From Dongia rigui (lineage in GTDB: Bacteria > Pseudomonadota > Alphaproteobacteria > Dongiales > Dongiaceae): a stretch of 64,000 nucleotides of DNA. The stretch covers positions 1-64,000 of the forward strand of contig NZ_JAXCLX010000001.1 of assembly GCF_034044635.1 (NCBI RefSeq). The letters run 5' to 3'. The notes under the pieces were generated by a model. The model was not told where the DNA came from. It did no database searches and saw only the letters and a program-made list of their open reading frames with translations. The translations under genes were made by a program, and so were the position numbers. Positions 1 to 64,000 of the stretch are shown here, piece by piece; positions within the stretch are counted from its first letter, which is position 1; the number at the start of each line of letters is the position of its first letter.

Positions 1-77
1 GTCTTGCCGTGGTCAACGTGGCCGATCGTGCCAACGTTGCAGTGCGGCTTGTTACGCTCGAATTTAGCCTTCGCCAT
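1..77 (-). CDS. tuf: Elongation factor Tu, N-terminal fragment (runs off window)
   Basis: Read on the minus strand, the first 25 codons begin MAKAKFERNKPHCNVGTIGH and continue through VDHGKT, the start of the EF-Tu GTPase P-loop (GHVDHGKT). EF-Tu delivers aminoacyl-tRNA to the ribosome. Only the N-terminus lies in the window. It sits downstream of tRNA-Tyr and tRNA-Gly on the same strand, the usual order at the bacterial tuf-secE-nusG locus, so secE and nusG are expected beyond the left edge. A weak ribosome-binding site (TAGGA) precedes the ATG. Confidence 0.96.
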   Translation of the reverse strand, partial: MAKAKFERNKPHCNVGTIGHVDHGK

Positions 78-178
78 GTCCGTACAATCCTACGAGAACC
101 AGATTGAAATTCGTTTCTTCTTAACTCTTTAACTCTGCCCCGGGCCGGTCAGAAGCAACCGAACCGCGGCGAAACTGT

Positions 179-252
<74 letters not shown>

Positions 253-328
253 CCGATCACCTCGTCTCCGCTCGCCTAGCCACCTTCTAACGCACCGACC
301 ACATGGGCCAAATGCTCGAAGGGGAGCT

Positions 329-414
329 TGGTGGAAGGGGTAGGATTCGAACCTACGTAGGCCGAAGCCAACGGGTTTACAGCCCGTCCCCTTTAGCCAC
401 TCGGGCACCCTTCC
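329..414 (-). tRNA. tRNA-Tyr (anticodon GTA)
   Basis: Class II tRNA with a long variable arm on the minus strand. The acceptor stem pairs GGAAGGG with CCCTTCC, the anticodon loop reads CTGTAAA (GTA), the T-arm is GGTTCGAATCC and the CCA end is encoded. It is the first gene of the tRNA-Tyr/tRNA-Gly/tuf unit. Confidence 0.96.
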
Positions 415-448
415 ATCGCGCTCGACTCCGCCGTAGCGGAGACGCGGA

Positions 449-476
449 CTTATGAGCATTTAACCGCTGGTGTCAA
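449..476 (-). promoter_or_regulatory. Sigma70-type promoter for tRNA-Tyr/tRNA-Gly/tuf
   Basis: On the minus strand a perfect -35 TTGACA (471-476) is followed after 16 nt by CATAAG (449-454). It lies about 35 bp upstream of the mature tRNA-Tyr 5' end, a suitable place for a stable-RNA promoter. The -10 match is only moderate, and no transcript data were available. Confidence 0.6.
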
Positions 477-577
477 CTTGAAATCACAGCAAAAACTCCC
501 GTCCGCGCCGATTTCGATTCCGGCCCGAAGGGAGTTAGGGTAAAGCTCCGTCTGTCAGCACAATCATAGAGTCCGCC

Positions 578-1435
578 ATGTCCCCGCGCAAGCCGTCAAA
601 GCCCCCACACCGCAACCGGGAAAGGCCTGACGAACGTCCATCGCGCGCTCCGGCAGGAAATCCGACTCGCAATCGCGATGCCGGCCCCCAACGTTCTGAA
701 ACAAAATCACCTTCCCCACCCCAGGCCGGCGGCCCGGGCGGCTATTGGCTGTTCGGCCATCATGCTGTGGAAGAAGCACTTAGGAACCCCCGCCGCCAGA
801 TTCACCGGGTTGTCGTCTCGGGGGAGACGCCTGCGTCACTGGGTCGCGGCATCGAGGCGGAAGCCGTCGACCGTGATTTCATCGACAAACTGGTGGGGCG
901 CGACGTGGTCCACCAGGGTATTGCTGCCCGCGTCTCGCCCCTTCCCGAAGTCGACATCTACGAGATTTGCGACCAGGCGCGTGGGCGGGAAAATGCCGTC
1001 ATCGTCATCCTCGACCAGGTGACGGATCCGCACAATGTCGGTGCCATTCTACGATCGGCCGCAGCCTTCGGGGCGATGGCCATCGTCCTCACCGAGCGCC
1101 ATGCGGCGCCGGAGAGCGGGATCCTTGCCAAATCCGCCTCAGGCGCCCTGGAACATGTGCCCCTGGTCCGCGTTACAAACCTCGCCCGTGCCATGGAGGA
1201 ATTGAAGGAGGCGGGCTTCTGGTGCATTGGCCTGGCTTCCGACGCCAAGCAGACACTTTCTTCCATAAAATCAGGGGGTAAAGTGGCTTTGTGCCTGGGT
1301 GCCGAAGGTGCCGGGCTGCGCCGCCTGACCCGCGAGAACTGTGATCTACTGGTGCGGTTGCCGACCGCCGGGCCGATCGATCACCTCAATGTGTCGAACG
1401 CCGCCGCCATTTCGCTCTATGAATTGGCGCGCTGA
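578..1435 (+). CDS. rlmB: 23S rRNA 2'-O-methyltransferase, TrmH/SpoU family (RlmB-like)
   Basis: A 285-residue protein of the SPOUT (TrmH) class of SAM-dependent RNA ribose methyltransferases; RlmB methylates Gm2251 of 23S rRNA. The three SpoU motifs are present: NVGAILRSAAAFGA near 150-163, LCLGAEGAGLRRL near 238-250, and the C-terminal LNVSNAAAISLYEL knot motif. The substrate-binding domain (YWLFGHHAVEEAL) begins near residue 57. The preceding ~55 residues are a basic, Pro/Arg-rich extension, probably disordered and rRNA-contacting. It is divergent from the tRNA-Tyr/tuf unit and 17 bp upstream of the EF-hand gene, so the two may be co-transcribed. The family is certain; the exact target nucleotide is inferred. 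Confidence 0.92.
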   Translation: MSPRKPSKPPHRNRERPDERPSRAPAGNPTRNRDAGPQRSETKSPSPPQAGGPGGYWLFGHHAVEEALRNPRRQIHRVVVSGETPASLGRGIEAEAVDRDFIDKLVGRDVVHQGIAARVSPLPEVDIYEICDQARGRENAVIVILDQVTDPHNVGAILRSAAAFGAMAIVLTERHAAPESGILAKSASGALEHVPLVRVTNLARAMEELKEAGFWCIGLASDAKQTLSSIKSGGKVALCLGAEGAGLRRLTRENCDLLVRLPTAGPIDHLNVSNAAAISLYELAR

Positions 1436-1452
1436 TTTCTCAAGGATTTTTC

Positions 1453-1854
1453 ATGCGTTTCCTTCTGGTCCTGATCGCCATCCTGCTGCCCGTGGAAGCC
1501 CTGGCCCAAACGCCGGATTTCCGGGTCGCCTATTTCAACCGGTTGGACCAGCGCAAGACGGGCGGCTTCACCCTGCAGGATCTGCAACGGATTTCCGCCA
1601 AGGAATTCAAGCGGATAGATGACAATAAGGATGGTGGCCTGTCGCTCGACGAATACACTTTTGGAATCCCCTCGAGCCGGCAGGATGCAATCGACTTCTT
1701 CACCGCCCGGTTCAAGCGCTCGGATTACAATGGCGACGGCAAGGTCGACTTCACCGAGGATCAGGCCTATTGCGTCGACTTGGTCAACCTCGCCGACAGC
1801 AACAAGGACGGCATCGTGACGCGGGACGAGTTCCTGACGGCAGTGGCACAGTAG
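1453..1854 (+). CDS. Secreted EF-hand calcium-binding protein
   Basis: A 133-residue protein with an N-terminal signal peptide (cleavage probably after ALA near residue 18). It has three good EF-hand loops at 56-67 (D56, N58, D60, E67), 91-102 (D91, N93, D95, E102) and 115-126 (D115, N117, D119, E126), plus a degenerate fourth at about 31-42. Calmodulin-like periplasmic proteins of this size are common in alphaproteobacteria, but their targets are mostly unknown. The ATG is preceded by AAGGA at good spacing. It follows rlmB by 17 bp and may share its promoter, although no functional link is evident. A single cysteine (residue 107) sits between the second and third loops. Confidence 0.85.
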   Translation: MRFLLVLIAILLPVEALAQTPDFRVAYFNRLDQRKTGGFTLQDLQRISAKEFKRIDDNKDGGLSLDEYTFGIPSSRQDAIDFFTARFKRSDYNGDGKVDFTEDQAYCVDLVNLADSNKDGIVTRDEFLTAVAQ

Positions 1855-1938
1855 CGTCGCGATTGCGACAGCCCAGCGGTGCCCAAAGGGCACGCCGCCC
1901 CTTGAAACGTGCCGGAATCGCCCCTTATAAATAGGTCT

Positions 1939-1959
1939 TGCGAGTTATTCTTACTCGCA
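1939..1959. promoter_or_regulatory. Putative Fur-type iron operator upstream of the iron-binding protein
   Basis: A perfect inverted repeat TGCGAGT-(7 nt, TATTCTT)-ACTCGCA ends 25 bp before the ATG of the FutA-like gene. The central ATTCTTACTC core resembles alphaproteobacterial Fur operators, and the gene downstream encodes a ferric-iron binding protein. The regulator assignment is inferred from the repeat form and the target; another iron regulator (RirA, Irr) is possible. Confidence 0.5.
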
Positions 1960-1984
1960 CCCTTGCATTCGACTGAAGGCACCA

Positions 1985-3040
1985 ATGCGCAAGCCCACCG
2001 CCCCCGCCCTGTCGCGCCGCCGTTTCTCCGCCCTCGCCCTTGGCACCCTCGCCGCCCCTTTTATCTCCCGCGGCGCTCTGGCCGATGCCGGCGAGGTCAA
2101 CATCTACAGCGCCCGCCACTACCCCGCCGACGAGACGCTCTATGGCCTCTTCACCAAAGAGACCGGGATCAGGATCAACGTCATCCAGGGCACAGCTGAA
2201 GAACTGATGGAGCGGGTGAAGCTGGAGGGTGAGAGCTCGCCCGCCGATGTCTTCGTCACCGTCGATGCCGGCAATCTGTGGCGTGCGCAGGAGGCCGGTG
2301 TGTTCCAGCCGACCAAATCGGCGCTGCTCGACGAAAAGATCCCGAAGCACTACCACGAGCCCGATGGCCATTGGTTTGGTTTCTCCACCCGGGCCCGCGT
2401 CGTCGTCTATGACATTCGCAAGGTGAAGCCCGCCGATCTGTCGACCTACGAGCAATTGGCGGATCCCGCCTGGAAGGGTCGCCTCCTCGTGCGCTCATCG
2501 AACAACATCTACAACCAGTCGCTGCTCGCCTCGATCATCGAGCATGACGGTGATGAAAAGGCGGAAGGTTGGGCCAAGGGCCTGGTTGCCAATTTCGCCC
2601 GCCCGCCCAAGGGTGGCGACATCGACCAGATCAAGGCGCTGGTTGCCGGCGAAGGCGACATCGCCATCAGCAACACCTATTACTTCGCCCGCATGCTGTC
2701 GGACAAAGACACGGAGGCGCGCAAGGGCCTTGAGAACCTCGCCGTATTTTTCCCGAACCAAGCCGATCGCGGGACGCATGTAAATGTCTCGGGCGCCGGG
2801 GTCGCTGCTTACGCACCCAACAAGGCCAACGCCATTGCCTATCTGGAATTCATGGCCAAGCCCGAGGCGCAGGAAATCTTCTCCGGTGCCAATTTCGAGT
2901 ACCCGGTCGTTGCCGGTTCCAAGGTCTCCGACGTCGTCGCCAACTGGGGCGATTTCAAGCGTGACGAAGTCAATGTCGCAGCCTTGGGCCGTAATAACGC
3001 CGAAGCCGTGATGATCATGGACCGCGCGGGCTGGCGCTGA
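1985..3040 (+). CDS. Fe(III) ABC transporter substrate-binding protein, FutA/FbpA family
   Basis: A 351-residue periplasmic ferric-iron binding protein. The N-terminus carries a Tat signal (SRRRFSA followed by a hydrophobic run ending GALA). The mature protein starts EVNIYSARHY and has the family core, including TYEQLADPAWKGR and the tandem tyrosines in NTYYFARM that ligate iron in FutA/FbpA proteins. Tat export of a metal protein fits folding in the cytoplasm. No permease or ATPase lies nearby, so it is an orphan binding protein whose membrane partners must be elsewhere. A Fur-like palindrome precedes it and a strong terminator follows. The family call is firm; the specificity is inferred. 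Confidence 0.93.
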   Translation: MRKPTAPALSRRRFSALALGTLAAPFISRGALADAGEVNIYSARHYPADETLYGLFTKETGIRINVIQGTAEELMERVKLEGESSPADVFVTVDAGNLWRAQEAGVFQPTKSALLDEKIPKHYHEPDGHWFGFSTRARVVVYDIRKVKPADLSTYEQLADPAWKGRLLVRSSNNIYNQSLLASIIEHDGDEKAEGWAKGLVANFARPPKGGDIDQIKALVAGEGDIAISNTYYFARMLSDKDTEARKGLENLAVFFPNQADRGTHVNVSGAGVAAYAPNKANAIAYLEFMAKPEAQEIFSGANFEYPVVAGSKVSDVVANWGDFKRDEVNVAALGRNNAEAVMIMDRAGWR

Positions 3041-3064
3041 CACCACGAGGTCGTCACGAACGAA

Positions 3065-3098
3065 AACGCCGCCGGCAAAAACCGGCGGCGTTTTTGTT
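3065..3098 (+). terminator. Rho-independent terminator after the iron-binding protein
   Basis: A perfect 11-bp stem (3065-3075 with 3082-3092), GC-rich, with a 6-nt A-rich loop, is followed directly by a T-run (TTTTTGTTT). It starts 24 bp after the stop codon, so the gene appears monocistronic. Confidence 0.9.
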
Positions 3099-3121
3099 TG
3101 CGCTGGGTAAGGCGCGAAACT

Positions 3122-3343
3122 TTAGACGGTGATGTCGAGGCGCCTATCGCTGGTGCTGCTGACGCCGGTGCGCTCCGAGCTTTCCTCGACCACTTCGGTC
3201 TTCTTGAGGTCAGCTTCTTCGGCGACGCGGTTATTCTGGCGCTGCACCGCGTTGGTGCCGGCCGATTGCGAACTCTGTTGAACACCGGCAAACCGGGCCG
3301 CTTCAACACCAGCGGCTACGGCGCCTACCTGGCTGATGGACAT
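3122..3343 (-). CDS. Small hypothetical protein (73 aa)
   Basis: A 73-residue protein starting MSISQVGAVAAGVEAARFAG, followed by a polar Gln/Asn/Ser-rich middle and an acidic-then-basic C-terminus. There is no signal peptide or membrane segment. The ATG is preceded by AGGAG about 9 nt upstream, which supports translation. The Ala/Gly-rich amphipathic N-terminus resembles small motility-associated (YjfB-like or flagellar rod/hook type) proteins, but the resemblance is weak and I do not assign a function. It is convergent with the preceding iron-binding gene and isolated on its strand. Confidence 0.6.
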   Translation of the reverse strand: MSISQVGAVAAGVEAARFAGVQQSSQSAGTNAVQRQNNRVAEEADLKKTEVVEESSERTGVSSTSDRRLDITV

Positions 3344-3545
3344 CGCCCAGGCTCCTGCTCCGTTGAACGTTGCCTTGAAGATTGGCGTTCAATGGCGGAA
3401 GCGCAAGCACTATCGCCTACGAATTTAGGAGAGTTTTAAGTAATTTTATTGCCAGCGCGCTGTCAGATCCCTCGACCCGGCTGATATCGCGGGATAATCT
3501 CACGGGGTATCAGGCGGCTTGTGACCAAAGTCCGGGAATAAAACC

Positions 3546-4439
3546 ATGACGCTCACAACATCATCTGCACCCCGTCACCTCTCGACCACCGAATGCGAGA
3601 CCTTCTGGCGGGACGGCTATCTGGTGGTCGAGAACGCGCTGTCGGCCATCGAACTCGGCGCGCTGCAGCGCGAGTTCGACGGCTGGGTCACGGATAGCCG
3701 CCAGCATGACAAGCCCTGGGGCACCATCGCCGACGGCCGGCCGCGCTTCGATCTGGAGCCCGGACACACGGCGGAAAAGCCCGCCTTGCGCCGCGTGAAC
3801 TCCCCGACGGAGATCTCGGACAATTATGACCGTGTGATGTCGCAGAGCCGCGTCCCACTGCTGGTCGCCGACCTCATCGGCCCCAACGTCAAATTCCACC
3901 ATGCCAAGATCAACTCGAAACTGCCCGGCGCAGCCACTCTGGTGAAATGGCACCAGGACTTCCCCTTCACGCCGCACAGCAATGACGATCTGGTGACAGC
4001 CCTGATCTTCGTAGACGAGGTGACGGCGGAGAACGGACCGCTGGAGGTCCTGCCCGGTTCGCATAAAGGCCCGCTGCATACCTTGTGGCATGATGGCCGC
4101 TTTACCGGGGCGGTCGATCCGAAGCTAGAAGCCGAGATGCGCGCCGGTGCCAAGCAGGCGCAGGGACCGGCGGGGAGCGTCTGCTTCATGCACACCCGGC
4201 TGCTGCATGGATCGGCGCCCAACCGCTCGGCCCGGCCGCGCACGCTGTTCATCTGCGTCTATTCGGCAGAAGATGCCATTCCGCTGTCGCCCAATCCCCT
4301 GCCCTCGACCCATGAAGGGCGCATCGTGCAAGGCGAACGCACGGGGCGCGTGCGCTGCGTCGGGAACGAATTGCGTTTGCCGCAATTGCCGAGCCAAGCC
4401 TCGTTCTTCGCCCAGCAGGCAGCCAGCTACGACGGCTGA
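3546..4439 (+). CDS. Phytanoyl-CoA dioxygenase (PhyH) family protein
   Basis: A 297-residue Fe(II)/2-oxoglutarate-dependent oxygenase of the PhyH family, which hydroxylates small-molecule substrates. The facial triad is visible as WHQD (H136, D138) and a distal His in LLHGSAPN (H221). An Arg in the following RPRTLF segment can bind 2-oxoglutarate. The double-stranded beta-helix context ([14 protein letters not shown]) is typical. It is followed 26 bp later by a CoA-binding protein gene, so the two probably form an operon. The substrate cannot be read from sequence; members act on acyl-CoAs, ectoine, amino acids or secondary metabolites. Confidence 0.88.
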
Positions 4440-4465
4440 CACCAACAAAAAAACTGAGACCCGTC

Positions 4466-4906
4466 ATGCAGCATACCGACGACACCACCCTGCGCCGCAT
4501 TCTGGAACAGACGCAAATAATTGCGCTGGTGGGCGCCAGCCCCAAGCCGGAGAGGCCCAGCCACGGCGTGATGCGCTTCCTGCAACGCCAGGGCTACCGC
4601 GTGATCCCGGTCAATCCCGGTCTGGACGGGCAGATTCTCAACGGCGAACGGGTCTATGCGCGCCTGGCCGACATTCCCGAGGCCAAAACCGGGCATATCG
4701 ACATGGTCGATATCTTCCGCAATGCGGATGCGGCGCTGGAGCCGACGCGTGAGGCGATCACGATCGGTGCCAAAACGGTCTGGATGCAGCTCGGCGTCAT
4801 CAATGAGGCCGCGGCCGGCGAGGCGCGGCAGGCTGGCCTCGATGTGGTGATGGATCACTGCCCAGCCATCGAGATTCCGCGACTGGGTATCGCCGCGAAA
4901 AAGTAG
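4466..4906 (+). CDS. CoA-binding domain protein (YccU family)
   Basis: A 146-residue single-domain Rossmann protein of the CoA_binding_2 (YccU) family. The nucleotide-binding segment [16 protein letters not shown] lies near residues 16-31, followed by YRVIPVNP and a second half with [13 protein letters not shown] and the C-terminal MDHCPAIE motif shared by these proteins. It lacks the ligase domains of succinyl-CoA synthetase. The biochemical role of the stand-alone family is not well defined; CoA binding is the best-supported activity. It is probably co-transcribed with the upstream PhyH-family dioxygenase, which hints that CoA esters might be the dioxygenase substrate. Confidence 0.88.
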
Positions 4907-4916
4907 CTCCCCGCCG

Positions 4917-5303
4917 TCAGGCGACCGGTTTTTCCAGGCATTCCTCGATCAGGCGGACCAATTCCTTGGGGCCGAACGGCTTGCGCAGGGCGCGGGTCGC
5001 GCCGAAGGATTGTGCCGCATCGAGGAAGTTGACCGCACCCATGCTGGAACCACCGCTGATCGCGATGATGGGCATCATCCGATCGATCTTGCGCATGGCG
5101 AGGATGGTTTCGATCCCTTCCTGCTCGGGCATGATGATATCGGTCACGACAATATCGGGCCGCTGCTCGGTGAACAGCGCCAGTCCCTCACGACCGTGCC
5201 GGGCGGTGACGACATCATAGCCGGCGAGCTTCAAGCCAATGGCCACGGAATCCCGCACCAGCTCATCGTCATCGATCAGCAGTACCCGCACCATCGCGTT
5301 CAT
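4917..5303 (-). CDS. Single-domain response regulator (CheY-like receiver)
   Basis: A 128-residue stand-alone receiver domain. The acidic pocket (D11, D12, D13), phosphoacceptor D55 in VVTDIIMP, switch S83 in AISGG and invariant K108 in LRKPF are all present. There is no output domain. It is divergent from the hybrid histidine kinase starting about 220 bp away, a plausible cognate partner in a phosphorelay. The start may be either Met1 or Met4 (MVRVLLIDDD). Confidence 0.92.
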   Translation of the reverse strand: MNAMVRVLLIDDDELVRDSVAIGLKLAGYDVVTARHGREGLALFTEQRPDIVVTDIIMPEQEGIETILAMRKIDRMMPIIAISGGSSMGAVNFLDAAQSFGATRALRKPFGPKELVRLIEECLEKPVA

Positions 5304-5522
5304 AGCCCCAGACGTCGCCTATTCCGATGAGATATCTATTCTTAGCCTGCATATCGGCTTCATCGGCGAAGTGGAACCTATTCAGTAAAAATTATTACGA
5401 CGTTAAGAAAAATCGCTCAAACTACACAACTGAATATTCAGGAAAGAAATCACAAGGATGGGAGAAGGTGTGATGTCCGGTCACGCGGGAGCGGCGATGG
5501 GGCGACATGCGGGATCGAGACC

Positions 5523-7757
5523 GTGAGCATCCGATCGCGCCTTCTGATCCTGGTCACGCTGGCGACCTTGATACCGGCCGTGCTGGTCGGCCTGCGATTT
5601 CTTGAGGATCGCGCCACCAGCATCGGCGCGGCGGGCGAAAGCCTGTCGGAGGTCGCCAACCTGGTCCTGCGTGATCTTGACGCCAAAGTCCGGGGCACGT
5701 CGCAATTGCTGTATGGCTTGGCGCGGGCGCGCGACGTCGCCACGGATGAGAAGGATCTGTGCTCGGCCTTCCTGTCGAACGTGCGCGAGCAGAACCCGCA
5801 ATACACCGGCATCCTCACCATCCAGCCCGATGGCGAGTTGTTCTGTGACTCGTTGCGCTCCGGGCGGAAACTCAATCTTAGCGATCGCAACTATTTCCAG
5901 CGCGCGCTCAGCCTTGGCGACGGCGTCACGCTGGAGGCGGTGTTCGGCCGGCTGACCGGCCTCGCCGTGCTGCAGATCGCCGAGCCGGCACGCACGCCAA
6001 GCGGCGCGGTCGATTTTGTGCTGCTAGCCTCGTTCAATCTGCAGAAATTCGTCGAGGGCTTCGGCGACCAGTTGGAACGTGCGCAGATCCTGCTGGTCAA
6101 GAATGACGGCATGGTGCTGGCTTGGCAGCCGAACGACAAGGCCGCAACCAAAGCCGGCACGTCGATCAAGGACACAGGGCTGTTCCAGCATCTTGGTACG
6201 CTCGCCTCAAGTCCCGCCGGCGGCGGGCCGGGTGCCACCGTCTTCCAGGAAGGCGCGATGGTGTGGGCGGTGGCCGACAGCGCCGTCACCCGCGAGGCGG
6301 GCCTGCACATTCTGGTCGGACGCCCCAAGAGCGAGCTCTTCGCCGATGCCAATCAAGGCCTGCTCGAGGACACAGCGATGCTGGTGGGCGTGCTGGTGCT
6401 ACTGTTCGCGGGTGTTTGGGCCTTCGCCGAATTCAGCATCCGGCGGCAGATCGTGCAGATCGCCGGCATGATGGGCAAGCTGGGCCAGGGCGACCTCGCT
6501 GCGCGCATTCCTGCCCCCTATCCCAAGGGCGATCTCGGCAAGCTGATGGCGCTCCTCAATGAAACCGCGCAATCGCTGGAGCAACAGCGCAACGAGATCG
6601 AGGATCTGCACCGCAAGCTGCGCCAGTCGCAGAAGATGGAAGCAATCGGCCATCTGACCGGGGGTGTCGCACATGACTTCAACAACCTACTGACCGTCGT
6701 CATCGGCAACGCCGAGACGCTGGCAGATCAGCTCGCCGACAAACCGGGGCTCAAAGCGCTGGCCGACATGTCCGGCAAGGCTGCCGCTCGCGGCGCCGAA
6801 CTGACCAAGCAGCTGCTGGCTTTTGCGCGACGGCAGCCGCTCAATCCCAAGGCCGTCGATATCGCGCAGCTCCTTGACGGCATGGAGGGCCTGCTGCGCC
6901 GGAGTCTGGGTGGGCAGGTCGCGCTCCGGTCGGCCGTCGCCGACGATCTTTGGCCGGCGCTGATCGACCCACATGAATTGGAGAATGCCATTCTCAATCT
7001 GTGCATCAATGCGCGCGATGCCATGGCAGATGGCGGCCGCATCACGCTGGAGGCCGGTAATCTTTCCATCGCGGCGGAAGATGGCGGGCAGCATGGCGAC
7101 CTTGCCCCCGGCGACTATGTCACGGTGGCCGTGACGGATACCGGCATCGGCATGGACCGGGCGACACTGGAACGCGCCTTCGAGCCGTTCTTCACCACCA
7201 AGGAAGTAGGCCGCGGCAGCGGTCTGGGGCTCAGCATGGTGTATGGCTTCGTCAAGCAATCGAAGGGCCATGTGCAGCTCTATTCCGAGCCGGGACGCGG
7301 CACGGTGGTGCGCCTCTATCTGCCGCGTGCCCTTACCGCCGGCGAGATCGCCGCGCCGGCCGAACCATCGGGCAGCCTGCCGCGCGGCAGCGAGCGCATC
7401 CTGCTGGTCGAGGACGACGAGAACGTGCGGTCCTTCGTGGCGAACCTGCTGCTGGAACTGGGCTACCGCGTCCTTGCAACTGCTGGCGCGCGGGAGGCGC
7501 TGGCGGCCCTGGCGGCGCAAGATGATTTCGACTTGGTCTTCACCGATGTCGTCATGCCAGGTGACATGAACGGCGTGCAATTGGCAGAAGCCATTCGTGC
7601 GCGCAACCCGGCGCTGCCGATTCTGTTCACCTCCGGCTATTCGGAAAAGGAAGTGCAGCTGCAAGGGAAACAGGCGCCCCACTTCATCGCCAAGCCGTAT
7701 CGACGGCATGAACTGGCGACGAAACTGCGTCAGGTGCTGGAGGCCAGCCGGCTGTGA
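5523..7757 (+). CDS. Membrane hybrid histidine kinase (dCACHE-HAMP-HisKA-HATPase-REC)
   Basis: A 744-residue sensor kinase. TM1 spans about 7-27, a periplasmic dCACHE-type sensor about 30-280 (with NPQYTGILTIQPDGE and RNYFQRAL), TM2 about 284-304, and HAMP plus a short coiled coil to about 370. The HisKA dimerisation helix has the phospho-His in AHDFNNLLTVVIGN (H384), HATPase_c has an N box (ENAILNLCINARDA), DTGIGM and GSGLGLSMVYGF, and the C-terminal receiver has phosphoacceptor D675 in FTDVVMP. The start is a GTG, because no in-frame ATG upstream gives a better N-terminus. Likely partner: the divergent CheY-like protein. The signal sensed is unknown; dCACHE domains bind small organic ligands. 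Confidence 0.93.
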   Translation: MSIRSRLLILVTLATLIPAVLVGLRFLEDRATSIGAAGESLSEVANLVLRDLDAKVRGTSQLLYGLARARDVATDEKDLCSAFLSNVREQNPQYTGILTIQPDGELFCDSLRSGRKLNLSDRNYFQRALSLGDGVTLEAVFGRLTGLAVLQIAEPARTPSGAVDFVLLASFNLQKFVEGFGDQLERAQILLVKNDGMVLAWQPNDKAATKAGTSIKDTGLFQHLGTLASSPAGGGPGATVFQEGAMVWAVADSAVTREAGLHILVGRPKSELFADANQGLLEDTAMLVGVLVLLFAGVWAFAEFSIRRQIVQIAGMMGKLGQGDLAARIPAPYPKGDLGKLMALLNETAQSLEQQRNEIEDLHRKLRQSQKMEAIGHLTGGVAHDFNNLLTVVIGNAETLADQLADKPGLKALADMSGKAAARGAELTKQLLAFARRQPLNPKAVDIAQLLDGMEGLLRRSLGGQVALRSAVADDLWPALIDPHELENAILNLCINARDAMADGGRITLEAGNLSIAAEDGGQHGDLAPGDYVTVAVTDTGIGMDRATLERAFEPFFTTKEVGRGSGLGLSMVYGFVKQSKGHVQLYSEPGRGTVVRLYLPRALTAGEIAAPAEPSGSLPRGSERILLVEDDENVRSFVANLLLELGYRVLATAGAREALAALAAQDDFDLVFTDVVMPGDMNGVQLAEAIRARNPALPILFTSGYSEKEVQLQGKQAPHFIAKPYRRHELATKLRQVLEASRL

Positions 7758-7842
7758 CGGCAGCGCTGCTCATCTTGGCGCAGGGGGCGCTTTGCGTTAT
7801 GGTAAAGCGAGATCAGGTTTTGCGTATATTTAAGGGGTATCA

Positions 7843-8106
7843 ATGACGCGGGTAACAAGTACCGCCAGCGCTGCGGAACGGCCGAGCGATATCGAGCTGT
7901 CGTGGCTGACCAAGGGCCTGAGGCAACCGGGCGGCAAGCTGCCGCTGTTCGACGAATGGGGCCAGAAGGTCAATGAACGGACGATCCGCGCCTGCATCGA
8001 TCATGGCTGGGCGGAACCCTGGTTTACCAACCCGCTGAAGCCCGACTGGCTGGTCTGCAAGCTGACCGACGCCGGCCGCCGTGCCGTCGAATCCAAGAAT
8101 CACTGA
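7843..8106 (+). CDS. Hypothetical protein (87 aa)
   Basis: An 87-residue cytoplasmic protein with a strong ribosome-binding site (AAGGGG, 5-6 nt before ATG). Its C-terminal half (NERTIRACIDHGWAEPW, then VCKLTDAGRRAV) has the helix-rich pattern of a small winged-helix-like fold ending in LTDAGRRAV, as in some MarR/PadR-like winged domains. No family is assigned with confidence. It lies 85 bp after the hybrid kinase on the same strand. Confidence 0.7.
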   Translation: MTRVTSTASAAERPSDIELSWLTKGLRQPGGKLPLFDEWGQKVNERTIRACIDHGWAEPWFTNPLKPDWLVCKLTDAGRRAVESKNH

Positions 8107-8128
8107 AATCCAATAAGACTGGCATCCT

Positions 8129-8166
8129 GGCCCGTGTGCCCTGCGGCGCGCGGGCCTTGGCTTTTA
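8129..8166 (+). terminator. Possible terminator after the 87-aa gene
   Basis: GGCCCG (8129-8134) can pair with CGGGCC (8151-8156) around a 16-nt loop and is followed by TTGGCTTTT. It lies between convergent genes and touches the stop codon of the opposite-strand transglycosylase. The stem is short, so confidence is modest. Confidence 0.4.
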
Positions 8167-9216
8167 GATGGCCGATGCGGTCCGCAGCAGGTCGAGATGC
8201 AATGGATCATCGAGGCTGTTGAACAGGCTGCCGCCTGCGGCATTCGCGGCCGGGGCCTCCCGGTCCGCGGGATCGTTCCTGGAGCCGTCGTCCTCGCCTG
8301 AGACCGGCAGGGCCGCGAGGGTCACCAGCATGAGCGGCGAAAGCAGGCTGCCGACCCGGCTGAGGCTGCTGGAGCCCGCGTCGGCCATGGCCGTACCATC
8401 TGGGCGCGAATCCGGGCTGCGGGTCGTGCGCAGGCCGCCAAAGAACGCGGCATTGGGCGCTGCCGGCAAAGAGAGTCCAGCCACCAGCGAGGTGCCCGGA
8501 ATGCTGCCGACGACCGTGTCGCCGCTGCCGGCATCGGCCACCGCCACCTCGCTGCCATGTTCATCGAGAGCTGCGTAGGCCGCCATGTCGGCGTCCATTG
8601 ACGTGTCGAAGCGATTGTAGATCTCGGACACCGTGCGAGCGCGGCCGTCTTCGGTATAGAACACGTTGCGATTGGCGGCAGCCGCCTTGGGGAACAGGCT
8701 GGCGCCGGTGCGCTCGGGGCTGTCCTCCATGGTGCGGAGAAATTTGAGGGCACCGCTGATGCCAAGGAAATGTGCCATGTAGAGGTCGGTGCCGTTGACG
8801 TCGCGGCCCAGCTTTTCCTCCAGCTTGGCTTGGTTGTCGGCAGCATGCTCGGCAGCCATCGCCGAGGCAAAGCTGGGGTCGCGGCGGAGTTCCAGGATCT
8901 CCTTGCGCGCGGCGGCATCGGCAACCACAAAATGCCCGTCGGACCGGCGCGTGATCTTTTGGGCCAGATCACCCTGCCCATATTCAGCGCCATGATTCTT
9001 CACGACCCCCAACCAGGTCTGTTCGACGAATTGATAGAGACCGGCGGCGGATGACGATTTCGCCTGGGCGGACGGGTCGAAGCTGCTCTCGCGGTTGGCC
9101 TGGGCCATCAAATAGGCGAAATCGACCCCGGTCGACGCGCTGGCTTCGCGGATTCCGGCGAGGACATCGGAGCGGATCGATACGTCCTGTCCTGTGACAT
9201 TGACCAATGTTGCCAT
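8164..9216 (-). CDS. Lytic transglycosylase (SLT domain) with long low-complexity C-terminus
   Basis: About 350 residues. The N-terminal ~170 residues form an SLT lysozyme-like domain: LMAQANRESSFDPSAQAK contains the catalytic Glu, followed by AGLYQFVEQTWLGVV and, further on, YMAHFLGISGALKFL. Such enzymes cleave peptidoglycan glycan strands to make 1,6-anhydroMurNAc ends. There is no clear signal peptide, so it may be exported by another route (for example with flagellar export) or start further upstream. The C-terminal ~150 residues are Ala/Gly/Ser/Pro-rich with one hydrophobic stretch (SLLSPLMLVTLAALPV). I chose the ATG giving MATLVNVTG; an ATG three codons upstream (9225) is equally possible. 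Confidence 0.8.
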   Translation of the reverse strand: MATLVNVTGQDVSIRSDVLAGIREASASTGVDFAYLMAQANRESSFDPSAQAKSSSAAGLYQFVEQTWLGVVKNHGAEYGQGDLAQKITRRSDGHFVVADAAARKEILELRRDPSFASAMAAEHAADNQAKLEEKLGRDVNGTDLYMAHFLGISGALKFLRTMEDSPERTGASLFPKAAAANRNVFYTEDGRARTVSEIYNRFDTSMDADMAAYAALDEHGSEVAVADAGSGDTVVGSIPGTSLVAGLSLPAAPNAAFFGGLRTTRSPDSRPDGTAMADAGSSSLSRVGSLLSPLMLVTLAALPVSGEDDGSRNDPADREAPAANAAGGSLFNSLDDPLHLDLLRTASAI

Positions 9217-9511
9217 CGGCGTCATGACCCGGAACCCACTTGCTGCAACGCAACAGGCACAGCAGCGCATGCCGGATGCGCGGCATTTCTTGCCGGGCTC
9301 ATGCTCCCCATATGCGTCGTTGCACCCATTTCTCTACCGCTTTTGCAGCCAAAAGAGACGTTCTCGCCGGTGTATTAGCAAACCGCGTGCCAAAGGAGTG
9401 AGCCCGGTTGTTTTGGTCCGACTTCATCGATGTGTAGCCCTGGCGCCTTGTCCGACTTTAAGTGGCAGAGGTACGATCAAGCGGCAACGTCCCATTGCGA
9501 GTAGAGCGCCC

Positions 9512-11071
9512 GTGAAACCGGAAGACTTCCATCGCATCGTCTTTGAGAGCGCGGACATCGGCATCTACATGACCGCGCTCAGCGGCGTGTTGATGTCGGT
9601 CAACGAAGCTTTTGCCAGGATGATGGGATTTGAGTCCGCAGCCACCCTCCTTGCCGAAACGGCCGCCAATCCAGGGACACTCTATTGCGACCCCACCCGG
9701 CGGGGTCGATTGTTGAAGAAGATTAGGGCGAGCGGGCACCTGACCAACGAGGTGAGCGAGATCAACCGCCGGGACGGGGGGCGCGTGTGGATCTCGGAAT
9801 CGGCGTCGATGCACGGCATGGGCACCGACAATGCGGTTCTGATCGGCACGGTCATCGACATAACCGAACTGGTCGCCTCGCAGCAGGCCCTACGCACTGC
9901 AGAAGAGCGCTATCGCGGGCTGTTCGAGAATGCCGTCGACGGCACGTTCATCTCAAGCCTTGATGGAAAGATGATCAGTGCCAATCAGGCGCTGGCGCGC
10001 ATCAACGGTTACGAGACCCCTGACGAGCTGATCACGGCAGTCAACAACATCGCTGTCGAATGGTACGTCGACCCCAAGCGGCGCAGCGAATTTGTAGCAC
10101 TGGCCGAACGTGACGGCTTCGTGCGCAACTTCGAATCCGAGATCTACCGGCACAAGACGCGCGAACGCATCTGGATTGCCGAGACGGCACGTCTGGTGCG
10201 CAACCCCAACGGTACGCCGTCGCATTTCGAAGGCACGGTAGTCGACGTCACCGAGCGCAAGAACTTCGAACGCCAGCTGATGCTGGCGCGGCGCGATGCC
10301 GAAAGCTCGAACCGCGCCAAGACCGAGTTCCTGGCCAGCATGAGCCACGAATTGCGCACGCCGCTCAACGCGATCATGGGCTTTTCCGAACTGATCGCCA
10401 TGATGACACGCGCCGATGCACAAGAGACGCGGGTGCATGAATATGCAGGTGACATCCATGCGAGCGCACGCATCCTGTTCCGGCTGATCGAGGAGATTCT
10501 CGATTACTCCAAACTGGAATCCGGGAAGGCCACGATCGACGAGGGCATCGTCGACCTGGCCGAGATCATGCAGCAATGCGTCACCATGCTGTCGGCCCGT
10601 GCGGCCAAGGGCGACATTCGCCTGCACCTGTCCCTGCCCCCCGATCTGCCGCGGGTGCGCGGTGACCAGCGCCGGCTGCTGCAGATCGTGCTGAACCTGC
10701 TGACGAATGCCGTCAAATTCACCCCCGCCGGCGGACAGGTATCTGTCAGCGCGGCGCGTGAACCCGGTGGCGGGTTGATCTTTGGGGTCGCTGATACCGG
10801 GATCGGCATTTCGGCCAGGGATGTCGAACGCATCTTCGAACCATTCGTCCAGGTGAACCGGTCGGCCTTCCACCAACAGGAAGGAACCGGCCTGGGCCTT
10901 GCCATCTGCCGCAGCCTGGTCGAATTGCACCAGGGGCGAATCGAGATCACCAGCCAGCCAGGCCAGGGAACCCATGTTCGAGTCCTGCTGCCGGCGAGCA
11001 GGGTGGCCCCTGCAGATGACTCCTCCCGGCCGGTGGTACGCCAAGCGGCGGCCGATCCGGCCGGGAGTTGA
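9512..11071 (+). CDS. Soluble PAS-PAS sensor histidine kinase
   Basis: About 519 residues from a GTG start just before the first PAS domain (KPEDFHRIVFESADIG). PAS1 spans roughly 1-120 and PAS2 roughly 130-255 (RYRGLFENAVDGTF). HisKA carries phospho-His H279 in MSHELRTPLNAIMGF. HATPase_c follows with NLLTNAVKFTP, VADTGIGIS and GTGLGLAICRSL. There are no transmembrane segments or receiver domain, so it probably senses a cytoplasmic cue such as redox state or a small ligand. The frame stays open upstream to 9194, overlapping the divergent transglycosylase start, but those codons are not PAS-like. Another candidate start is GTG 9398, where AAAGGAG lies too close. The start is uncertain; the function call is firm. 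Confidence 0.87.
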   Translation: MKPEDFHRIVFESADIGIYMTALSGVLMSVNEAFARMMGFESAATLLAETAANPGTLYCDPTRRGRLLKKIRASGHLTNEVSEINRRDGGRVWISESASMHGMGTDNAVLIGTVIDITELVASQQALRTAEERYRGLFENAVDGTFISSLDGKMISANQALARINGYETPDELITAVNNIAVEWYVDPKRRSEFVALAERDGFVRNFESEIYRHKTRERIWIAETARLVRNPNGTPSHFEGTVVDVTERKNFERQLMLARRDAESSNRAKTEFLASMSHELRTPLNAIMGFSELIAMMTRADAQETRVHEYAGDIHASARILFRLIEEILDYSKLESGKATIDEGIVDLAEIMQQCVTMLSARAAKGDIRLHLSLPPDLPRVRGDQRRLLQIVLNLLTNAVKFTPAGGQVSVSAAREPGGGLIFGVADTGIGISARDVERIFEPFVQVNRSAFHQQEGTGLGLAICRSLVELHQGRIEITSQPGQGTHVRVLLPASRVAPADDSSRPVVRQAAADPAGS

Positions 11072-11090
11072 TGAAGCAATTTTTAAGAGA

Positions 11091-11258
11091 TTATCGGGTG
11101 CTCCACGGGCCGGCATATGGATGCAGGTTATTGGTGCAATAGTCGGGGTTGCTGATCCAACCATTTCCGCTGCAATTCGTATCGAAAATGCGGCTTTCGG
11201 CACACGCCGTCAGCAACAGCAATCCAACGGCAAGGATAAGTTGTGAACGCCATTTCAT
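11091..11258 (-). CDS. Small lipoprotein (55 aa)
   Basis: A 55-residue peptide, MKWRSQLILAVGLLLLTACA, with a typical lipobox (LTAC) and a cysteine expected to be lipidated. The mature part is short (about 37 residues), with two further Cys and several Tyr/Trp/Asn residues, ending PYAGPWSTR. GGAG lies at good spacing before the ATG at 11258. It resembles unassigned small outer-membrane lipoproteins; the function is unknown. Confidence 0.7.
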   Translation of the reverse strand: MKWRSQLILAVGLLLLTACAESRIFDTNCSGNGWISNPDYCTNNLHPYAGPWSTR

Positions 11259-11511
11259 CTTAATCTCCAGTGCAGGCAACATGTCGGGTCAAAATCGATC
11301 GGCAGCACCGCGCCAGTAATTGCCAATGACCCCAGCCAAACACGCCGCATCTGCGAAAGTTGCGATCTGGATGAAATAGATCGCGTAGCATGCTAAATTA
11401 ACTAGGTTTGTTATCCGGCGAGCGCGTTGGATGTGTGGTGCGCATCCAAGCTTGGGGGCAAGGCGCCATCCGCCGGTGGGCATAATATTTGAGCATTGCG
11501 TCGAGAGTTGC

Positions 11512-11976
11512 ATGGAGCCACCGTTCGACATTCCGGAACCGCGGCTGCGGTCACTGTATGATTATTGGCACAGCAAGATGCACGGGCACGACCTGCCGGC
11601 GCGCGCCGATATCGATCCGCTTGAGATGAAGCAATGGCTCGGCAACCTGATGCTGATCGAGTTCCATAGCGGCGTGTCCGATTATCAGATCCGTCTCGAC
11701 GGCACCAACCTCGAGCATTATTACGGCACGCGCCGCACCGGCTTCGGTGTTGAGAAGCTGACGAACGAGGAAGAGCGACGCTTGCTTATGGACCAGTACA
11801 GCGCCGTCCTCAGCGGCAAGCGGCCGGCCTATTACGAAGCGGACTTCACCAACAGCGACGGTGTTTATTCGCGCCAAGCCAAACTCATCCTGCCGCTGTC
11901 GGCAGATAAGGAGCGGGTCGACATGGTGCTGGTCGGCATCTACTTCCGGTCGACCGACGGATCCGAGTTGAACTGA
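11512..11976 (+). CDS. PAS-fold (PAS_5) regulatory protein
   Basis: A 154-residue single-domain protein. It begins FDIPEPRLRSLYDYWHSKMH and contains ARADIDPLEMKQWLGNLMLIE, the signature of the alphaproteobacterial PAS_5 family (LxxYWxxxRxGRxxPxRxDIDP-type opening). It then has the usual PAS strands, including LVGIYF. There is no output domain. In related bacteria such proteins are stand-alone sensors of unknown partner. The frame is open further upstream, but the ATG at 11512 gives the canonical start. Confidence 0.82.
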   Translation: MEPPFDIPEPRLRSLYDYWHSKMHGHDLPARADIDPLEMKQWLGNLMLIEFHSGVSDYQIRLDGTNLEHYYGTRRTGFGVEKLTNEEERRLLMDQYSAVLSGKRPAYYEADFTNSDGVYSRQAKLILPLSADKERVDMVLVGIYFRSTDGSELN

Positions 11977-12011
11977 CGCCGTTGGGCCAGACGCAAGGCC
12001 AGGGCCCGGGG

Positions 12012-12452
12012 TTACCCGCGCACGATGTATTCGCGCAGGGACGCAGCCTCCCGCTCGGCGTCTTCGACACGCTTTTTCACCACATCGCCAATCGAGATCA
12101 TGCCAATGATGCGGCCATCGCTGCGCACCGGCAGATGGCGGAAGCGCCGCGCGGTCATCAGCGCCATGGTGCTCTCGACCGTATCCTCCGGGGCACAGCA
12201 TATGACGTTGCGCGTCATCATGGTGGCAACGGCGCGGGTCAAAACGGCCACGCCCTCACGAGCGATCTGGCGAACGACGTCACGTTCGGAAAAAATGCCG
12301 ATCATCTCGCCCTTGGTATCGAGGACGGGGACGGCGCCAATGTTCTCGCGGGTCAAAGTCGCCGCGACATCGGCAATGCTGGCAGTCTCGGACACGGAAA
12401 TGAGCCGGTCGGGCTTTTGCTTGAGGATGCTCGCAACGGTCATCGCAGCCAC
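12012..12452 (-). CDS. CBS-pair domain protein
   Basis: A 146-residue protein consisting of two CBS motifs in tandem (about 8-65 and 75-135): SVSETASIADVAATLTRENIGAVPV followed by IGIFSERDVVRQIA, then APEDTVESTMALMTARRFRHLPV followed by IGMISIGDVVKK. CBS pairs bind adenine nucleotides such as AMP, ATP or NADH and typically act as energy or redox sensors. GAGAGG precedes the ATG at suitable spacing. It is monocistronic; the ligand and partner are unknown. Confidence 0.92.
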   Translation of the reverse strand: MAAMTVASILKQKPDRLISVSETASIADVAATLTRENIGAVPVLDTKGEMIGIFSERDVVRQIAREGVAVLTRAVATMMTRNVICCAPEDTVESTMALMTARRFRHLPVRSDGRIIGMISIGDVVKKRVEDAEREAASLREYIVRG

Positions 12453-12553
12453 CTCTCTTTCAGGCTGAAAACTCAGCCGGTACTTGAGAGCGTAGCGTGC
12501 TTTCCCGATAACGCAATATTTTTGCTATGCGGTAGAATCAGGTCGGGCGGCGG

Positions 12554-13564
12554 TCAGCCATGCCCGGATTTCTTCTCATCTTCGTCGCCGGACTGGTCGT
12601 CCGGATCGGACTCGTCGTCGTCTTCGTCATCATCGAGGGCGTCGTCGTCGATGCCGTCTTCGTCCTCATCGGACTCGTCGTCACCCTCGTCCTCGTCGTC
12701 GTCGTCTTCTTCTTCGTCGTCGTCGTCGTCATCTTCGTCATCGGCATCATCGTCGCTGTCGTCGCCGACAACGTCGATCGCCTCTTCGTGCTCTTCCGCA
12801 GGTGCGAAGGCGCCGCTCGCCTCTTCTTCTTCGGTACGGGCCAACAGTTCCGCCTCGTAAGCGTCATCGGCCGCCCGATCTTCGGCCGCGTCACCTTCTT
12901 CCGCCTCACTTGCGACCACGGCCTCAGGCTCGCCGCGCAATTCGATGGCAGCGGCTTCTTCCTCGGCCCGCTCCTGAGCACCTTCGGGGGGCAGAACCGT
13001 GTTGCCCTGGGTGCCCAGAGTCGAGACCGCGGACCGCGCGTCGAGCAAGCCGGCCGCCCGCAATTCCTCGATGCCCGGAAGTGCCGCACAGCTTTCGAGG
13101 TTAAAGTGCTCGAGGAAACCGGTCGTGGTCGCCCAGGTGACGGGACGCCCCGGCGTCTCGCGCCGGCCGGCCGGCTTGATCCAATCGGCTTCAAGGAGGG
13201 AGTCGAGCGTCCCTTTCGAGATGGCGACGCCACGGATCTCTTCGATTTCGGCCCGGGTTACCGGCTGGTGATAGGCGATGATCGCCAAGGTTTCGATGGC
13301 GGCACGGGTCAACTTCCGCACGACCTTGCGCTCGATCGACATGCGGTGGGAGAGATCCGGCGCGGTGCGGAAAGCCCAGCGCCCGTCGAACTGCATGAGG
13401 TTCACGCCACGGTTGGCGTAATGGCCCTTCAGCTCTTCCAACAACCCTTTGACGTCGGCATCCTCGGGCAGGCGCTGCGCCATGACCTTTTCGGTCAGCG
13501 GCTCTGCGGCGGCAAACAGGACGGCTTCCAGGAAGCGCAGGGTCTCGAATCTATCTTCACTCAT
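12554..13564 (-). CDS. scpB: SMC-ScpAB complex subunit ScpB with hyperacidic C-terminal tail
   Basis: A 336-residue protein. Residues 5-190 form the two winged-helix domains of ScpB (LRFLEAVLFAAAEPLTEKVM; ETLAIIAYHQPVTRAEIEEIRGV; GRPVTWATTTGFLEHF), the partner of kleisin ScpA in the condensin-like SMC complex that compacts and segregates chromosomes. The usual length is about 180-230 residues. Here ~135 extra residues follow: an acidic Glu/Ala-rich linker, then from about 268 to 330 an almost unbroken Asp/Glu run, ending KKSGHG. The start overlaps the scpA stop by 4 nt (ATGA), implying translational coupling. The tail is discussed in the findings. Confidence 0.93.
   Translation of the reverse strand: MSEDRFETLRFLEAVLFAAAEPLTEKVMAQRLPEDADVKGLLEELKGHYANRGVNLMQFDGRWAFRTAPDLSHRMSIERKVVRKLTRAAIETLAIIAYHQPVTRAEIEEIRGVAISKGTLDSLLEADWIKPAGRRETPGRPVTWATTTGFLEHFNLESCAALPGIEELRAAGLLDARSAVSTLGTQGNTVLPPEGAQERAEEEAAAIELRGEPEAVVASEAEEGDAAEDRAADDAYEAELLARTEEEEASGAFAPAEEHEEAIDVVGDDSDDDADDEDDDDDDEEEDDDDEDEGDDESDEDEDGIDDDALDDDEDDDESDPDDQSGDEDEKKSGHG
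12575..12763. repeat. GAC/GAT/GAG triplet-repeat tract encoding the ScpB acidic tail
   Basis: About 190 bp of imperfect trinucleotide repeats (plus strand tcg/tcc/ttc, minus strand GAC/GAT/GAG). It encodes a run of some 55 acidic residues. The tract is in frame throughout, so any unit gained or lost would keep the scpB reading frame. Confidence 0.85.
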
Positions 13565-14526
13565 GATGACGTCACTTCACTGGGTGATGCTGGGGCGGCA
13601 GGTTCCGCCCGCTTCATATAGATGGGGCCGAAGAGCCCTTCCTGGCGCAGGTTGATGATGCCCGAGCGCGCCAGTTCCAAAGAGGCCGCAAAAGTGGCGG
13701 CCACGGCCGCGCGGCGTTGCAACGGCTGTTTCAGGTCATCCGGCAGAAATTTCTGCAGGATCGTCCAGTCCAGGGTATGGCCGATGATGTCGCCGATCCG
13801 CTTCAGCGCATCGTCCATCGAGAACAGGTTGAGCGGCGTGATTTGCAGAATGCCGTCGCGGCGGCGGCCCGGATGCGTGCCGTAGGCCTTGAGAAGCTCG
13901 TAGAGGCTGAGCTCGAATACCGGGACATCGACGACCTTCAGTGGCTCCGGCGCACCACGCGTGAAGACGTCGCGACCCAACTGCGCCAGGTTCAGCATCG
14001 CCTGCCCAGCCTTCTGCATCGCCTCAAGGCGCTGCAACTGGAACGCCAGGGCCGCCGCCAGCTCGACACCGGTCGGTTCGCCGTCCGCCGGCGGTTCGGG
14101 CAGCAGCAGGCGCGACTTCAGATAGGCAAGCCAGGCGGCCATCACCAGATAGTCGGCGGCCAGTTCGAGCCGCAGCTTGCGGGCATGGTTGATGAAGGAC
14201 AGGTACTGGTCAGCCAGTTCCAGGATCGAGATCTTCTTGAGATCGACCTTCTGCTCGCGGGCGAGCGTCAGGAGGATATCGATCGGCCCTTCGTAACCGT
14301 CGAGGTCGAGGCGCAGTTCGCCGTCGTCATTGGCGGCGATCAAGGGAGCATCGTCGGAGGGTGCTGCCGCCGGCTCCGGTGCCGCTTGGGCGACCGGTTC
14401 GTCCGGTATCGGCTCGTCCGGCGCAGCCTCATCGGGGGTCAGCGCGTCGGCGTCGGCAGGCGTGTCGTCGGCGACACCTTGTGTCGCCGGCACTTCCGTT
14501 TCGTCATCCGCGGTCCAAGGCGCCAT
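13561..14526 (-). CDS. scpA: Segregation and condensation protein A (kleisin)
   Basis: A 321-residue kleisin subunit of the SMC-ScpAB complex. The core starts near residue 75 (LDLDGYEGPIDILLTLAREQ), followed by KVDLKKISILELADQYLSFI and LAADYLVMAAWLAYLKSRLL. The C-terminal winged helix includes VAATFAASLELARSGIINLRQ. The first ~70 residues are a disordered Asp/Ala/Pro-rich extension (DEPIPDEPVAQAAPEP), longer than in most homologues. It lies between the M50 protease gene (one-base TGATG overlap) and scpB (4-nt overlap), a tightly coupled group. Confidence 0.95.
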   Translation of the reverse strand: MAPWTADDETEVPATQGVADDTPADADALTPDEAAPDEPIPDEPVAQAAPEPAAAPSDDAPLIAANDDGELRLDLDGYEGPIDILLTLAREQKVDLKKISILELADQYLSFINHARKLRLELAADYLVMAAWLAYLKSRLLLPEPPADGEPTGVELAAALAFQLQRLEAMQKAGQAMLNLAQLGRDVFTRGAPEPLKVVDVPVFELSLYELLKAYGTHPGRRRDGILQITPLNLFSMDDALKRIGDIIGHTLDWTILQKFLPDDLKQPLQRRAAVAATFAASLELARSGIINLRQEGLFGPIYMKRAEPAAPASPSEVTSS

Positions 14527-15224
14527 CAGCCTGTCAGCCCCGTGAGGGTTACAACAAGATGCAGGAGATAGTCGGAAGCCGGACCCAAAATCCAGCCCAA
14601 AATATTGAGATTCATCCCCAACTGGCCACCGATCAGCGGCAGCAGGAAGATGAGGGCGAGCAGGACGAACATGCCATAACGCTCGGTGCGGAAGAACGGC
14701 CGCGCCAAGCTTGGCGGCAGGATCCCAGCCAGCACCCGGCCACCATCCAGCGGCAGTAAAGGCAGCATGTTAAAAAGCGCCAGCATGATGTTGAGCCGCA
14801 TGGAATTTATCAGCGTCTGCACCGACCATTCAGCGAACCAACTGGGTGCCAGAACCGCCACATGAAGCAACAAGGCCGAAACGACCGCGAGGATCATGTT
14901 GCTGCCCGGGCCGGCAATCGCCACCAGGGCGGAATCGCGGCGAAAGTGCTTCAGGCGGCGGAAATTGACCGGCACCGGCTTGGCGTAGCCGAAGAGGAAA
15001 CCGCTGCCCGTCATCAGCAGCAGTGCCGGCAGAATCACCGTGCCGAAGGGATCGACATGTTTCAGCGGGTTGAAGGTGACACGTCCTTGCAGATAGGCCG
15101 TGTCGTCGCCCAGGCGCCAAGCGACATAGGCGTGGGATGCCTCATGCAGGGTAATGGCGATCAACACAGGCAACGCCCAGGTCGTGGCGAGCTGTGCCAA
15201 ATGGCCGAAATCGAGTGTTTCCAA
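14526..15224 (-). CDS. Site-2 protease-family membrane metalloprotease (M50)
   Basis: A 232-residue polytopic membrane protein of the M50 (SREBP site-2-protease/SpoIVFB) superfamily, small cytoplasmic-membrane subgroup. The zinc motif HEASH (H27, E28, H31) lies in the first hydrophobic helix, and a second motif with a conserved Asp is in LLPLDGGRVLAGILPP. Four to six hydrophobic helices are apparent and no PDZ domain. Such proteases cleave substrates within the membrane, often in signalling. In many alphaproteobacteria this gene sits in the nagZ-scpA-scpB group, as here. The substrate is unknown. Confidence 0.92.
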   Translation of the reverse strand: METLDFGHLAQLATTWALPVLIAITLHEASHAYVAWRLGDDTAYLQGRVTFNPLKHVDPFGTVILPALLLMTGSGFLFGYAKPVPVNFRRLKHFRRDSALVAIAGPGSNMILAVVSALLLHVAVLAPSWFAEWSVQTLINSMRLNIMLALFNMLPLLPLDGGRVLAGILPPSLARPFFRTERYGMFVLLALIFLLPLIGGQLGMNLNILGWILGPASDYLLHLVVTLTGLTG

Positions 15225-15287
15225 AACTGGCTCCTAGAGTGCGCTCCCCAGACCGGCCGCACTCTCCCCGCATTTTTTACTGAAAAT

Positions 15288-16292
15288 TCAGGCCATTAAA
15301 GCCGAAAGTTCATCCTTGAGGTCCGCCTGATCGAAATCCGGATCCGCATTGAGGCGCCGCTGGCCTTGTTCATATCGGGCAAGTCCAGCGGAAGACAAGG
15401 GCTTGGCGCCTTTGACCACCTTCTCCATCTCGGCCATGTCGCCGTTGCAGTGGAGTACGACGTCGCACCCCGCCTCAAGACTGCCCTGCGCCAGTTCATC
15501 AAGCCCGCCCTTCAGGGCCTTCATCGAGAGGTCGTCTGATAGCAGCAGGCCGGAAAAACCGATCTCGCCGCGAATGACCTCCGAGATAACAGTCCGGCTC
15601 AATGTCGCCGGCTGAGCGGCATCGATGGCGGTATAGACGATATGGGCCGTCATCGCCCAGGGAATGTCGTGGAGCGCCCGGAAGGGAACGAAATCGGTCT
15701 CGGCCAGGGTGTCGAAATCGGTATCGACCCGCGGCAGGTCGAAATGGCTGTCGACCATGGACCGGCCATGGCCGGGGATATGCTTGATGATTGGCATGAC
15801 ACCGCCAGCCATTAGACCCTCGGCGGCGGCCCGCCCCAGATCGGCCACCAGATAGGGGTCCGTGCCGTAGGCCCGGTCGCCGATGATGTCATGGGCGCCG
15901 TCCAACCGCACGTCGATCAGCGGGGCACAATCGACAGTGAGGCCGAGCGCCCGCAATTCGGTCGCCATCAGCTCATGGTTGACGCGCACCGCGCTTGCTG
16001 CCCGGGCGCGGTCGGACGCGCCGATGGCGCCGAACTTGTCTGCGGCTGGCGGGTGGCGCCAATGCGGCGCCTTCAGCCGGGCAACCCGGCCACCTTCCTG
16101 GTCAACCAATATGGGCGCATCGGGACGTCCGATGCTGGCGCGCAAATCCGCCGTCAACCGTCGGACCTGGTCGGGCTCGACCAGGTTTCGGGCAAAGACG
16201 ATGAAGCCAAGTGGATCGGCGGCGCTGAAGAACCTGCGCTCCGCATCGCTAAGTTCCGGTCCGGCGCAGCCCAGGATCGCGGCCAACGGCAT
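15288..16292 (-). CDS. nagZ: Beta-N-acetylhexosaminidase NagZ (GH3)
   Basis: A 334-residue cytoplasmic glycoside hydrolase family 3 enzyme that removes GlcNAc from anhydromuropeptides in peptidoglycan recycling. ILVDQEGGRVARL and the NagZ-specific IIKHIPGHGRSMVDSH loop are present; the latter bears the His/Asp general acid-base pair. GLLLSDDLSMKAL contains the nucleophile Asp. The ATG at 16292 is preceded by GGGGGAG at ideal spacing and starts MPLAAILGCAGPEL; the 15 codons upstream in frame are not conserved-looking. It is just downstream of the SPOR-domain gene (34 bp), consistent with a cell-wall operon. Confidence 0.95.
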   Translation of the reverse strand: MPLAAILGCAGPELSDAERRFFSAADPLGFIVFARNLVEPDQVRRLTADLRASIGRPDAPILVDQEGGRVARLKAPHWRHPPAADKFGAIGASDRARAASAVRVNHELMATELRALGLTVDCAPLIDVRLDGAHDIIGDRAYGTDPYLVADLGRAAAEGLMAGGVMPIIKHIPGHGRSMVDSHFDLPRVDTDFDTLAETDFVPFRALHDIPWAMTAHIVYTAIDAAQPATLSRTVISEVIRGEIGFSGLLLSDDLSMKALKGGLDELAQGSLEAGCDVVLHCNGDMAEMEKVVKGAKPLSSAGLARYEQGQRRLNADPDFDQADLKDELSALMA

Positions 16293-16326
16293 GCTGTACT
16301 CCCCCAGATCGACCTGCCAATTTGCT

Positions 16327-17505
16327 TTAATTAGCAACCAGACAGGCTTGATTTTTTTGCTTTAATTGTGCGCAAAGTTGCTTTGCCGCAGCCTTGTCGG
16401 CGAGCGGGCCAGCCTGGATGCGATAATAAACTTCGCTCGCGCTCTTGTTGAAGCGCTCGACATGCAGCGACAGACCGCCCAGGAGGTCTGGATTGGCCTT
16501 TTGAAGGCGCGTCCATTCCTTTTGCGCCGCAGCCTCGCTCTTCACGGCTGCCAGCTGGATGCGGGCCGAGCCGCTCGTCGCCGGTGCCGGCGCTGCTTCA
16601 GCGGCCGGTGCCGCCTCAACAGGGGCAGCTTCGGCCGCCGCGGTTTGGGTCGGCTCCTCAGCCGGCACGGGGGCCGCTTCGGAGGTGGCTGGCGCCGCTG
16701 GCGGGGTCGCGCCGCTGGTCGCCACACCTGGTTCGGTTGGCGCTGGCACGCTTGGAATCGCATCGACGGCGGGCGCCGCCACACTCGGCACGGCATCAGA
16801 GGCCGCCGGGGCGGCATCGGCCGTGGCCGCCGGAGCGGCGTCGGAAGGTGCCGCCGGTTCGGCCGGCGGTGCGGGCGGGGTCGCGGGTTGCTCAGGTGCC
16901 GGCAGGACGGTTTCACCCTGGCTCGGCGCGGCTGAATTTTCGCCGTTCAGGATGGCGACATCCTGGTTCGGGACTTCGAGCCCGCCTTCATCGGCCGGCT
17001 TCACCTTCTCCGGTGTGCCGTCGGCGGCGATCACGGGCACGGCTTCGCTGCCGCCCTCGCCGCTGCTGCTCCAATACCAGAAACCAGCCAGGGCGAGGAC
17101 GAGAACGCCGCCCGCCAGCAGGCGATTACGGAGGCGCCTGCGACGATGGGCGGCCTCGGCCTCAGCGTCGGCAATGTCGGCAAGCGGCGGCGGCGCGCCG
17201 ATACCGCTGAGCAGATCGGGTTGGTCGGTGGGCTTCAGGCCCGTCATCCGGGCGAAGGGCGTATCGAGCGGGTCACTCGGCGCGTGTGGCTTGGGGGCGC
17301 CCAAGGCCATGCTGGGATCGGGCGCAGAGAGTGTCGGGCCGACATCGAGCTGTGGCTCGCTGTCGGTATCGCCGGCGCGGCCTGCGTCGGGCTCGGACCC
17401 ACCGGCAGCGACCGGCGGTGTCGGGGCCAGCTCGCCGCGCAGGCGGCTCAAAGCCGCAGCGACATTGGCCTGGATCTGGTCTGGGCGGGGCGGTTCCGTC
17501 GTCAT
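16327..17505 (-). CDS. SPOR-domain cell-envelope protein
   Basis: A 392-residue bitopic membrane protein. A cytoplasmic acidic/Pro-rich N-terminus (1-119) leads to a basic RRRRLRNR stop-transfer and a TM helix at about 129-146. A long periplasmic Ala/Pro/Glu linker follows, then a C-terminal SPOR domain (about 312-392; ARIQLAAVKSEAAAQKEW and VYYRIQAGPLADKAAA). SPOR domains bind denuded glycan strands at the division septum. It is transcribed ahead of nagZ. In the usual alphaproteobacterial order argS separates this gene from dgt; here dgt ends only about 130 bp upstream. Confidence 0.9.
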   Translation of the reverse strand: MTTEPPRPDQIQANVAAALSRLRGELAPTPPVAAGGSEPDAGRAGDTDSEPQLDVGPTLSAPDPSMALGAPKPHAPSDPLDTPFARMTGLKPTDQPDLLSGIGAPPPLADIADAEAEAAHRRRRLRNRLLAGGVLVLALAGFWYWSSSGEGGSEAVPVIAADGTPEKVKPADEGGLEVPNQDVAILNGENSAAPSQGETVLPAPEQPATPPAPPAEPAAPSDAAPAATADAAPAASDAVPSVAAPAVDAIPSVPAPTEPGVATSGATPPAAPATSEAAPVPAEEPTQTAAAEAAPVEAAPAAEAAPAPATSGSARIQLAAVKSEAAAQKEWTRLQKANPDLLGGLSLHVERFNKSASEVYYRIQAGPLADKAAAKQLCAQLKQKNQACLVAN

Positions 17506-17636
17506 TTAACGCTATCCTTGACGCCAAAGTCGGGAGCCGGCGCAAAGGCGCGGCCAAGTCTTTGAATCAAACCAGTTTGGCGTCGAGTCGGTCAAGTCAC
17601 CGAGCGGTGATCATCTGGCGTAACTTCCAGATTCGC

Positions 17637-18830
17637 TTAGGATTTTTCCGCAACAAGCGCGGATGTACCGAACAGTCTGTCGTGGCATTCCAGGGCGAAC
17701 TTGTCGGTCATGCCGGCGATATAGTCGGCGACCACCCGCCCGCGGCCCCGGCGATCGGCCACGGCAGCCTCCCGCGACCATTCCGATGGCAGCAGGTACG
17801 GCTGTTCCAGATGGCACGCGAAGAGGTCCGTGACGACCCGCTTTGCCTGGGTCATGGTTCGATTGATACGCTCGTGCCGGTACATGCGCTGGAAGAGGAA
17901 GCGCTTCAAGCCGACATCGTGCTCCCGCACGGCGGCCGAAAAGGCGATGACCGGCTCGGTGCGACTGCGAATGTCAGCAACGCTCTTGGGTGCGGCGGCG
18001 GCCAGGCGTTTTTGGCTTTCGGTGATGACGTCGCTGACCATCACGTTGATCATGCGCCGGACCGCTTCATGGATCAGCCGCGTCGGCTCAAGGCCCGGAT
18101 AGAGTGCCGCCACCTCGGCAAAGACCGGCCCCGCCAGCGGGACATCATTGAGATCCTCGATGGCGAACAGGCCCGCACGCAAGCCGTCATCGATATCGTG
18201 GTTGTTATAGGCGATATCGTCGGAAAGGGCCGCGACCTGGGCCTCGGCGCTGGCGAAGCCGTCGAGTTCCAGCGACCAATCACGATCAAATGCCGCGATT
18301 GTCGCCGGCACGCCATGGGCAAGATTGCGGGCACCGGCATGGGGACCGCGCAAGGGGCCGTTATGCTTGACGATCCCCTCCAGCATCTCCCAGGTCAGGT
18401 TGAGACCGTCGAAACCGGCATATCGCCGCTCAAGCGAGGTAAGGACGCGGAAGGTCTGCTCGTTGTGATCGAAACCGCCAAGATCCGCCATGCAGGCATT
18501 GAGCGCATCCTCCCCCGCATGCCCAAAAGGTGGATGGCCAAGGTCATGCGCGAGGGCCAGGGCCTCGGCCAGATCCTCATTGAGGCCAAGGACGCGGGCA
18601 ATGGTGCGTGCGATCTGCGCCACTTCGAGGCTATGGGTCAGGCGTGTCCGGTAGTGATCGCCTTCGTGATAAACGAAGACCTGCGTTTTGTGCTTGAGGC
18701 GCCGGAAGGCCGCCGAATGGACCACCCGGTCGCGATCGCGCTGATAGACCGAACGCATGGGGCTTTCAGCCTCGGGCATGCGCCGGCCGCGCGTTTCCTC
18801 CGGATGGCAGGCAAAGGGTGCGGACGACAT
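17637..18830 (-). CDS. dgt: Deoxyguanosinetriphosphate triphosphohydrolase-like protein
   Basis: A 397-residue HD-domain dNTP triphosphohydrolase (dGTPase type 2/3 family), which hydrolyses dNTP to deoxynucleoside plus PPPi and controls dNTP pools. The metal-binding HD signature is intact: YRTRLTHSLEVAQIAR supplies the first His and ALAHDLGHPPFGHAGE the HD pair. The substrate loop SDIAYNNHDIDDGLRAG and the N-terminal RSVYQRDRDRVVHSAAFRRL are also typical. It diverges from erpA, with a 147-bp shared upstream region, as is common in alphaproteobacteria. Confidence 0.95.
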   Translation of the reverse strand: MSSAPFACHPEETRGRRMPEAESPMRSVYQRDRDRVVHSAAFRRLKHKTQVFVYHEGDHYRTRLTHSLEVAQIARTIARVLGLNEDLAEALALAHDLGHPPFGHAGEDALNACMADLGGFDHNEQTFRVLTSLERRYAGFDGLNLTWEMLEGIVKHNGPLRGPHAGARNLAHGVPATIAAFDRDWSLELDGFASAEAQVAALSDDIAYNNHDIDDGLRAGLFAIEDLNDVPLAGPVFAEVAALYPGLEPTRLIHEAVRRMINVMVSDVITESQKRLAAAAPKSVADIRSRTEPVIAFSAAVREHDVGLKRFLFQRMYRHERINRTMTQAKRVVTDLFACHLEQPYLLPSEWSREAAVADRRGRGRVVADYIAGMTDKFALECHDRLFGTSALVAEKS

Positions 18831-18977
18831 GATCGGACCCTAACAGGGGTATCTGCGCATGACTATTACAGAAATCGGCATCGCCTCCAAAAAACGTAGG
18901 CAAAGTAAGGGCATAGATGGGAGGTATGCAGGGTGGGCGTTTGACTTTCTCACCTGAGTTCCTAAATACTGCAACGA

Positions 18978-19355
18978 ATGATGAACCAGCCCGAAGTGAC
19001 TGCAATGCCCGATTCCACCGACGCCCAGCGCCAAGTGACCGTCAGCGAAAACGCTGCCAAGCGGATCGCGCAGCTGAAGGCCATGGAAGGCGATGACGAT
19101 TTGATGCTGCGCCTGTCCGTTTCGGGCGGCGGCTGTTCCGGCTTTCAATACGGCTTCTCGTTCGACAAGTCGACGCAGCAGGACGACCACACTTTCGAGC
19201 GCAATGGCGTCAGGGTCGTCATCGACGACACTTCGCTCGATCTTCTCTCCGGCGCGGAAATCGATTTCGTTGAGGATCTGGTCGGCGCCTCGTTCCAGAT
19301 CAAGAATCCGAACGCGTCGTCGAGCTGCGGCTGCGGCAACTCATTCTCCGTCTGA
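18978..19355 (+). CDS. erpA: Iron-sulfur cluster insertion protein (ErpA/IscA family)
   Basis: A 125-residue A-type Fe-S carrier that passes [4Fe-4S]/[2Fe-2S] clusters to apo-proteins. The three invariant cysteines are C53 in GGGCSGF and C117/C119 in SSCGCGNSF. The conserved SLDLLSGAEIDFVEDL precedes the Cys pair. The first ~15 residues are variable, and the true start may be Met2 or Met10. The 13-bp distance to xthA suggests co-transcription. ErpA rather than IscA is favoured by the location beside dgt and the lack of isc/suf genes. Confidence 0.93.
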   Translation: MMNQPEVTAMPDSTDAQRQVTVSENAAKRIAQLKAMEGDDDLMLRLSVSGGGCSGFQYGFSFDKSTQQDDHTFERNGVRVVIDDTSLDLLSGAEIDFVEDLVGASFQIKNPNASSSCGCGNSFSV

Positions 19356-19368
19356 CCCGAACACCCTC

Positions 19369-20163
19369 GTGAAGATCGCGACCTTCAACGTCAATTCGCT
19401 GCGGGCGCGGCTGGCAAACGTGCTGGAGTGGTTGAAGTCTGAATCGCCGGACGTCGCCCTCTTCCAGGAAATCAAATGCACCACCGCTGAATTCCCGCGC
19501 ATGGAATTCGAGGCGCTTGGCTATCAGGTCGAGGCGGTCGGGCAGAAGAGCTATAACGGCGTCGCCATCCTGTCGAAGACGAAGTTCACGGTCGAGCACC
19601 CCGCCCTGCCCGGCAACGATGCCGACGAACAGGCGCGTTACCTGGAAGCCGCGGTCGAGACGCCGGAAGGATCACAACGCCCGCACATCCGCGTTGCCAC
19701 GATCTATCTGCCCAACGGTAATCCGGTCGAAACCGAAAAGTATCCCTACAAGCTTGCCTGGATGGAGCATCTCAAGCGCCGTGCGGCAGATCTGCTGAAG
19801 ACCGAGGAGCCGGTGGTGCTGGGCGGCGATTACAACGTCATCCCGACCGATGCCGATGTCTACGATCCGGTGGCCTGGGCCGAGGACGCGCTGGCACGCC
19901 CGCAGACACGCGCCAAGTTCCGCGAGATCCTGCATCTCGGCTATACGGACGCATTCCAGCATCTGCATCCAGAAGGCCATCGCTATACATTCTGGGACTA
20001 TCAGGCCGGGGCCTGGCAGCGCGACAATGGCCTGCGCATCGACCATCTGCTGTTGTCACCGCAAGCCGCCGACTGCCTTGAAAAATGCGAGATCGATCGC
20101 ACCCCGCGCGGCAAGGAAAAGCCCAGCGATCACACACCGATCTGGGTCGAGCTCAGGGTTTAG
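19369..20163 (+). CDS. xthA: Exodeoxyribonuclease III
   Basis: A 264-residue endonuclease/exonuclease/phosphatase-fold enzyme that cuts at abasic sites and degrades 3' ends in base-excision repair. It starts at GTG 19369 (MKIATFNVNSLRARL). Metal and catalytic residues are visible: N7, E34 in LFQEIK, the GGDYN motif, the TFWDYQAGAW loop and the terminal SDHTPIW motif with the catalytic His. The length is normal for XthA. It is probably co-transcribed with erpA. The palindromic element immediately after the stop likely ends the transcript. Confidence 0.95.
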   Translation: MKIATFNVNSLRARLANVLEWLKSESPDVALFQEIKCTTAEFPRMEFEALGYQVEAVGQKSYNGVAILSKTKFTVEHPALPGNDADEQARYLEAAVETPEGSQRPHIRVATIYLPNGNPVETEKYPYKLAWMEHLKRRAADLLKTEEPVVLGGDYNVIPTDADVYDPVAWAEDALARPQTRAKFREILHLGYTDAFQHLHPEGHRYTFWDYQAGAWQRDNGLRIDHLLLSPQAADCLEKCEIDRTPRGKEKPSDHTPIWVELRV

Positions 20164-20172
20164 GAACACCTC

Positions 20173-20270
20173 ATCTCGTCATCCTCCGCGCAGGCGGGGG
20201 ATCCACGAGTTACTTCCTTCAGTGGCCCAGGAACTCGTGGATGGTCCGCCTGCGCGGACCATGACGAGAT
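20173..20270. repeat. REP-like long palindrome between convergent genes
   Basis: Two 39-nt arms (20173-20211 and 20232-20270) are reverse complements at 34 of 39 positions around a 20-nt loop. They carry the core CGTCAT..TCCGCGCAGGCGG and CCACGAGTT. Each arm is itself palindromic (the right arm has GGTCCGC/GCGGACC). The five mismatches all fall in these inner stems. The motif resembles dispersed CGTCATCCCCGC-type extragenic palindromes. It separates convergent xthA and the nucleotidyltransferase and can act as a bidirectional terminator. Confidence 0.85.
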
Positions 20271-20281
20271 AAAGCGAAGGA

Positions 20282-21007
20282 TCAGAACTCCGTCACCAGC
20301 TGCGAGACGCGGGCGTGGTCAGCCGGGAAGTCGACTTCGCCCCAGAGACTGCCTTCAATGCTGCAGGTCTCGACCTGGTGATGTTCAGCGATCTGGCCAA
20401 TCGCGCGCAGATACCACCACTTCACGCCTTCCGGCGTGTACATCAGATTTTCGAGCGTGTCGGTGAAGAGCTTCGGGCCATCGCCGCGGAACAGCAACAT
20501 GCCAATGGATTCGCCGTTGGTGCGCTCCGGTGCCAGCGTCTTGCCGATCTCCAAGAGGCGCGTGCCTTTGAGGTGCACCTTCATGTCGTCGGAGTCATAG
20601 GACTCCTTCTTGTCGATGGTGACGGTGATGGGAGCCGACGGGCTTGCCATCAGCTTCTGGAAGATCTTCGGTTCGATGACAGTGTCGCCATTGAGGATGA
20701 CGAAGTCGTCCTTCATCTCGTGACGCGCCATCCAGCAGGAAGCGAGATTGTCGGCGAGCTTGTAGAACGGATTGTAGATCGTGCGGATCTTGAGCTTCGG
20801 GCTTTCCAGCTTCTTCAGCAGGGCCACGACATCCTGTGCGTGATAGCCGACCACGACCGCGATGTCGTCAACACCGCCCTGCGTCAGCGCCCAGATCTGC
20901 CATTCGATCAGCGTCTTGTCGCCGAGTTGCAGCAGGCATTTCGGCCGCCCCTCGGTCAGAGGCAACAATCGCGAACCCTGGCCCGCGCTCAAGATGACGG
21001 CCTTCAT
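20282..21007 (-). CDS. Phosphocholine cytidylyltransferase-like nucleotidyltransferase
   Basis: A 241-residue NTP_transferase fold protein of the LicC-like sugar-1-P/phosphocholine nucleotidyltransferase group. The N-terminal nucleotide motif is ILSAGQGSRLLPLTEGRPKC (Gly-rich loop plus Lys). VILNGDTVIEP provides the metal-binding Asp, and NPFYKLADNLASCW matches the family's substrate-binding segment. The C-terminal WGEVDFPADH holds the second metal Asp. In LicC the reaction is phosphocholine + CTP to CDP-choline. The substrate here is inferred, but the window also holds two choline-kinase-like genes that could supply phosphocholine. Confidence 0.82.
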   Translation of the reverse strand: MKAVILSAGQGSRLLPLTEGRPKCLLQLGDKTLIEWQIWALTQGGVDDIAVVVGYHAQDVVALLKKLESPKLKIRTIYNPFYKLADNLASCWMARHEMKDDFVILNGDTVIEPKIFQKLMASPSAPITVTIDKKESYDSDDMKVHLKGTRLLEIGKTLAPERTNGESIGMLLFRGDGPKLFTDTLENLMYTPEGVKWWYLRAIGQIAEHHQVETCSIEGSLWGEVDFPADHARVSQLVTEF

Positions 21008-21259
21008 GGAAACTCCGATGGCTGATGTCCCGGAACCTGCGGCTCCGACAAAGGATTTGGCGCCGGAGAATCTTGGAAGAGTGCCCGGCTGTCAACCCCT
21101 GCAAGCCCTGGGTGCGGCAAATGGCTGCTGCAAAATTCGCATTGAAATCAGCCTGTTGGCTCCCGGGCAAAAGATGAAGAAAGGTGTTGGCATCCGCGCA
21201 AAGCTTCTGCTATATGCTGCCCCACCGCGCCGGGCCGTATGGCTCTAGGCTGCGGTTAT

Positions 21260-21335
21260 TCCTCGATAGCTCAGTTGGTAGAGCGTCGGACTGTTAATCC
21301 GCAGGTCGCTGGTTCGAGTCCAGCTCGAGGAGCCA
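21260..21335 (+). tRNA. tRNA-Asn (anticodon GTT)
   Basis: Full cloverleaf: acceptor TCCTCGA/TCGAGGA, D-arm GCTCAGTTGGTAGAGC, anticodon loop CTGTTAA (GTT), T-arm GGTTCGAGTCC, and an encoded CCA. It is a stand-alone gene followed 6 bp later by a strong terminator. Confidence 0.97.
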
Positions 21336-21341
21336 GATTAG

Positions 21342-21378
21342 ACGGGTCGGAAGCGACAAGCTTCCGACCCGTTTTTCT
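21342..21378 (+). terminator. Rho-independent terminator of tRNA-Asn
   Basis: A perfect 13-bp stem (21342-21354 with 21360-21372), a 5-nt loop, and then TTTTCTTT. Confidence 0.93.
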
Positions 21379-21398
21379 TTCTGCGCTCATTTCCCAGC

Positions 21399-22172
21399 TC
21401 ACGCTGCCAGAAACGGCACCATGTCGACCCGTGTGTTGCGCTCCGTGACGATGATCTGCCCCGCCGGCACTTCGTGCCAGCAGCGCTGGTCGTCATCGAG
21501 CGGTTCGGAGACGATCAGCAACTGGTCGTTTTCATAGCGCCAGAACAATGAGGGCGGCGCCTCGTCGGTCGCGTATCGCACCGCGAAGATATGTGTGCCG
21601 TTGGTGAAGACCGAGGTAAAGCGCAGCGCCTCCTTGATCTCGGCTTGCCGCATCAGTTCAACCACTGCTGCAAGGGACTTTTGCACCGCGGACATCGGAT
21701 CCTTGTCCAGCCCCATCGAGAGCATCAGATAAAAGATCAGCTCGCTGTCGGTCGTGCCTAAGCGATGGACGTAAAAGGGATCGTCCACCAAGGCTTCGAT
21801 CTTGCGCCGAATACGGTCGTAACCGCCAATCTGGCCGTTATGCATAAAGAGCCACTTGCCGTGAGCGAACGGATGGCAATTGGCGCGCGAGGTGGCGGTT
21901 CCGGTCGAGGCGCGCACATGGGCCATGAAAAGACCGGATCGGATCTGATGCGCAATCGAGCGCAGATTGGCGTCGTTCCAGGCCGGCAGGATGTCGCGAT
22001 AGGTGCCGGGGACCGGCCGCTCGGCATACCAGCCGATGCCGAATCCGTCGCCATTGGTCGTCACATGGCTGCGCCGGGCATTGATACTCTGCTGGATCAG
22101 CGAATTCTCTTTCTCGAAGATGACACTGTCGAGATAGATCGGCTCGCCACAATAGGTCAGCCATCGGCACAT
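21399..22172 (-). CDS. Class II glutamine amidotransferase (YafJ-like)
   Basis: A 257-residue Ntn-type glutamine amidotransferase domain protein. Cys2 after Met1 removal (MCRWLTYCGEP) is the nucleophile. The fold motifs NGDGFGIGWY, FMAHVRASTGT and HPFAHGKWLFMHNGQIGGY are the standard class II signatures. There is no synthetase domain. It resembles YafJ and EgtC, the latter a gamma-glutamyl hydrolase in ergothioneine synthesis, but no egtB/D genes are nearby. It is therefore left as a putative glutaminase or gamma-glutamyl hydrolase. Confidence 0.9.
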   Translation of the reverse strand: MCRWLTYCGEPIYLDSVIFEKENSLIQQSINARRSHVTTNGDGFGIGWYAERPVPGTYRDILPAWNDANLRSIAHQIRSGLFMAHVRASTGTATSRANCHPFAHGKWLFMHNGQIGGYDRIRRKIEALVDDPFYVHRLGTTDSELIFYLMLSMGLDKDPMSAVQKSLAAVVELMRQAEIKEALRFTSVFTNGTHIFAVRYATDEAPPSLFWRYENDQLLIVSEPLDDDQRCWHEVPAGQIIVTERNTRVDMVPFLAA

Positions 22173-22390
22173 GATTTCAGCCCTTCTTCACCCAGTCTCT
22201 GCCGGGTCCAGACCGGGCAAAAATGACCCGCTTCCACGTCATCGCAGCCATCACACCCGAACCTTGTCAGCCTATCTGCGAAATAGTTAACGAGATATCA
22301 AAGGGATAGCGGCCATCCCGGCAATCTGTCCAAGATGGCACAAGCCATGCTTGCCTGGCAGTGAAGATGGTCACATTCCGGATGCCAATC

Positions 22391-22822
22391 ATGCGCCCCC
22401 TCCTGCTGTCCCTGCTCTTCCTCGGTCTTGCAGCCTGCACCTCGACCGAGAATCTGGCCAAGCCCGATATTACGGCCCGCGTGGACCAGGCGCCTGAGGT
22501 CATGGCCAATTGCATGGCCCAGGCGCTCGCCAACGAATTTCGTGGCGCTTCGCCAGATCTGCTCTTCTTCGGGCCCAAGGCCGAGATCAGCGTTTATTCG
22601 CCGCGCGGCGGCCTCATCGCCTTCGTGACGGTTGAGCCGCATCCCAACAACAAGTCGCTGGTGAAGTTCTATAACGGCGATCTCTATTGGCCGACCCATC
22701 AGGTCAGCGGCGTGTTTCCCGACATGGCGCGCGACAACTGGCATCGCGCCGATGCTGCCATCAAGGCCTGCGTACCGACGACGGCCGCCAACCCGGCTGC
22801 GCCAAGCCAACCCGCCTCGTAA
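22391..22822 (+). CDS. Lipoprotein of unknown function (143 aa)
   Basis: The N-terminus MRPLLLSLLFLGLAACTSTE is a lipoprotein signal with lipobox LAAC. The mature ~125 residues include two further cysteines and a compact domain (DLLFFGPKAEISVYSPRGGLIAFVTV, then NNKSLVKFYNGDLYW), ending in a Pro/Ala tail. No family is recognised. Earlier in-frame starts exist (GTG 22361, ATG 22367, ATG 22382); the ATG at 22391 gives the cleanest signal peptide. It is convergent with the PLP enzyme gene, the two stop codons being only a few bases apart. Confidence 0.72.
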   Translation: MRPLLLSLLFLGLAACTSTENLAKPDITARVDQAPEVMANCMAQALANEFRGASPDLLFFGPKAEISVYSPRGGLIAFVTVEPHPNNKSLVKFYNGDLYWPTHQVSGVFPDMARDNWHRADAAIKACVPTTAANPAAPSQPAS

Positions 22823-22826
22823 GACG

Positions 22827-24092
22827 TCAGAACGACAACACGCCACCTTCCTGCATGACCGTCACGTCGAGCACGTCATCGGGACCGGAAATGCCATAGA
22901 CCGGGATAGCCGGCAGGCTGTTGTAGACGAACGGTGTCGAGAAATAATAGGCGGCGGTGTCGTGCAGCATCACGAAATCGCCGGGCTCCAACAGCGGTAG
23001 CGGCCGGCCATGCGCCACCACGTCGCCGGCAAAGCAGCAAGGGCCGGCGACATCCTGAACGACCTTCAACCCCGATTTGGGCCGCGCCTGCGCATCCAAG
23101 GCCGATACACGGATCTTCCACATGTCCGGCATGAACACGGTGCGTGTCGCTACCTGCGCACCGGCATGGGTAATGGCGATGGGGCGACCGCCCTGTTCCT
23201 TGGTGTATTCGACGCGCGCCAGGATGAATCCGGCCTTGGCCAGAACCGAGCGGCCGAACTCGGTGATGACGCGAAACTCGCCGGCGAACAGATCGGGCAC
23301 CTCCTTGCGCAAGGCCGCGACGTAATCACCAAAGCTCGGCGTCACGGCCTCGCTCTCGAAGTTGACCGGCAAGCCGCCACCGATATCGAGCGTCGCGATC
23401 TGCTTGCGGCCCAGGCGCTGATTGATTTCGCGTGCCAGATTGAAGGTCTTGGCGATACCGGCGGCAATGAGATCCAGCGGGCAACCCTGCGAGCCGACAT
23501 GCGTGTGCAGCGCCGTCAGCCAGGGCCGGGTCTCATAGGCATCGAACACGCGCTGGCGATTATCGCCATCCTCAAGGCCAATGCCGAATTTCGAACTCTG
23601 TGTCGCCGTGCTCATCGCGGCGATGGAACCGCCGCCCACCTGCGGGTTGATGCGCAGGCCGATGATCGAGGCCGAGGTCTTCTTGCCCAGCCACGCATCG
23701 ACGCGGGCCAGTTCTTGGAAATTGTCGATGTTGAGCGTGGCGCCGTGAGAGAGTGCTGCGTCGATTTCCCAGTTGGTCTTTGCCGGACTGTCGAAGACGA
23801 TCTCGCCGGCGACAAAGCCGGCCTTGACCGCCGCCTGATATTCGCCGGGGCTCGCCACCTCGCAAGCCATGCCCCATTTGCGCACGAGGTCCAGGACCGT
23901 CGGCATCGTATTGGCCTTGGCGGCAAACGCATGGGTAAAGAAATTGGGGAAGCTGGAGCGCAGATCGTTGATGGTCGCATAGAGCGCGTCGGTGTCGATA
24001 ACGCCAATCAGCGGCGCATCCTCGACCAGCAGACCATCTTGAAAGGCGCGTGCCGCGATCGCGGCCTTGCGCGGTGAAATGGTATCGTCCAT
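22827..24092 (-). CDS. Fold-type III PLP-dependent decarboxylase (ornithine/diaminopimelate decarboxylase family)
   Basis: A 421-residue enzyme. The PLP Schiff-base Lys lies in THAFAAKANT in the alanine-racemase-like TIM barrel. HVGSQG, the Gly-rich LDIGGGLPVNF phosphate loop and the C-terminal GPCCFAGDVV (active-site Cys/Asp of the partner subunit) match the Orn/DAP/Arg decarboxylase family. The length fits LysA or ODC proteins, but the N-terminus and the substrate-specificity helix do not match canonical LysA, so the substrate is open. It starts at ATG 24092 with AGGG upstream. It is the last member of a long same-strand series including the choline-kinase-like gene, 109 bp upstream. Confidence 0.85.
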   Translation of the reverse strand: MDDTISPRKAAIAARAFQDGLLVEDAPLIGVIDTDALYATINDLRSSFPNFFTHAFAAKANTMPTVLDLVRKWGMACEVASPGEYQAAVKAGFVAGEIVFDSPAKTNWEIDAALSHGATLNIDNFQELARVDAWLGKKTSASIIGLRINPQVGGGSIAAMSTATQSSKFGIGLEDGDNRQRVFDAYETRPWLTALHTHVGSQGCPLDLIAAGIAKTFNLAREINQRLGRKQIATLDIGGGLPVNFESEAVTPSFGDYVAALRKEVPDLFAGEFRVITEFGRSVLAKAGFILARVEYTKEQGGRPIAITHAGAQVATRTVFMPDMWKIRVSALDAQARPKSGLKVVQDVAGPCCFAGDVVAHGRPLPLLEPGDFVMLHDTAAYYFSTPFVYNSLPAIPVYGISGPDDVLDVTVMQEGGVLSF

Positions 24093-24201
24093 CCCAGCTA
24101 TCCCTGAAAGCGCAAACACAGGGCGTCATAGAGACGGCAACGAGAGAGGAAAGGCAAGACTATTGACGTAATTTCAGCCCTGCAGTGCCGGCATGCCTGA
24201 G

Positions 24202-25125
24202 CTAACCGTCAACCACCGCCTGCAGATGCTTGCCGAAATCGGCCTGCCCCATCAGTTTCTTGCAGCGCTCGAAGCGGTTGACGGCATAGGCCCAGAAATC
24301 ATCCGCCGGGTTCTGGTTGACGTGCTGGATGATGCCCCAGAGCGTCCAGAGCAGGTCGCACATCGCCTTATAGAGCACCATGCGGCCGCGATCCGCCGGC
24401 AGCACCTTGCCGCCGAAATAAGCTTCCAACAGGATCTCGTCCTGTTCCGCACCGAACGCCGCCTCGACCGATACATCTCCCAGGTCCCACATGGGATCGT
24501 TGTTGCCGGCATATTCCCAGTCGATCACATGTACGACCTTCCCCGTGTCGAGGAAGTTTTCCGCCAGTGGATCGCAGTGACAGGGCACATTCGGCAACGA
24601 CCGCTTGCCAAGGGCCACGCGTACGCTCTCCGCCTCCCGCTTCACATCATGGTAGCCGTCGGGCAGAGGTGCTGCTTTCTTTTCCAGGATGCCGAGATAC
24701 TCATCGATCATCTGGAAGAGTTCGAAGCGGTTGAGGAAGGGCCGGCCGCTGTCATGCACCTTGCGCAAAGCCTCGGCCGAGCGCCGCACGGAGCCGAGAT
24801 CCTTGAAGCGCTCCACATTCAACGTGGCAGCGCCATCGATAAAGCCCGCCAGTTGCACGCCGTCGGTCTCATCAAAGAAGATCAGCGGCGCATTGACGCC
24901 AATATCCGAGGTGACGCGCGCTGCATGCGCCTCGTTCCTGCGCGAAATGTACTCGCTGGTCCCCTCACCTGGAATGCGCAGGACGAATTTACCCTTGGGC
25001 GTGCGCAGTAGATAGTTTCGGTTGGTAAGGCCACCCAGACGTTCGGCATTGACCTCGCTGACGCCAAGACCTGCCAAAAGCGGAATCCGCCGCATGGCGT
25101 CATGGATGATCTTCTCGTCTTGCAT
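24202..25125 (-). CDS. Choline/ethanolamine kinase-like phosphotransferase (copy 1)
   Basis: A 307-residue APH/choline-kinase-fold protein. The N-lobe has a GGLTNRNYLL nucleotide-loop segment and KFVLRIPG with the ATP-binding basic residue. The catalytic Brenner motif is HCDPLAENF (H183, D185, N190), with HND replaced by HCD. The choline-kinase motif IDWEYAGNNDPMWDLG contains the Mg-binding Asp (D202). It directly follows the DMGDH-like flavoprotein (11 bp) and so belongs to the betaine-transport unit. The role may be choline phosphorylation, but a different amino-alcohol substrate is equally possible. Compare copy 2 at 55911-56786. Confidence 0.88.
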   Translation of the reverse strand: MQDEKIIHDAMRRIPLLAGLGVSEVNAERLGGLTNRNYLLRTPKGKFVLRIPGEGTSEYISRRNEAHAARVTSDIGVNAPLIFFDETDGVQLAGFIDGAATLNVERFKDLGSVRRSAEALRKVHDSGRPFLNRFELFQMIDEYLGILEKKAAPLPDGYHDVKREAESVRVALGKRSLPNVPCHCDPLAENFLDTGKVVHVIDWEYAGNNDPMWDLGDVSVEAAFGAEQDEILLEAYFGGKVLPADRGRMVLYKAMCDLLWTLWGIIQHVNQNPADDFWAYAVNRFERCKKLMGQADFGKHLQAVVDG

Positions 25126-25136
25126 CTTCCGCCCCC

Positions 25137-27557
25137 TTACGCCTTCAGCCGCTCGTTCTTGGGATCATAGAGCGGACCATCATGCCGCGTCGCCGGCGAT
25201 TGTTCCGTGAACGATTCAACCGTGAAGTTCTGCGCAATGGCGAGTTCAACGGGTAAATAGGCATAGGCGACCGATCTGCCCAACGTGTAGCTGAAATTGC
25301 CACTGGTCGTGACACCAACCACCTTGCCGTCATGTATCACCGCCTCGCCACCATAGAGCGGCAGCGGCTTCTCCAGGACGAAGGTACAGAGCTTCTGTTT
25401 AACACCAGCCTCTTTTTGCTTTGCCAAGACATCGCGGCCAATGAAGTTGCCTTTCTTCAGATTGACGCGGAAGCCAAGGCCGGCTTCATAGGGCGAATAG
25501 TCCGGCGTGATATCCGACGACCAATAGAGATAACCCTTTTCCATGCGTAGGGAATCGATCGCGCGATAGCCGACATCGGCGATGCCATGCTTCTCGCCCG
25601 CCTCGCGCAGAACGTCATAGACATGGGCGGCGTACTCGGTCGGCGCGTGCAACTCCCAGCCCAGTTCACCCACATAGCCAATGCGGATCGCGAGGACGGG
25701 CGCCGCGCCAACCGTGAGGCGACGGCAGGTCGAAAACGGGAAGGCGGCGTTGGAGATATCTTCTTCGGCCACGGCTGCCAGCACGTCGCGGGATTTCGGC
25801 CCGCAGATATTGATCACGGCGCGGGCCGAGGTCATATCGACTATCTGCACCGACCCATCGCGTGGCAGATGGCTTTCGATCCATTGCTTGTCATGCAGGC
25901 CAAAGGCACTGCCGGTGACGAAATAGAAGCGGTCCTCCGCGACACGCGAAAAAGTGAGATCGCATTCTATGCCGCCCTTCGGGTTGCACAGCTGGGTATA
26001 GACCGTGCTGCCCACCGGCTTGTTCATGTCGGACACGGCGAGATTCTGCAGCGCCGCCAGCGCGCCGGACCCGATGACCTCGTATTTCGCGAAAGATGTC
26101 TGGTCGATCAACGCTACGCCACCGCGCACCTTCTTATGCTCGGCACCGACATGGGCGAACCAATTGGTCTTGGCTCGGTCGAAGGCCGGCTCATCGATGG
26201 CTTTCACGCCAGCCGGGGCAAACCAGTTGGGCCGTTCCCAGCCACCGCGCGAGCCGAAGACGGCGCCGCGGCTTTTCAGCGTTTCATAGAGCGGTGAGCG
26301 GCGGATGCCGCGCATCGTCTCATGCTCGTCGCCCGGGCGATGCAGCTTGTAGTGATGGCCGTAAAGCTCCACCGCCCGCGGATACATGAAGTGGCGCGTG
26401 TTGTGGTGAAAATTGAAGCGCCGCACATCGAGCGGCCACAGGTTGAGGCTGGGCGACCCTTCCGCGATCCACTCCGCCATCATCCGGCCGGCGCCACCGC
26501 CGGCAGCGATCCCATAGAGGAAGCCGGCCGAGACGAAAAAGTTGTCGAGCTCCGGCGCCTTGCCCATCACGAAATCGGAATCCGCCGAATAGGGGATCGG
26601 GCCGTTGATCAATTCGCGCACGCCGACGGTGTTGATGATGGGTGTCCGCTTGCCACCGAGCTTGGCGAGCATTTCAAAGCGCTCGAAATTACCCGGCAGC
26701 AGTTCTTGTGCGAAATGCCGTGGAATGCCCCCGGGGGCAAAGGGCAGCGTATCCGGCTCGTAGCCACCGATCACCAGGCCGCGCACTTCCGGCTTGTAAT
26801 AGACCAGATGGTCCGGATCACGCATGGTCGGCATCTTCTTGGGCACATCCGGCAACGGATCGGTGATGAGATACTGATGCTCGACGGCAAAGCTGGGGAT
26901 GCGCACCCCGGCAAGGTCGCCCACTTCATGGCCCCACATGCCGGCGCAATTGACGACGATATCGCAGGTCCATTCGCCCTTGTCCGTCTTCACCACGCTG
27001 ACGCGCCGGTTCTCGACCGTCATGCCCGTGACGCGCTCGCCAATGATGATACGAGCACCCTTGTCCTTGGCACCCTTGGCCAATGCCTGGCAGACGCCGG
27101 CCGGGTCGATATAGCCGTCGGAGGGAATGTAGACCGCCGAGCGAACGTCCTCCGTGCTCATGATCGGGAACAGGTCCTGCGCCTCCTTGGGCGACAGTTC
27201 GTTCATTTCCAAGCCGAAGCTTTTCGCCATGGTCAGCGAGCGCTTGTTCTCCATCTCGCGCTCGGTCGAACAGGCAAGACGCAGGCTGCCATATTTCTTC
27301 CAGTCGATCGCCATGCCCGTCTCGGCTTCGAGCTTGTCATAGAGTTCGACCGAATGCCGCAGCATGCGCGTCACATTGCGCGACGAGCGCAGCTGCCCGA
27401 CCAGGCCGGCTGCATGCCACGTCGCGCCATGGGTGATCCCGCTCTTTTCCAGGATCACCACATCCGTCTTGCCCATGCGGGTCAGGTGGTAGGCGATCGA
27501 GCAACCGATGATGCCGGCACCGATGATCAGAATTTCCGCGTGTTGACGCCCGCTCAT
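25137..27557 (-). CDS. FAD-dependent dimethylglycine/sarcosine dehydrogenase-like protein with GcvT domain (copy 1)
   Basis: An 806-residue two-part enzyme. The N-terminal DAO-type FAD domain has the dinucleotide loop GAGIIG (13-18). It also has HAAGLVGQLR, whose His48 is the covalent-FAD position in DMGDH/sarcosine dehydrogenases. From about residue 430 a C-terminal GcvT-like folate-binding domain follows (GVALIDQTSFAKYEV; GYVGELGWELH; ADVGYRAIDSLRMEKGY). The expected reaction is oxidative N-demethylation with transfer of the methylene to tetrahydrofolate. It sits between the DeoR regulator and the kinase in the betaine-transport unit, supporting a methylated-amine substrate. Exact substrate (dimethylglycine, sarcosine or other) is unknown. 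Confidence 0.9.
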   Translation of the reverse strand: MSGRQHAEILIIGAGIIGCSIAYHLTRMGKTDVVILEKSGITHGATWHAAGLVGQLRSSRNVTRMLRHSVELYDKLEAETGMAIDWKKYGSLRLACSTEREMENKRSLTMAKSFGLEMNELSPKEAQDLFPIMSTEDVRSAVYIPSDGYIDPAGVCQALAKGAKDKGARIIIGERVTGMTVENRRVSVVKTDKGEWTCDIVVNCAGMWGHEVGDLAGVRIPSFAVEHQYLITDPLPDVPKKMPTMRDPDHLVYYKPEVRGLVIGGYEPDTLPFAPGGIPRHFAQELLPGNFERFEMLAKLGGKRTPIINTVGVRELINGPIPYSADSDFVMGKAPELDNFFVSAGFLYGIAAGGGAGRMMAEWIAEGSPSLNLWPLDVRRFNFHHNTRHFMYPRAVELYGHHYKLHRPGDEHETMRGIRRSPLYETLKSRGAVFGSRGGWERPNWFAPAGVKAIDEPAFDRAKTNWFAHVGAEHKKVRGGVALIDQTSFAKYEVIGSGALAALQNLAVSDMNKPVGSTVYTQLCNPKGGIECDLTFSRVAEDRFYFVTGSAFGLHDKQWIESHLPRDGSVQIVDMTSARAVINICGPKSRDVLAAVAEEDISNAAFPFSTCRRLTVGAAPVLAIRIGYVGELGWELHAPTEYAAHVYDVLREAGEKHGIADVGYRAIDSLRMEKGYLYWSSDITPDYSPYEAGLGFRVNLKKGNFIGRDVLAKQKEAGVKQKLCTFVLEKPLPLYGGEAVIHDGKVVGVTTSGNFSYTLGRSVAYAYLPVELAIAQNFTVESFTEQSPATRHDGPLYDPKNERLKA

Positions 27558-27600
27558 CGTCTCTCAAGGCTCCGTGATGACATGGAAAGGAGTGTGGAAG

Positions 27601-28401
27601 TCAGGCCGCCGGATCGACGACCAGGATTTCAACGTCGTTCCGCTCCAGCGCCTCGGCGAGCGGCCCGGTCGGCCGCTGGTCCGTCACCAGGAGGTCGACG
27701 GCATCGAAGCCAAGTGCCGCTACCAGGCACCGACGCCCGAATTTGCTGTGATCGGCGCCGACGATCATGCGCTCGGCATGGCCGACCAGTGAGCGCGAGA
27801 CCTCCGCCTCACAGAGATGGTCGTCCATGACGCCGAGACTGATATCGAGGCCGGAGGCGCTGATGATCGCCGTCTTCACCATGAATTGCTGCAGGAAGAG
27901 AATGGCGGCCGGGCCGAAGGCGGCGCTGTCATCGGCACGCAATTCGCCGCCGGCCAGATAGACCTTGTTCCCCTGCCCCGTGCTGAGATGCTGCGCGATC
28001 GACGCGGAATTCGTCACCACCGTCAGATTGCGCCGCCCCTTCAGGGCCTGCGCCACATATGTGTTGGTCGAGCCGGTGTCGAGAAAGACCGATTCCCCGT
28101 CGCTGATCTCATTGGCGATGGCCGCGGCGATCGCCTGTTTGGCGGCCATGTTGTCAAGCATGCGCCGCTGCAGCGGCTGATCTTCGCTGCGATCGCGCCA
28201 GCGCACATTGCCGTGGCTCTTCTCGACCAGACCCTTGGCCGACAGCAGGCGGAGGTCGCGCCGGATCGTCTCACCGGAGACATCCAGCGCCTCGGCAAGC
28301 TGCGTCACCGCCAGCAATTGGTCGCGCCGCAACACTTCCATGATGCGTGCCTGCCGGCTGTTGAGCCGGAGATCGGAGAGAACTTCGAGATCTTTTGCCA
28401 T
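27601..28401 (-). CDS. DeoR/GlpR-family transcriptional regulator
   Basis: A 266-residue repressor-type regulator. The N-terminal HTH_DeoR (LLAVTQLAEALDVSGETIRRDLRLL) is followed by the DeoRC sugar-phosphate-isomerase-like sensor domain (VFLDTGSTNTYVAQAL; ADDSAAFGPAAILFLQQF; VGADHSKFGRR). DeoRC domains bind phosphorylated metabolites. The start is the ATG at 28401, 13 bp after the permease gene, with GGGGCAGG upstream; a longer frame exists but overlaps the permease. Its position inside the transport/catabolic unit argues for local control. A phosphorylated effector would fit a pathway containing a kinase, which is an inference. Confidence 0.92.
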   Translation of the reverse strand: MAKDLEVLSDLRLNSRQARIMEVLRRDQLLAVTQLAEALDVSGETIRRDLRLLSAKGLVEKSHGNVRWRDRSEDQPLQRRMLDNMAAKQAIAAAIANEISDGESVFLDTGSTNTYVAQALKGRRNLTVVTNSASIAQHLSTGQGNKVYLAGGELRADDSAAFGPAAILFLQQFMVKTAIISASGLDISLGVMDDHLCEAEVSRSLVGHAERMIVGADHSKFGRRCLVAALGFDAVDLLVTDQRPTGPLAEALERNDVEILVVDPAA

Positions 28402-28414
28402 GATGCACCTGCCC

Positions 28415-30403
28415 CTAATGTTGGGCGTTGATATCGAGAAGGCCGAGCCGGGCGCGGGCGCGCCTGGCCCCGGCGGCGGCGAGCCGATCGAGGACGATGC
28501 CGAGAAAAGCAACGCACAAGCCGGCGACAATCCCACGTCCCGGATCGGCTTTGGTTAGGGCGATATAGACTTCCTGCCCCAGGTCGCGCGTCCCCACCAG
28601 GGCGGTGATGACCAACATGCTGAGCGACAGCAGGATGACCTGATTGATACCCAGCATGATCTCGGGCAAAGCGAGCGGCATCTGCACACGCCAGAGAATC
28701 TGCCGCGGTGTCGAGCCCATTGCACGGGCCGCCTCGATCACTTGCGGGGAGACGTTGCGCAGGCCATGGGCGGTATAGCGGATGGCGGGCGTCACCGCGA
28801 AAAACACGATCGCGATCATGGCGGTCACATCGCCCACGCGGAACAGCATCACCACCGGAATCAGGTAGACGAAGGTCGGCAGTGTCTGCAGCGTGTCGAC
28901 GGCAATGGTGGCGACGCGGTTACCCCAGTCGCTGCGCGACGCCCAGGCACCGATCGGAATGCCGATCATTGCCGCGATGATCGCGGAAATGGCGCAAAGG
29001 TAGACCGAGATCATGGCCTTTTCCCACTGGCCGGCAACCAGGATGAAAGCAATGAGCACACCAACCAGAACGGCCAGCTTGCGACCGCCGAGCTGATAGC
29101 CGGCAAGAACCAGGCCAGCAAGGATGGCAATCCAAGGGGCGGCCAGGAGGCCCTGCTTCACCGGGTTCATAACGTTCAGCAACAGCCAGGTCCGGACAGC
29201 TTCGATAGAATCGAAGAAGTTGATGTTGATCCACTTGACGATCTCGTTGAGGGAATCACCCAATGTCAACACCAGCGCCTTGGGCACTTCCGAGAAGGCG
29301 GAAATGAACGTGCCGAGCACAGTCGTCACGAGCAGCCAGGCGACGCCGCCCGCCAAATATGGGTGGCGCGCCAGGAAGGTGCTGCCGGACGAAACTGGGC
29401 TGGCCTGCCGCTGCGCGGCTGCCTGGCTGATACGGTCGAGGCTTATGGCAATCGCGACGATCGCCATGCCGGCAACCGTACCACGACCGATATCGCCCTG
29501 CCGCAGCGCCAGCAGGACGTCGTAACCCAATCCACCTGCCCCGATCATCGAGGCGATGATGACCATGTTGAGTGTCATCATGATGACCTGGTTGACACCG
29601 ACCATCAGCAGCGACCGGGAACTGGGGATCATAATGCGCCACATCTTCTGGCGCGGCGAACATCCGGCCATGTTGCCGAAATCCATGACTTCTTCCGGCA
29701 CCGATCGCAAGGCCAACACCGTCGCCCGTACCATCGGCGGCACGGCAAAGATGACGGTGGCGACCAGCGCCGGGACCGGCCCCGACCCGAACAGCAGCAG
29801 GACCGGCACCAGATAGGCAAAGGACGGCATCGTCTGCATGAGGTCGAGCGATGGCTGCACCACCCAGACGGCCAGCCGTTCATGGCGAAACGCCAGGATG
29901 CCGAAGAGGAGACCCAGGACGACAGCGATGGGCACGCAGACAATGACCGAGGCCAGCGTCAGCATGGCACCCTTCCATTGCCCGAATAGGGCGATGTAGA
30001 TGAAGCACACGAAGACCGTGAGCGCCGTTCGCATGCCGCCATAGGCGTAGCCAAGGAGCGTCACGGCACCGATGATCCCCACCCAGGACAGGCGCGGCAC
30101 AATGACAGCATCATTGGGCGCCAGGATACCCTTGGCGAGAATAGCGATCATGCTATCGAGCGGCACGTCGAGAACCGCCGCCAGCCCACGCGTCAGGAAC
30201 TGGATGTTTGCCACCAGCCATTTCGCTGCAAGGCCGATCCATTTGGCAAAGTTGACCTCGAGCTTATCTGGATACTTGACCAGCGGGGCCAGACTGTCTT
30301 TCAAGAGCCACAGCGCGACGACGGCGATGAGGAAGCCGAGCCAGATCAGCGGCCAGGGCGTCCGCCGATCGTCTCCCTCAAATGCTGCCGTCTCGACACT
30401 CAT
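28415..30403 (-). CDS. Betaine/proline-type ABC transporter permease, two ProW domains fused in tandem
   Basis: A 662-residue membrane protein containing two complete BPD_transp_1 (ProW-like) halves. The first, about 60-330, has an EAA-type loop in FGNMAGCSPRQKMWRIMIP. The second, about 370-655, has ARAMGSTPRQILWRVQMP. Each half has its own hydrophobic amphipathic start (FAKWIGLAAKWLVANI; IVKWININFFDSI). Ordinary ProW/OpuAB is about 280-350 residues and homodimerises; here the dimer appears to be one chain with diverged halves. The start ATG (30403) overlaps the ATPase stop by 4 nt. It imports a quaternary or N-methylated amine together with the neighbouring ATPase and binding protein. Confidence 0.92.
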   Translation of the reverse strand: MSVETAAFEGDDRRTPWPLIWLGFLIAVVALWLLKDSLAPLVKYPDKLEVNFAKWIGLAAKWLVANIQFLTRGLAAVLDVPLDSMIAILAKGILAPNDAVIVPRLSWVGIIGAVTLLGYAYGGMRTALTVFVCFIYIALFGQWKGAMLTLASVIVCVPIAVVLGLLFGILAFRHERLAVWVVQPSLDLMQTMPSFAYLVPVLLLFGSGPVPALVATVIFAVPPMVRATVLALRSVPEEVMDFGNMAGCSPRQKMWRIMIPSSRSLLMVGVNQVIMMTLNMVIIASMIGAGGLGYDVLLALRQGDIGRGTVAGMAIVAIAISLDRISQAAAQRQASPVSSGSTFLARHPYLAGGVAWLLVTTVLGTFISAFSEVPKALVLTLGDSLNEIVKWININFFDSIEAVRTWLLLNVMNPVKQGLLAAPWIAILAGLVLAGYQLGGRKLAVLVGVLIAFILVAGQWEKAMISVYLCAISAIIAAMIGIPIGAWASRSDWGNRVATIAVDTLQTLPTFVYLIPVVMLFRVGDVTAMIAIVFFAVTPAIRYTAHGLRNVSPQVIEAARAMGSTPRQILWRVQMPLALPEIMLGINQVILLSLSMLVITALVGTRDLGQEVYIALTKADPGRGIVAGLCVAFLGIVLDRLAAAGARRARARLGLLDINAQH

Positions 30404-31488
30404 GGCTTCGATCCACGCGCGAGCAGAATCGCCAGGACCATTTCCGGGTCGATCTCGCCCACCACGGCGCCATCGACACGCACGGCGAACGGCTGACCGG
30501 CGCCGATGACCCTTGGCGCGATGTCGACGATCTTGTCGCGGGCGTTCACCTCGCCAGCGACCGCCACCCCACTCCATGGGCGCATGATGCGGCCGGCGCT
30601 CACGACCTTGGCGCGGTCGACGTCACCCGTGAATTCGGCGACGTAATCGGTCGCGGGATTGAGCACCAGGTCCTCAGGTGTGCCGAGCTGGACCACGGCA
30701 CCGTCTTTCATGATGGCGATACGATCGGCAAGGCGAATGGCCTCGTCGAAATCATGTGTCACGAAGACGATGGTCTTCTTGAGCACATTTTGCAGGCGCT
30801 GCAGCTCTGCCTGCATTTCCCGGCGGATGAGCGGATCGAGCGCGGAAAACGGTTCGTCAAGGAACCACAGTTCGGGATTGGCCGCCAGCGACCTGGCAAT
30901 GCCGACACGCTGTTGCTGGCCACCGGACAACTGGCGCGGGAAACTCAGTTCCTTGCCCTTGAGGCCGACAAGTTCCAGAACGTCGCGGGCGCGCTGCTGG
31001 CGCTCGGCCTTGCCGACCTTCTGCAGCGACAGCGGGAAGGCGACATTGTCGATGACGGTGAGGTGCGGCAGCAAGGCGAAATGCTGGAACACCATGCCCA
31101 TCTTGTGCCGGCGGATCTCGATCATCTGCGCGGGGCTGGCGTCGAGGAGGTTCTGATCCTCGAACATAACCACGCCGGCACTGGGCTCGATGAGGCGCGA
31201 CAGGCAGCGAAGCAAGGTGGATTTGCCGGAACCAGAGAGACCCATGAGGACGAAAATCTCGCCCGCGCGCACATCAAGCGTGACATCGCGGACGGCGGCC
31301 ATCTGTCCGCGGGCAGCGAGTTCGGCGGCACCGAGGTCGGCGAGCTGGGCGGCGTCGAACCTTCGCTCGGTATCGGCACCGAACAGCTTCCACACGTTGC
31401 GGCAGGAGAGCTTTACGCCGCCAAGCCGTGCTTCGTTCAAATCTTGCGCGACGCTGGGCGCATCCATTGGCGCGTCACCCTGCCCCAT
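30400..31488 (-). CDS. proV: Betaine/proline-type ABC transporter ATP-binding protein (ProV-like)
   Basis: A 362-residue ABC ATPase. Walker A GLSGSGKSTLLR, Q-loop GMVFQHFALLPH, signature LSGGQQQRVGIAR, Walker B LWFLDEPFSALDP and the H-loop FVTHDFDEA are intact. A C-terminal segment (from about 290) resembles a degenerate CBS half, as in ProV/OpuAA, where it senses ionic strength. It couples to the fused permease by a 4-nt stop/start overlap. The start is MGQGDAPMDAPS; a GAGG lies upstream. It is separated from the binding-protein gene by a strong hairpin. Confidence 0.93.
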   Translation of the reverse strand: MGQGDAPMDAPSVAQDLNEARLGGVKLSCRNVWKLFGADTERRFDAAQLADLGAAELAARGQMAAVRDVTLDVRAGEIFVLMGLSGSGKSTLLRCLSRLIEPSAGVVMFEDQNLLDASPAQMIEIRRHKMGMVFQHFALLPHLTVIDNVAFPLSLQKVGKAERQQRARDVLELVGLKGKELSFPRQLSGGQQQRVGIARSLAANPELWFLDEPFSALDPLIRREMQAELQRLQNVLKKTIVFVTHDFDEAIRLADRIAIMKDGAVVQLGTPEDLVLNPATDYVAEFTGDVDRAKVVSAGRIMRPWSGVAVAGEVNARDKIVDIAPRVIGAGQPFAVRVDGAVVGEIDPEMVLAILLARGSKP

Positions 31489-31525
31489 TTAAGACCTTTG
31501 AGGAGACATACCCTTGATAAATAAA

Positions 31526-31558
31526 TGGCCGGGCCGCCAGTCCATGACGGCCCGGCCA
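31526..31558 (-). terminator. Strong intercistronic hairpin between binding-protein and ATPase genes
   Basis: A perfect 11-bp GC-rich stem (31526-31536 with 31548-31558) with an 11-nt loop lies just after the stop of the binding-protein gene. On the minus strand it is followed by TTTATTTAT. It may act as a partial terminator or 3' stabiliser, giving more binding protein than permease, as known for many ABC operons. Confidence 0.75.
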
Positions 31559-31574
31559 GTTAGGGAAGCAGGCG

Positions 31575-32537
31575 CTACTCAGCCCACTGCTTGATCTTCT
31601 CCTGGTTGGCAGCAATCCAGGCATCCGCCACGTCGTCGAGCGACTTCTTGTCGAGGTCGACCTCGCCAATCAGCGTGTTCATCTCATCATCGGTGAATTT
31701 CATGTTCTTGGCGATCTTATGCGCCACCGGCCACTTGTCGGCGAAACCCTTCCAAGAATACTTGTAGATCTCGCCATGCGGCTTGCCGCAGTCATAGGCC
31801 TTGTCGGGGTTCGAACCCCAGGCCGGGTCGTTGTAGCATTCGGGCGTCCATTCCGGGAACTGCACCCACTCGCCCTTATACTTCGCCGGTGCCCAATGCG
31901 GGGTGTAGATCCACAGAATGATCGGCGCCTTGCGCTGATAGGCGGATTCAAGCTCGGCGAACATCGCGGCGTCGGTGCCGGCATGGACCACTTCGAAGGG
32001 CAGGTCGAGCGCTTCGACACGCTCGTCGTCAAAGCCGCCCCAGGTCACCGGGCCACCGAGATAGCGCCCCTTCGGCGCGGTTTCCGGCGTCGAGAAAGCT
32101 TCGGCGCAGCCTTTCAGCGCCTCCCAATTGGGAAGGCCCGGGCACTTCTCCTTCATGTATTCCGGAAACCACCATTCTTCCTTGGCCTTGGGACCGATGG
32201 GACCGAGGTTTTCGGTCTCGCCACTGGCATCAGCGTCTGCCATCGCTTCGCGCGCGGTCGTGTCCCAATACTCCATGCCGATGGTGAGATCGCCGGTGCG
32301 CAGACCCGTTTGGATGCTGGCAAGGTAATCCGACGTCACCAGTTCGGTGTTGTAGCCGTATGATTTCAGGATCTTCGACAGGATGGTCGCGTTCAGATTG
32401 ACGCTGGTCCAGTCAAAGAGGGCGATCTTGATCGGATCGGTGCTTTCCGGTTCCGCCGCGGCGGGCATCGAAAAGCCGGCGCCGAGGGCCAAAGCCATGG
32501 CGGCACCCATCGCCTTGCGGCGGAAGGTCATCGTCAT
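31575..32537 (-). CDS. proX: Betaine-type ABC transporter substrate-binding protein (ProX/OpuAC family)
   Basis: A 320-residue periplasmic protein. A Sec signal peptide (basic FRRK, hydrophobic MGAAMALALGAGF, cleavage near AAAE) precedes an OpuAC domain (IALFDWTSVNLNATI; WTPECYNDPAWGSNPDKAYDC). Aromatic residues (several Trp/Tyr, including FDWT, MEYWDT and WWFPEY) can form the cation-pi box that holds quaternary ammonium groups. Three Cys occur in the second half. GGGAG at suitable spacing selects the ATG at 32537; Met30 is an alternative. It is the first gene of the transporter/DeoR/dehydrogenase/kinase unit. The ligand is inferred to be glycine betaine, proline betaine or a similar compound. 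Confidence 0.92.
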   Translation of the reverse strand: MTMTFRRKAMGAAMALALGAGFSMPAAAEPESTDPIKIALFDWTSVNLNATILSKILKSYGYNTELVTSDYLASIQTGLRTGDLTIGMEYWDTTAREAMADADASGETENLGPIGPKAKEEWWFPEYMKEKCPGLPNWEALKGCAEAFSTPETAPKGRYLGGPVTWGGFDDERVEALDLPFEVVHAGTDAAMFAELESAYQRKAPIILWIYTPHWAPAKYKGEWVQFPEWTPECYNDPAWGSNPDKAYDCGKPHGEIYKYSWKGFADKWPVAHKIAKNMKFTDDEMNTLIGEVDLDKKSLDDVADAWIAANQEKIKQWAE

Positions 32538-32685
32538 TCCACGTCTCCCGATTTGCCTCAATCGGCTCCGTTCGTCGGAGCGCTGTGTATTAGTATGAAA
32601 ATCTAGCCACAGCCCCAAATGGTTCGCAAGTCAATTGTGCGAAATTCGTGGAAACGATGTTGATTTGACCGCACGGTCCAAACGG

Positions 32686-32723
32686 CAAAGAAAAAGCCGG
32701 CTCGCTTCACAGCGGACCGGCCT
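32686..32723 (-). terminator. Rho-independent terminator after grxD
   Basis: On the minus strand GCCGG-TC-CGCT / AGCG-AG-CCGGC pairs around a GTGA loop and is followed by TTTTTC. It lies about 30 bp after the grxD stop. Confidence 0.85.
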
Positions 32724-32752
32724 TTCAACGCGCGTAGATGTCGAAGCAGACG

Positions 32753-33094
32753 TCAGGCAGCCTGGCTGGAGGCGACGCCCTTATCCTTCAAAAGCTGCTG
32801 CAACTCGCCGGACTCGTACATCTCGCGAATGATGTCGCAACCGCCGACGAACTCGCCCTTCACATAGAGCTGCGGAATGGTCGGCCAGTTGGTGAATTCC
32901 TTCACGCCCTGACGCAAGCTCGGGTCCTGCAGAATGTCGATGCCTTTGAACTTCACACCAAGATGGCTCAGCACCTGGACGACCGCAGCCGAGAAGCCGC
33001 ACTGCGGGAAAACAGGTGTGCCCTTCATGTAGAGCACCACATCGTTGCTGCCGATGTCGTCGCGGATACGGTCGAAAACGGGGTTGTCACTCAT
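32753..33094 (-). CDS. grxD: Monothiol glutaredoxin (Grx4 family)
   Basis: A 113-residue monothiol glutaredoxin with the CGFS active site (C32 in FPQCGFSAAVV), a WPTIPQLYVKGEFVGGCDI glutathione/cis-Pro segment and a helical C-terminus. CGFS glutaredoxins carry [2Fe-2S] clusters with glutathione and partner with BolA proteins in iron homeostasis and Fe-S trafficking. bolA lies just upstream here, separated by rarD. The length is standard. Confidence 0.96.
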   Translation of the reverse strand: MSDNPVFDRIRDDIGSNDVVLYMKGTPVFPQCGFSAAVVQVLSHLGVKFKGIDILQDPSLRQGVKEFTNWPTIPQLYVKGEFVGGCDIIREMYESGELQQLLKDKGVASSQAA

Positions 33095-33148
33095 GGCGTC
33101 AAATCCTTTCTGCCTATGCCCGCGATATGGCGGCTGTCAGTTGGAAAG

Positions 33149-34075
33149 TCAATTGTCGAGACCGAGCACAGGTTCGGCCGTTCGATGGGCATTCTGCCGC
33201 CGACGCAGCCAAGGCGCCAGCGAGAAGACCGCAAGGCCGACCCAAATTGCTGCAAAGGTCAGGCCGTGAATCAAGGTAAACGGCTCGCCATAGGCCAAAA
33301 CTGCCAGGCTCACCTGCACCGTGGGGTTGAGATACTGCATGAGACCCAGCGAGGTGAGGTCGAGGCGATTGGCCGCACCGGCAAAAAACAACAGGGGAAT
33401 TGTGGTTATGACCCCTAGCCCAATGATGAGACTTTGGTCGTGCCTGGAGCCCATGAGGAAATGCCCCTGCCCGGTCTTCTCAAGCCACAGGGCGTGGGCG
33501 AGGGCAAAGGGGACCAGCAACGCGGTCTCGGTGAACAGGGCAAGCATGGCCGGGAGGCGCAGCATCTTTCGGCACAGACCATAGATGGCAAAGGTCCCAG
33601 CCAGAGACAAGGCGATCCATGGCAGGCGGCCGAAGGCGAATGTCGTCATCGCCACACCGATCGCAACGATGATCAGCCCGCCAAACTGGATGCGCGTCAT
33701 GCGCTCCTTGAAGACCAGGACACCCAGCGTCACGCTGAGCAGCGGGCAGATGAAGTAGCCAAGGCCTGCTTCCAGCGCCTGACCGCTTGCCACCGCCCAA
33801 ATGAAGATGAGCCAGTTCGCCGCCAGGAACAGTGACGAAATGAAGAGGCCCGCCAGCTTGCGCCGGTTTCGGAACAACAAGGATATCTCGCTACGCCGCA
33901 CCAGAAACGCTGTGCCAAACGCCGTCAGCACCAGCGACCAGATAATCCGGTGATCCAGCACTTCCGGCGGCGACATGAAGGCCGTCGCATGGAAGTAGAG
34001 GGACATCAACCCCCAGCTGAGATAAGCGGCCGCAGCAAAGCCGAGCCCCGCGCGATAGGCGGGATGACGCGACAT
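33149..34075 (-). CDS. rarD: EamA-family transporter RarD
   Basis: A 308-residue inner-membrane protein with about ten hydrophobic helices and two EamA repeats. The opening GLGFAAAAYLSWGLMSLYFH and the conserved EVLDHRIIWSLVL are diagnostic of RarD (chloramphenicol-sensitive protein). It is predicted to be a drug/metabolite-superfamily exporter or importer of unknown substrate. It lies between bolA and grxD, two genes that are usually adjacent, on the same strand. Confidence 0.93.
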   Translation of the reverse strand: MSRHPAYRAGLGFAAAAYLSWGLMSLYFHATAFMSPPEVLDHRIIWSLVLTAFGTAFLVRRSEISLLFRNRRKLAGLFISSLFLAANWLIFIWAVASGQALEAGLGYFICPLLSVTLGVLVFKERMTRIQFGGLIIVAIGVAMTTFAFGRLPWIALSLAGTFAIYGLCRKMLRLPAMLALFTETALLVPFALAHALWLEKTGQGHFLMGSRHDQSLIIGLGVITTIPLLFFAGAANRLDLTSLGLMQYLNPTVQVSLAVLAYGEPFTLIHGLTFAAIWVGLAVFSLAPWLRRRQNAHRTAEPVLGLDN

Positions 34076-34098
34076 GATCCGCGGCCGTTCGTCTGTCT

Positions 34099-34335
34099 TT
34101 AGGCTGCAGGGGCCGAGGTCTGCAATGCAAGCGCGTGCAACTCGTCACCCATCTTGCCACGCAAAGCGGCGTAGACGATCTGATGCTGCTGAACGCGAGA
34201 CTTGCCGACAAAGGCGGAAGAGACGACCTGCGCGGCGTAGTGATCGCCGTCGCCGCGCAGATCCTCGATATTCACTTCCGCATCGGGCAAGGCTTCCTTG
34301 ATGAGGCGGGCAATTTCGCTGGCTTCCATCGCCAT
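34099..34335 (-). CDS. BolA-family protein
   Basis: A 78-residue BolA/IbaG-type protein with a central GDGDHYAAQVVSSAFVGKSRVQQHQIVYAAL motif region, spanning the class's beta-turn helix and the conserved His used in cluster binding with monothiol glutaredoxins, and a C-terminal ELHALAL. It lies 18 bp downstream of purL, the conserved alphaproteobacterial arrangement. It functions with the nearby CGFS glutaredoxin GrxD in Fe-S sensing or transfer. Confidence 0.94.
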   Translation of the reverse strand: MAMEASEIARLIKEALPDAEVNIEDLRGDGDHYAAQVVSSAFVGKSRVQQHQIVYAALRGKMGDELHALALQTSAPAA

Positions 34336-34353
34336 GGCAGTGCACTCCGTTCT

Positions 34354-36551
<2,198 letters not shown>

Positions 36552-36555
<4 letters not shown>

Positions 36556-37241
36556 GACACGGCCTCCACCAGGCTGTGGAACAAAGCCTTGCCGTCGGTC
36601 GACCCGTGGATCGGCTCGATCGCGTTCTCAGGATGTGGCATCAGCCCCAGCACGTTGCGTTGTTTATTGAGGATGCCCGCGATGTGGCGGGTCGACCCGT
36701 TGGGATTGTAGTTGGCATCGAGACGCCCTTCCGGACCGCAATAGCGGAAAGCGATGCGATCTTCGGCCTCCAGCTCATCCAGCGTCTTCGGATCGGCGAA
36801 GTAATTGCCGTCGTGATGGGCAACCGGCACGGACAGCACTTGGCCCTTCTTGTAACCGGCGGTGAAGCGCGAGTTCGACGTCTCGACGCGCAGGCCCACA
36901 TTGCGACAGACGAACTTCAAATTCGCGTTGCGCAGCAGGACACCGGGCAGCAGGCCGGCCTCGGTGATGATCTGGAATCCGTTGCAGATGCCGATGACGG
37001 CCATGCCCTGCTCGGACCGCGCCTTCACTTCGCGCAGGACCGGCGAATTGGCGGCAATGGCGCCGCAGCGCAGATAGTCGCCATAGGAGAAGCCGCCAGG
37101 CACGAGCACCAGATCGACCTTGGGGAGTGAGGTGTCGCGATGCCAGACCATGATCGGCTCGCGCCCGATGGCCTGGGTCAGCGCCGCCTTGGCGTCATTC
37201 TCGCGATTGGAGCCGGGGAATACGACGATCGCTGCCTTCAT
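36552..37241 (-). CDS. purQ: Phosphoribosylformylglycinamidine synthase, glutaminase subunit
   Basis: A 229-residue class I glutamine amidotransferase. The nucleophile Cys is in IGICNGFQI, and the catalytic His and Glu are in the C-terminal [11 protein letters not shown]. The N-terminal [14 protein letters not shown] is PurQ-specific. It overlaps purL by 4 nt and begins 3 bp after purS, so purS-purQ-purL form one coupled unit. Confidence 0.97.
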
Positions 37242-37244
37242 GGC

Positions 37245-37487
37245 TCAGTCCACCAGATCGATGGTGTAATTCTCGATGACGGTGTTGGCGAGCAACTTGC
37301 CGCACATCTGATCAACCGCGGCCTTCGCCTTCGCCTTGTCGCTCTCCTTGAGATCGACTTCGATGTATTTGCCCTGGCGGACATCATCGACGCTGTCGAA
37401 GCCCAGTGCGTGCAGCGCATTCGCGATAGCGCGCCCCTGCGGATCAAGGACACCTGATTTGAGGGTGATGTGAATGCGGGCCTTCAT
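37245..37487 (-). CDS. purS: Phosphoribosylformylglycinamidine synthase subunit PurS
   Basis: An 80-residue PurS, the small structural subunit that bridges PurL and PurQ. MKARIHITLKSGVLDPQGRA and the ALHALGFDSVDDVRQGKYIE segment are typical. It is followed by purQ with only 3 bp between. An 8-bp perfect hairpin separates it from purC upstream. Confidence 0.97.
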   Translation of the reverse strand: MKARIHITLKSGVLDPQGRAIANALHALGFDSVDDVRQGKYIEVDLKESDKAKAKAAVDQMCGKLLANTVIENYTIDLVD

Positions 37488-37531
37488 AACGCTCCCTTTA
37501 TCGAAAGAAAGTCAAACTAACTGAAACGAGA

Positions 37532-37552
37532 GGGGCGCCCAAAAGGCGCCCC
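37532..37552 (-). terminator. Intercistronic hairpin between purC and purS
   Basis: A perfect 8-bp stem GGGGCGCC/GGCGCCCC (37532-37539 with 37545-37552) with a 5-nt loop lies in the 87-bp space between the purC stop and the purS start. There is no strong T-run, so it is more likely an mRNA-processing or stability element than a full terminator. Confidence 0.6.
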
Positions 37553-37574
37553 GAAACTCCGGGCGAAACCGCCC

Positions 37575-38339
<765 letters not shown>

Positions 38340-38499
38340 GGGGTATCTCCAATTCTGCTCGACGACGCCAGAAAGACTCATGTCCGCCGCGCTGCCGAGA
38401 TTCGGCCATCTTCTAGCAGCATGGGCCGGCTAATACAATCATTGGAGCCGCCGCGATAGCGTCGTCCAAGGCAGCAGAAAATACATATATTACAATTAA

Positions 38500-39453
38500 T
38501 TACGCAGAGACCTGCGCTATGAGATGGGCAGCCAGCAGAATGGTGCCGATGGCGATCACCAAAACCGGTCCGGAAAGGGCCAGCCAGCGCCCCGTTTGCC
38601 CTCCCTCAGGCAGCCGGATAACGACCTGGTGCCGCAACAGAATGCTGGCAACACCCAGCCCCGCCAGGGTCAAACCCATTCCCAGGGCAATCGCCGTCGC
38701 CATGGCTATCCCTGCAAAAATCAGCCCATTTGCCATCGTGAACAGCAGGATCAGGATGGCCCCTGAGCACGGGACAAACCCAGCCGCCAGCGCCAGCAGG
38801 TTCCGCTGCCAGGTCGCGTTCCGGTCCATTTGCGCCGCGTGACCCGAGCAGCACGCATGCCCTGCCCCATGGTCATGCGCCCCGCCGTGAGGATGATGAT
38901 GCATATGTCCACCGCGCGCCCATTCGCGCAGCATCAGAAGGCCGATCGCAATGATCGCCCCATAACTAATGAGGCGCAGCCAGAAGAACTCGTTGGTGGG
39001 GGAAACAAGGCTGCGTGACAGGATCAGATGGGCAACACCGACGATGACGATCGCCCCCACGACATGGCTGAGGGCGATCCAGCTTGCCATGCCCACGCCG
39101 CGCCAGGGTTGGGCCTGCCGCCCCAGGAAATAGCCGATCACAACTGTCTTGCCGTGACCTGGACCCAAGGCGTGAAAGACGCCGTAAAGGAAAGCAATGA
39201 CCAAGCCGCTCCAGAGTGCGCCTTTGTCGTCGCCTTTCTTGATTGCCATCAGCCGATCATTGATCGCGCGATTGACATCGCGCTGCCAACCAACAAACGT
39301 CCGCCCGATCGTCGTTACCAACCCAGTCGAAACCCCAGCGGCCGCTGCACGCGGCTGCGCCGAAGTGAAAGGCGACGCGCCCTCTTCTGCCCGCGCCAAT
39401 GGCGCTGCCAGCAACGTGGCGATGAGGAACAGCAGAAAAGCACAGGTCTTCAT
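38500..39453 (-). CDS. NicO-family nickel/cobalt (or zinc) transporter
   Basis: A 317-residue membrane protein. A signal-like first helix is followed by a periplasmic stretch and about six further TM helices. The NicO signature HALGPGHGKTVVIGYFLG is present. A His/Cys-rich loop (HMHHHPHGGAHDHGAGH followed by ACCSGH) provides metal ligands. NicO proteins (RcnA, NicO, HoxN-like) move Ni(II)/Co(II). Here the gene is last in a Zur-headed unit, overlapping the DUF1007 stop by 4 nt, so zinc handling is the more likely role. Confidence 0.9.
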   Translation of the reverse strand: MKTCAFLLFLIATLLAAPLARAEEGASPFTSAQPRAAAAGVSTGLVTTIGRTFVGWQRDVNRAINDRLMAIKKGDDKGALWSGLVIAFLYGVFHALGPGHGKTVVIGYFLGRQAQPWRGVGMASWIALSHVVGAIVIVGVAHLILSRSLVSPTNEFFWLRLISYGAIIAIGLLMLREWARGGHMHHHPHGGAHDHGAGHACCSGHAAQMDRNATWQRNLLALAAGFVPCSGAILILLFTMANGLIFAGIAMATAIALGMGLTLAGLGVASILLRHQVVIRLPEGGQTGRWLALSGPVLVIAIGTILLAAHLIAQVSA

Positions 39454-40040
39454 GGGCAACCGATTGTGACAATTTGCGGGACAACAAAGCCGCCGAAATA
39501 GGCGTGTGCCGGATCGTCGGCCACATGCGCCTGGCAAGCGGCATCCCCGTCGATCGCCACCGGCGCCTTCTCGGCCAGCAGCACCTCGACGTAATATTCC
39601 TGGTCATAGATCGAGACGGCGAGCTTTTCCTGCCGGGGATCGACGGGATGTGGCAGCTGATAGGTCAGCCGAAACCGGACGGCCCCGTCGACGACGTCAG
39701 CCACGAAACCGGATGGCGCCATTTTTCCCAGGTCCTTGCCGTCCAGATAGATATAGGTGAAATAGCGAAAGGCTGCGAGGTTCGGCAAAGTACCTTCCTT
39801 CACCTGCTCACTCTCGGCGGCACTGAACTGCTTGTCGCCATCGGCGTCGAACTGCCCAAGCAGGTCTTCGGTAAAAATGTCATCGAAACGCCATTCAGTT
39901 TGCAACGACGTCACTTTGCCGTCGACAAAGGAAAAGGCGAGGCGGTTGTCGATGAAGACATGCGGGTGCGCTAGGGCGGCGTCGGGCCGAATGAGCAACA
40001 GCACGACGCTCGCCAGCAGTGATACCGAACGCCACCGCAT
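39450..40040 (-). CDS. DUF1007-family periplasmic protein
   Basis: A 196-residue exported protein. The signal peptide ends near DAALAHPHVF, placing HPHVF at the mature N-terminus, which could chelate metal through its two His. The DUF1007 pattern follows: VTSLQTEWRFDDIFTEDLL, FDADGDKQFSAAE (an EF-hand-like Asp loop) and FRYFTYIYLDGK. DUF1007 genes are nearly always paired with NicO-family transporters and are thought to be their periplasmic metal-handling partners. Coupled by TGATG (one base) to the gene upstream and by 4 nt to the NicO gene. Confidence 0.9.
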   Translation of the reverse strand: MRWRSVSLLASVVLLLIRPDAALAHPHVFIDNRLAFSFVDGKVTSLQTEWRFDDIFTEDLLGQFDADGDKQFSAAESEQVKEGTLPNLAAFRYFTYIYLDGKDLGKMAPSGFVADVVDGAVRFRLTYQLPHPVDPRQEKLAVSIYDQEYYVEVLLAEKAPVAIDGDAACQAHVADDPAHAYFGGFVVPQIVTIGCP

Positions 40041-40330
40041 CAGAAGCTGATATCGGGCGCCACCTGAAAAGCGCAATGGCACAACGGGCAAACAACCGTC
40101 TCGGTCGCATCGGCCGGCTTCACACCGCGCTTGATCGCGTCATCGAGCAGCAGCCGGGCATCGGCCAGCAGCTGCGTATGTGCCGATTGACCGCCACAGG
40201 CCAGCGACAGCGCCTCAAGATCGACAGGCGCCAAAGGCTCGGTGGACAGAGCCCAGGCGCGCACAACGCCTAACCCGGCAACAGAGACCATCGCCCCGGC
40301 CCCCAATAGAACCTTACGCCTTGATGGCAT
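40040..40330 (-). CDS. Small Tat-type exported protein with CPLC motif
   Basis: A 96-residue protein. The N-terminus MPSRRKVLLGAGAMVSVAGL is a twin-arginine-like signal (SRRKVLLG). The mature part is largely helical (LEALSLACGGQSAHTQLLAD) and ends VVCPLCHCAFQVAPDISF, with a Cys-X2-Cys-X-Cys cluster followed by a hydrophobic tail. One more Cys (ACGG) is upstream. It is translationally coupled to the DUF1007 gene and lies 36 bp after znuA in a Zur-type unit, so the Cys cluster is a candidate zinc or other metal site. No family is recognised. Confidence 0.78.
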   Translation of the reverse strand: MPSRRKVLLGAGAMVSVAGLGVVRAWALSTEPLAPVDLEALSLACGGQSAHTQLLADARLLLDDAIKRGVKPADATETVVCPLCHCAFQVAPDISF

Positions 40331-40366
40331 ACCCGACTCCGCAGCGCAGTGATAACCGGACGGACT

Positions 40367-41299
40367 TTACTTGAGAACCTTCAACAATTCAGCCGCATTA
40401 TAGCGATAAAGCGACAGCAGATCGGCGGCCGGCCCGCCAGGCGCCGAGAGTGCGTCGGAATGAAGGTCGCCGCCCACAACAGCCCCTGTATCGGCGGCCA
40501 GGCTTTCCACGAAGCGCGGATCATTCATATTCTCGATGAAGATCGCCTTGATATCGCCGCCTTTGATCTGCTCGACGATGTTCTTGAGATCCTGCGCCGA
40601 AGGCTCGGCTTCGGTGGACATGCCCTGGACGGCGACGAAGTCGATGCCATAGGCGCGACCGAAATATTGGAAGGCATCGTGGGAGGTCAGGATGCGTTTG
40701 TTTTCCGACGGCAAGCTGCCCAACGACGCCGAGAGTTCCGTATCCAACGCCCGGAAACGGGCCTTCAAATCCTCAGCGTTCTTTCTGAACGCGCCGGCCG
40801 ATTCGGGGGCCGCCTTGGCGAGGCCCGCTGCAATGTTGTCGATATAGGTCAGGACCAGCTTCGGGTCCTGAAAGGCATGCGGATCCGGCCCGCCATGATC
40901 GTGATCATGCGCGCCCTCGCCTTCCGCCGCAGGCTCTTCCGCCTCGGTCGACGCCAGAGGCTCGATACCGGTCGTCGCCTCGACGAGTTCGCCCTTGAAG
41001 GTCGAGGCATCGATCAGGCGGTCGAGCCAGGGCTCCAGCCCCAACCCATTGGCGACGAGCACTCTGGCGCCTGCCACGGCGCGTTGGCTTTCGGCCGTCG
41101 GCTCAAAGGCGTGCGCATCGGAATCCGGTCCGACCAAGGTGGTCAAGGCAATGGCATCGCCGCCAATATGCTGCGTGAGATCGCCAAGGATGCTGAAGGT
41201 GGCAACGACCGGCAACTTGCCGTCGGCTTCGGCGATGGCTGGAACCGACAACAACAGTCCAGCCGCCAAACCTGTCATTCGCAAAAGCCGATGCCACAT
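40367..41299 (-). CDS. znuA: Zinc ABC transporter substrate-binding protein (ZnuA family)
   Basis: A 310-residue cluster A-I metal-binding lipoprotein-type SBP with a Sec signal (LLLSVPAIAEADG). Metal-ligand segments are visible: GPDSDAHAFEPT, the His-rich charged loop GEGAHDHDHGGPDPHAF (zinc-specific feature of ZnuA), LTSHDAFQYFGRAYG and, near the C-terminus, VVGGDLHSDALS. GGAG precedes the ATG. No znuB or znuC is in the window. A textbook Zur operator lies 16 bp upstream of the start codon. Confidence 0.94.
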   Translation of the reverse strand: MWHRLLRMTGLAAGLLLSVPAIAEADGKLPVVATFSILGDLTQHIGGDAIALTTLVGPDSDAHAFEPTAESQRAVAGARVLVANGLGLEPWLDRLIDASTFKGELVEATTGIEPLASTEAEEPAAEGEGAHDHDHGGPDPHAFQDPKLVLTYIDNIAAGLAKAAPESAGAFRKNAEDLKARFRALDTELSASLGSLPSENKRILTSHDAFQYFGRAYGIDFVAVQGMSTEAEPSAQDLKNIVEQIKGGDIKAIFIENMNDPRFVESLAADTGAVVGGDLHSDALSAPGGPAADLLSLYRYNAAELLKVLK

Positions 41300-41314
41300 G
41301 AACCAACTCCAAAT

Positions 41315-41337
41315 GATACGTTATACTATAACATCTC
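41315..41337. promoter_or_regulatory. Zur operator controlling the znuA cassette
   Basis: A 23-bp near-palindrome centred on C41326: the half GATACGTTATA is followed by TATAACATCTC. It matches the alphaproteobacterial Zur consensus (GAAATGTTATAnTATAACATTTC) at almost every core position, including GTTATAnTATAAC. It is immediately upstream of znuA. Zur binding with zinc should repress the unit when zinc is plentiful. Confidence 0.9.
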
Positions 41338-41379
41338 TAGATTGAGCCGCAGTCGTGCGCAAGCGCTAAATCCTCTGCT

Positions 41380-42129
41380 TCAACGTAAATCGATGTCGAC
41401 CCAGCCCTGGCTTTCCGGCCGCCCGCCGAGGAACCGCCAGACCGGCGCCCGGTCCGAATGATTGACCGACGGCAAAGCGATCAGGGACGAAGACACCGTC
41501 CCGAAGCCCGTGTTCGAAACGACATACATGGCATCGAACACGTCCCCGCTCGGCTCGTATTCGCGGGACTGCAATACCTTGGTCCACGCATCCCAATCAC
41601 CGGAGCCCGGATCCGGTAACGCGGCCTCACGCCAGCGCGGCAGAAAATGGCGCGTCCGGGCACTGCTCATGTCATTGAGGTCCATCGCCGTTATCATCGA
41701 CAGGCCAGGCAACAGGGCAATGGCCTCAATCTCCTGCCCCAGATTGCGCAGCCAATAGGCATGCGTGTTATCGGCAACGACCATGTTGAACGGGCGATAG
41801 GCGGCAGCATCAAGCTCCTGCAACATCGCGACCGCCGCTTCCGCATCGGCAAAATCGAGTGCATCCAGCACCAATTCGCCACGCGAGCGCTTGCCGGCCT
41901 GCGGCCCCAGCGTGTCCCGGCGGTTGAGGATACCAGCCACGACGCCGAAATCGTTGATGCCGAGCCAGGAACCGCCGGCAAGGACGTCTTTGCCGGCAAC
42001 CACTTCCGGCCGGTCGGACCAATGGCGCGCTGGTGGCGCCCAAGGACGCTCATGCATTTCATCACGGTTGCTGGCAATGAGGATCGGCCAGTCATGGTCC
42101 GGTCGGGAGAGAATGATAACGCTGCACAT
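41380..42129 (-). CDS. NRDE-family protein (TANGO2-like)
   Basis: A 249-residue protein of the NRDE/TANGO2 family. MCSVIILSRPDHDWPILIASNRDE contains the Cys2 and NRDE signature, an Ntn-hydrolase-like start. ARHWSDRPEVVAGKDVLAGGSW and FGVVAGILNRR follow, both conserved. TANGO2 proteins have been linked to haem and acyl-CoA handling, but the bacterial role is unresolved. The start is the Met that makes Cys the second residue. It lies between the Zur box and the ATPase zeta gene. Confidence 0.9.
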   Translation of the reverse strand: MCSVIILSRPDHDWPILIASNRDEMHERPWAPPARHWSDRPEVVAGKDVLAGGSWLGINDFGVVAGILNRRDTLGPQAGKRSRGELVLDALDFADAEAAVAMLQELDAAAYRPFNMVVADNTHAYWLRNLGQEIEAIALLPGLSMITAMDLNDMSSARTRHFLPRWREAALPDPGSGDWDAWTKVLQSREYEPSGDVFDAMYVVSNTGFGTVSSSLIALPSVNHSDRAPVWRFLGGRPESQGWVDIDLR

Positions 42130-42266
42130 ATGTCCCAACCGGCTGAAAAGCTTGAAAGTTATAGAAGACCTAAACTGCCCCTATTAGACTTGACGGAAGC
42201 GCGGCGGCCAACCATTTTTCCACCAAGCTAAGCTGCTTTCTGAACCAGTCAAAGGATTGCAAGGTT

Positions 42267-42596
42267 ATGACCACTTTCGACGAGCGCGAATCCGCCTTCG
42301 AGAACAAGTTCAAGCATGACAAGGAGTTGGAGTTCAAAGTGAACAGCCGCCGTAACAAGCTGCTGGGTCTTTGGGCGGCCAAGCTCCTCGGCTTCGATGG
42401 CGTCGAAGCGGAGACTTATGCCAAGGAAGTCGTCGCGTCGGATTTCGTCGAGGCTGGTGACCATGACGTCCTGAAGAAGGTCCTTGCCGACTTCCAGGCC
42501 AAGAACGTCGATATCAGCGAGCATCGCCTCAGGAAGCAAATGGACGAATTGCTGGCGACTGCCAAGCAGCAGATCATGACGGAAGTGAAGATCTGA
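42267..42596 (+). CDS. F1-ATPase inhibitor zeta subunit (DUF1476)
   Basis: A 109-residue helical protein. TTFDERESAFENKFKHDKEL at the N-terminus is the inhibitory segment of alphaproteobacterial zeta subunits, which block ATP hydrolysis by the F1FO synthase. LGLWAAKLLGFDGVEAETYAKEVVASDFVEAG is the DUF1476 core. In many alphaproteobacteria this gene sits between purB and purC, and here it is close to purB. Confidence 0.94.
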   Translation: MTTFDERESAFENKFKHDKELEFKVNSRRNKLLGLWAAKLLGFDGVEAETYAKEVVASDFVEAGDHDVLKKVLADFQAKNVDISEHRLRKQMDELLATAKQQIMTEVKI

Positions 42597-42602
42597 TTGC
42601 TC

Positions 42603-43436
42603 TCAGAAGTGGCGGATCAACACGGCCACTTCCCGATCGATGTCGAAATTGCAGCGGCGATAGAGCTCTATCGCCGCTGTATTTTTATCGACGACCGTGA
42701 GCGTCATCGGCGCGTCGTTTTCGGCTTGCCTCACCAGGCAGCGCCGCGCCTCGTCCATCACCATCTGGCCGATGCGACGGCCCTTCTGGTCTCCGGCGCG
42801 CACCACGGCGTTGATATAGGTGTTCGGCTCGGTATAGCGCAGCAAGCCGATCCCTTTGCCGTTCTCGATCAGGATCCGCGCCTTTATCCCTGACTGCTGC
42901 AGGTAACGACGAATCTCCTCGGGCTTGGGGACAAAGGCACCAGGCACGTCGGCAAAACCTGTCGTCAACACATCGATATAAACATCGGCCCAGTCGGGCC
43001 AGGCATCATGCCAGGCAGCACCGGGCGGCAACGGCAGATCCGGCCCCCATGCCGGATTCCGGCAACTCATATCGTAATCGCTGTAGTAATGGCGGTAACC
43101 CGCGGCCTCGATGGCCGCCCGGTGTGGTTGCCAGATAGGCGTCATCGCCAATTCGTTCGACCTCGCCCCCAGTTTGGTGGCGCGTGCGGCGAGTTCGGCT
43201 AGCAAATCGGTCGCCAGCGAACCATTCATCCTGCCGTCGGCCAGCCCCACCACTTCGAAGGGCACAACACCGTTCACACCGATGATCGTATCGAGGATGA
43301 CCGCCACCACGCCGCGCTCGCGCCAGTCGATGATGGCTGCCGGTCCGGAATTCAAGCGCGCCAAAATACGCGGCGCATCTGTCTCAGGGACCGGATGCGC
43401 CGCGCAAAAGCCAATCAGCGTATCAAGAGTGACCAA
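42603..43436 (-). CDS. GNAT-family N-acetyltransferase
   Basis: About 277 residues. The C-terminal ~130 residues form a GNAT domain: YINAVVRAGDQKGRRIGQMVMDE (a variant of the acetyl-CoA R/Q-x-x-G-x-G/A loop), then LTVVDKNTAAIELYRRCNF, the classic final strand/helix of the fold. The N-terminal half is a degenerate second GNAT-like repeat. There is no ATG near the beginning of homology; candidate TTG starts are at 43436 and 43481, both overlapping the purB 3' end. Substrate unknown. It is probably co-transcribed with purB. Confidence 0.78.
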   Translation of the reverse strand: MVTLDTLIGFCAAHPVPETDAPRILARLNSGPAAIIDWRERGVVAVILDTIIGVNGVVPFEVVGLADGRMNGSLATDLLAELAARATKLGARSNELAMTPIWQPHRAAIEAAGYRHYYSDYDMSCRNPAWGPDLPLPPGAAWHDAWPDWADVYIDVLTTGFADVPGAFVPKPEEIRRYLQQSGIKARILIENGKGIGLLRYTEPNTYINAVVRAGDQKGRRIGQMVMDEARRCLVRQAENDAPMTLTVVDKNTAAIELYRRCNFDIDREVAVLIRHF

Positions 43437-44721
43437 AGACCCGCTGGAAGATGTCGTCGACGTGCTTGAAGTGGTAGTCAAGGTTGAAGCATTCCTCGAT
43501 CTGCTGCGTCGACAGACGCTTCGTCACCTCGCCGTCGGCCTTGAGCTCGGTCATGAAGTCCTTGCCCTCGAGCCAGACCTTCATCGCGTTGCGCTGAACG
43601 GCCTGATAGGAATCCTCGCGGCTCATGCCCGCCTGGGTCAGCGCCAACAACACACGCTGCGAATGCACCAGCCCGCTATAGCGGTCGAGATTGGCCTGCA
43701 TGTTCTCGGGATAGATGATCCATTTTTCGACCAGGCCGACCAGGCGATTGAGTGCAAAATCCAGCGCGATCGTGGCATCCGGCCCGAACACGCGCTCGAC
43801 CGAGGAATGACTGATGTCGCGCTCGTGCCACAGCGCCACATTCTCCAGCGCCGGATTGACCGACGCCCGGACGACACGCGCGAGGCCGGTCAGATTCTCG
43901 GAGAGAACCGGATTGCGCTTGTGCGGCATGGCGCTGGAGCCCTTTTGCCCGGGCGAGAAGAATTCCTCCGCCTCGCGCACTTCCGAGCGCTGCAGATGGC
44001 GCACTTCGATCGACAGATTCTCGATCGAACCCGCGATCACCCCCAGCACGGCAAAGAACATGGCGTGCCGGTCGCGCGGGATGACCTGGGTCGAGACCGG
44101 CTCGACCTTCAGCTCCATCTTGCGTGCGACATGCGCTTCGACGCGCGGATCGATATTGGCAAAGGTGCCGACGGCGCCGGAAATGGCACAAGTCGCAACA
44201 TCGTCACGCGCCGCCACCAGACGCTGCTTGGCGCGGGCGAAGGCCGCGTAATGCGACGCGAGCTTCAGGCCGAAAGTGGTGGGTTCCGCATGGATGCCAT
44301 GGCTGCGGCCGATGGTCGGCGTCAACTTGTGTTCGAAGGCGCGCTTTTCCAGGGCCTTCAGCAGCCGGTCGAGATCTTCCAGCAACAGATCGGCCGCCTG
44401 CTTCAACTGCACGGCGAGGCAAGTGTCCAGCACGTCCGAGGATGTCATGCCCTGGTGCACGAAGCGCGCCGAGGGGCCGACATGTTCGGCAAGATTGGTC
44501 AGGAAGGCGATGACGTCGTGCTTGGTTTCGCGCTCGATTTCATCGATGCGGTCAACCTCCCATTTGCCCTTGGCCCAGATTTCAGCTGCCGCTTCCTTCG
44601 GGATAACGCCCAGTTCGGCCAACGCGTCGCAGGCATGGGCTTCGATTTCGAACCAGATGCGAAAGCGGTTTTCCGGGTCCCAGATCTTGGTCATTTCGGG
44701 ACGGGAATAGCGCGGAATCAT
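43423..44721 (-). CDS. purB: Adenylosuccinate lyase
   Basis: A 432-residue fumarase/aspartase-superfamily enzyme acting twice in purine synthesis (SAICAR to AICAR, adenylosuccinate to AMP). IPRYSRPEMTKIW opens the protein. FVHQGMTSSDVLDTCLAVQ, TIGRSHGIHAEPTTFG with the catalytic His, and the mobile signature loop GSSAMPHKRNPVLSENL with the catalytic Ser are present. The reading frame stays open far upstream, antisense to the next gene, but conservation starts at this ATG. Overlaps the GNAT start. Confidence 0.96.
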   Translation of the reverse strand: MIPRYSRPEMTKIWDPENRFRIWFEIEAHACDALAELGVIPKEAAAEIWAKGKWEVDRIDEIERETKHDVIAFLTNLAEHVGPSARFVHQGMTSSDVLDTCLAVQLKQAADLLLEDLDRLLKALEKRAFEHKLTPTIGRSHGIHAEPTTFGLKLASHYAAFARAKQRLVAARDDVATCAISGAVGTFANIDPRVEAHVARKMELKVEPVSTQVIPRDRHAMFFAVLGVIAGSIENLSIEVRHLQRSEVREAEEFFSPGQKGSSAMPHKRNPVLSENLTGLARVVRASVNPALENVALWHERDISHSSVERVFGPDATIALDFALNRLVGLVEKWIIYPENMQANLDRYSGLVHSQRVLLALTQAGMSREDSYQAVQRNAMKVWLEGKDFMTELKADGEVTKRLSTQQIEECFNLDYHFKHVDDIFQRVFGHS

Positions 44722-44904
44722 GAAAGCCTCATTCGAATGGCGGACAGGTCGCTTGATTGGCGCCAAATCAGCGGCAAAGCGCCAAGGAGTCAACCGTTTT
44801 TGCCGTTTTAGCGCTAAAGCGACGCAAGATCGCCCTTCAAAGCCGGGCTGAGCCGGGATAGGTTCCCGGGCAGTTCCAGCCTGCTCACCTGAACGAGCCA
44901 GAAT

Positions 44905-46866
44905 ATGACCGCCTTCAGCCACCTGTTCCAGCCCTTCACCATTCGCAACTGTCAGATCAAGAACCGTATTTTCTCGACGGGGCACGATACGACGATGCCG
45001 ACGGACGGAACCCCGAACAAGCGGCTGGCCGCCTATCACAAGGCACGGGCGGAAGGCGGCGCCGGCCTCATCATCATGCAGGTGGCTGGCGTCCATGAGA
45101 CAGCGCGCTATACCTCGCACCTCATCATGGCAACGACCGATGATTGCATTCCCGGCTACCAGGATGTCGTCGCTGCCTGCAAACCTTATGGCACCAAGAT
45201 TTTCGGCCAGCTTTTCCACCCCGGCCGCGAGATCATGGAAAGCCAGGACGGGACGGCACCGGTCGCCTACGCTCCCTCGGCGGTACCCAATGAACGCTTC
45301 CACGTCATGCCGCGGCCGATGTCGCGGGGCATGATCAAGGAAATCACCGCCGGTTATGCCGATGCGGCGCTGCGCCTGCAAAAAGGCGGGCTCGATGGCG
45401 TCGAGATTGTAGCGAGCCACGGCTATCTGCCGGCGCAATTCCTCAACGAACGTACCAATTTGCGCACCGACGAATATGGCGGCAGTTTCGAGAATCGCCT
45501 GCGCTTCATTCGCGAGGTGGCCCAGGCCATTCGCGCCAAGGTCGGCCCCGACCTGGTCATCGGCCTGCGCATCAGCGGCGACGACAAGGACCATGACGGC
45601 CTGCAGGAGAGCGAAAGCCTCCTGGCAATCCAGGCACTCGACGATGTCATGGACTATTTCAATGTGATCGCCGGATCGTCGGCGAGTTTCGGGGGCGCCG
45701 TGCACATTGCCCCGCCGATGGCAATCGCCAACGGCTATGTGGCGCCTTTCGCGGCCGCCGTGAAGGCCAAGGTCAAGGCGGCGGTCCTTGTCGCTGGTCG
45801 CATCAACCAGCCCCAAGACGCCGAGAAGATCCTGGCCAGCGGTTCGGCCGACCTCATCGGCATGACCCGCGCCATGATCTGCGACCCGGACATGCCGCGA
45901 AAGGCCGAGGCCGGGAAGCTGGAGGATGTGCGGGCATGCATCGCCTGCAACCAGGCCTGTATCGGGCATTTTCATCTGGGCTATCCGATCTCCTGCATTC
46001 AGCATCCCGAGACTGGCCGCGAACTCACCTATGGGACGCGCAAGCCGATCGTTCGGAAGAAGAAGATCCTGATCGCCGGTGGCGGCCCAGGTGGCTTGAA
46101 GGCGGCGGCCGTCGCCTCCGAACGCGGCCATGAGGTCATCTTGTGCGAGGCAGGTGAGCGTCTCGGCGGCCAGGCATTGCTCGCCCAGATGCTGCCAAGC
46201 CGCGCTGAATTCGGCGGCATCATCACCAACCTCACCCGCGAAGTTCAGTTGGGCGGTGCTGAGATTCGCACGCGAACGAAAGTCACTCGCGTGCTGATCG
46301 AGGCTGAAAAGCCCGACGCCGTCATCATCGCGACCGGTGCCAAGCCGCGATCGGCGGCCGGCGCCGGCATCGAGGGCGTCGATGGCGGTCATGTCGTCAC
46401 GGCGTGGGATGTCATCCGCGACCAAGCCAATATCGGCCACTCGGTCGTGATTGCGGATTGGCGCTGCGACTGGATCGGCATGGGCCTGGCCGAGAAGCTC
46501 GCGCGTGCCGGCTGCCATGTGCGGCTGTGCGTCGACGGCTATATGGCGGGCCAGCGCATCCACCAATATGTCCGTGATCATTGGGTGGGCGAGTTGCACA
46601 AGCTCAATGTGGAGATCATCCCCTATGCGCGCCTTTATGGCATTGACGGCGATACGGCATATTTCCAGCATGCGACCAGCGCCGAGCCGATCATTTTCGA
46701 GGGGATCGATACGCTGGTGACGTCGCTGGGGCACGAGCGGCAAAGCGAGCTTGAAGACGAGCTTGCCGATTGGGGCGGCGAAATGTATGTGATCGGCGAT
46801 TGCCTGACACCGCGCACGGCGGAGGAAGCCGTGCTCGAAGGCCTGAAAGCAACAGCAGAGATCTGA
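44905..46866 (+). CDS. FMN/Fe-S/FAD oxidoreductase of the old-yellow-enzyme (DCR/TMADH/StcD-type) family
   Basis: A 653-residue multi-domain enzyme. An N-terminal OYE TIM barrel (1-340; FSTGHDTTMPTDG, SHGYLPAQFLNERTNLRTDEYGG) leads to a [4Fe-4S] site with spacing C-x2-C-x3-C-x11-C (CIACNQAC, then CIQHPE). The C-terminal FAD/NAD(P) domain has GGGPGGLKAA. This is the architecture of 2,4-dienoyl-CoA reductase, trimethylamine dehydrogenase and the N-methylproline/stachydrine demethylases. Given the betaine importers and DMGDH-like genes in the window, a demethylase role is plausible but unproven. It is followed 7 bp later by the AbrB-type membrane gene. Confidence 0.87.
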   Translation: MTAFSHLFQPFTIRNCQIKNRIFSTGHDTTMPTDGTPNKRLAAYHKARAEGGAGLIIMQVAGVHETARYTSHLIMATTDDCIPGYQDVVAACKPYGTKIFGQLFHPGREIMESQDGTAPVAYAPSAVPNERFHVMPRPMSRGMIKEITAGYADAALRLQKGGLDGVEIVASHGYLPAQFLNERTNLRTDEYGGSFENRLRFIREVAQAIRAKVGPDLVIGLRISGDDKDHDGLQESESLLAIQALDDVMDYFNVIAGSSASFGGAVHIAPPMAIANGYVAPFAAAVKAKVKAAVLVAGRINQPQDAEKILASGSADLIGMTRAMICDPDMPRKAEAGKLEDVRACIACNQACIGHFHLGYPISCIQHPETGRELTYGTRKPIVRKKKILIAGGGPGGLKAAAVASERGHEVILCEAGERLGGQALLAQMLPSRAEFGGIITNLTREVQLGGAEIRTRTKVTRVLIEAEKPDAVIIATGAKPRSAAGAGIEGVDGGHVVTAWDVIRDQANIGHSVVIADWRCDWIGMGLAEKLARAGCHVRLCVDGYMAGQRIHQYVRDHWVGELHKLNVEIIPYARLYGIDGDTAYFQHATSAEPIIFEGIDTLVTSLGHERQSELEDELADWGGEMYVIGDCLTPRTAEEAVLEGLKATAEI

Positions 46867-46873
46867 TCCACTG

Positions 46874-47923
46874 ATGCCCCTGCCCTTCTCGCCCCCCATC
46901 CGCGCCAGGATTTTGTGCTTGGTGCTGGGGGCATTGGGGGGTGGCGTCTTCTACCTGCTGCACTTGCCGCTGCCCTGGATGATGGGGGCAATGACCCTTA
47001 CCACCCTGGCGGCCGTCTCAGGTGTCCGGATTGCGATGATGCCGCGCGTCCGCATGGTCTTCGTCGCCATCCTCGGCATCATGCTGGGCAGTGCCTTTTC
47101 CCCCCAGATGCTGGATCATCTGCAGAACTGGGCCATCAGCCTCCTGTGGCTGGCACTTTATGTCGTCGTCACGACCTATCTCGTGCGCCTCTATTACATC
47201 CATTTTGCCGGCTACGATGCCGTCACAGCTTATTTTGCCGCCGCCCCCGGCGGCCTGTCGGAGATGATCCTTGCCGGCAGTGCCTTTGGCGGCGATGAGG
47301 CACGCATTTCCTTGGCGCATGGCGCCCGAATTCTTGTCGCGGTGTTCGTGCTCTCCTTCGGTTATCGCTGGCTTGGCGGCTATACGCCAACTGGTGCCAG
47401 CGCCGCTGCCGCCAGCCTGCCCCTCGACATCGTCGATCTGCTCTGGCTGGGCGGCGCAGGCGTGCTCGGATTCTTTGGCGCCAGGAAATTGCGCATGCCG
47501 GCCTATGCCCTGGTCGGTCCCATGATCGTCAGCGCGCTCCTGCATGTCGTTGGCGTGACGGCTTCGCGGCCGCCGGCCGAACTGGTCGCCATAGCGCAGA
47601 TCGTCGTCGGTTCCATGATCGGCGCGCGGTTCACGGGCCTGCCCTTGCGCCTGGTCCTGCGCGGCATTCTATTGGCTGTCGGGGCGACCGCCGTTCTGCT
47701 GATCGTTGCGGCCGGGTTCGGCTTTGCGGTCGATGCCACGGCCGGCGTCCCCTTTGGCTCGGCCCTGCTCGCCTTCTCGCCCGGCGGGCTGGCGGAAATG
47801 AGCCTGATCGCCCTCGCCCTCGGCGTCGATGCTGCCTATGTCTCCAGCCACCATGTGGTCCGCATCTTCATGATCGTGGTCGCGGCACCGCTGGTCTTTC
47901 GCCTATTGCGCCACAAGGGTTAG
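46874..47923 (+). CDS. AbrB-family membrane protein (ammonia-monooxygenase-type AbrB duplication)
   Basis: A 349-residue integral membrane protein with about ten helices in two similar halves: LHLPLPWMMGAMTLT with FAAAPGGLSEM in the first, and LRMPAYALVGPMIVSAL with AFSPGGLAEMSLIALALG in the second. This is the AbrB duplication family (unrelated to the AbrB DNA-binding fold), a predicted transporter or membrane regulator. It is coupled to the OYE-type gene. Its last 21 bp overlap the 3' end of the convergent acyltransferase gene. The substrate is unknown. Confidence 0.88.
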   Translation: MPLPFSPPIRARILCLVLGALGGGVFYLLHLPLPWMMGAMTLTTLAAVSGVRIAMMPRVRMVFVAILGIMLGSAFSPQMLDHLQNWAISLLWLALYVVVTTYLVRLYYIHFAGYDAVTAYFAAAPGGLSEMILAGSAFGGDEARISLAHGARILVAVFVLSFGYRWLGGYTPTGASAAAASLPLDIVDLLWLGGAGVLGFFGARKLRMPAYALVGPMIVSALLHVVGVTASRPPAELVAIAQIVVGSMIGARFTGLPLRLVLRGILLAVGATAVLLIVAAGFGFAVDATAGVPFGSALLAFSPGGLAEMSLIALALGVDAAYVSSHHVVRIFMIVVAAPLVFRLLRHKG

Positions 47924-50900
47924 CGCCATCGACTTCAATCGCTTGAGATCGGTCTTGCCGGTGCCCAGCACCGGCAGTTCATCCAGGCGATGCAGATCGG
48001 CAACCTTCGGAACCCAGATCTTTGGCAGGCCGGCATCATTGAGCCCCTGCCACACCAACTCCGCCCCCATGCTTTCATCGGCCAGGTAAAAGCCCACCAA
48101 CCGCTCGCCCTTGGCCGCATCCGGCACGGCAGTCACATTGGCGCCATTGACCCCGGGGATGCGCAGCATGGCCTCCTCGACCTTGAGATGCGGCACCATC
48201 TCGCCGCCGATCTTCGAGAAGCGCGACAATCGGTCCGTGATGCGGATGAAGCCGTCCTCGTCCAACACGGCAATATCGCCGGTGACATACCAGCCGTTCC
48301 TGATGACCTCGTCGGTCTTGGCCGGGTTGTTGAGATAACCCACCATGCGGCCGGGCCCTTTGAGCAGCAGCAGGCCTTCCTCGCCTTCGTTGCGATCTTC
48401 GAACGTGTCGGGATCGACGATCCGGGCGGCGACGCCCGGCACGGGATGCCCGACGGTACCCGGCTTGTGACCCGTCTGGTTTTCGCCCACCCCCATCACA
48501 TTGGGGACGTTGACCGAGACGACCGGCCCCATTTCCGTGGCGCCATAGCCTTCAAGCATGTCGATGCCGAACTTGTCCTTGAACGCTGCGGCAAGGTCCG
48601 GCCGCAGCCGCTCGGCGCCGACGACGACATGGCGCAGGCTCTTGAAATCCTCGGCCGGAATACTGCGCAGGTAGGACTGGCAGAAGGTCGGGGTGGAGAT
48701 CAGGATGGTGGCCCGGTATTTCTTCACCAGGCCTCCTATGGTCTTCGCATCAAGCGGGTTGGCGTGATAGACGGCGCCATTGCCGATCACCAGCGGCAGG
48801 CACAGCGTGCCGGTAAAGCCGAAGGAATGGAAGAACGGTAGCACGCCCACGAACTTGTCGGCCTTGGTCAGCCACAGGATCTGCGCGATCGCCTCCAGGT
48901 TCGAGATGACGTTGTGCTGCGACAACATCACGCCCTTGGGTTCGCCGGTCGAGCCGGAACTGAACATGACCGTGCAAAGATCGTCGATCGATTGCCCCTT
49001 CGGCACGGCGCGGCGCAGCAACAGGGTGGTCGGCGTCAACATGCTGGCGATGTACATGAGCAGTTGCGCCAGCTTGCTCTGCTTGGCCAGCAGCTCCTCG
49101 ACAAAGACCATGTCCGGTCGTTCGGCCAGCTTGACCTTCGACAGGAAAGCGCGCGCCGTCACGATGGTCTTGATGCCGCATTGCTGGATCGCCGATTCCA
49201 TGGCGTCTGCACCAATCGTGAAGTTGAGATTGACCGGCACCTTGCCCGCCAGCATCAACCCCATATTGACCAGGGCGGCGGCCACAGAACCCGGCAGCAG
49301 AACGCCGACCATTTTATCGGCACCCCGTTCGCGCGTGAACCAGCGCGCCAGAAGCCGCGATCCGGCCAGCGCCTGGCCGAAATTGAGTTCCCGTCCCAGT
49401 GAATCCGCCATGGCCATGCGGAACCAGTACCTTTTGGCGGTCCGAATGAAACGCTTTGCAACGAGGTCATCGGGTTGACGGCGATGACGGAAGGCGTCCC
49501 CCCCCATCTCCAGCAGGCTCTGGCGCACATCACGCGCCTTGGCACTGGAAGGCAGCGGCTTTCCGAAGGTGATCGTGACCGGATAAAATAGACGGCGCGG
49601 CCATTTCCAGAAGAACTTGCCGTCCTTGAAGCTGAAGATCGAGCCCCATACCTGGTCCAGATGAACCGGGATGATCGGCACGTCGATGCCGTCGATGATG
49701 CGCTCGAATCCGCGTTTGAACGGCAGCATGTTGCCGGTGCGGCTGATGGAACCTTCGGCGAAAATGCAGACGACATGGCCGTCTTGGAGCTCGGCACGCG
49801 CTCGTTTGATGGGCTCCAACACCTTGCCGCCGCCGGTCGGGATTGCCCGCATCGTCTTCAAGAAGGCGCCAAGGCCCGGAATGCCGAAAAACGGCGCATA
49901 GACCATGAAGCGCACGAACCGCTGCACGCAGGACCCGACCAGCAATCCGTCGACGAAGGAAAGATGATTGCAGACCAGCAATGCCGGCCCATTGAGAGGC
50001 ACATTCTGGGCGCCGACGATGCGGATGCGATAAATGGAATGCGTCAGCAGCCACAAGACGAAGCGAATGAAGAAATCAGGCAGCAGATAGAAGATGTAGC
50101 CGGTGATCAGGAAGCTCAGCAGGCCGCCCACCATGATTACCTGGTCCGGCTGCAGGCCAAGGAAGCTGCCGAGCAGAAGATTGCTGCCGAAGGCGATCGC
50201 GATCGCCAGGAAGTTGAGAAAATTGTTGGCACCGATGATGCGGCCACGTGCTTCCAGCACCGATTTCTGCTGCAACATCGCATTGAGCGGCACGGTATAG
50301 AAACCGGCAAAGAAACCAAGCAGCCCGAGACACACGACTGCCGACCAGGTACCGTCCACCGTCACCAGCAGCATCGCCATGATACCCATGCCGACAGAGC
50401 CGATCGGCACCAAGCCGAACTCGATCTTGTAGCCGGAAAGGCGGCCGGCAACCATGCTGCCGACGCCGATGCCAATTGCGACCGAGGCCCATAAGCCCCC
50501 GGTTTCGCTCTCGGTGAGACCCAGTTCATGGGTGCCATAGAGTGGGATCGAGATCTGCACCAGGGCGGCTAAAAACCAGAACCACGAATTGCCGAGCACG
50601 GTGAGCATCAGGCGGCGATCCGCCATCAATTCACGCATGCCCGTGCTGATACCGGCCAGCGGGTTGAAACTGAAGCGCCGCGGTGCCGTCGGCACCGGCG
50701 TGCGGCCGATCCCAAAGGCCGCCAGGGTACCCACAATGGCGATGACGAGCGGGACGATACCCATGACCAACGGATCGTGGCTGACGGTCTGATAGAGGGC
50801 ACCACCCGCCCAGGTGCCGATGATGATGGCAAGGAACGTGCTCATCTCGATCAACGCATTGCCGCGCGAGAGGTCGGATTGCGGCAGCAATTCCGGCAGG

Positions 50901-51304
50901 CAGCCATATTTCGCCGGGCTAAAGAAGGTAGAGTGCGTGGCGATGAGAAACAGCACCCCCAGCATCATGTTGAGGTCCTGCGCCTGGAACGCCCAGAGCC
51001 CCAGCAGCATGGCGGCGATTTCGACGGATTTGGTGACGATCAACACAGATCGCTTTGAGAAGATGTCCGCCAACTGGCCGGCATGCCCGGAGAAGGCCAG
51101 AAAAGGCAGGACGAACAGCACGCCGATGATGGTCACATAGGTGTTGGCCATCCACCCGTCGGGCTGGCGCGTGGCAAGATCGATCGCGAAGAACGTGACG
51201 ACATAGCGATAGAGATTGTCGTTCAATGCGCCGAGGAACTGCGTTACCAGCATCCAGCCAAATCCCGGATCGGTAATCAAGCGCATGTAGGAGCGGTCGT
51301 TCAT
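47903..51304 (-). CDS. aas: Trifunctional LplT-Aas fusion: MFS transporter + PlsC acyltransferase + acyl-ACP synthetase
   Basis: About 1133 residues in three parts. The N-terminal ~400 residues are an MFS lysophospholipid flippase-like domain (VTQFLGALNDNLYRYVV, MLQQKSVLEARGRIIGANN). A PlsC acyltransferase domain follows, with the NHLSFVD HX4D box and FAEGSISRTG. The C-terminal AMP-binding acyl-ACP synthetase (MFSSGSTGEPKGVMLS, GYGATEMGP, YVTGDIAVLDEDGF, and a final Lys in TGKTDLKRLK) completes it. The protein imports lysophospholipids, re-acylates them and activates the fatty acid. E. coli keeps LplT and Aas separate. The start is ATG 51304 with GGGGAAGG upstream. Confidence 0.93.
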   Translation of the reverse strand: MNDRSYMRLITDPGFGWMLVTQFLGALNDNLYRYVVTFFAIDLATRQPDGWMANTYVTIIGVLFVLPFLAFSGHAGQLADIFSKRSVLIVTKSVEIAAMLLGLWAFQAQDLNMMLGVLFLIATHSTFFSPAKYGCLPELLPQSDLSRGNALIEMSTFLAIIIGTWAGGALYQTVSHDPLVMGIVPLVIAIVGTLAAFGIGRTPVPTAPRRFSFNPLAGISTGMRELMADRRLMLTVLGNSWFWFLAALVQISIPLYGTHELGLTESETGGLWASVAIGIGVGSMVAGRLSGYKIEFGLVPIGSVGMGIMAMLLVTVDGTWSAVVCLGLLGFFAGFYTVPLNAMLQQKSVLEARGRIIGANNFLNFLAIAIAFGSNLLLGSFLGLQPDQVIMVGGLLSFLITGYIFYLLPDFFIRFVLWLLTHSIYRIRIVGAQNVPLNGPALLVCNHLSFVDGLLVGSCVQRFVRFMVYAPFFGIPGLGAFLKTMRAIPTGGGKVLEPIKRARAELQDGHVVCIFAEGSISRTGNMLPFKRGFERIIDGIDVPIIPVHLDQVWGSIFSFKDGKFFWKWPRRLFYPVTITFGKPLPSSAKARDVRQSLLEMGGDAFRHRRQPDDLVAKRFIRTAKRYWFRMAMADSLGRELNFGQALAGSRLLARWFTRERGADKMVGVLLPGSVAAALVNMGLMLAGKVPVNLNFTIGADAMESAIQQCGIKTIVTARAFLSKVKLAERPDMVFVEELLAKQSKLAQLLMYIASMLTPTTLLLRRAVPKGQSIDDLCTVMFSSGSTGEPKGVMLSQHNVISNLEAIAQILWLTKADKFVGVLPFFHSFGFTGTLCLPLVIGNGAVYHANPLDAKTIGGLVKKYRATILISTPTFCQSYLRSIPAEDFKSLRHVVVGAERLRPDLAAAFKDKFGIDMLEGYGATEMGPVVSVNVPNVMGVGENQTGHKPGTVGHPVPGVAARIVDPDTFEDRNEGEEGLLLLKGPGRMVGYLNNPAKTDEVIRNGWYVTGDIAVLDEDGFIRITDRLSRFSKIGGEMVPHLKVEEAMLRIPGVNGANVTAVPDAAKGERLVGFYLADESMGAELVWQGLNDAGLPKIWVPKVADLHRLDELPVLGTGKTDLKRLKSMALTLVAQ

Positions 51305-51419
51305 GTCTGAGCCTTCCCCAATTTCTCCTACAAAATCGGGGCTTGGGCCGGCCAAAGTCAAGTTATGGAACGCGAGTCCCGTTCACATTCGACCGCTGGC
51401 AGGCTAGACTTCCCGCATC

Positions 51420-53438
51420 ATGACAGACAAAACGATCATCAAAACGACTTGTCCCCGCGATTGCTACGACTCCTGCGGCATCGCCGTCGTCAAATCGGCC
51501 GATGGCCGCGTCAAGGTCCTTGGCGACCCGGACCACAATGTCAGTCGGGGCGCGCTTTGCGGCAAATGTGCCATTGCCTATAATGGCGCCTATCTCGACC
51601 CCAAGGCGCGCCTGACGCAGCCGCTTCTGCGCACTGGCCCCAAAGGCAGCCGGCAATACAAGCCCATCGGCTGGGATGAAGCCATTGCCATCATCGCCGA
51701 TGGCTTTAAGGAGATTATCGGCAAGAGCGGACCGGAAGCGATCTGGCACACGCACTACACCGGCACCTGCTCGGCCCTCGCCGGTGGCTTCCCGCAGCGC
51801 TTCTTCCACCGTCTCGGCGCCAGTGAGGTCGATCCGGACAGCATCTGCAACGCTGCCGGCCACGCCGCCCTCAATTATCTCTATGGCACCTCGACCGACG
51901 GTTTCGATCCGCGCATGGCCAAGGACGCGGCCTGCATCCTGGTCTGGGGCGCCAATCCATCCGCATCGGCACCACATCGTCACAAATTCTGGCTCAAGGA
52001 AACCGGGGCCAAGATCATCGTCGTTGATCCGGTTCGCCATGACACGGCTGACCAAGCCGACCTGCATCTGCAACCCTATCCTGGCAGTGACGCGGCCCTC
52101 GCCTACGGCCTCCTGCACGTCCTGGTCCGAGAGAAGCTGATCGACCAGCGCTTCATCGACGCCCATACACTGGGCTGGAATGAGCTGCAGCCCCTTATCG
52201 CCGCCGCCGACCCGTTGACCACCGAGGCAAAGACCGGCGTCGCCGCCGCCGACATCATTGCCGCCGCCACAATGTATGGCAGCGGCCCGGCCCTGCTGTG
52301 GCTGGGCCAGGGCCTGCAGCGCCAGCCGACGGGTGGCAATGTGTTCCGCGCTGTCGGGCTCCTCCCGGCCGCCACAGGCAATTTCGCCAAGCCAGGTGCG
52401 GGCCTGCTCTATCTTAACGGCGGCGCGCGACGCGGCATCGATGGCGATTACCTGGAGGCACCGCATCTGCGCCGCAATGAGCGCCAGACCGTCAGCCATA
52501 TGGATCTGGTCGACCTGCTGCGCGATCGCGCGCGTGCCCAGGCGCTTGTCACCTGGAACATCAACATTGCGGCCTCCAACCCGCGCCAGGCCGCATTGCG
52601 CGATGCGCTGAACAGCGATGAGCTGTTCCACGTCGCCATCGATCTGTTCGCAACCGATACCGTGGATCACGCCGACATCATCCTGCCCGCCGCCTCGTTC
52701 CTGGAATTCGACGATCTGGTCATGTCCTATTTCGACCTCACCGTGTCGGCTCAAGTCGCAGCGACGGCACCGATGGGCGCGGCTCTGCCCAATCAGGAAA
52801 TCTTCCGTCGCCTCGCCCGGGCGATGGGCCTCAAAGAGCCTGACCTGTTCGAGGACGACGGCACCATTCTCGATACCCTCGCGCGCCAGCTTGGCCAGCG
52901 GGATTTCGCGACCCTGAAGCGCGCCGGTACCGTGCAGCGCTGGTCGGAGCCGGTCTTGCAGTTCCCGGATCTCAAATTCTCGACGCCGTCGACAAAGATC
53001 GAGTTCGCCAGTGCTGCGGCTGCGGCCGACGGCCATCCGCGCGTACCGCTGCCGTCGGTTGACGCGCGGCCGGCGGGCAGCAAGCTGCGCCTGCTCTCGC
53101 CCGCATCCCGTTGGCTGATGAACAGTTCCTACCATAACGATCCGAAGATCGCGGCCAAGCTCGGCCCCGAACACATCACGCTGCACCCGGATGATGCGGC
53201 CGCACGTGGCCTACAGGCCGGCGCCAAGGTGATGGTCAGCAATGCCACGGCTGCCATTGAGATGATCGTCGAGGTCGCCCCCATGCTGCCCCGTGGCGTC
53301 GCACTTGCCGCCAAGAGCCGCTGGCCCAAGCTCATCCCGGGTGGCCTCAGCGTCAACGCCCTCAATCCCGGCACCAAGAGCGATATGGCCGAAAGCTCCA
53401 GCGTGCACGGGATCGAAGTCGAGGTAACGGCGGCCTGA
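51420..53438 (+). CDS. Molybdopterin-dependent oxidoreductase (DMSO-reductase/formate-dehydrogenase family)
   Basis: A 672-residue enzyme with an N-terminal [4Fe-4S] site (C11, C15, C19 and C47/C50 in TTCPRDCYDSCG and ALCGKC). Molybdopterin domains (GWDEAIAIIADGFKEI; WGANPSASAPHRHKFW; LWLGQGLQRQPTGGNVFRAVG) and the C-terminal dinucleotide-binding domain (YHNDPKIAAKLGPEHITLHPDDAAARGL) are present. There is no Tat signal, so it is cytoplasmic, as in assimilatory or catabolic members. No electron-transfer subunit is adjacent. It diverges from the LplT-Aas gene and converges, 2 bp apart, with the DMGDH-like gene. The substrate is unknown. Confidence 0.9.
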   Translation: MTDKTIIKTTCPRDCYDSCGIAVVKSADGRVKVLGDPDHNVSRGALCGKCAIAYNGAYLDPKARLTQPLLRTGPKGSRQYKPIGWDEAIAIIADGFKEIIGKSGPEAIWHTHYTGTCSALAGGFPQRFFHRLGASEVDPDSICNAAGHAALNYLYGTSTDGFDPRMAKDAACILVWGANPSASAPHRHKFWLKETGAKIIVVDPVRHDTADQADLHLQPYPGSDAALAYGLLHVLVREKLIDQRFIDAHTLGWNELQPLIAAADPLTTEAKTGVAAADIIAAATMYGSGPALLWLGQGLQRQPTGGNVFRAVGLLPAATGNFAKPGAGLLYLNGGARRGIDGDYLEAPHLRRNERQTVSHMDLVDLLRDRARAQALVTWNINIAASNPRQAALRDALNSDELFHVAIDLFATDTVDHADIILPAASFLEFDDLVMSYFDLTVSAQVAATAPMGAALPNQEIFRRLARAMGLKEPDLFEDDGTILDTLARQLGQRDFATLKRAGTVQRWSEPVLQFPDLKFSTPSTKIEFASAAAAADGHPRVPLPSVDARPAGSKLRLLSPASRWLMNSSYHNDPKIAAKLGPEHITLHPDDAAARGLQAGAKVMVSNATAAIEMIVEVAPMLPRGVALAAKSRWPKLIPGGLSVNALNPGTKSDMAESSSVHGIEVEVTAA

Positions 53439-53440
53439 TA

Positions 53441-55900
53441 TCAGGCCTTCACTCGATCCATCTTCGGGTCATAAAGCGGCTGCAGGCTGACCTTGGCGGG
53501 ATAGCGCTGGCAGGCGATCTCCAGTTCATAGGTGCCGCTCAGCACGTCCTCGGCACTGACGCCATTCTGCGGATCGCGAACATAGCCGATGCCGATATTG
53601 GTACCGAGCGTATAGCCATAACCACCCGAAGCCAGCCAGCCGACCTGCTTCCCGTTGCGGAAGATCGTCTCGCGTCCCAGGAGGACGACGCTCTGGTCGT
53701 CGACCGTGAAGCAGGCCAGCAGCTTGGGCAGCTTCTTCTGCGACAAGGCGGTCAAGGCCTCGCGCCCCAGGAAGGGCACGTTCTTCTTCAGCTTCACCGC
53801 CCAGCCCATGCCGGCTTCGAGCGGCGAGTGGTCCGGCGTGATGTCGGAGGACCAGGCACGATAGAACTTCTCCAGGCGCAGGCTTTCGATGGCCCGGTAG
53901 CCGGCATTGGCGATGCCGTGCTGGGCACCGGCCGCCCACAGCGCCTCATAGACTGCGACCATGGCTTCGACCGGAATGTGCAGTTCCCAGCCCAACTCGC
54001 CGACATAGGTCACCCGCAGGGCGCGTACGATGGCGCCCGCAATCGAAAACTCCTGCGCGGTGCCGAACGGAAACGCATTGTTCGACACATCCGCCGGGGT
54101 TACCGCGGCCAGCACATCGCGTGCCTTCGGCCCCATCAGAGAGAGCACGCCATAGGCCGAGGTGACGTCAATGAGGCGCGCATCGAGCCCCGCCGGTATG
54201 TGCGACGAGATCCAGTGGAAATCGTGCGTGGCATAACCCGTGCCGGTGACGATGTAATAGGCATCCTCCGCCACGCGCGTGACCGTGAGATCGCATTCGA
54301 TGCCGCCGCGCTGGTTGAGCATCTGGGTATAGATGATGCTGCCCGGCTTCTTCGCCAAGTCATTGCTGGCGATCCAGGTGAGTGCCGCCTCGGCATCGCG
54401 CCCCACCAGCATGAACTTGGCAAACGAGGTCTGGTCGATGAGCACCACGCGCTCGCGCGCCGCCTTGTGCTCGCTGCCGACATGGTCGAACCAGTTCTGG
54501 CGCTCATAGGAATAAGCATCCTTCGGCTCGACACCCTTGGGCGCAAACCAGTTGGGCCGTTCCCAACCGAGTTTCCAGCCAAAGACCGCGCCCTGTTCCT
54601 TGAGCTTGGCATAGAGTGGTGAAACACGCACCGGCCGCACGCTTTCCAGTTCCTCATGCGGCCAGGCCATCGAATAGTGATGGGCATAGGCTTCGAGTGT
54701 GCGGCTGAGGACCCAGTTCTTGTCGCGATGCACCTGACCAAAGCGGCGAATGTCGACCGGCCACAGATCCATCGGCGGCTCGCCACCAGCGACCCATTCG
54801 GCAAGCGCCCGGCCGGCACCGCCACCCGAGGCAATGCCGAAGGCGTTGAAGCCGGCACCGACGAAGAAGTTCCGCACCTCCGGCGCTTCACCCAGGATGA
54901 AGTTTCCATCCGGCGTGAAGCTCTCCGGCCCGTTGATCATCTGCTTGACGCCGGCCTTCTCCAGCGCCGGCACGCGCGCCAGGGCCTGCTCCATCAACTG
55001 GCCGAAATGGTCCCAGTCGTTTTCAAGCAGCTGGAAAGCAAAATTTCCCGGCAACGCATAGCGATCCTTGCCCGGCAGCCAGGGAATCGGGTTGTGCTCG
55101 TAACCACCCATCACTAGCCCGCCGACTTCCTCCTTGAAATAGATGAGCCGGTCGGGGTCGCGCAGGGTCGGCAGGTTCTTCGGCACACCGGCCATCGCTT
55201 CGGTCACGATGTACTGATGCTGCACCGATTGCAGCGGCACGTTGACGCCGGCCAGCGCACCGATCTCGCGCGCCCATTGGCCGCCGCAATTGACGATGAC
55301 ATCTGCCGCAATGCGCCCCTTGTCGGTTTGGACCGCAACCGCCCTCCCCTTCACCACCTCAATCCCGGTGACGGCCGTTTCCTCGATGATCTTCACACCG
55401 CCCAGGCGTGCACCCTTTGCCAGCGACTGCGCGATATCGGCCGGATTGGCCTGGCCATCGGTCGGCAGAAAGGCAGCGCCCACCAGATCGCCGATGTCCA
55501 TGATCGGCCACAGATCCTGCGCTTCCTTTGGGCTGAGCAGATGCATCTCGAGGCCGAAGGAATGCGCCGTCGTCGCCTGGCGCTTGATTTCGGTCATGCG
55601 TGCCTGGTTGCAGGCAAGGCGCAGCCCGCCATTCATCTTCCAGCCGGTGGCAAGGCCCGTTTCGGCTTCGAGCTTGTTGTAAAGCTCGACGGAGTATTTG
55701 AGGAGCTGCGTGATATTGGCTGACGTGCGCAACTGGCCGACGAGGCCGGCAGCATGCCAGGTCGAACCGCTGGTCAGCTTGTGGCGCTCGATCAGCACCA
55801 CATCCTTCCAGCCGAGCTTGGCCAGGTGATAGGCCGTCGAGCAGCCGATGATGCCGCCGCCGATGATGACGGCGCGTGCCGAGGTCGGAAAATCACTCAT
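53441..55900 (-). CDS. FAD-dependent dimethylglycine/sarcosine dehydrogenase-like protein with GcvT domain (copy 2)
   Basis: A 819-residue paralogue of the copy at 25137-27557. The FAD loop IIGGGIIGCSTAYHL and SGSTWHAAGLVGQLRTS (His49 at the covalent-FAD position) are present. The C-terminal GcvT/folate domain has VVLIDQTSFAKFMLVG, VTYVGELGWELH and ANAGYRAIESLRLEKFYRAW. The ATG at 55900 has GAGGAG 7 nt upstream; the longer frame is spurious. It follows the second choline-kinase-like gene by 10 bp. Same chemistry expected as copy 1: N-demethylation with methylene transfer to tetrahydrofolate. Confidence 0.92.
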   Translation of the reverse strand: MSDFPTSARAVIIGGGIIGCSTAYHLAKLGWKDVVLIERHKLTSGSTWHAAGLVGQLRTSANITQLLKYSVELYNKLEAETGLATGWKMNGGLRLACNQARMTEIKRQATTAHSFGLEMHLLSPKEAQDLWPIMDIGDLVGAAFLPTDGQANPADIAQSLAKGARLGGVKIIEETAVTGIEVVKGRAVAVQTDKGRIAADVIVNCGGQWAREIGALAGVNVPLQSVQHQYIVTEAMAGVPKNLPTLRDPDRLIYFKEEVGGLVMGGYEHNPIPWLPGKDRYALPGNFAFQLLENDWDHFGQLMEQALARVPALEKAGVKQMINGPESFTPDGNFILGEAPEVRNFFVGAGFNAFGIASGGGAGRALAEWVAGGEPPMDLWPVDIRRFGQVHRDKNWVLSRTLEAYAHHYSMAWPHEELESVRPVRVSPLYAKLKEQGAVFGWKLGWERPNWFAPKGVEPKDAYSYERQNWFDHVGSEHKAARERVVLIDQTSFAKFMLVGRDAEAALTWIASNDLAKKPGSIIYTQMLNQRGGIECDLTVTRVAEDAYYIVTGTGYATHDFHWISSHIPAGLDARLIDVTSAYGVLSLMGPKARDVLAAVTPADVSNNAFPFGTAQEFSIAGAIVRALRVTYVGELGWELHIPVEAMVAVYEALWAAGAQHGIANAGYRAIESLRLEKFYRAWSSDITPDHSPLEAGMGWAVKLKKNVPFLGREALTALSQKKLPKLLACFTVDDQSVVLLGRETIFRNGKQVGWLASGGYGYTLGTNIGIGYVRDPQNGVSAEDVLSGTYELEIACQRYPAKVSLQPLYDPKMDRVKA

Positions 55901-55910
55901 AATCTGCTCC

Positions 55911-56786
55911 TCACATATTCCGGAAGTCGCCGAGCGCGCGCTCAAAGCGCGCCAGATTCTCGGCGGTATAGGCGGCATAGTCGAAATCCAGCGTCGAGTG
56001 GATTTCGGAAATCATGCTCCACATCGTCTCGCGCAGCAGCGAGGCGCATTTCATGGCGTGGTAGCGGCGCAACAGAGCGGCATCGGCCTTGCGTTCGAAA
56101 TAGGCCTCCAGCAGACGGGTCTCATCGGCCACCGGCACTTCGTTGTTCGAGCACAGATTGGCAAGATCGAAGAGCGGTGAGTTGAAGCCGGCATAGTCCC
56201 AGTCGATCAGCCACAGCCGATCGCCGCCATCGATGAAATTGCTCGGCAGCAAATCGTTATGCCCATAAACGATTTCGACCGGGCCGACAGCCTTCTCCAG
56301 TTCCGCAGCGATATCGAGCAGGCGCGGCAAGGTTGGGAGGTGTCGGCTATTGCCGGCCTTCAGCGAATGGCCGTAATCGCGCAACACATGAAAGACCCAG
56401 AAGATCAGAGCCGGTCCGGCAACATGCAGCGGCATTTCGCGGTGACACTTGCGCACCAAGGGCAGGATGCGCGCCAGCATCGCCGGCTGCCTTACATCCT
56501 CGGCAGCGAGGGTCTTGCCATCGACAAACTCGAAGACCAATGCACCCGGTGCCGCATGCACGACCTGGGGCGACAGGCCGCATTCGGCAGCCGCACGGCT
56601 TGCCGCCAGTTCATTGAAGCGCATGACGCCATGAACGGGGATATCGTCGCCGATGCGGACGAAGTATCGTCGACCGGCATCCTCGACCCGGAAATTGGCG
56701 TTGGTGATACCGCCCTTGATGATCTCAGGCTGGATCTTCCCGGACCAACAGGTCAGGGCCTCCACCCGCGCCATCGCCTCCCGCAT
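55911..56786 (-). CDS. Choline/ethanolamine kinase-like phosphotransferase (copy 2)
   Basis: A 291-residue paralogue of the protein at 24202-25125. GGITNANFRVE is the nucleotide loop and RYFVRIG carries the ATP-lysine-equivalent position (Arg). The catalytic Brenner motif is the canonical HNDLLPSNF (H176, D178, N183), and the choline-kinase LIDWDYAGFNSPLFDLANLC carries D195. The C-terminal part is helical (RETMWSMISEIHSTLDFDY, as in LicA-type kinases). It lies immediately upstream of the second DMGDH-like gene. The substrate is inferred only from family. Confidence 0.88.
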   Translation of the reverse strand: MREAMARVEALTCWSGKIQPEIIKGGITNANFRVEDAGRRYFVRIGDDIPVHGVMRFNELAASRAAAECGLSPQVVHAAPGALVFEFVDGKTLAAEDVRQPAMLARILPLVRKCHREMPLHVAGPALIFWVFHVLRDYGHSLKAGNSRHLPTLPRLLDIAAELEKAVGPVEIVYGHNDLLPSNFIDGGDRLWLIDWDYAGFNSPLFDLANLCSNNEVPVADETRLLEAYFERKADAALLRRYHAMKCASLLRETMWSMISEIHSTLDFDYAAYTAENLARFERALGDFRNM

Positions 56787-56939
56787 TGTCCGCCTCGCGA
56801 CATACTCTTTTGCCCATCATTCGCCATCGATCGGCCAAAAAGTCAACAATGAAGGCACATCGAATGTTGATTCGATGTTGTTATGCCGCGAGCAAGATCA
56901 ACCAACGCTTTCTTTATCTATTTATATCAATGCCTTAAA

Positions 56940-58904
56940 TCACAAGGCGCGCACATCACCCAGGAAGCCCTTCACCAGCTTGTCGAGCTGCGCCGACTGG
57001 CGCGCCAACTCGCCCGCAGAAACGCGGACGGTCGATGCCGCTTCGTTGCTGGCGCGGGCTGCGTCATTGACCAGCGAGATGTTTTGCGTGACCTCCTCGG
57101 TCCCCTTCGCCGCTTCCTCGACATTGCGCGCGATTTCGCGCGTTGCCGCAGTCTGCTCCTCGACCGCCGCAGCGATCGTGGCCGAGATTTCGTGGCTCCG
57201 CTTGATGGTCTCGGAGATCTGTTGAATGGCGCTGACGGCCGTCGTGGTCGAACCCTGCACGTCACCAATCTGTTGCCCGATCTCCTCCGTGGCCTTTGCC
57301 GTCTGGTTGGCTAGGTTCTTCACCTCGGACGCCACCACGGCAAAACCCTTGCCCGCTTCGCCAGCGCGCGCCGCTTCGATCGTCGCATTGAGCGCCAGCA
57401 AATTGGTCTGGTTGGCGATGTCCTGAATGAGCGTCACCACCTGTCCGATCCGCTGCGTCGCATCGGCAAGGCCTGTCACGACATTGCTGGTCCGCTCGGC
57501 TTCCGCCACGGCATCCTCGGCGACCTTGGTCGACATCGTCACCTGATTGCCGATCTCGCCAATCGACGCGTTGAGTTCTTCCGTCGCTGCAGCAACCGTC
57601 TGCACGTTCGAGGACGCTTCGATGGCGCCGGCCGAAACAGCCTCCGCACCGCTGCTGACGGACTTCGCCGAATTGGCCATCGAGGCCGCCGTGCGCTCCA
57701 TCTCCTCGACCGCGCTATTGACGGTACCCAAAGCTGCCGCCACCTCCTGGTCGAATGCGCGCGTCAATGCCTGCATGCGCTCGGCGCGCTCAAGCTGCTG
57801 ACGTTGCGCTTCCGCCTGCTCCTTCGCCAAACGCTGCGACTCCAGCATCGAGTTCTTGAAAACTTCGACACTCTGCGCCATCTGGCCGATTTCATTGGTG
57901 AAGTCTGTCGCCGGAATGGTCACATCCTGGCGCCCACCGGACAAAGCCAGCATCGCCTTGGTCATCGCGGCAATCGGCCCCACGACCTTGCGACCGATCA
58001 GCCCCGCAACCACGATGGAAATGAGAGCCACCACGGCGATGGCTATCGTGATCCAAAGGCGCGCCTTTTCGCTGAGCTGCATTGCGTGTTCATTGGCAAC
58101 GGTGAACTCCGTGTTGATGCGGCCGATCATTTCCGTGACCAACGGGTCAACTTTGGCAAAGGCGTCGGAGAGCTTCTTCTCGTCGGCGATGATGCTAAGC
58201 CTTGTCGCTGCAACCGATTGAAAATCCGTCGCGTATTCCTGTATCAGCTTCTTGATGAGATCGCGGTCGGCGGCAGCCACAGGTGCCGCATCGATATCGG
58301 TGAGAAATCCCGTTGTGGCCTTGGCATGTGCGTCGACATATTTGGGGTCGAGGCGCAGCAGAAAATCTTTCTCGGCGCGGCGCAGCATCAGCATCGTGAT
58401 TGTCATCTTGTCCAATGACAATGTCTTCAGCTTGTCTTCGACCTCATGGACTGATTTGCGCAACTCACCCCGCAGCCCCAATTCGTCATTGAGGCCGATC
58501 TTGACCCATTCGACCGTCGTGGCCTTGAAGGCATCGCTGTACTCAGCGACACCAGCGCGAATTCCAGCGATCGCGTCCCGATAGGCCCCCTCACTATCTT
58601 CCGATTCCAGTTTCGTCAGCAACTGGTCGATGGATTGCATCACCTCGGCATGCTGCTGGACGTATTTGTCGTCGAGCCGCAGCAGGAAGTCCTTCTCGCG
58701 CCGGCGCGCGTTGAGAAACTCGTATCGGAGATCCTGCGCGATGACATAGACCTCCGTCGCCTGGTTGGCTATCCCCTGCTCGGACGCTCGTTGCCCGTCC
58801 GCGACGAGGTAGTAGGCAAGTATCCCGAGGAAGCCCGCGAGCGCCACCAAGCTCACCAACTGGATCTGCCACGAGACTTTGAATGTCTTGAACACGTTTG
58901 CCAC
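56940..58904 (-). CDS. Methyl-accepting chemotaxis protein with HBM-like sensor
   Basis: About 654 residues. TM1 spans roughly 12-33. A periplasmic all-helical sensor (about 35-280) contains two matching motifs, [19 protein letters not shown] near 68-86 and [19 protein letters not shown] near 176-194, the form of helical bimodular (HBM) sensors. TM2 lies at about 288-308, then HAMP ([20 protein letters not shown]) and a methylated signalling coiled coil with the hairpin tip [26 protein letters not shown]. The start is GTG at 58904, where GGAGG lies 5 nt upstream. HBM sensors elsewhere bind TCA intermediates. Confidence 0.93.
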
Positions 58905-59273
58905 GCAAACCTCCGTCGAGTTACGCAATCGCAGGCGAGTCCAACACTTGGACGTGGCGCTATCCCATATCGGGATCGCATCAGACCATCTGACATCCGC
59001 GCGCCAATTCGCCGGGGATGAGTGGCGCCATTAATGGCAGCAAAGTACTTCTGACCCGTTAATTTGAACGGCCAATCAATACGAATTACATCCTAATGCA
59101 TTGATAATACTAAGATTGTTAGCCTAGGACTAAGCTATCCTCGCTTCACGCCTAAGATACCCTAAATTGTCTATCGACTAGATCGAGATTTAATCTCCTT
59201 TCGCCGACACGACTTTTTCAAGGGGATCCGACGACGCCCCGAAATGTCGCGTTTTGTGAGAGGGAGAAGTGAT
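58905..59273. other. 369-bp intergenic region between divergent MCP and LysR genes
   Basis: No ORF with a credible start is seen. The stretch is more AT-rich than its neighbours from about 59040 to 59210 and must hold both promoters. A small palindrome ATCCC-ATATC-GGGAT lies near 58962. CTAAG/CCTAAG motifs recur between 59100 and 59165 (CTAAGATTG, ACTAAGC, CCTAAGAT). A GGGAG ribosome-binding site precedes the LysR ATG. Nothing else is recognised. Confidence 0.6.
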
Positions 59274-60248
59274 ATGTCGAGACCCATCCGCCGCCTGCCG
59301 TCCTTGAATGCCCTGCGCGCTTTCTGGGCCGCCGCACGTCACGGCAGCTTCGTTGCTGCGGCCGAAGAACTACATGTCACCGCTTCCGCCGTCAGCCTGC
59401 AGGTGCGTCAGTTGGAGGACGAGCTCGGCCAGAAACTGTTCGATCGGACGCCGCGTGGCCTGTCGCTGACGGCCGATGGTGCGGCGATCCTGCCCGGTGT
59501 CAGCGACGCGTTCGCGCGCCTGCAGGCGACGCTGATCGATGAGCAGCCGGGCAGCGACCAACAGATCCTCACGCTTTCCGTCGCACCGTCTTTCGCCACC
59601 AAGTGGCTGCTGCCGCGCCTCGACAGCTTCTGCCAGCGCTACCCCGACTTCGACGTGCGCGTGATCGCCACGCATGATCTCACCGACTTTGCCAAGGAGA
59701 ATGTCGATCTGGCGATTCGGTACGGGCGCGGCGGCTATACGGGTTTGGCCAGCGAATTGTTGATGCGTGAATCGGTCTTCCCGGTTTGCGCGCCGCGCCT
59801 TGTCGAAACGCATGCCGATGCCGATGTGGCGCAGTTGCTGCGTGCGCTGCCGCTCCTTCACGACGACAGCCCCGATCAAGACGAGACCTGCCCGGATTGG
59901 AAGAGCTGGCTGAAGGCTGCCGGCCTTCGCGACATCGATGCACAACGCGGATCCCGCTTCAATCAATCGATCTTCGCCTTGGAAGCGGCGGCCAGCGGAC
60001 TCGGCGTGGCGCTCGCCAAATCATCGCTGGTGCAGCAGGATCTTGCCACCCGGCGCCTTGTGCGCCTCGGCCATGACGACGTGCCGATCGAGTTCGCCTA
60101 TTTCCTGGTCTATCCGCCGGAACGGGGCAAAAGATCCGCCATCAACGCGTTCCGCAACTGGATTCAGGGCGAGATCGACGCCCATCGCGGCGCACTGAAG
60201 CAGCCCACGGCCCACCATCAAGGAATCCTGCTCGCAACACAGAGTTAA
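59274..60248 (+). CDS. LysR-family transcriptional regulator, GcvA-like (paralogue A)
   Basis: A 324-residue regulator. The N-terminal winged HTH is RRLPSLNALRAFWAAARHGSF..., with recognition helix region TASAVSLQVRQLEDELGQKLF. The C-terminal periplasmic-binding-like effector domain (TLSVAPSFATKWLLPRL; VDLAIRYGRGGY; GLGVALAKSSLV) matches the GcvA subgroup, which controls glycine cleavage in E. coli. ATG 59274 with GGGAG upstream is chosen over the earlier in-frame ATG (59244), which has no ribosome-binding site. The effector and targets are unknown; no gcv operon is in view. Confidence 0.92.
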   Translation: MSRPIRRLPSLNALRAFWAAARHGSFVAAAEELHVTASAVSLQVRQLEDELGQKLFDRTPRGLSLTADGAAILPGVSDAFARLQATLIDEQPGSDQQILTLSVAPSFATKWLLPRLDSFCQRYPDFDVRVIATHDLTDFAKENVDLAIRYGRGGYTGLASELLMRESVFPVCAPRLVETHADADVAQLLRALPLLHDDSPDQDETCPDWKSWLKAAGLRDIDAQRGSRFNQSIFALEAAASGLGVALAKSSLVQQDLATRRLVRLGHDDVPIEFAYFLVYPPERGKRSAINAFRNWIQGEIDAHRGALKQPTAHHQGILLATQS

Positions 60249-60414
60249 TCTCGTTTGGGCAGCGACGGATCGCCCGCTATCTTTGCAACACATGATGACT
60301 TGAAAGACGACCTTCGAGTCCGCGGCATTTGACGGGAGCAGCTTGCACCGCGACACCAAAGCTAAAGCGCCACGACAGAAGTCGTGGGTTCCCCTTCTTG
60401 AAGGAGTGCCCGAA

Positions 60415-60480
60415 ATGAATACTGACCGAGAAATCCGCATCCTCATCACCGCGCTCTGTTGCGGCGGAACCTGTTGTTGA
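60415..60480 (+). CDS. Micro-ORF: 21-residue peptide ending in CCGGTCC
   Basis: A short open frame with AAGGAG 8 nt before its ATG encodes MNTDREIRILITALCCGGTC plus a final Cys. The sequence is charged in the first half and ends in two Cys pairs around Gly-Gly-Thr at the extreme C-terminus. The ribosome-binding site can pair with CCTTC just before it (60393-60397 with 60400-60404), and a 7-bp hairpin lies at 60370-60387. It could be a cysteine-sensing leader peptide, a metal-binding peptide or a modified-peptide precursor; none is established. Confidence 0.5.
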   Translation: MNTDREIRILITALCCGGTCC

Positions 60481-60531
60481 AATCGTCGTTCAACGCATTC
60501 GAAGCATTCGCTTCATTCTGCTGTCATCGAC

Positions 60532-60558
60532 CCGGCTTAGAACAACGCCAGAAGCCGG
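60532..60558 (+). promoter_or_regulatory. Leader hairpin upstream of the 73-aa gene
   Basis: CCGGCTT (60532-60538) pairs with AAGCCGG (60552-60558) with a 13-nt loop. It ends 1-2 nt before the GAGGAG ribosome-binding site of the next gene. A smaller hairpin (GAAGC/GCTTC, 60501-60514) lies between it and the micro-ORF stop. The arrangement could couple translation of the micro-ORF to the downstream gene, but this is inferred from structure alone. Confidence 0.4.
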
Positions 60559-60573
60559 TGAGGAGGAGTTCAC

Positions 60574-60795
60574 GTGTCCAACATTTCCATCAGCCGCGCA
60601 GCGGCCAATGAAAACATCCCGGCCTTCGCCATCGAGGTCGCCGGCATCTCGGCCGGCCTCGCCCTGCGCGAGCGCGGTGGCTTCAGCTTCTTTGCCGCCG
60701 ATCCGCGGTTCCGCCTGCTCGACGGCAGCCGCTTCCGACGCCTTGCCCAGGTCGAAGAAGCGGCCCGCAATCTGGCGCGCGCCACCGGCGTCTGA
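60574..60795 (+). CDS. Hypothetical protein (73 aa)
   Basis: A GTG-initiated 73-residue ORF with a strong GAGGAG ribosome-binding site. The sequence has an N-terminal hydrophobic beta-like segment (PAFAIEVAGISAGLALRERGG), then FSFFAADPRFRLLDGSRFRRL and a C-terminal helix (VEEAARNLARA). It looks like a small alpha/beta domain with a single helix at the end. There is no signal peptide or Cys. A perfect 13-bp terminator-like hairpin follows. The function is not known. Confidence 0.68.
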   Translation: MSNISISRAAANENIPAFAIEVAGISAGLALRERGGFSFFAADPRFRLLDGSRFRRLAQVEEAARNLARATGV

Positions 60796-60822
60796 TCGGT
60801 CGGAGGGATCTTCGTTCTGTTG

Positions 60823-60851
60823 GAGGCGCGTGCCGCAGCGGCACGCGCCTC
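60823..60851 (+). terminator. Terminator-like hairpin after the 73-aa gene
   Basis: A perfect 13-bp stem GAGGCGCGTGCCG/CGGCACGCGCCTC (60823-60835 with 60839-60851) with a 3-nt loop. The downstream tract is only moderately T-rich (TACCTGTTAATAT), so termination may be incomplete, but the stem is very stable. Confidence 0.7.
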
Positions 60852-61001
60852 TACCTGTTAATATATTGAAATAACTTTTATTTTTTGCAGGCCGGTCGGC
60901 TGGAGCGATGATCCGGCTTGACGTCACGATCTATACCTAACTAAATTGATAGGGTAGATAGTTTAAACTGATGTCCCCAGCGATTTCCCCGAGAGATGTC
61001 G

Positions 61002-61928
61002 ATGTCTGAGAAGACCCGTCGTTTGCCACCGTTGAATTCGCTGCGCGCCTTCGCGGCAGCTGCCGAGCGCCTCAGCCTTGCCGCGGCGGCCGAGGACCTG
61101 CATGTGACGCCGTCTGCCGTCAGTCTGCAGATTCGCCAGTTGGAAGATCACCTGGGGCTTCCGGTCTTCATTCGCACCGGACGCGGCCTGCAGCTGACCA
61201 ACGAGGGCAAGGCGATTCTTCCGGGTATCCTCGAAGGCTTCGACCAGCTGCGCATGGCGTTGTCGTTGCTCGGCCCAAAGAGCGACGAGAATGTGCTGAC
61301 GCTGTCCGTGGCCCCCTCTTTCGCATCGAAATGGCTGTCGCCGCGCCTTGACGCATTTGCGCAAGCCCATCCGCAGATCGACGTTCGCATTCTGGCCACC
61401 GATCAACTCGTGGATTTTGCCGTCGACGAGGTCGACATCGCCATTCGCTATGGCAGCGGCGTCTATCCCGGCGTCACGTCCGAGCATCTGCTGGCGGAAC
61501 GCGTCTTTCCGGTCTGCGCACCGCAGCTGCTGGAGAACGTGGCACATCCACTGGATCTGCTGCGCAGTCATCCGCTGCTGCATGACGACAGCCCGGATCA
61601 GGACAAGACCTGCCCGGATTGGCGCATGTGGCTGCGTGCCGCCCGTGTCAGCGGCGTCGATTGGCGCCGTGGCCCGCGCTTCAACCAGTCGAGCCTTGTT
61701 CTCGAAGCCGCTGTCGCGGGGCGTGGCATTGCGCTGGCGAAAGCAACGCTGGCCGCAGCCGACCTTGCCGCCGGCAGACTGGTGAAACTCGCCGAAATCG
61801 ATCAGCCGATCGAATTCGCCTATTACCTGGTCTATCCGGCTGAACGCCGCCAATGGCAGAAATGCGCTGCGTTTCGCGAATGGATCATGGCCGAAGCCAA
61901 AGGCGCGCCCGACGGCCAGTCGCGCTGA
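61002..61928 (+). CDS. LysR-family transcriptional regulator, GcvA-like (paralogue B)
   Basis: A 308-residue regulator clearly paralogous to the one at 59274-60248. RRLPPLNSLRAFAAAAERLSL and TPSAVSLQIRQLEDHLGLPVF form the HTH. The effector domain contains TLSVAPSFASKWLSPRLDAF, VDIAIRYGSGVYPG and IALAKATLAAADLAAGRLV. PLLHDDSPDQDKTCPDWRMWL is almost shared with the other copy. ATG 61002 is preferred over 60996 because GAGAG then has proper spacing. Target genes are not evident. Confidence 0.92.
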   Translation: MSEKTRRLPPLNSLRAFAAAAERLSLAAAAEDLHVTPSAVSLQIRQLEDHLGLPVFIRTGRGLQLTNEGKAILPGILEGFDQLRMALSLLGPKSDENVLTLSVAPSFASKWLSPRLDAFAQAHPQIDVRILATDQLVDFAVDEVDIAIRYGSGVYPGVTSEHLLAERVFPVCAPQLLENVAHPLDLLRSHPLLHDDSPDQDKTCPDWRMWLRAARVSGVDWRRGPRFNQSSLVLEAAVAGRGIALAKATLAAADLAAGRLVKLAEIDQPIEFAYYLVYPAERRQWQKCAAFREWIMAEAKGAPDGQSR

Positions 61929-61938
61929 ACCCGGCGGG

Positions 61939-62838
61939 TCAGCCCATCATCTTCAGCGCCAGCTTCAACAAGCGGGGCATCATCATCGGCCGCAACAGGC
62001 GCGGGTCGTAGCCCTGCATGCGGCGATCATTCTCCTTGAGACACAGTTCAAAGAAGGTGCGCTTGGTAAAGCCGCGCGCCACCGTGGTGGCACCCGCCGT
62101 CAGGAAGTTCGATTTCGGCCCCTTGCGCCGACGACGCGTTTCCATCGCCATCGAAACACGCGAGGCGAATTGCTCGCCGATCGCCACCAGACATTTGAGA
62201 TCGAACCAGCAACGCTGGACGAAATTCAATTCGGCGCGGCGATAAGCGACATAGTTCACGAAGAACATGATATGCCGCGCCTCTTCCTGGATCACCGGCT
62301 CGAAAGTCTCGACCAGGGCCGGCGGGAAAAAGCCCGAGCTGCGCGCCAGATCAAACAGCCCGAAGGCGAAGAACGAGTTGATGCATTCGCCAAAGCCCGT
62401 GCGCAAAAATCCGAACTCCGGGTCGCGCGGCGGCAGATAAACCGGTTCCGGACCGAGCTCGATCCGGTAGAAGGTCAGCATGTTGTGCAGCACTTCCTTA
62501 TGCCGCCGCTCTTCGGCCGCGTTAAGGTTGAGGGCCGCCGCAATCTGCGGATCCTTGATGACGTTCGCCTGCCACTCCATGCGCAGCGAGGCGCGCCCTT
62601 CGATGGCGACCGCCGTATCCCAGAACGGCAGGCTTGAAAGGCGCGCCAATTCCTCGTCCGACAGTTTGGGCCAGGCGATCACGGCCGGTTTGTACGGGTT
62701 ATAGGTGTCCGTCAGCAGGCGACAAAAGGCATCGCGATGCGCCTTGCTCCCGGGAACGAGCCCGCCCTTATTCGGATAGGACCAATTATAATAAGGGGTT
62801 GGATCGTATTGGGTCATATCGAGCATAGGGGCTTCCAT
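61939..62838 (-). CDS. Ferritin-like diiron-carboxylate domain protein
   Basis: A 299-residue all-helical protein. Two ExxRH-type iron motifs are visible, NAAEERRHKEVL near 110 and IQEEARHIMFF near 190, with additional Glu in AIEGRASL and FGECINSF. Together they make a four-helix-bundle diiron site as in ferritin-like oxygenases and desaturases. The C-terminus is basic and hydrophobic (RPMMMPRLLKLALKMMG), possibly membrane-associated. There is no ferritin cage length or signal peptide. It is convergent with the LysR gene and tandem with a GMC oxidoreductase. The reaction is unknown. Confidence 0.82.
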   Translation of the reverse strand: MEAPMLDMTQYDPTPYYNWSYPNKGGLVPGSKAHRDAFCRLLTDTYNPYKPAVIAWPKLSDEELARLSSLPFWDTAVAIEGRASLRMEWQANVIKDPQIAAALNLNAAEERRHKEVLHNMLTFYRIELGPEPVYLPPRDPEFGFLRTGFGECINSFFAFGLFDLARSSGFFPPALVETFEPVIQEEARHIMFFVNYVAYRRAELNFVQRCWFDLKCLVAIGEQFASRVSMAMETRRRRKGPKSNFLTAGATTVARGFTKRTFFELCLKENDRRMQGYDPRLLRPMMMPRLLKLALKMMG

Positions 62839-62972
62839 TCGGCGAACCTTACAGAATACTGACAGACTTATGCCACGGGCGGCCCCGCCCGGACAAGGAG
62901 CGGCGGTGGTGTCGCGTAAGCGCGCTCACGCGTTTTCGGGCGGTCAGCGCTGCGACATATGGGCGCGGCGGG

Positions 62973-64000
62973 TCAGTTCCGGTCCGCCAGGATCATGTCG
63001 GCCCCTTTCTCCGCAATCATGATCACCGGCGAATTGGTGTTGCCGGAGGTGATCGTCGGCATGATCGAGGCATCCACCACGCGCAGCCGGTCGAGACCGC
63101 GAACCCGCAATCGCGCATCCACCACAGCACCCGGATCGGTGCCCATACGCGCGGTACCGACGGGGTGAAAAATCGTCGTCCCAATGTCGCCGGCAAGCCG
63201 CGCTAAAGCCACGTCATCCTGGAATTCGACCCCCGGCTTGAATTCAGCCGGTGCAAACGGCGCCATCGCCCGTGTCGCCATCAGGCGGCGCGCGTGGCGG
63301 ATCGAATCCGCCGCAACTTTGCGATCAACGGGATCCGACAAATAATGGGGGTCGATCGCCGCCGCCATGGCCGGGTCGGGCGAAACGATCTGAACGGTGC
63401 CGCGACTGCGCGGTCGCAAATTGCAGACCGACATGGTGATGGCCGGGAACCGATGCAATGGCTCGCCAAAGGCGTCGAGCGATAAGGGCTGCACGTGATA
63501 TTCGATGTTCGCCGTTGCAAAGCTGGGGTCGGATTTCGCAAAGATGCCAAGCTGGCTCGGCGCCATCGTCATCGGGCCACGGCGCCGCAGCGCATAATCC
63601 GCGGCGATCCGTGCCTTGCCCCAAAGATTGCCCGCCATCTGGTTGAGCGTGCGGGCGCCGGTGATCTTGAAGACCGTCCTGATCTGCAGATGATCCTGCA
63701 GATTGGCGCCGACGCCGGGCAATTCATGCACCACATCGATGCCTGCCGATTGCAGAACGGCGCCGGGCCCGATGCCGGACAATTGCAGGATATGCGGCGA
63801 GCCGATGGCGCCGGCCGCGAGGATGGTCTCTTGGCGCGCGTGCGCCGACACCGCTTCGCGGCCCAAGCGAAATTCAAGGCCGTCGACGCGCCGGTCCACG
63901 ATCGTCAACCGTTCGACCAGCGCGCCGGTCATGACCGTCAGATTCGGGCGCGACAGGATCGGTCGCAGAAACGCCTTGGCGGTGTTCCAGCGAACGCCCT
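62973..64000 (-). CDS. GMC-family FAD oxidoreductase (choline dehydrogenase-like), C-terminal part
   Basis: A partial gene; the frame continues past the right edge (the edge-most residues read [20 protein letters not shown]). About 342 residues of the C-terminal portion are present: the GMC signature 2 [18 protein letters not shown], and the catalytic His region [23 protein letters not shown] followed by [28 protein letters not shown] with the Asn partner. GMC enzymes oxidise alcohols such as choline to aldehydes or acids. A choline dehydrogenase role would fit the betaine theme, but substrate cannot be decided from this half. Confidence 0.92.

Follow-up and report, generated by a model that had tools for sequence, protein, structure and literature searches.

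Conserved kinase–flavoprotein gene pairs in Dongia rigui: candidate arms of a catabolic system for N-methylated ethanolamines

In the window, i.e., the entire stretch of 64,000 nucleotides of Dongia rigui DNA analyzed here, we found two genes for choline/ethanolamine-kinase-like proteins (K1 and K2), each adjacent to a gene for a DMGDH-GcvT-type flavoprotein (D1 and D2). This operon is widespread and is at present annotated as a phosphotransferase plus an FAD-dependent oxidoreductase. The functional coupling of kinase and flavoprotein, already proposed in the initial annotation of this DNA, is almost certain, with the pairs being enriched across loci and co-varying. We lean modestly toward a reading in which K2-D2 and D1-K1 would serve as the arms of a single catabolic system acting on N-methylated ethanolamines; for this combination of kinases and demethylases, we infer the substrates, the sequence of the steps, how the arms divide the work, and the ligand of the regulator.

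The two pairs and the four-gene unit

The four genes at the center of this analysis are:

24202..25125, minus strand: K1, choline/ethanolamine-kinase-like protein of 307 aa (PF01633, PDB match, catalytic motif and cage)
25137..27557, minus strand: D1, DMGDH-GcvT-type flavoprotein of 806 aa (PF01266, PF16350, PF01571, PF08669)
53441..55900, minus strand: D2, DMGDH-GcvT-type flavoprotein of 819 aa (PF01266, PF16350, PF01571, PF08669)
55911..56786, minus strand: K2, choline/ethanolamine-kinase-like protein of 291 aa (PF01633, catalytic motif kept)

These coordinates confirm the earlier description of two adjacent kinase/dehydrogenase pairs in reversed order with gaps of 10–11 bp: on the minus strand, D1 is the first gene of the pair D1-K1 (27557-24202, gap 11 bp) and K2 that of the pair K2-D2 (56786-53441, gap 10 bp). 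The longest frame of D2 starts at 55978, within K2, and the ATG at 55900, preceded by a GAGGAG motif, is the start that leaves the 10-bp gap. The genome codes for 11 APH-type kinases and seven proteins matching D1 across both domains, of which two in each case are paired. D1 and D2 share 51% identity and are mutual best matches within the genome; K1 and K2 share 28–29%. Recent duplication of the whole pair can thus be discarded, given the 28% identity of the kinases and the separate orthologue series of each, in agreement with the earlier view that more than segmental duplication is at work.

Locus counts, obtained by tblastn and making no use of ProW labels, showed a strong linkage. K1 adjoins D1 in all 16 genomes with a K1 orthologue among 17 genomes of the order. 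Of 80 K1 loci, 44 have a same-strand D gene immediately adjacent to K1 and 25 more have one at most 6 kb away, with the remaining 11 having none within 6 kb. In these 80 loci, D1 precedes K1 41 times and K2 precedes D2 40 times, the converse orders never being observed. All 19 plasmid records with a D2 at ≥60% have K2 directly upstream, and in a class sample of 142 genomes D2 sits directly behind K2 in each of the nine genomes with D2; nine of ten K2 are paired there, with one genome (G050) having K2 without D2. Loci of other kinases served as controls, 13 with K1-like kinases from the order (L056-L068) and eight with APH kinases from the Dongia rigui genome (L001-L008): D was absent from their flanks (1.5 kb per side, some ending at contig ends). 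Kinase and D genes of this kind occur in soil and rhizobial bacteria, Gammaproteobacteria, Myxococcota and Actinomycetota MAGs, as well as in one streamlined alphaproteobacterial genome of 1.4 Mb.

The order K2-D2-D1-K1 was found in 17 of the 80 loci, with gaps of at most 130 bp in 16 of them and one of 3.0 kb before K1 in the other (L087). An annotated Rhizobium plasmid (L152) likewise features K2-D2-D1-K1 behind DeoR and betaine-type ABC genes. Most simply, then, the pairs in the window are two halves of one such unit held apart, with an ancestral split and a joining of pairs both being compatible; their opposite order would follow from the four-gene unit reading K2-D2-D1-K1. This takes the place of the earlier reading as a recurrence in reversed order, the two pairs being more simply parts of one unit than independent recurrences. 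The initial annotation had further named unrelated partners and a pair not enriched in other genomes as outcomes that would speak against coupling; we observed enrichment and, across 20 loci, a co-variation of the four proteins (r 0.65–0.87, shared organism history included). In a quick kinase tree with long branches, which would bear on a sister relation of K1 and K2, the deep forks are weak.

Several loci depart from this arrangement. K2-D1-K1 is seen in two (L077, L090) and D1-K1-D2 in three genomes, while many Mesorhizobium and Hoeflea loci have no D1 and carry a methyltransferase gene between D2 and K1. The partners are not strict, which is a poor fit to a strict dimethyl/monomethyl split. 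One locus (L093) has the ABC genes with K1 alone, and Aminobacter niigataensis has one D of the D1 clade without a nearby kinase.

Kinase pockets and flavoprotein domains

Both kinases match the Pfam Choline_kinase and APH models above the cut-offs (PF01633: 79.4 bits for K1 and 84.3 bits for K2; gathering cut-off 29), and the HxDxxxxN motif and second catalytic Asp are conserved in 96/96 K1 and 63/63 K2 proteins. The best PDB match of K1 is 3dxq from Mesorhizobium loti (E 3.8e-101), itself a K1 orthologue, for which biochemical information is described as not elucidated in the consulted parts of PMC4364537. The same parts give the choline-cage residues of LicA as Tyr197, Glu213, Trp251, Trp254 and Tyr268. 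K1 has Y, E, W, W and Y at these five positions in 96 of 96 proteins, and in all likelihood binds a choline-like amine. K2 keeps Y, W and Y (Y280: 62/63) and features N (62/63) in place of Glu213 and E (63/63) in place of Trp251; because of these two positions we do not file it as a choline kinase. Both share the fold family and catalytic motif of the LicA-type choline kinases, and K1 also the whole cage, whereas K2 lacks two cage residues and 3dxq has no known function. The remaining kinases compared do not keep the cage set. Membership in the GntI kinase (NF041256) and thiamine kinase (TIGR02721) families was rejected, with scores of 157.6 and 158.9 bits against a curated cut-off of 357, and 61.4 and 68.2 bits against 299.45, respectively.

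D1 and D2 combine the DAO, FAO_M, GCV_T and GCV_T_C domains (Pfam) in a single chain, the full DMGDH/SARDH-type order, and have human dimethylglycine dehydrogenase (5l46) as their best PDB match. Their alignments contain the WHAAG motif, which we take to surround the histidine carrying FAD. They are very probably folate-linked N-demethylases. In domain order and motifs they agree with the dimethylglycine dehydrogenases/oxidases and sarcosine dehydrogenases with GcvT (5l46, 4p9s, 1pj5), but they differ in being coupled to a kinase gene and in forming two clades of their own. General DMGDH motifs are kept, and a phosphate site is not evident from the alignments. A GQLR loop shared by D1 and D2 after the FAD motif was considered as a phosphate signature and dropped, as one D lacking an adjacent kinase has it too and it also occurs in sarcosine dehydrogenases.

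Transporter, regulator and other neighboring genes

Upstream of D1 in the window lie a regulator and a betaine-type ABC transporter:

27601..28401, minus strand: DeoR/GlpR-type regulator (PF00455, PF08220; ATG at 28401 chosen, frame extending to 28536)
28415..30403, minus strand: betaine-type ABC transporter permease whose two halves share a single frame (from the reading frame; inferred start 30403)
30400..31488, minus strand: ABC transporter ATP-binding protein of the betaine type, ProV (from the reading frame and homology to the L152 ATPase)
31575..32618, minus strand: ABC transporter substrate-binding protein, ProX (best PDB match 4xz6; TTG frame start, true start not fixed)

In L152 and L154, the place of the permease is taken by a gene annotated as an ABC transporter permease subunit, and ProV shares 64% identity with the betaine/proline/choline ABC ATPase annotated in L152. 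The best PDB match of ProX, 4xz6, is a glycine betaine/proline-type binding protein (E 7.4e-72); against the choline ABC binding-protein subfamily ProX scores 64.5 bits, far under the cut-off of 379. A DeoR homologue is present in 33 of the 80 related K1 loci, and regulators of this type often sense phosphorylated compounds.

Genes of potential functional import recur sporadically at other loci. A homologue of phosphoethanolamine N-methyltransferase (PMT; E 6.5e-51 to 5wp4) lies directly behind K1 in three loci (L076, L078, L079); across 85 loci, PMT gave three strong matches, which come from related MAGs, and a fourth that is weak. A class I methyltransferase gene lies beside K1 in 29/85 loci, and an IMPase/HisN-like gene within 3 kb in 4/85 (L083, L102, L144, L154), with further instances in L172 and L173. 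Behind K2-D2, we found EutH in Nitratireductor OM-1 (score 663 against a cut-off of 575; a single record), etfBA, folD and purU in Salipiger abyssi, and a formaldehyde-type repressor in Shinella HZN7 and Roseateles XES5; Etf genes also adjoin K2-D2 in the 1.4-Mb genome (G046). Among the 85 loci, EutH, EtfA, EtfB, FolD and PurU gave no match and FrmR a single one. The two regions examined around EutH in Paracoccus and Sphingobium plasmids contain no kinase-D pair, and EutB of the ethanolamine ammonia-lyase pathway (PF06751) has no match in the Dongia rigui genome. Together with the choline-type cage of K1, these neighbors speak for the pathway proposed below, with PMT as a phosphobase link, EutH as a link to ethanolamine, the Etf, FolD, PurU and repressor genes as links to one-carbon and electron transfer, and the HisN-like genes as a link to a phosphatase. 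Each telling neighbor is rare, however, which counts against the methylated-ethanolamine reading.

Behind K1 the window has a PLP decarboxylase gene, as do L071 and L072, and downstream also an NTP-transferase gene, which recurs in L072. These two and an EgtC-like gene were rejected as members of the unit, with the decarboxylase and NTP-transferase being unlabelled in the other loci compared.

Proposed pathway, alternatives and related systems

In the proposed system, an amino alcohol would be imported by the betaine-type ABC transporter (EutH in one record) and phosphorylated on its hydroxyl by the kinase. The phosphate would serve as an acidic handle on an otherwise neutral amino alcohol, replacing the carboxylate used by enzymes of the dimethylglycine/sarcosine dehydrogenase type. 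The FAD domain of D would oxidize an N-methyl group of the phosphate ester, the GcvT domain would pass the one-carbon unit to tetrahydrofolate, and electrons would exit via electron-transfer flavoprotein. The K1-D1 arm, with its full choline-type cage, may handle the dimethyl amine (dimethylethanolamine), and the K2-D2 arm, with its altered cage, the monomethyl amine, giving phosphoethanolamine as the end product, which a HisN-like phosphatase may convert to ethanolamine. The DeoR/GlpR regulator might sense a phosphorylated intermediate. That D acts on a phosphorylated amine appears reasonably probable, while the identification of the amines as methylated ethanolamines is close to an even call, tilted slightly in its favor.

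Could D1 and D2 instead act on betaine-derived amines, as dimethylglycine and sarcosine dehydrogenases of the ordinary kind, with the kinases standing beside the main flow and, for instance, making a phosphocholine signal that lifts DeoR repression? The human dimethylglycine dehydrogenase match of both D proteins, the betaine-type transporter, and the frequency of DeoR (33/80), taken with the phosphorylated ligands frequent for such regulators, would all suit this. Nevertheless, we consider it unlikely: the genome already has a kinase-free set of that type at L226, where two D paralogues come after an MttB-type gene, and neither dimethylglycine nor sarcosine offers a hydroxyl for a kinase to act on. 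Moreover, the kinase and D genes overlap or almost touch, and K2 is tied to D2 in 19/19 plasmid records, so that joint flux fits better than a signal. The same mechanism might also act on a hydroxylated N-methyl amine other than an ethanolamine, such as an amino acid or amino diol carrying N-methyl groups, in keeping with the few neighbors that speak to substrate identity and the two differing positions of the K2 cage. However, the choline-kinase cage in 96/96 K1 leaves no evident room for a carboxylate, and EutH and the PMT homologue point to ethanolamine, making such a substrate distinctly unlikely.

Methyltransferase genes beside K1 (the PMT homologue in three loci, class I in 29/85) and the NTP-transferase gene that the window has downstream of K1 could be read as signs of membrane-lipid turnover, wherein head groups are remodeled or recycled via phosphorylation, methylation and demethylation rather than eaten. 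We regard this as highly improbable, as the NTP-transferase falls outside the wider unit, and the dedicated high-affinity type ABC transporter and the etf, folD and purU neighbors are catabolic in flavor. Genomes such as this one code for many DMGDH-GcvT proteins (seven here), which might favor chance neighborhood or a common gene family hitch-hiking passively; yet order and pairing are fixed across phyla, the unpaired control kinases have no D, and the pairing counts refute chance neighborhood, leaving this reading hardly credible.

The initial annotation knew of no described pathway for the combination. This stands for the flavoprotein version of a kinase-then-demethylase route, which was not found in the open-access literature searched, but not for the logic, which has a close precedent. 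The consulted parts of a 2025 paper (PMC12155760) report phosphorylation followed by demethylation as proven with a cobalamin enzyme: in the MthK/MthB/MthC/MthA system of Eubacterium limosum, a choline kinase gene likewise lies beside a demethylase gene, phosphorylation comes first and the methyl group then goes to tetrahydrofolate, with the authors arguing that the kinase turns an alcohol into an acidic amine. The demethylase described there, MthB, uses cobalamin, belongs to the MttB superfamily and works in anaerobes on quaternary phosphocholine, whereas the D proteins are flavin/GcvT enzymes expected to act on tertiary or secondary amines. A search of 85 loci, querying with the MttB-type protein of L226, detected no MttB homologue near the kinase.

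It is possible, if still tentative, that two dedicated kinases and two folate-linked flavoproteins make up an undescribed aerobic pathway of stepwise demethylation, leading from methylated ethanolamines, once phosphorylated, to phosphoethanolamine, as an independently reached flavin counterpart of MthK/MthB. If the methylated-ethanolamine reading is true, it would provide a function for a widespread operon and a substrate for the solved but unexplained structure 3dxq; phosphorylating an amino alcohol for an acid-recognizing demethylase would have arisen with two unrelated demethylases; and bacteria would have a route to methylated ethanolamines, e.g., from lipid head groups, as a nitrogen and one-carbon source.

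Relatives of D2 without a kinase adjoin aminoethylphosphonate genes in six of the nine loci examined, and these clusters may represent an analogue, in which the phosphonate would supply the acid group. The D2 sister group is mixed, with aminoethylphosphonate links in two lineages and other members without them. According to the consulted parts of PMC10590968, PbfB/PbfC/PbfD of N-methyl-aminoethylphosphonate breakdown similarly couple FAD-dependent amine oxidation to substrate recognition via the phosphonate group, and have only PF01266 in common with known enzymes (about 20–31% identity); D1 and D2 differ from them in the GcvT half and in the phosphate being added by a kinase. A role of the kinase-linked loci in an aminoethylphosphonate pathway found no support, with PhnW matching in 1/85 loci, 7.3 kb off, and PbfA giving two weak matches (27–28%). 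At one locus (L106), a class III aminotransferase gene with 28% identity to PbfA lies beside K1.

Paired genes as halves of a four-gene unit

The window codes for two choline/ethanolamine-kinase-like proteins (K1 and K2), each adjoining a flavoprotein of the DMGDH–GcvT type (D1 and D2; D denotes any such flavoprotein):

25137–27557, minus strand: D1, DMGDH–GcvT flavoprotein, ahead of K1
24202–25125, minus strand: K1, match to the choline kinase family, after D1
55911–56786, minus strand: K2, match to the choline kinase family, ahead of D2
53441–55900, minus strand: D2, DMGDH–GcvT flavoprotein, after K2

As the initial annotation had it, the pair is present twice in opposite order, with gaps of 11 bp (D1–K1) and 10 bp (K2–D2). 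D1 and D2 each contain the four domains of the dimethylglycine-dehydrogenase/GcvT flavoproteins, and D1 is preceded on its strand by genes for a DeoR-type regulator and a betaine-type ABC transporter. Downstream of K1 (20282–24119) are diaminopimelate-decarboxylase-like, EgtC-like amidotransferase (208.4 bits against a cut-off of 218.65) and NTP-transferase genes, the first and last of which also follow K1 in Dongia mobilis. Near K2–D2, a frame of 1152 aa (47903–51361) resembles, by eye, a lysophospholipid transporter/acyltransferase/AMP-ligase fusion.

Among the best 80 K1 loci from 84,980 species genomes, some on contigs that end nearby, a D gene lies at most 300 bp away on the same strand in 44 and within 6 kb in 25 more; 11 have none. 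Gene order in these loci is strict: K2 precedes D2 40 times and D1 precedes K1 41 times, the reverse never being seen in either case, while less usual orders are K2–D1 (twice), D2–K1 (three times) and K1–D2 (once). Seventeen of the 80 have the full row K2–D2–D1–K1; in 16 of these no gap exceeds 130 bp, and in 13 ProX and ProV are also present. An annotated Rhizobium rosettiformans plasmid has a DeoR gene, then binding protein, ATPase, permease, K2, D2, D1 and K1. Therefore, kinase-first and dehydrogenase-first pairs, including the two in the window, correspond to the left and the right half of a single unit. The reversed order, previously read as a recurrence maintained by functional coupling, is explained by these halves, whereas the coupling itself is favored by the strict K2–D2 and D1–K1 orders.

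Pairing and co-variation across genomes

The kinase–D pairing is not due to chance, and the proposed enrichment in other genomes was indeed found. Within the order, K1 orthologues (at least 59% identity) occur in 16 of 17 genomes, with D1 adjoining K1 in all 16; the 17th has a best K1 match of just 38% and no D. K2 orthologues (at least 63%) occur in 16 genomes and are adjoined by D2 in 12; the other four all belong to one genus, and in three of these D2 instead lies behind K1, as D1–K1–D2. No D was found within 1.5 kb on either side, or up to the contig end where that came sooner, of other K1-like kinases of the order (0/13) or of other APH kinases of this genome (0/8). By comparison of coordinates, K2 is directly upstream in 19/19 plasmid records with a D2 of at least 60% identity, which are not 19 independent events because several are close strains. 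Of 142 genomes sampled evenly across the class, 10 contain K2 (this genome and a congener among them); D2 adjoins K2 in nine of the 10, and K2 accompanies 9/9 D2 of at least 63%. A further 59% D2 match at a contig end, 73% identical to a kinase-free relative from Sinorhizobium and with a DeoR-like frame upstream, belongs with the kinase-free relatives.

K1 (36 rows) and K2 (31) each fall on one side of a branch in the kinase tree (support 93 and 94), as do D1 (27) and D2 (25) in the D tree (support 100); a later tree placed a kinase-free Aminobacter D inside the D1 group. In line with the expected co-evolution of the paired families, the distances of all four proteins are correlated across 20 loci (r 0.65–0.87; K2/D2 0.87), uncorrected for organism history.

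The amine pocket and probable substrates

Choline in LicA is held by four aromatic residues and one glutamate (PMC4364537). All five are identical in 96/96 K1 sequences. Since this set is not retained by other kinases from the order, it is not merely a family-wide inheritance, which argues that K1 very likely phosphorylates a choline-like amine. K2 keeps the outer cage residues, but in nearly all of its 63 sequences the Glu is replaced by Asn and one Trp by Glu; it very likely acts on an amine related to, but differing from, that of K1. For a K1 protein from Mesorhizobium loti, the structure has been solved (3dxq). The genome also codes for a third K1-like kinase (L070 10250–11137; 31–33% to K1); near ABC genes that by eye resemble the thiamine type, it is possibly a thiamine kinase.

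From the pocket residues and a few neighbours, we infer the unit's probable substrates. A phosphoethanolamine N-methyltransferase homologue directly follows K1 in three related MAG loci, and EutH follows K2–D2 in Nitratireductor OM-1. Salipiger abyssi has a HisN-like phosphatase and DeoR, then ABC genes, K2, D2, etfBA, folD and purU, followed by N-formylglutamate amidohydrolase, glutamine-synthetase-like and aldehyde dehydrogenase genes. A 1.4-Mb genome has Etf and choline dehydrogenase genes near K2–D2, a formaldehyde-type repressor follows D2 in Shinella HZN7 and Roseateles XES5, and an inositol-monophosphatase-family phosphatase lies within 3 kb in 4/85 loci, plus two more annotated loci. 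Among the 85 loci, EutH, Etf, FolD and PurU had no matches. These telling links agree with one another; each is rare, and they are no proof of substrate.

If K1–D1 served a dimethyl and K2–D2 a monomethyl amine, several loci would remain unaccounted for under a strict version of this scheme. A class I methyltransferase gene, presumably METTL27-like, adjoins K1 but on the other strand in 29/85 loci (e.g., L113 9238–10008), often in D1's expected place. The unexplained cases are the Mesorhizobium-type loci, which lack D1 and have the methyltransferase gene between D2 and K1; K2–D1–K1 rows (L077 and L090); a solitary K1 next to ABC genes (L093); and a K2 that lacks D2 (G050).

Precedent and kinase-free relatives

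The view that no described pathway explains the combination stands within our searches of an open-access library, where we found no paper on a kinase and DMGDH–GcvT unit. A precedent comes from Eubacterium limosum, where the choline kinase MthK yields phosphocholine and the cobalamin enzyme MthB demethylates it to dimethylaminoethanol phosphate (PMC12155760). Its authors suggest that MthK makes an acidic amine from an alcohol, and place such kinase/demethylase neighbours in Firmicutes and delta-proteobacteria. As described there, the demethylase is a cobalamin enzyme, whereas the window's putative kinase-linked demethylases are DMGDH–GcvT flavoproteins. N-methyl-aminoethylphosphonate is oxidised by FAD enzymes of another build (PMC10590968).

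The D proteins closest to D2 (52–56%) lack K2. Aminoethylphosphonate genes adjoin these relatives in 6/9 loci examined, namely in Sinorhizobium, Ensifer, Phyllobacterium, Aminobacter SS-2016, Shinella and G017 (L183–L187 and L224), and were not beside D in Aminobacter niigataensis, G032 and G129. In G017, D immediately follows pbfA (671.7 bits; cut-off 525). These D, found in two lineages of the mixed sister group of D2, are likely GcvT-type demethylases for N-methylated aminoethylphosphonates; most have their own DeoR gene. In the Dongia rigui genome itself, an MttB-type gene followed by two D paralogues without a kinase (L226 7256–14094; C1 ~2386256–2393094) perhaps serves glycine betaine. 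A possible rule is that amines with an acid group (carboxylate or phosphonate) are handled by D without a kinase, and alcohols with one, which would account for kinase-linked and kinase-free sets alike.

An Aminobacter niigataensis plasmid (L182 1–8469) has a row of a GbcA-like Rieske oxygenase, a reductase, a D1-clade D, DeoR and a further D from the clade linked to aminoethylphosphonate genes, which looks like a set for demethylating a quaternary amine completely. Two choline-kinase-like genes also occur together in another setting, on rhizobial and other plasmids: DeoR, an M20-type hydrolase and the two kinase-like genes in tandem are found on pRi1724 (L157 4943–9623), there with a HisN-like phosphatase, and similarly in L178 and L179.
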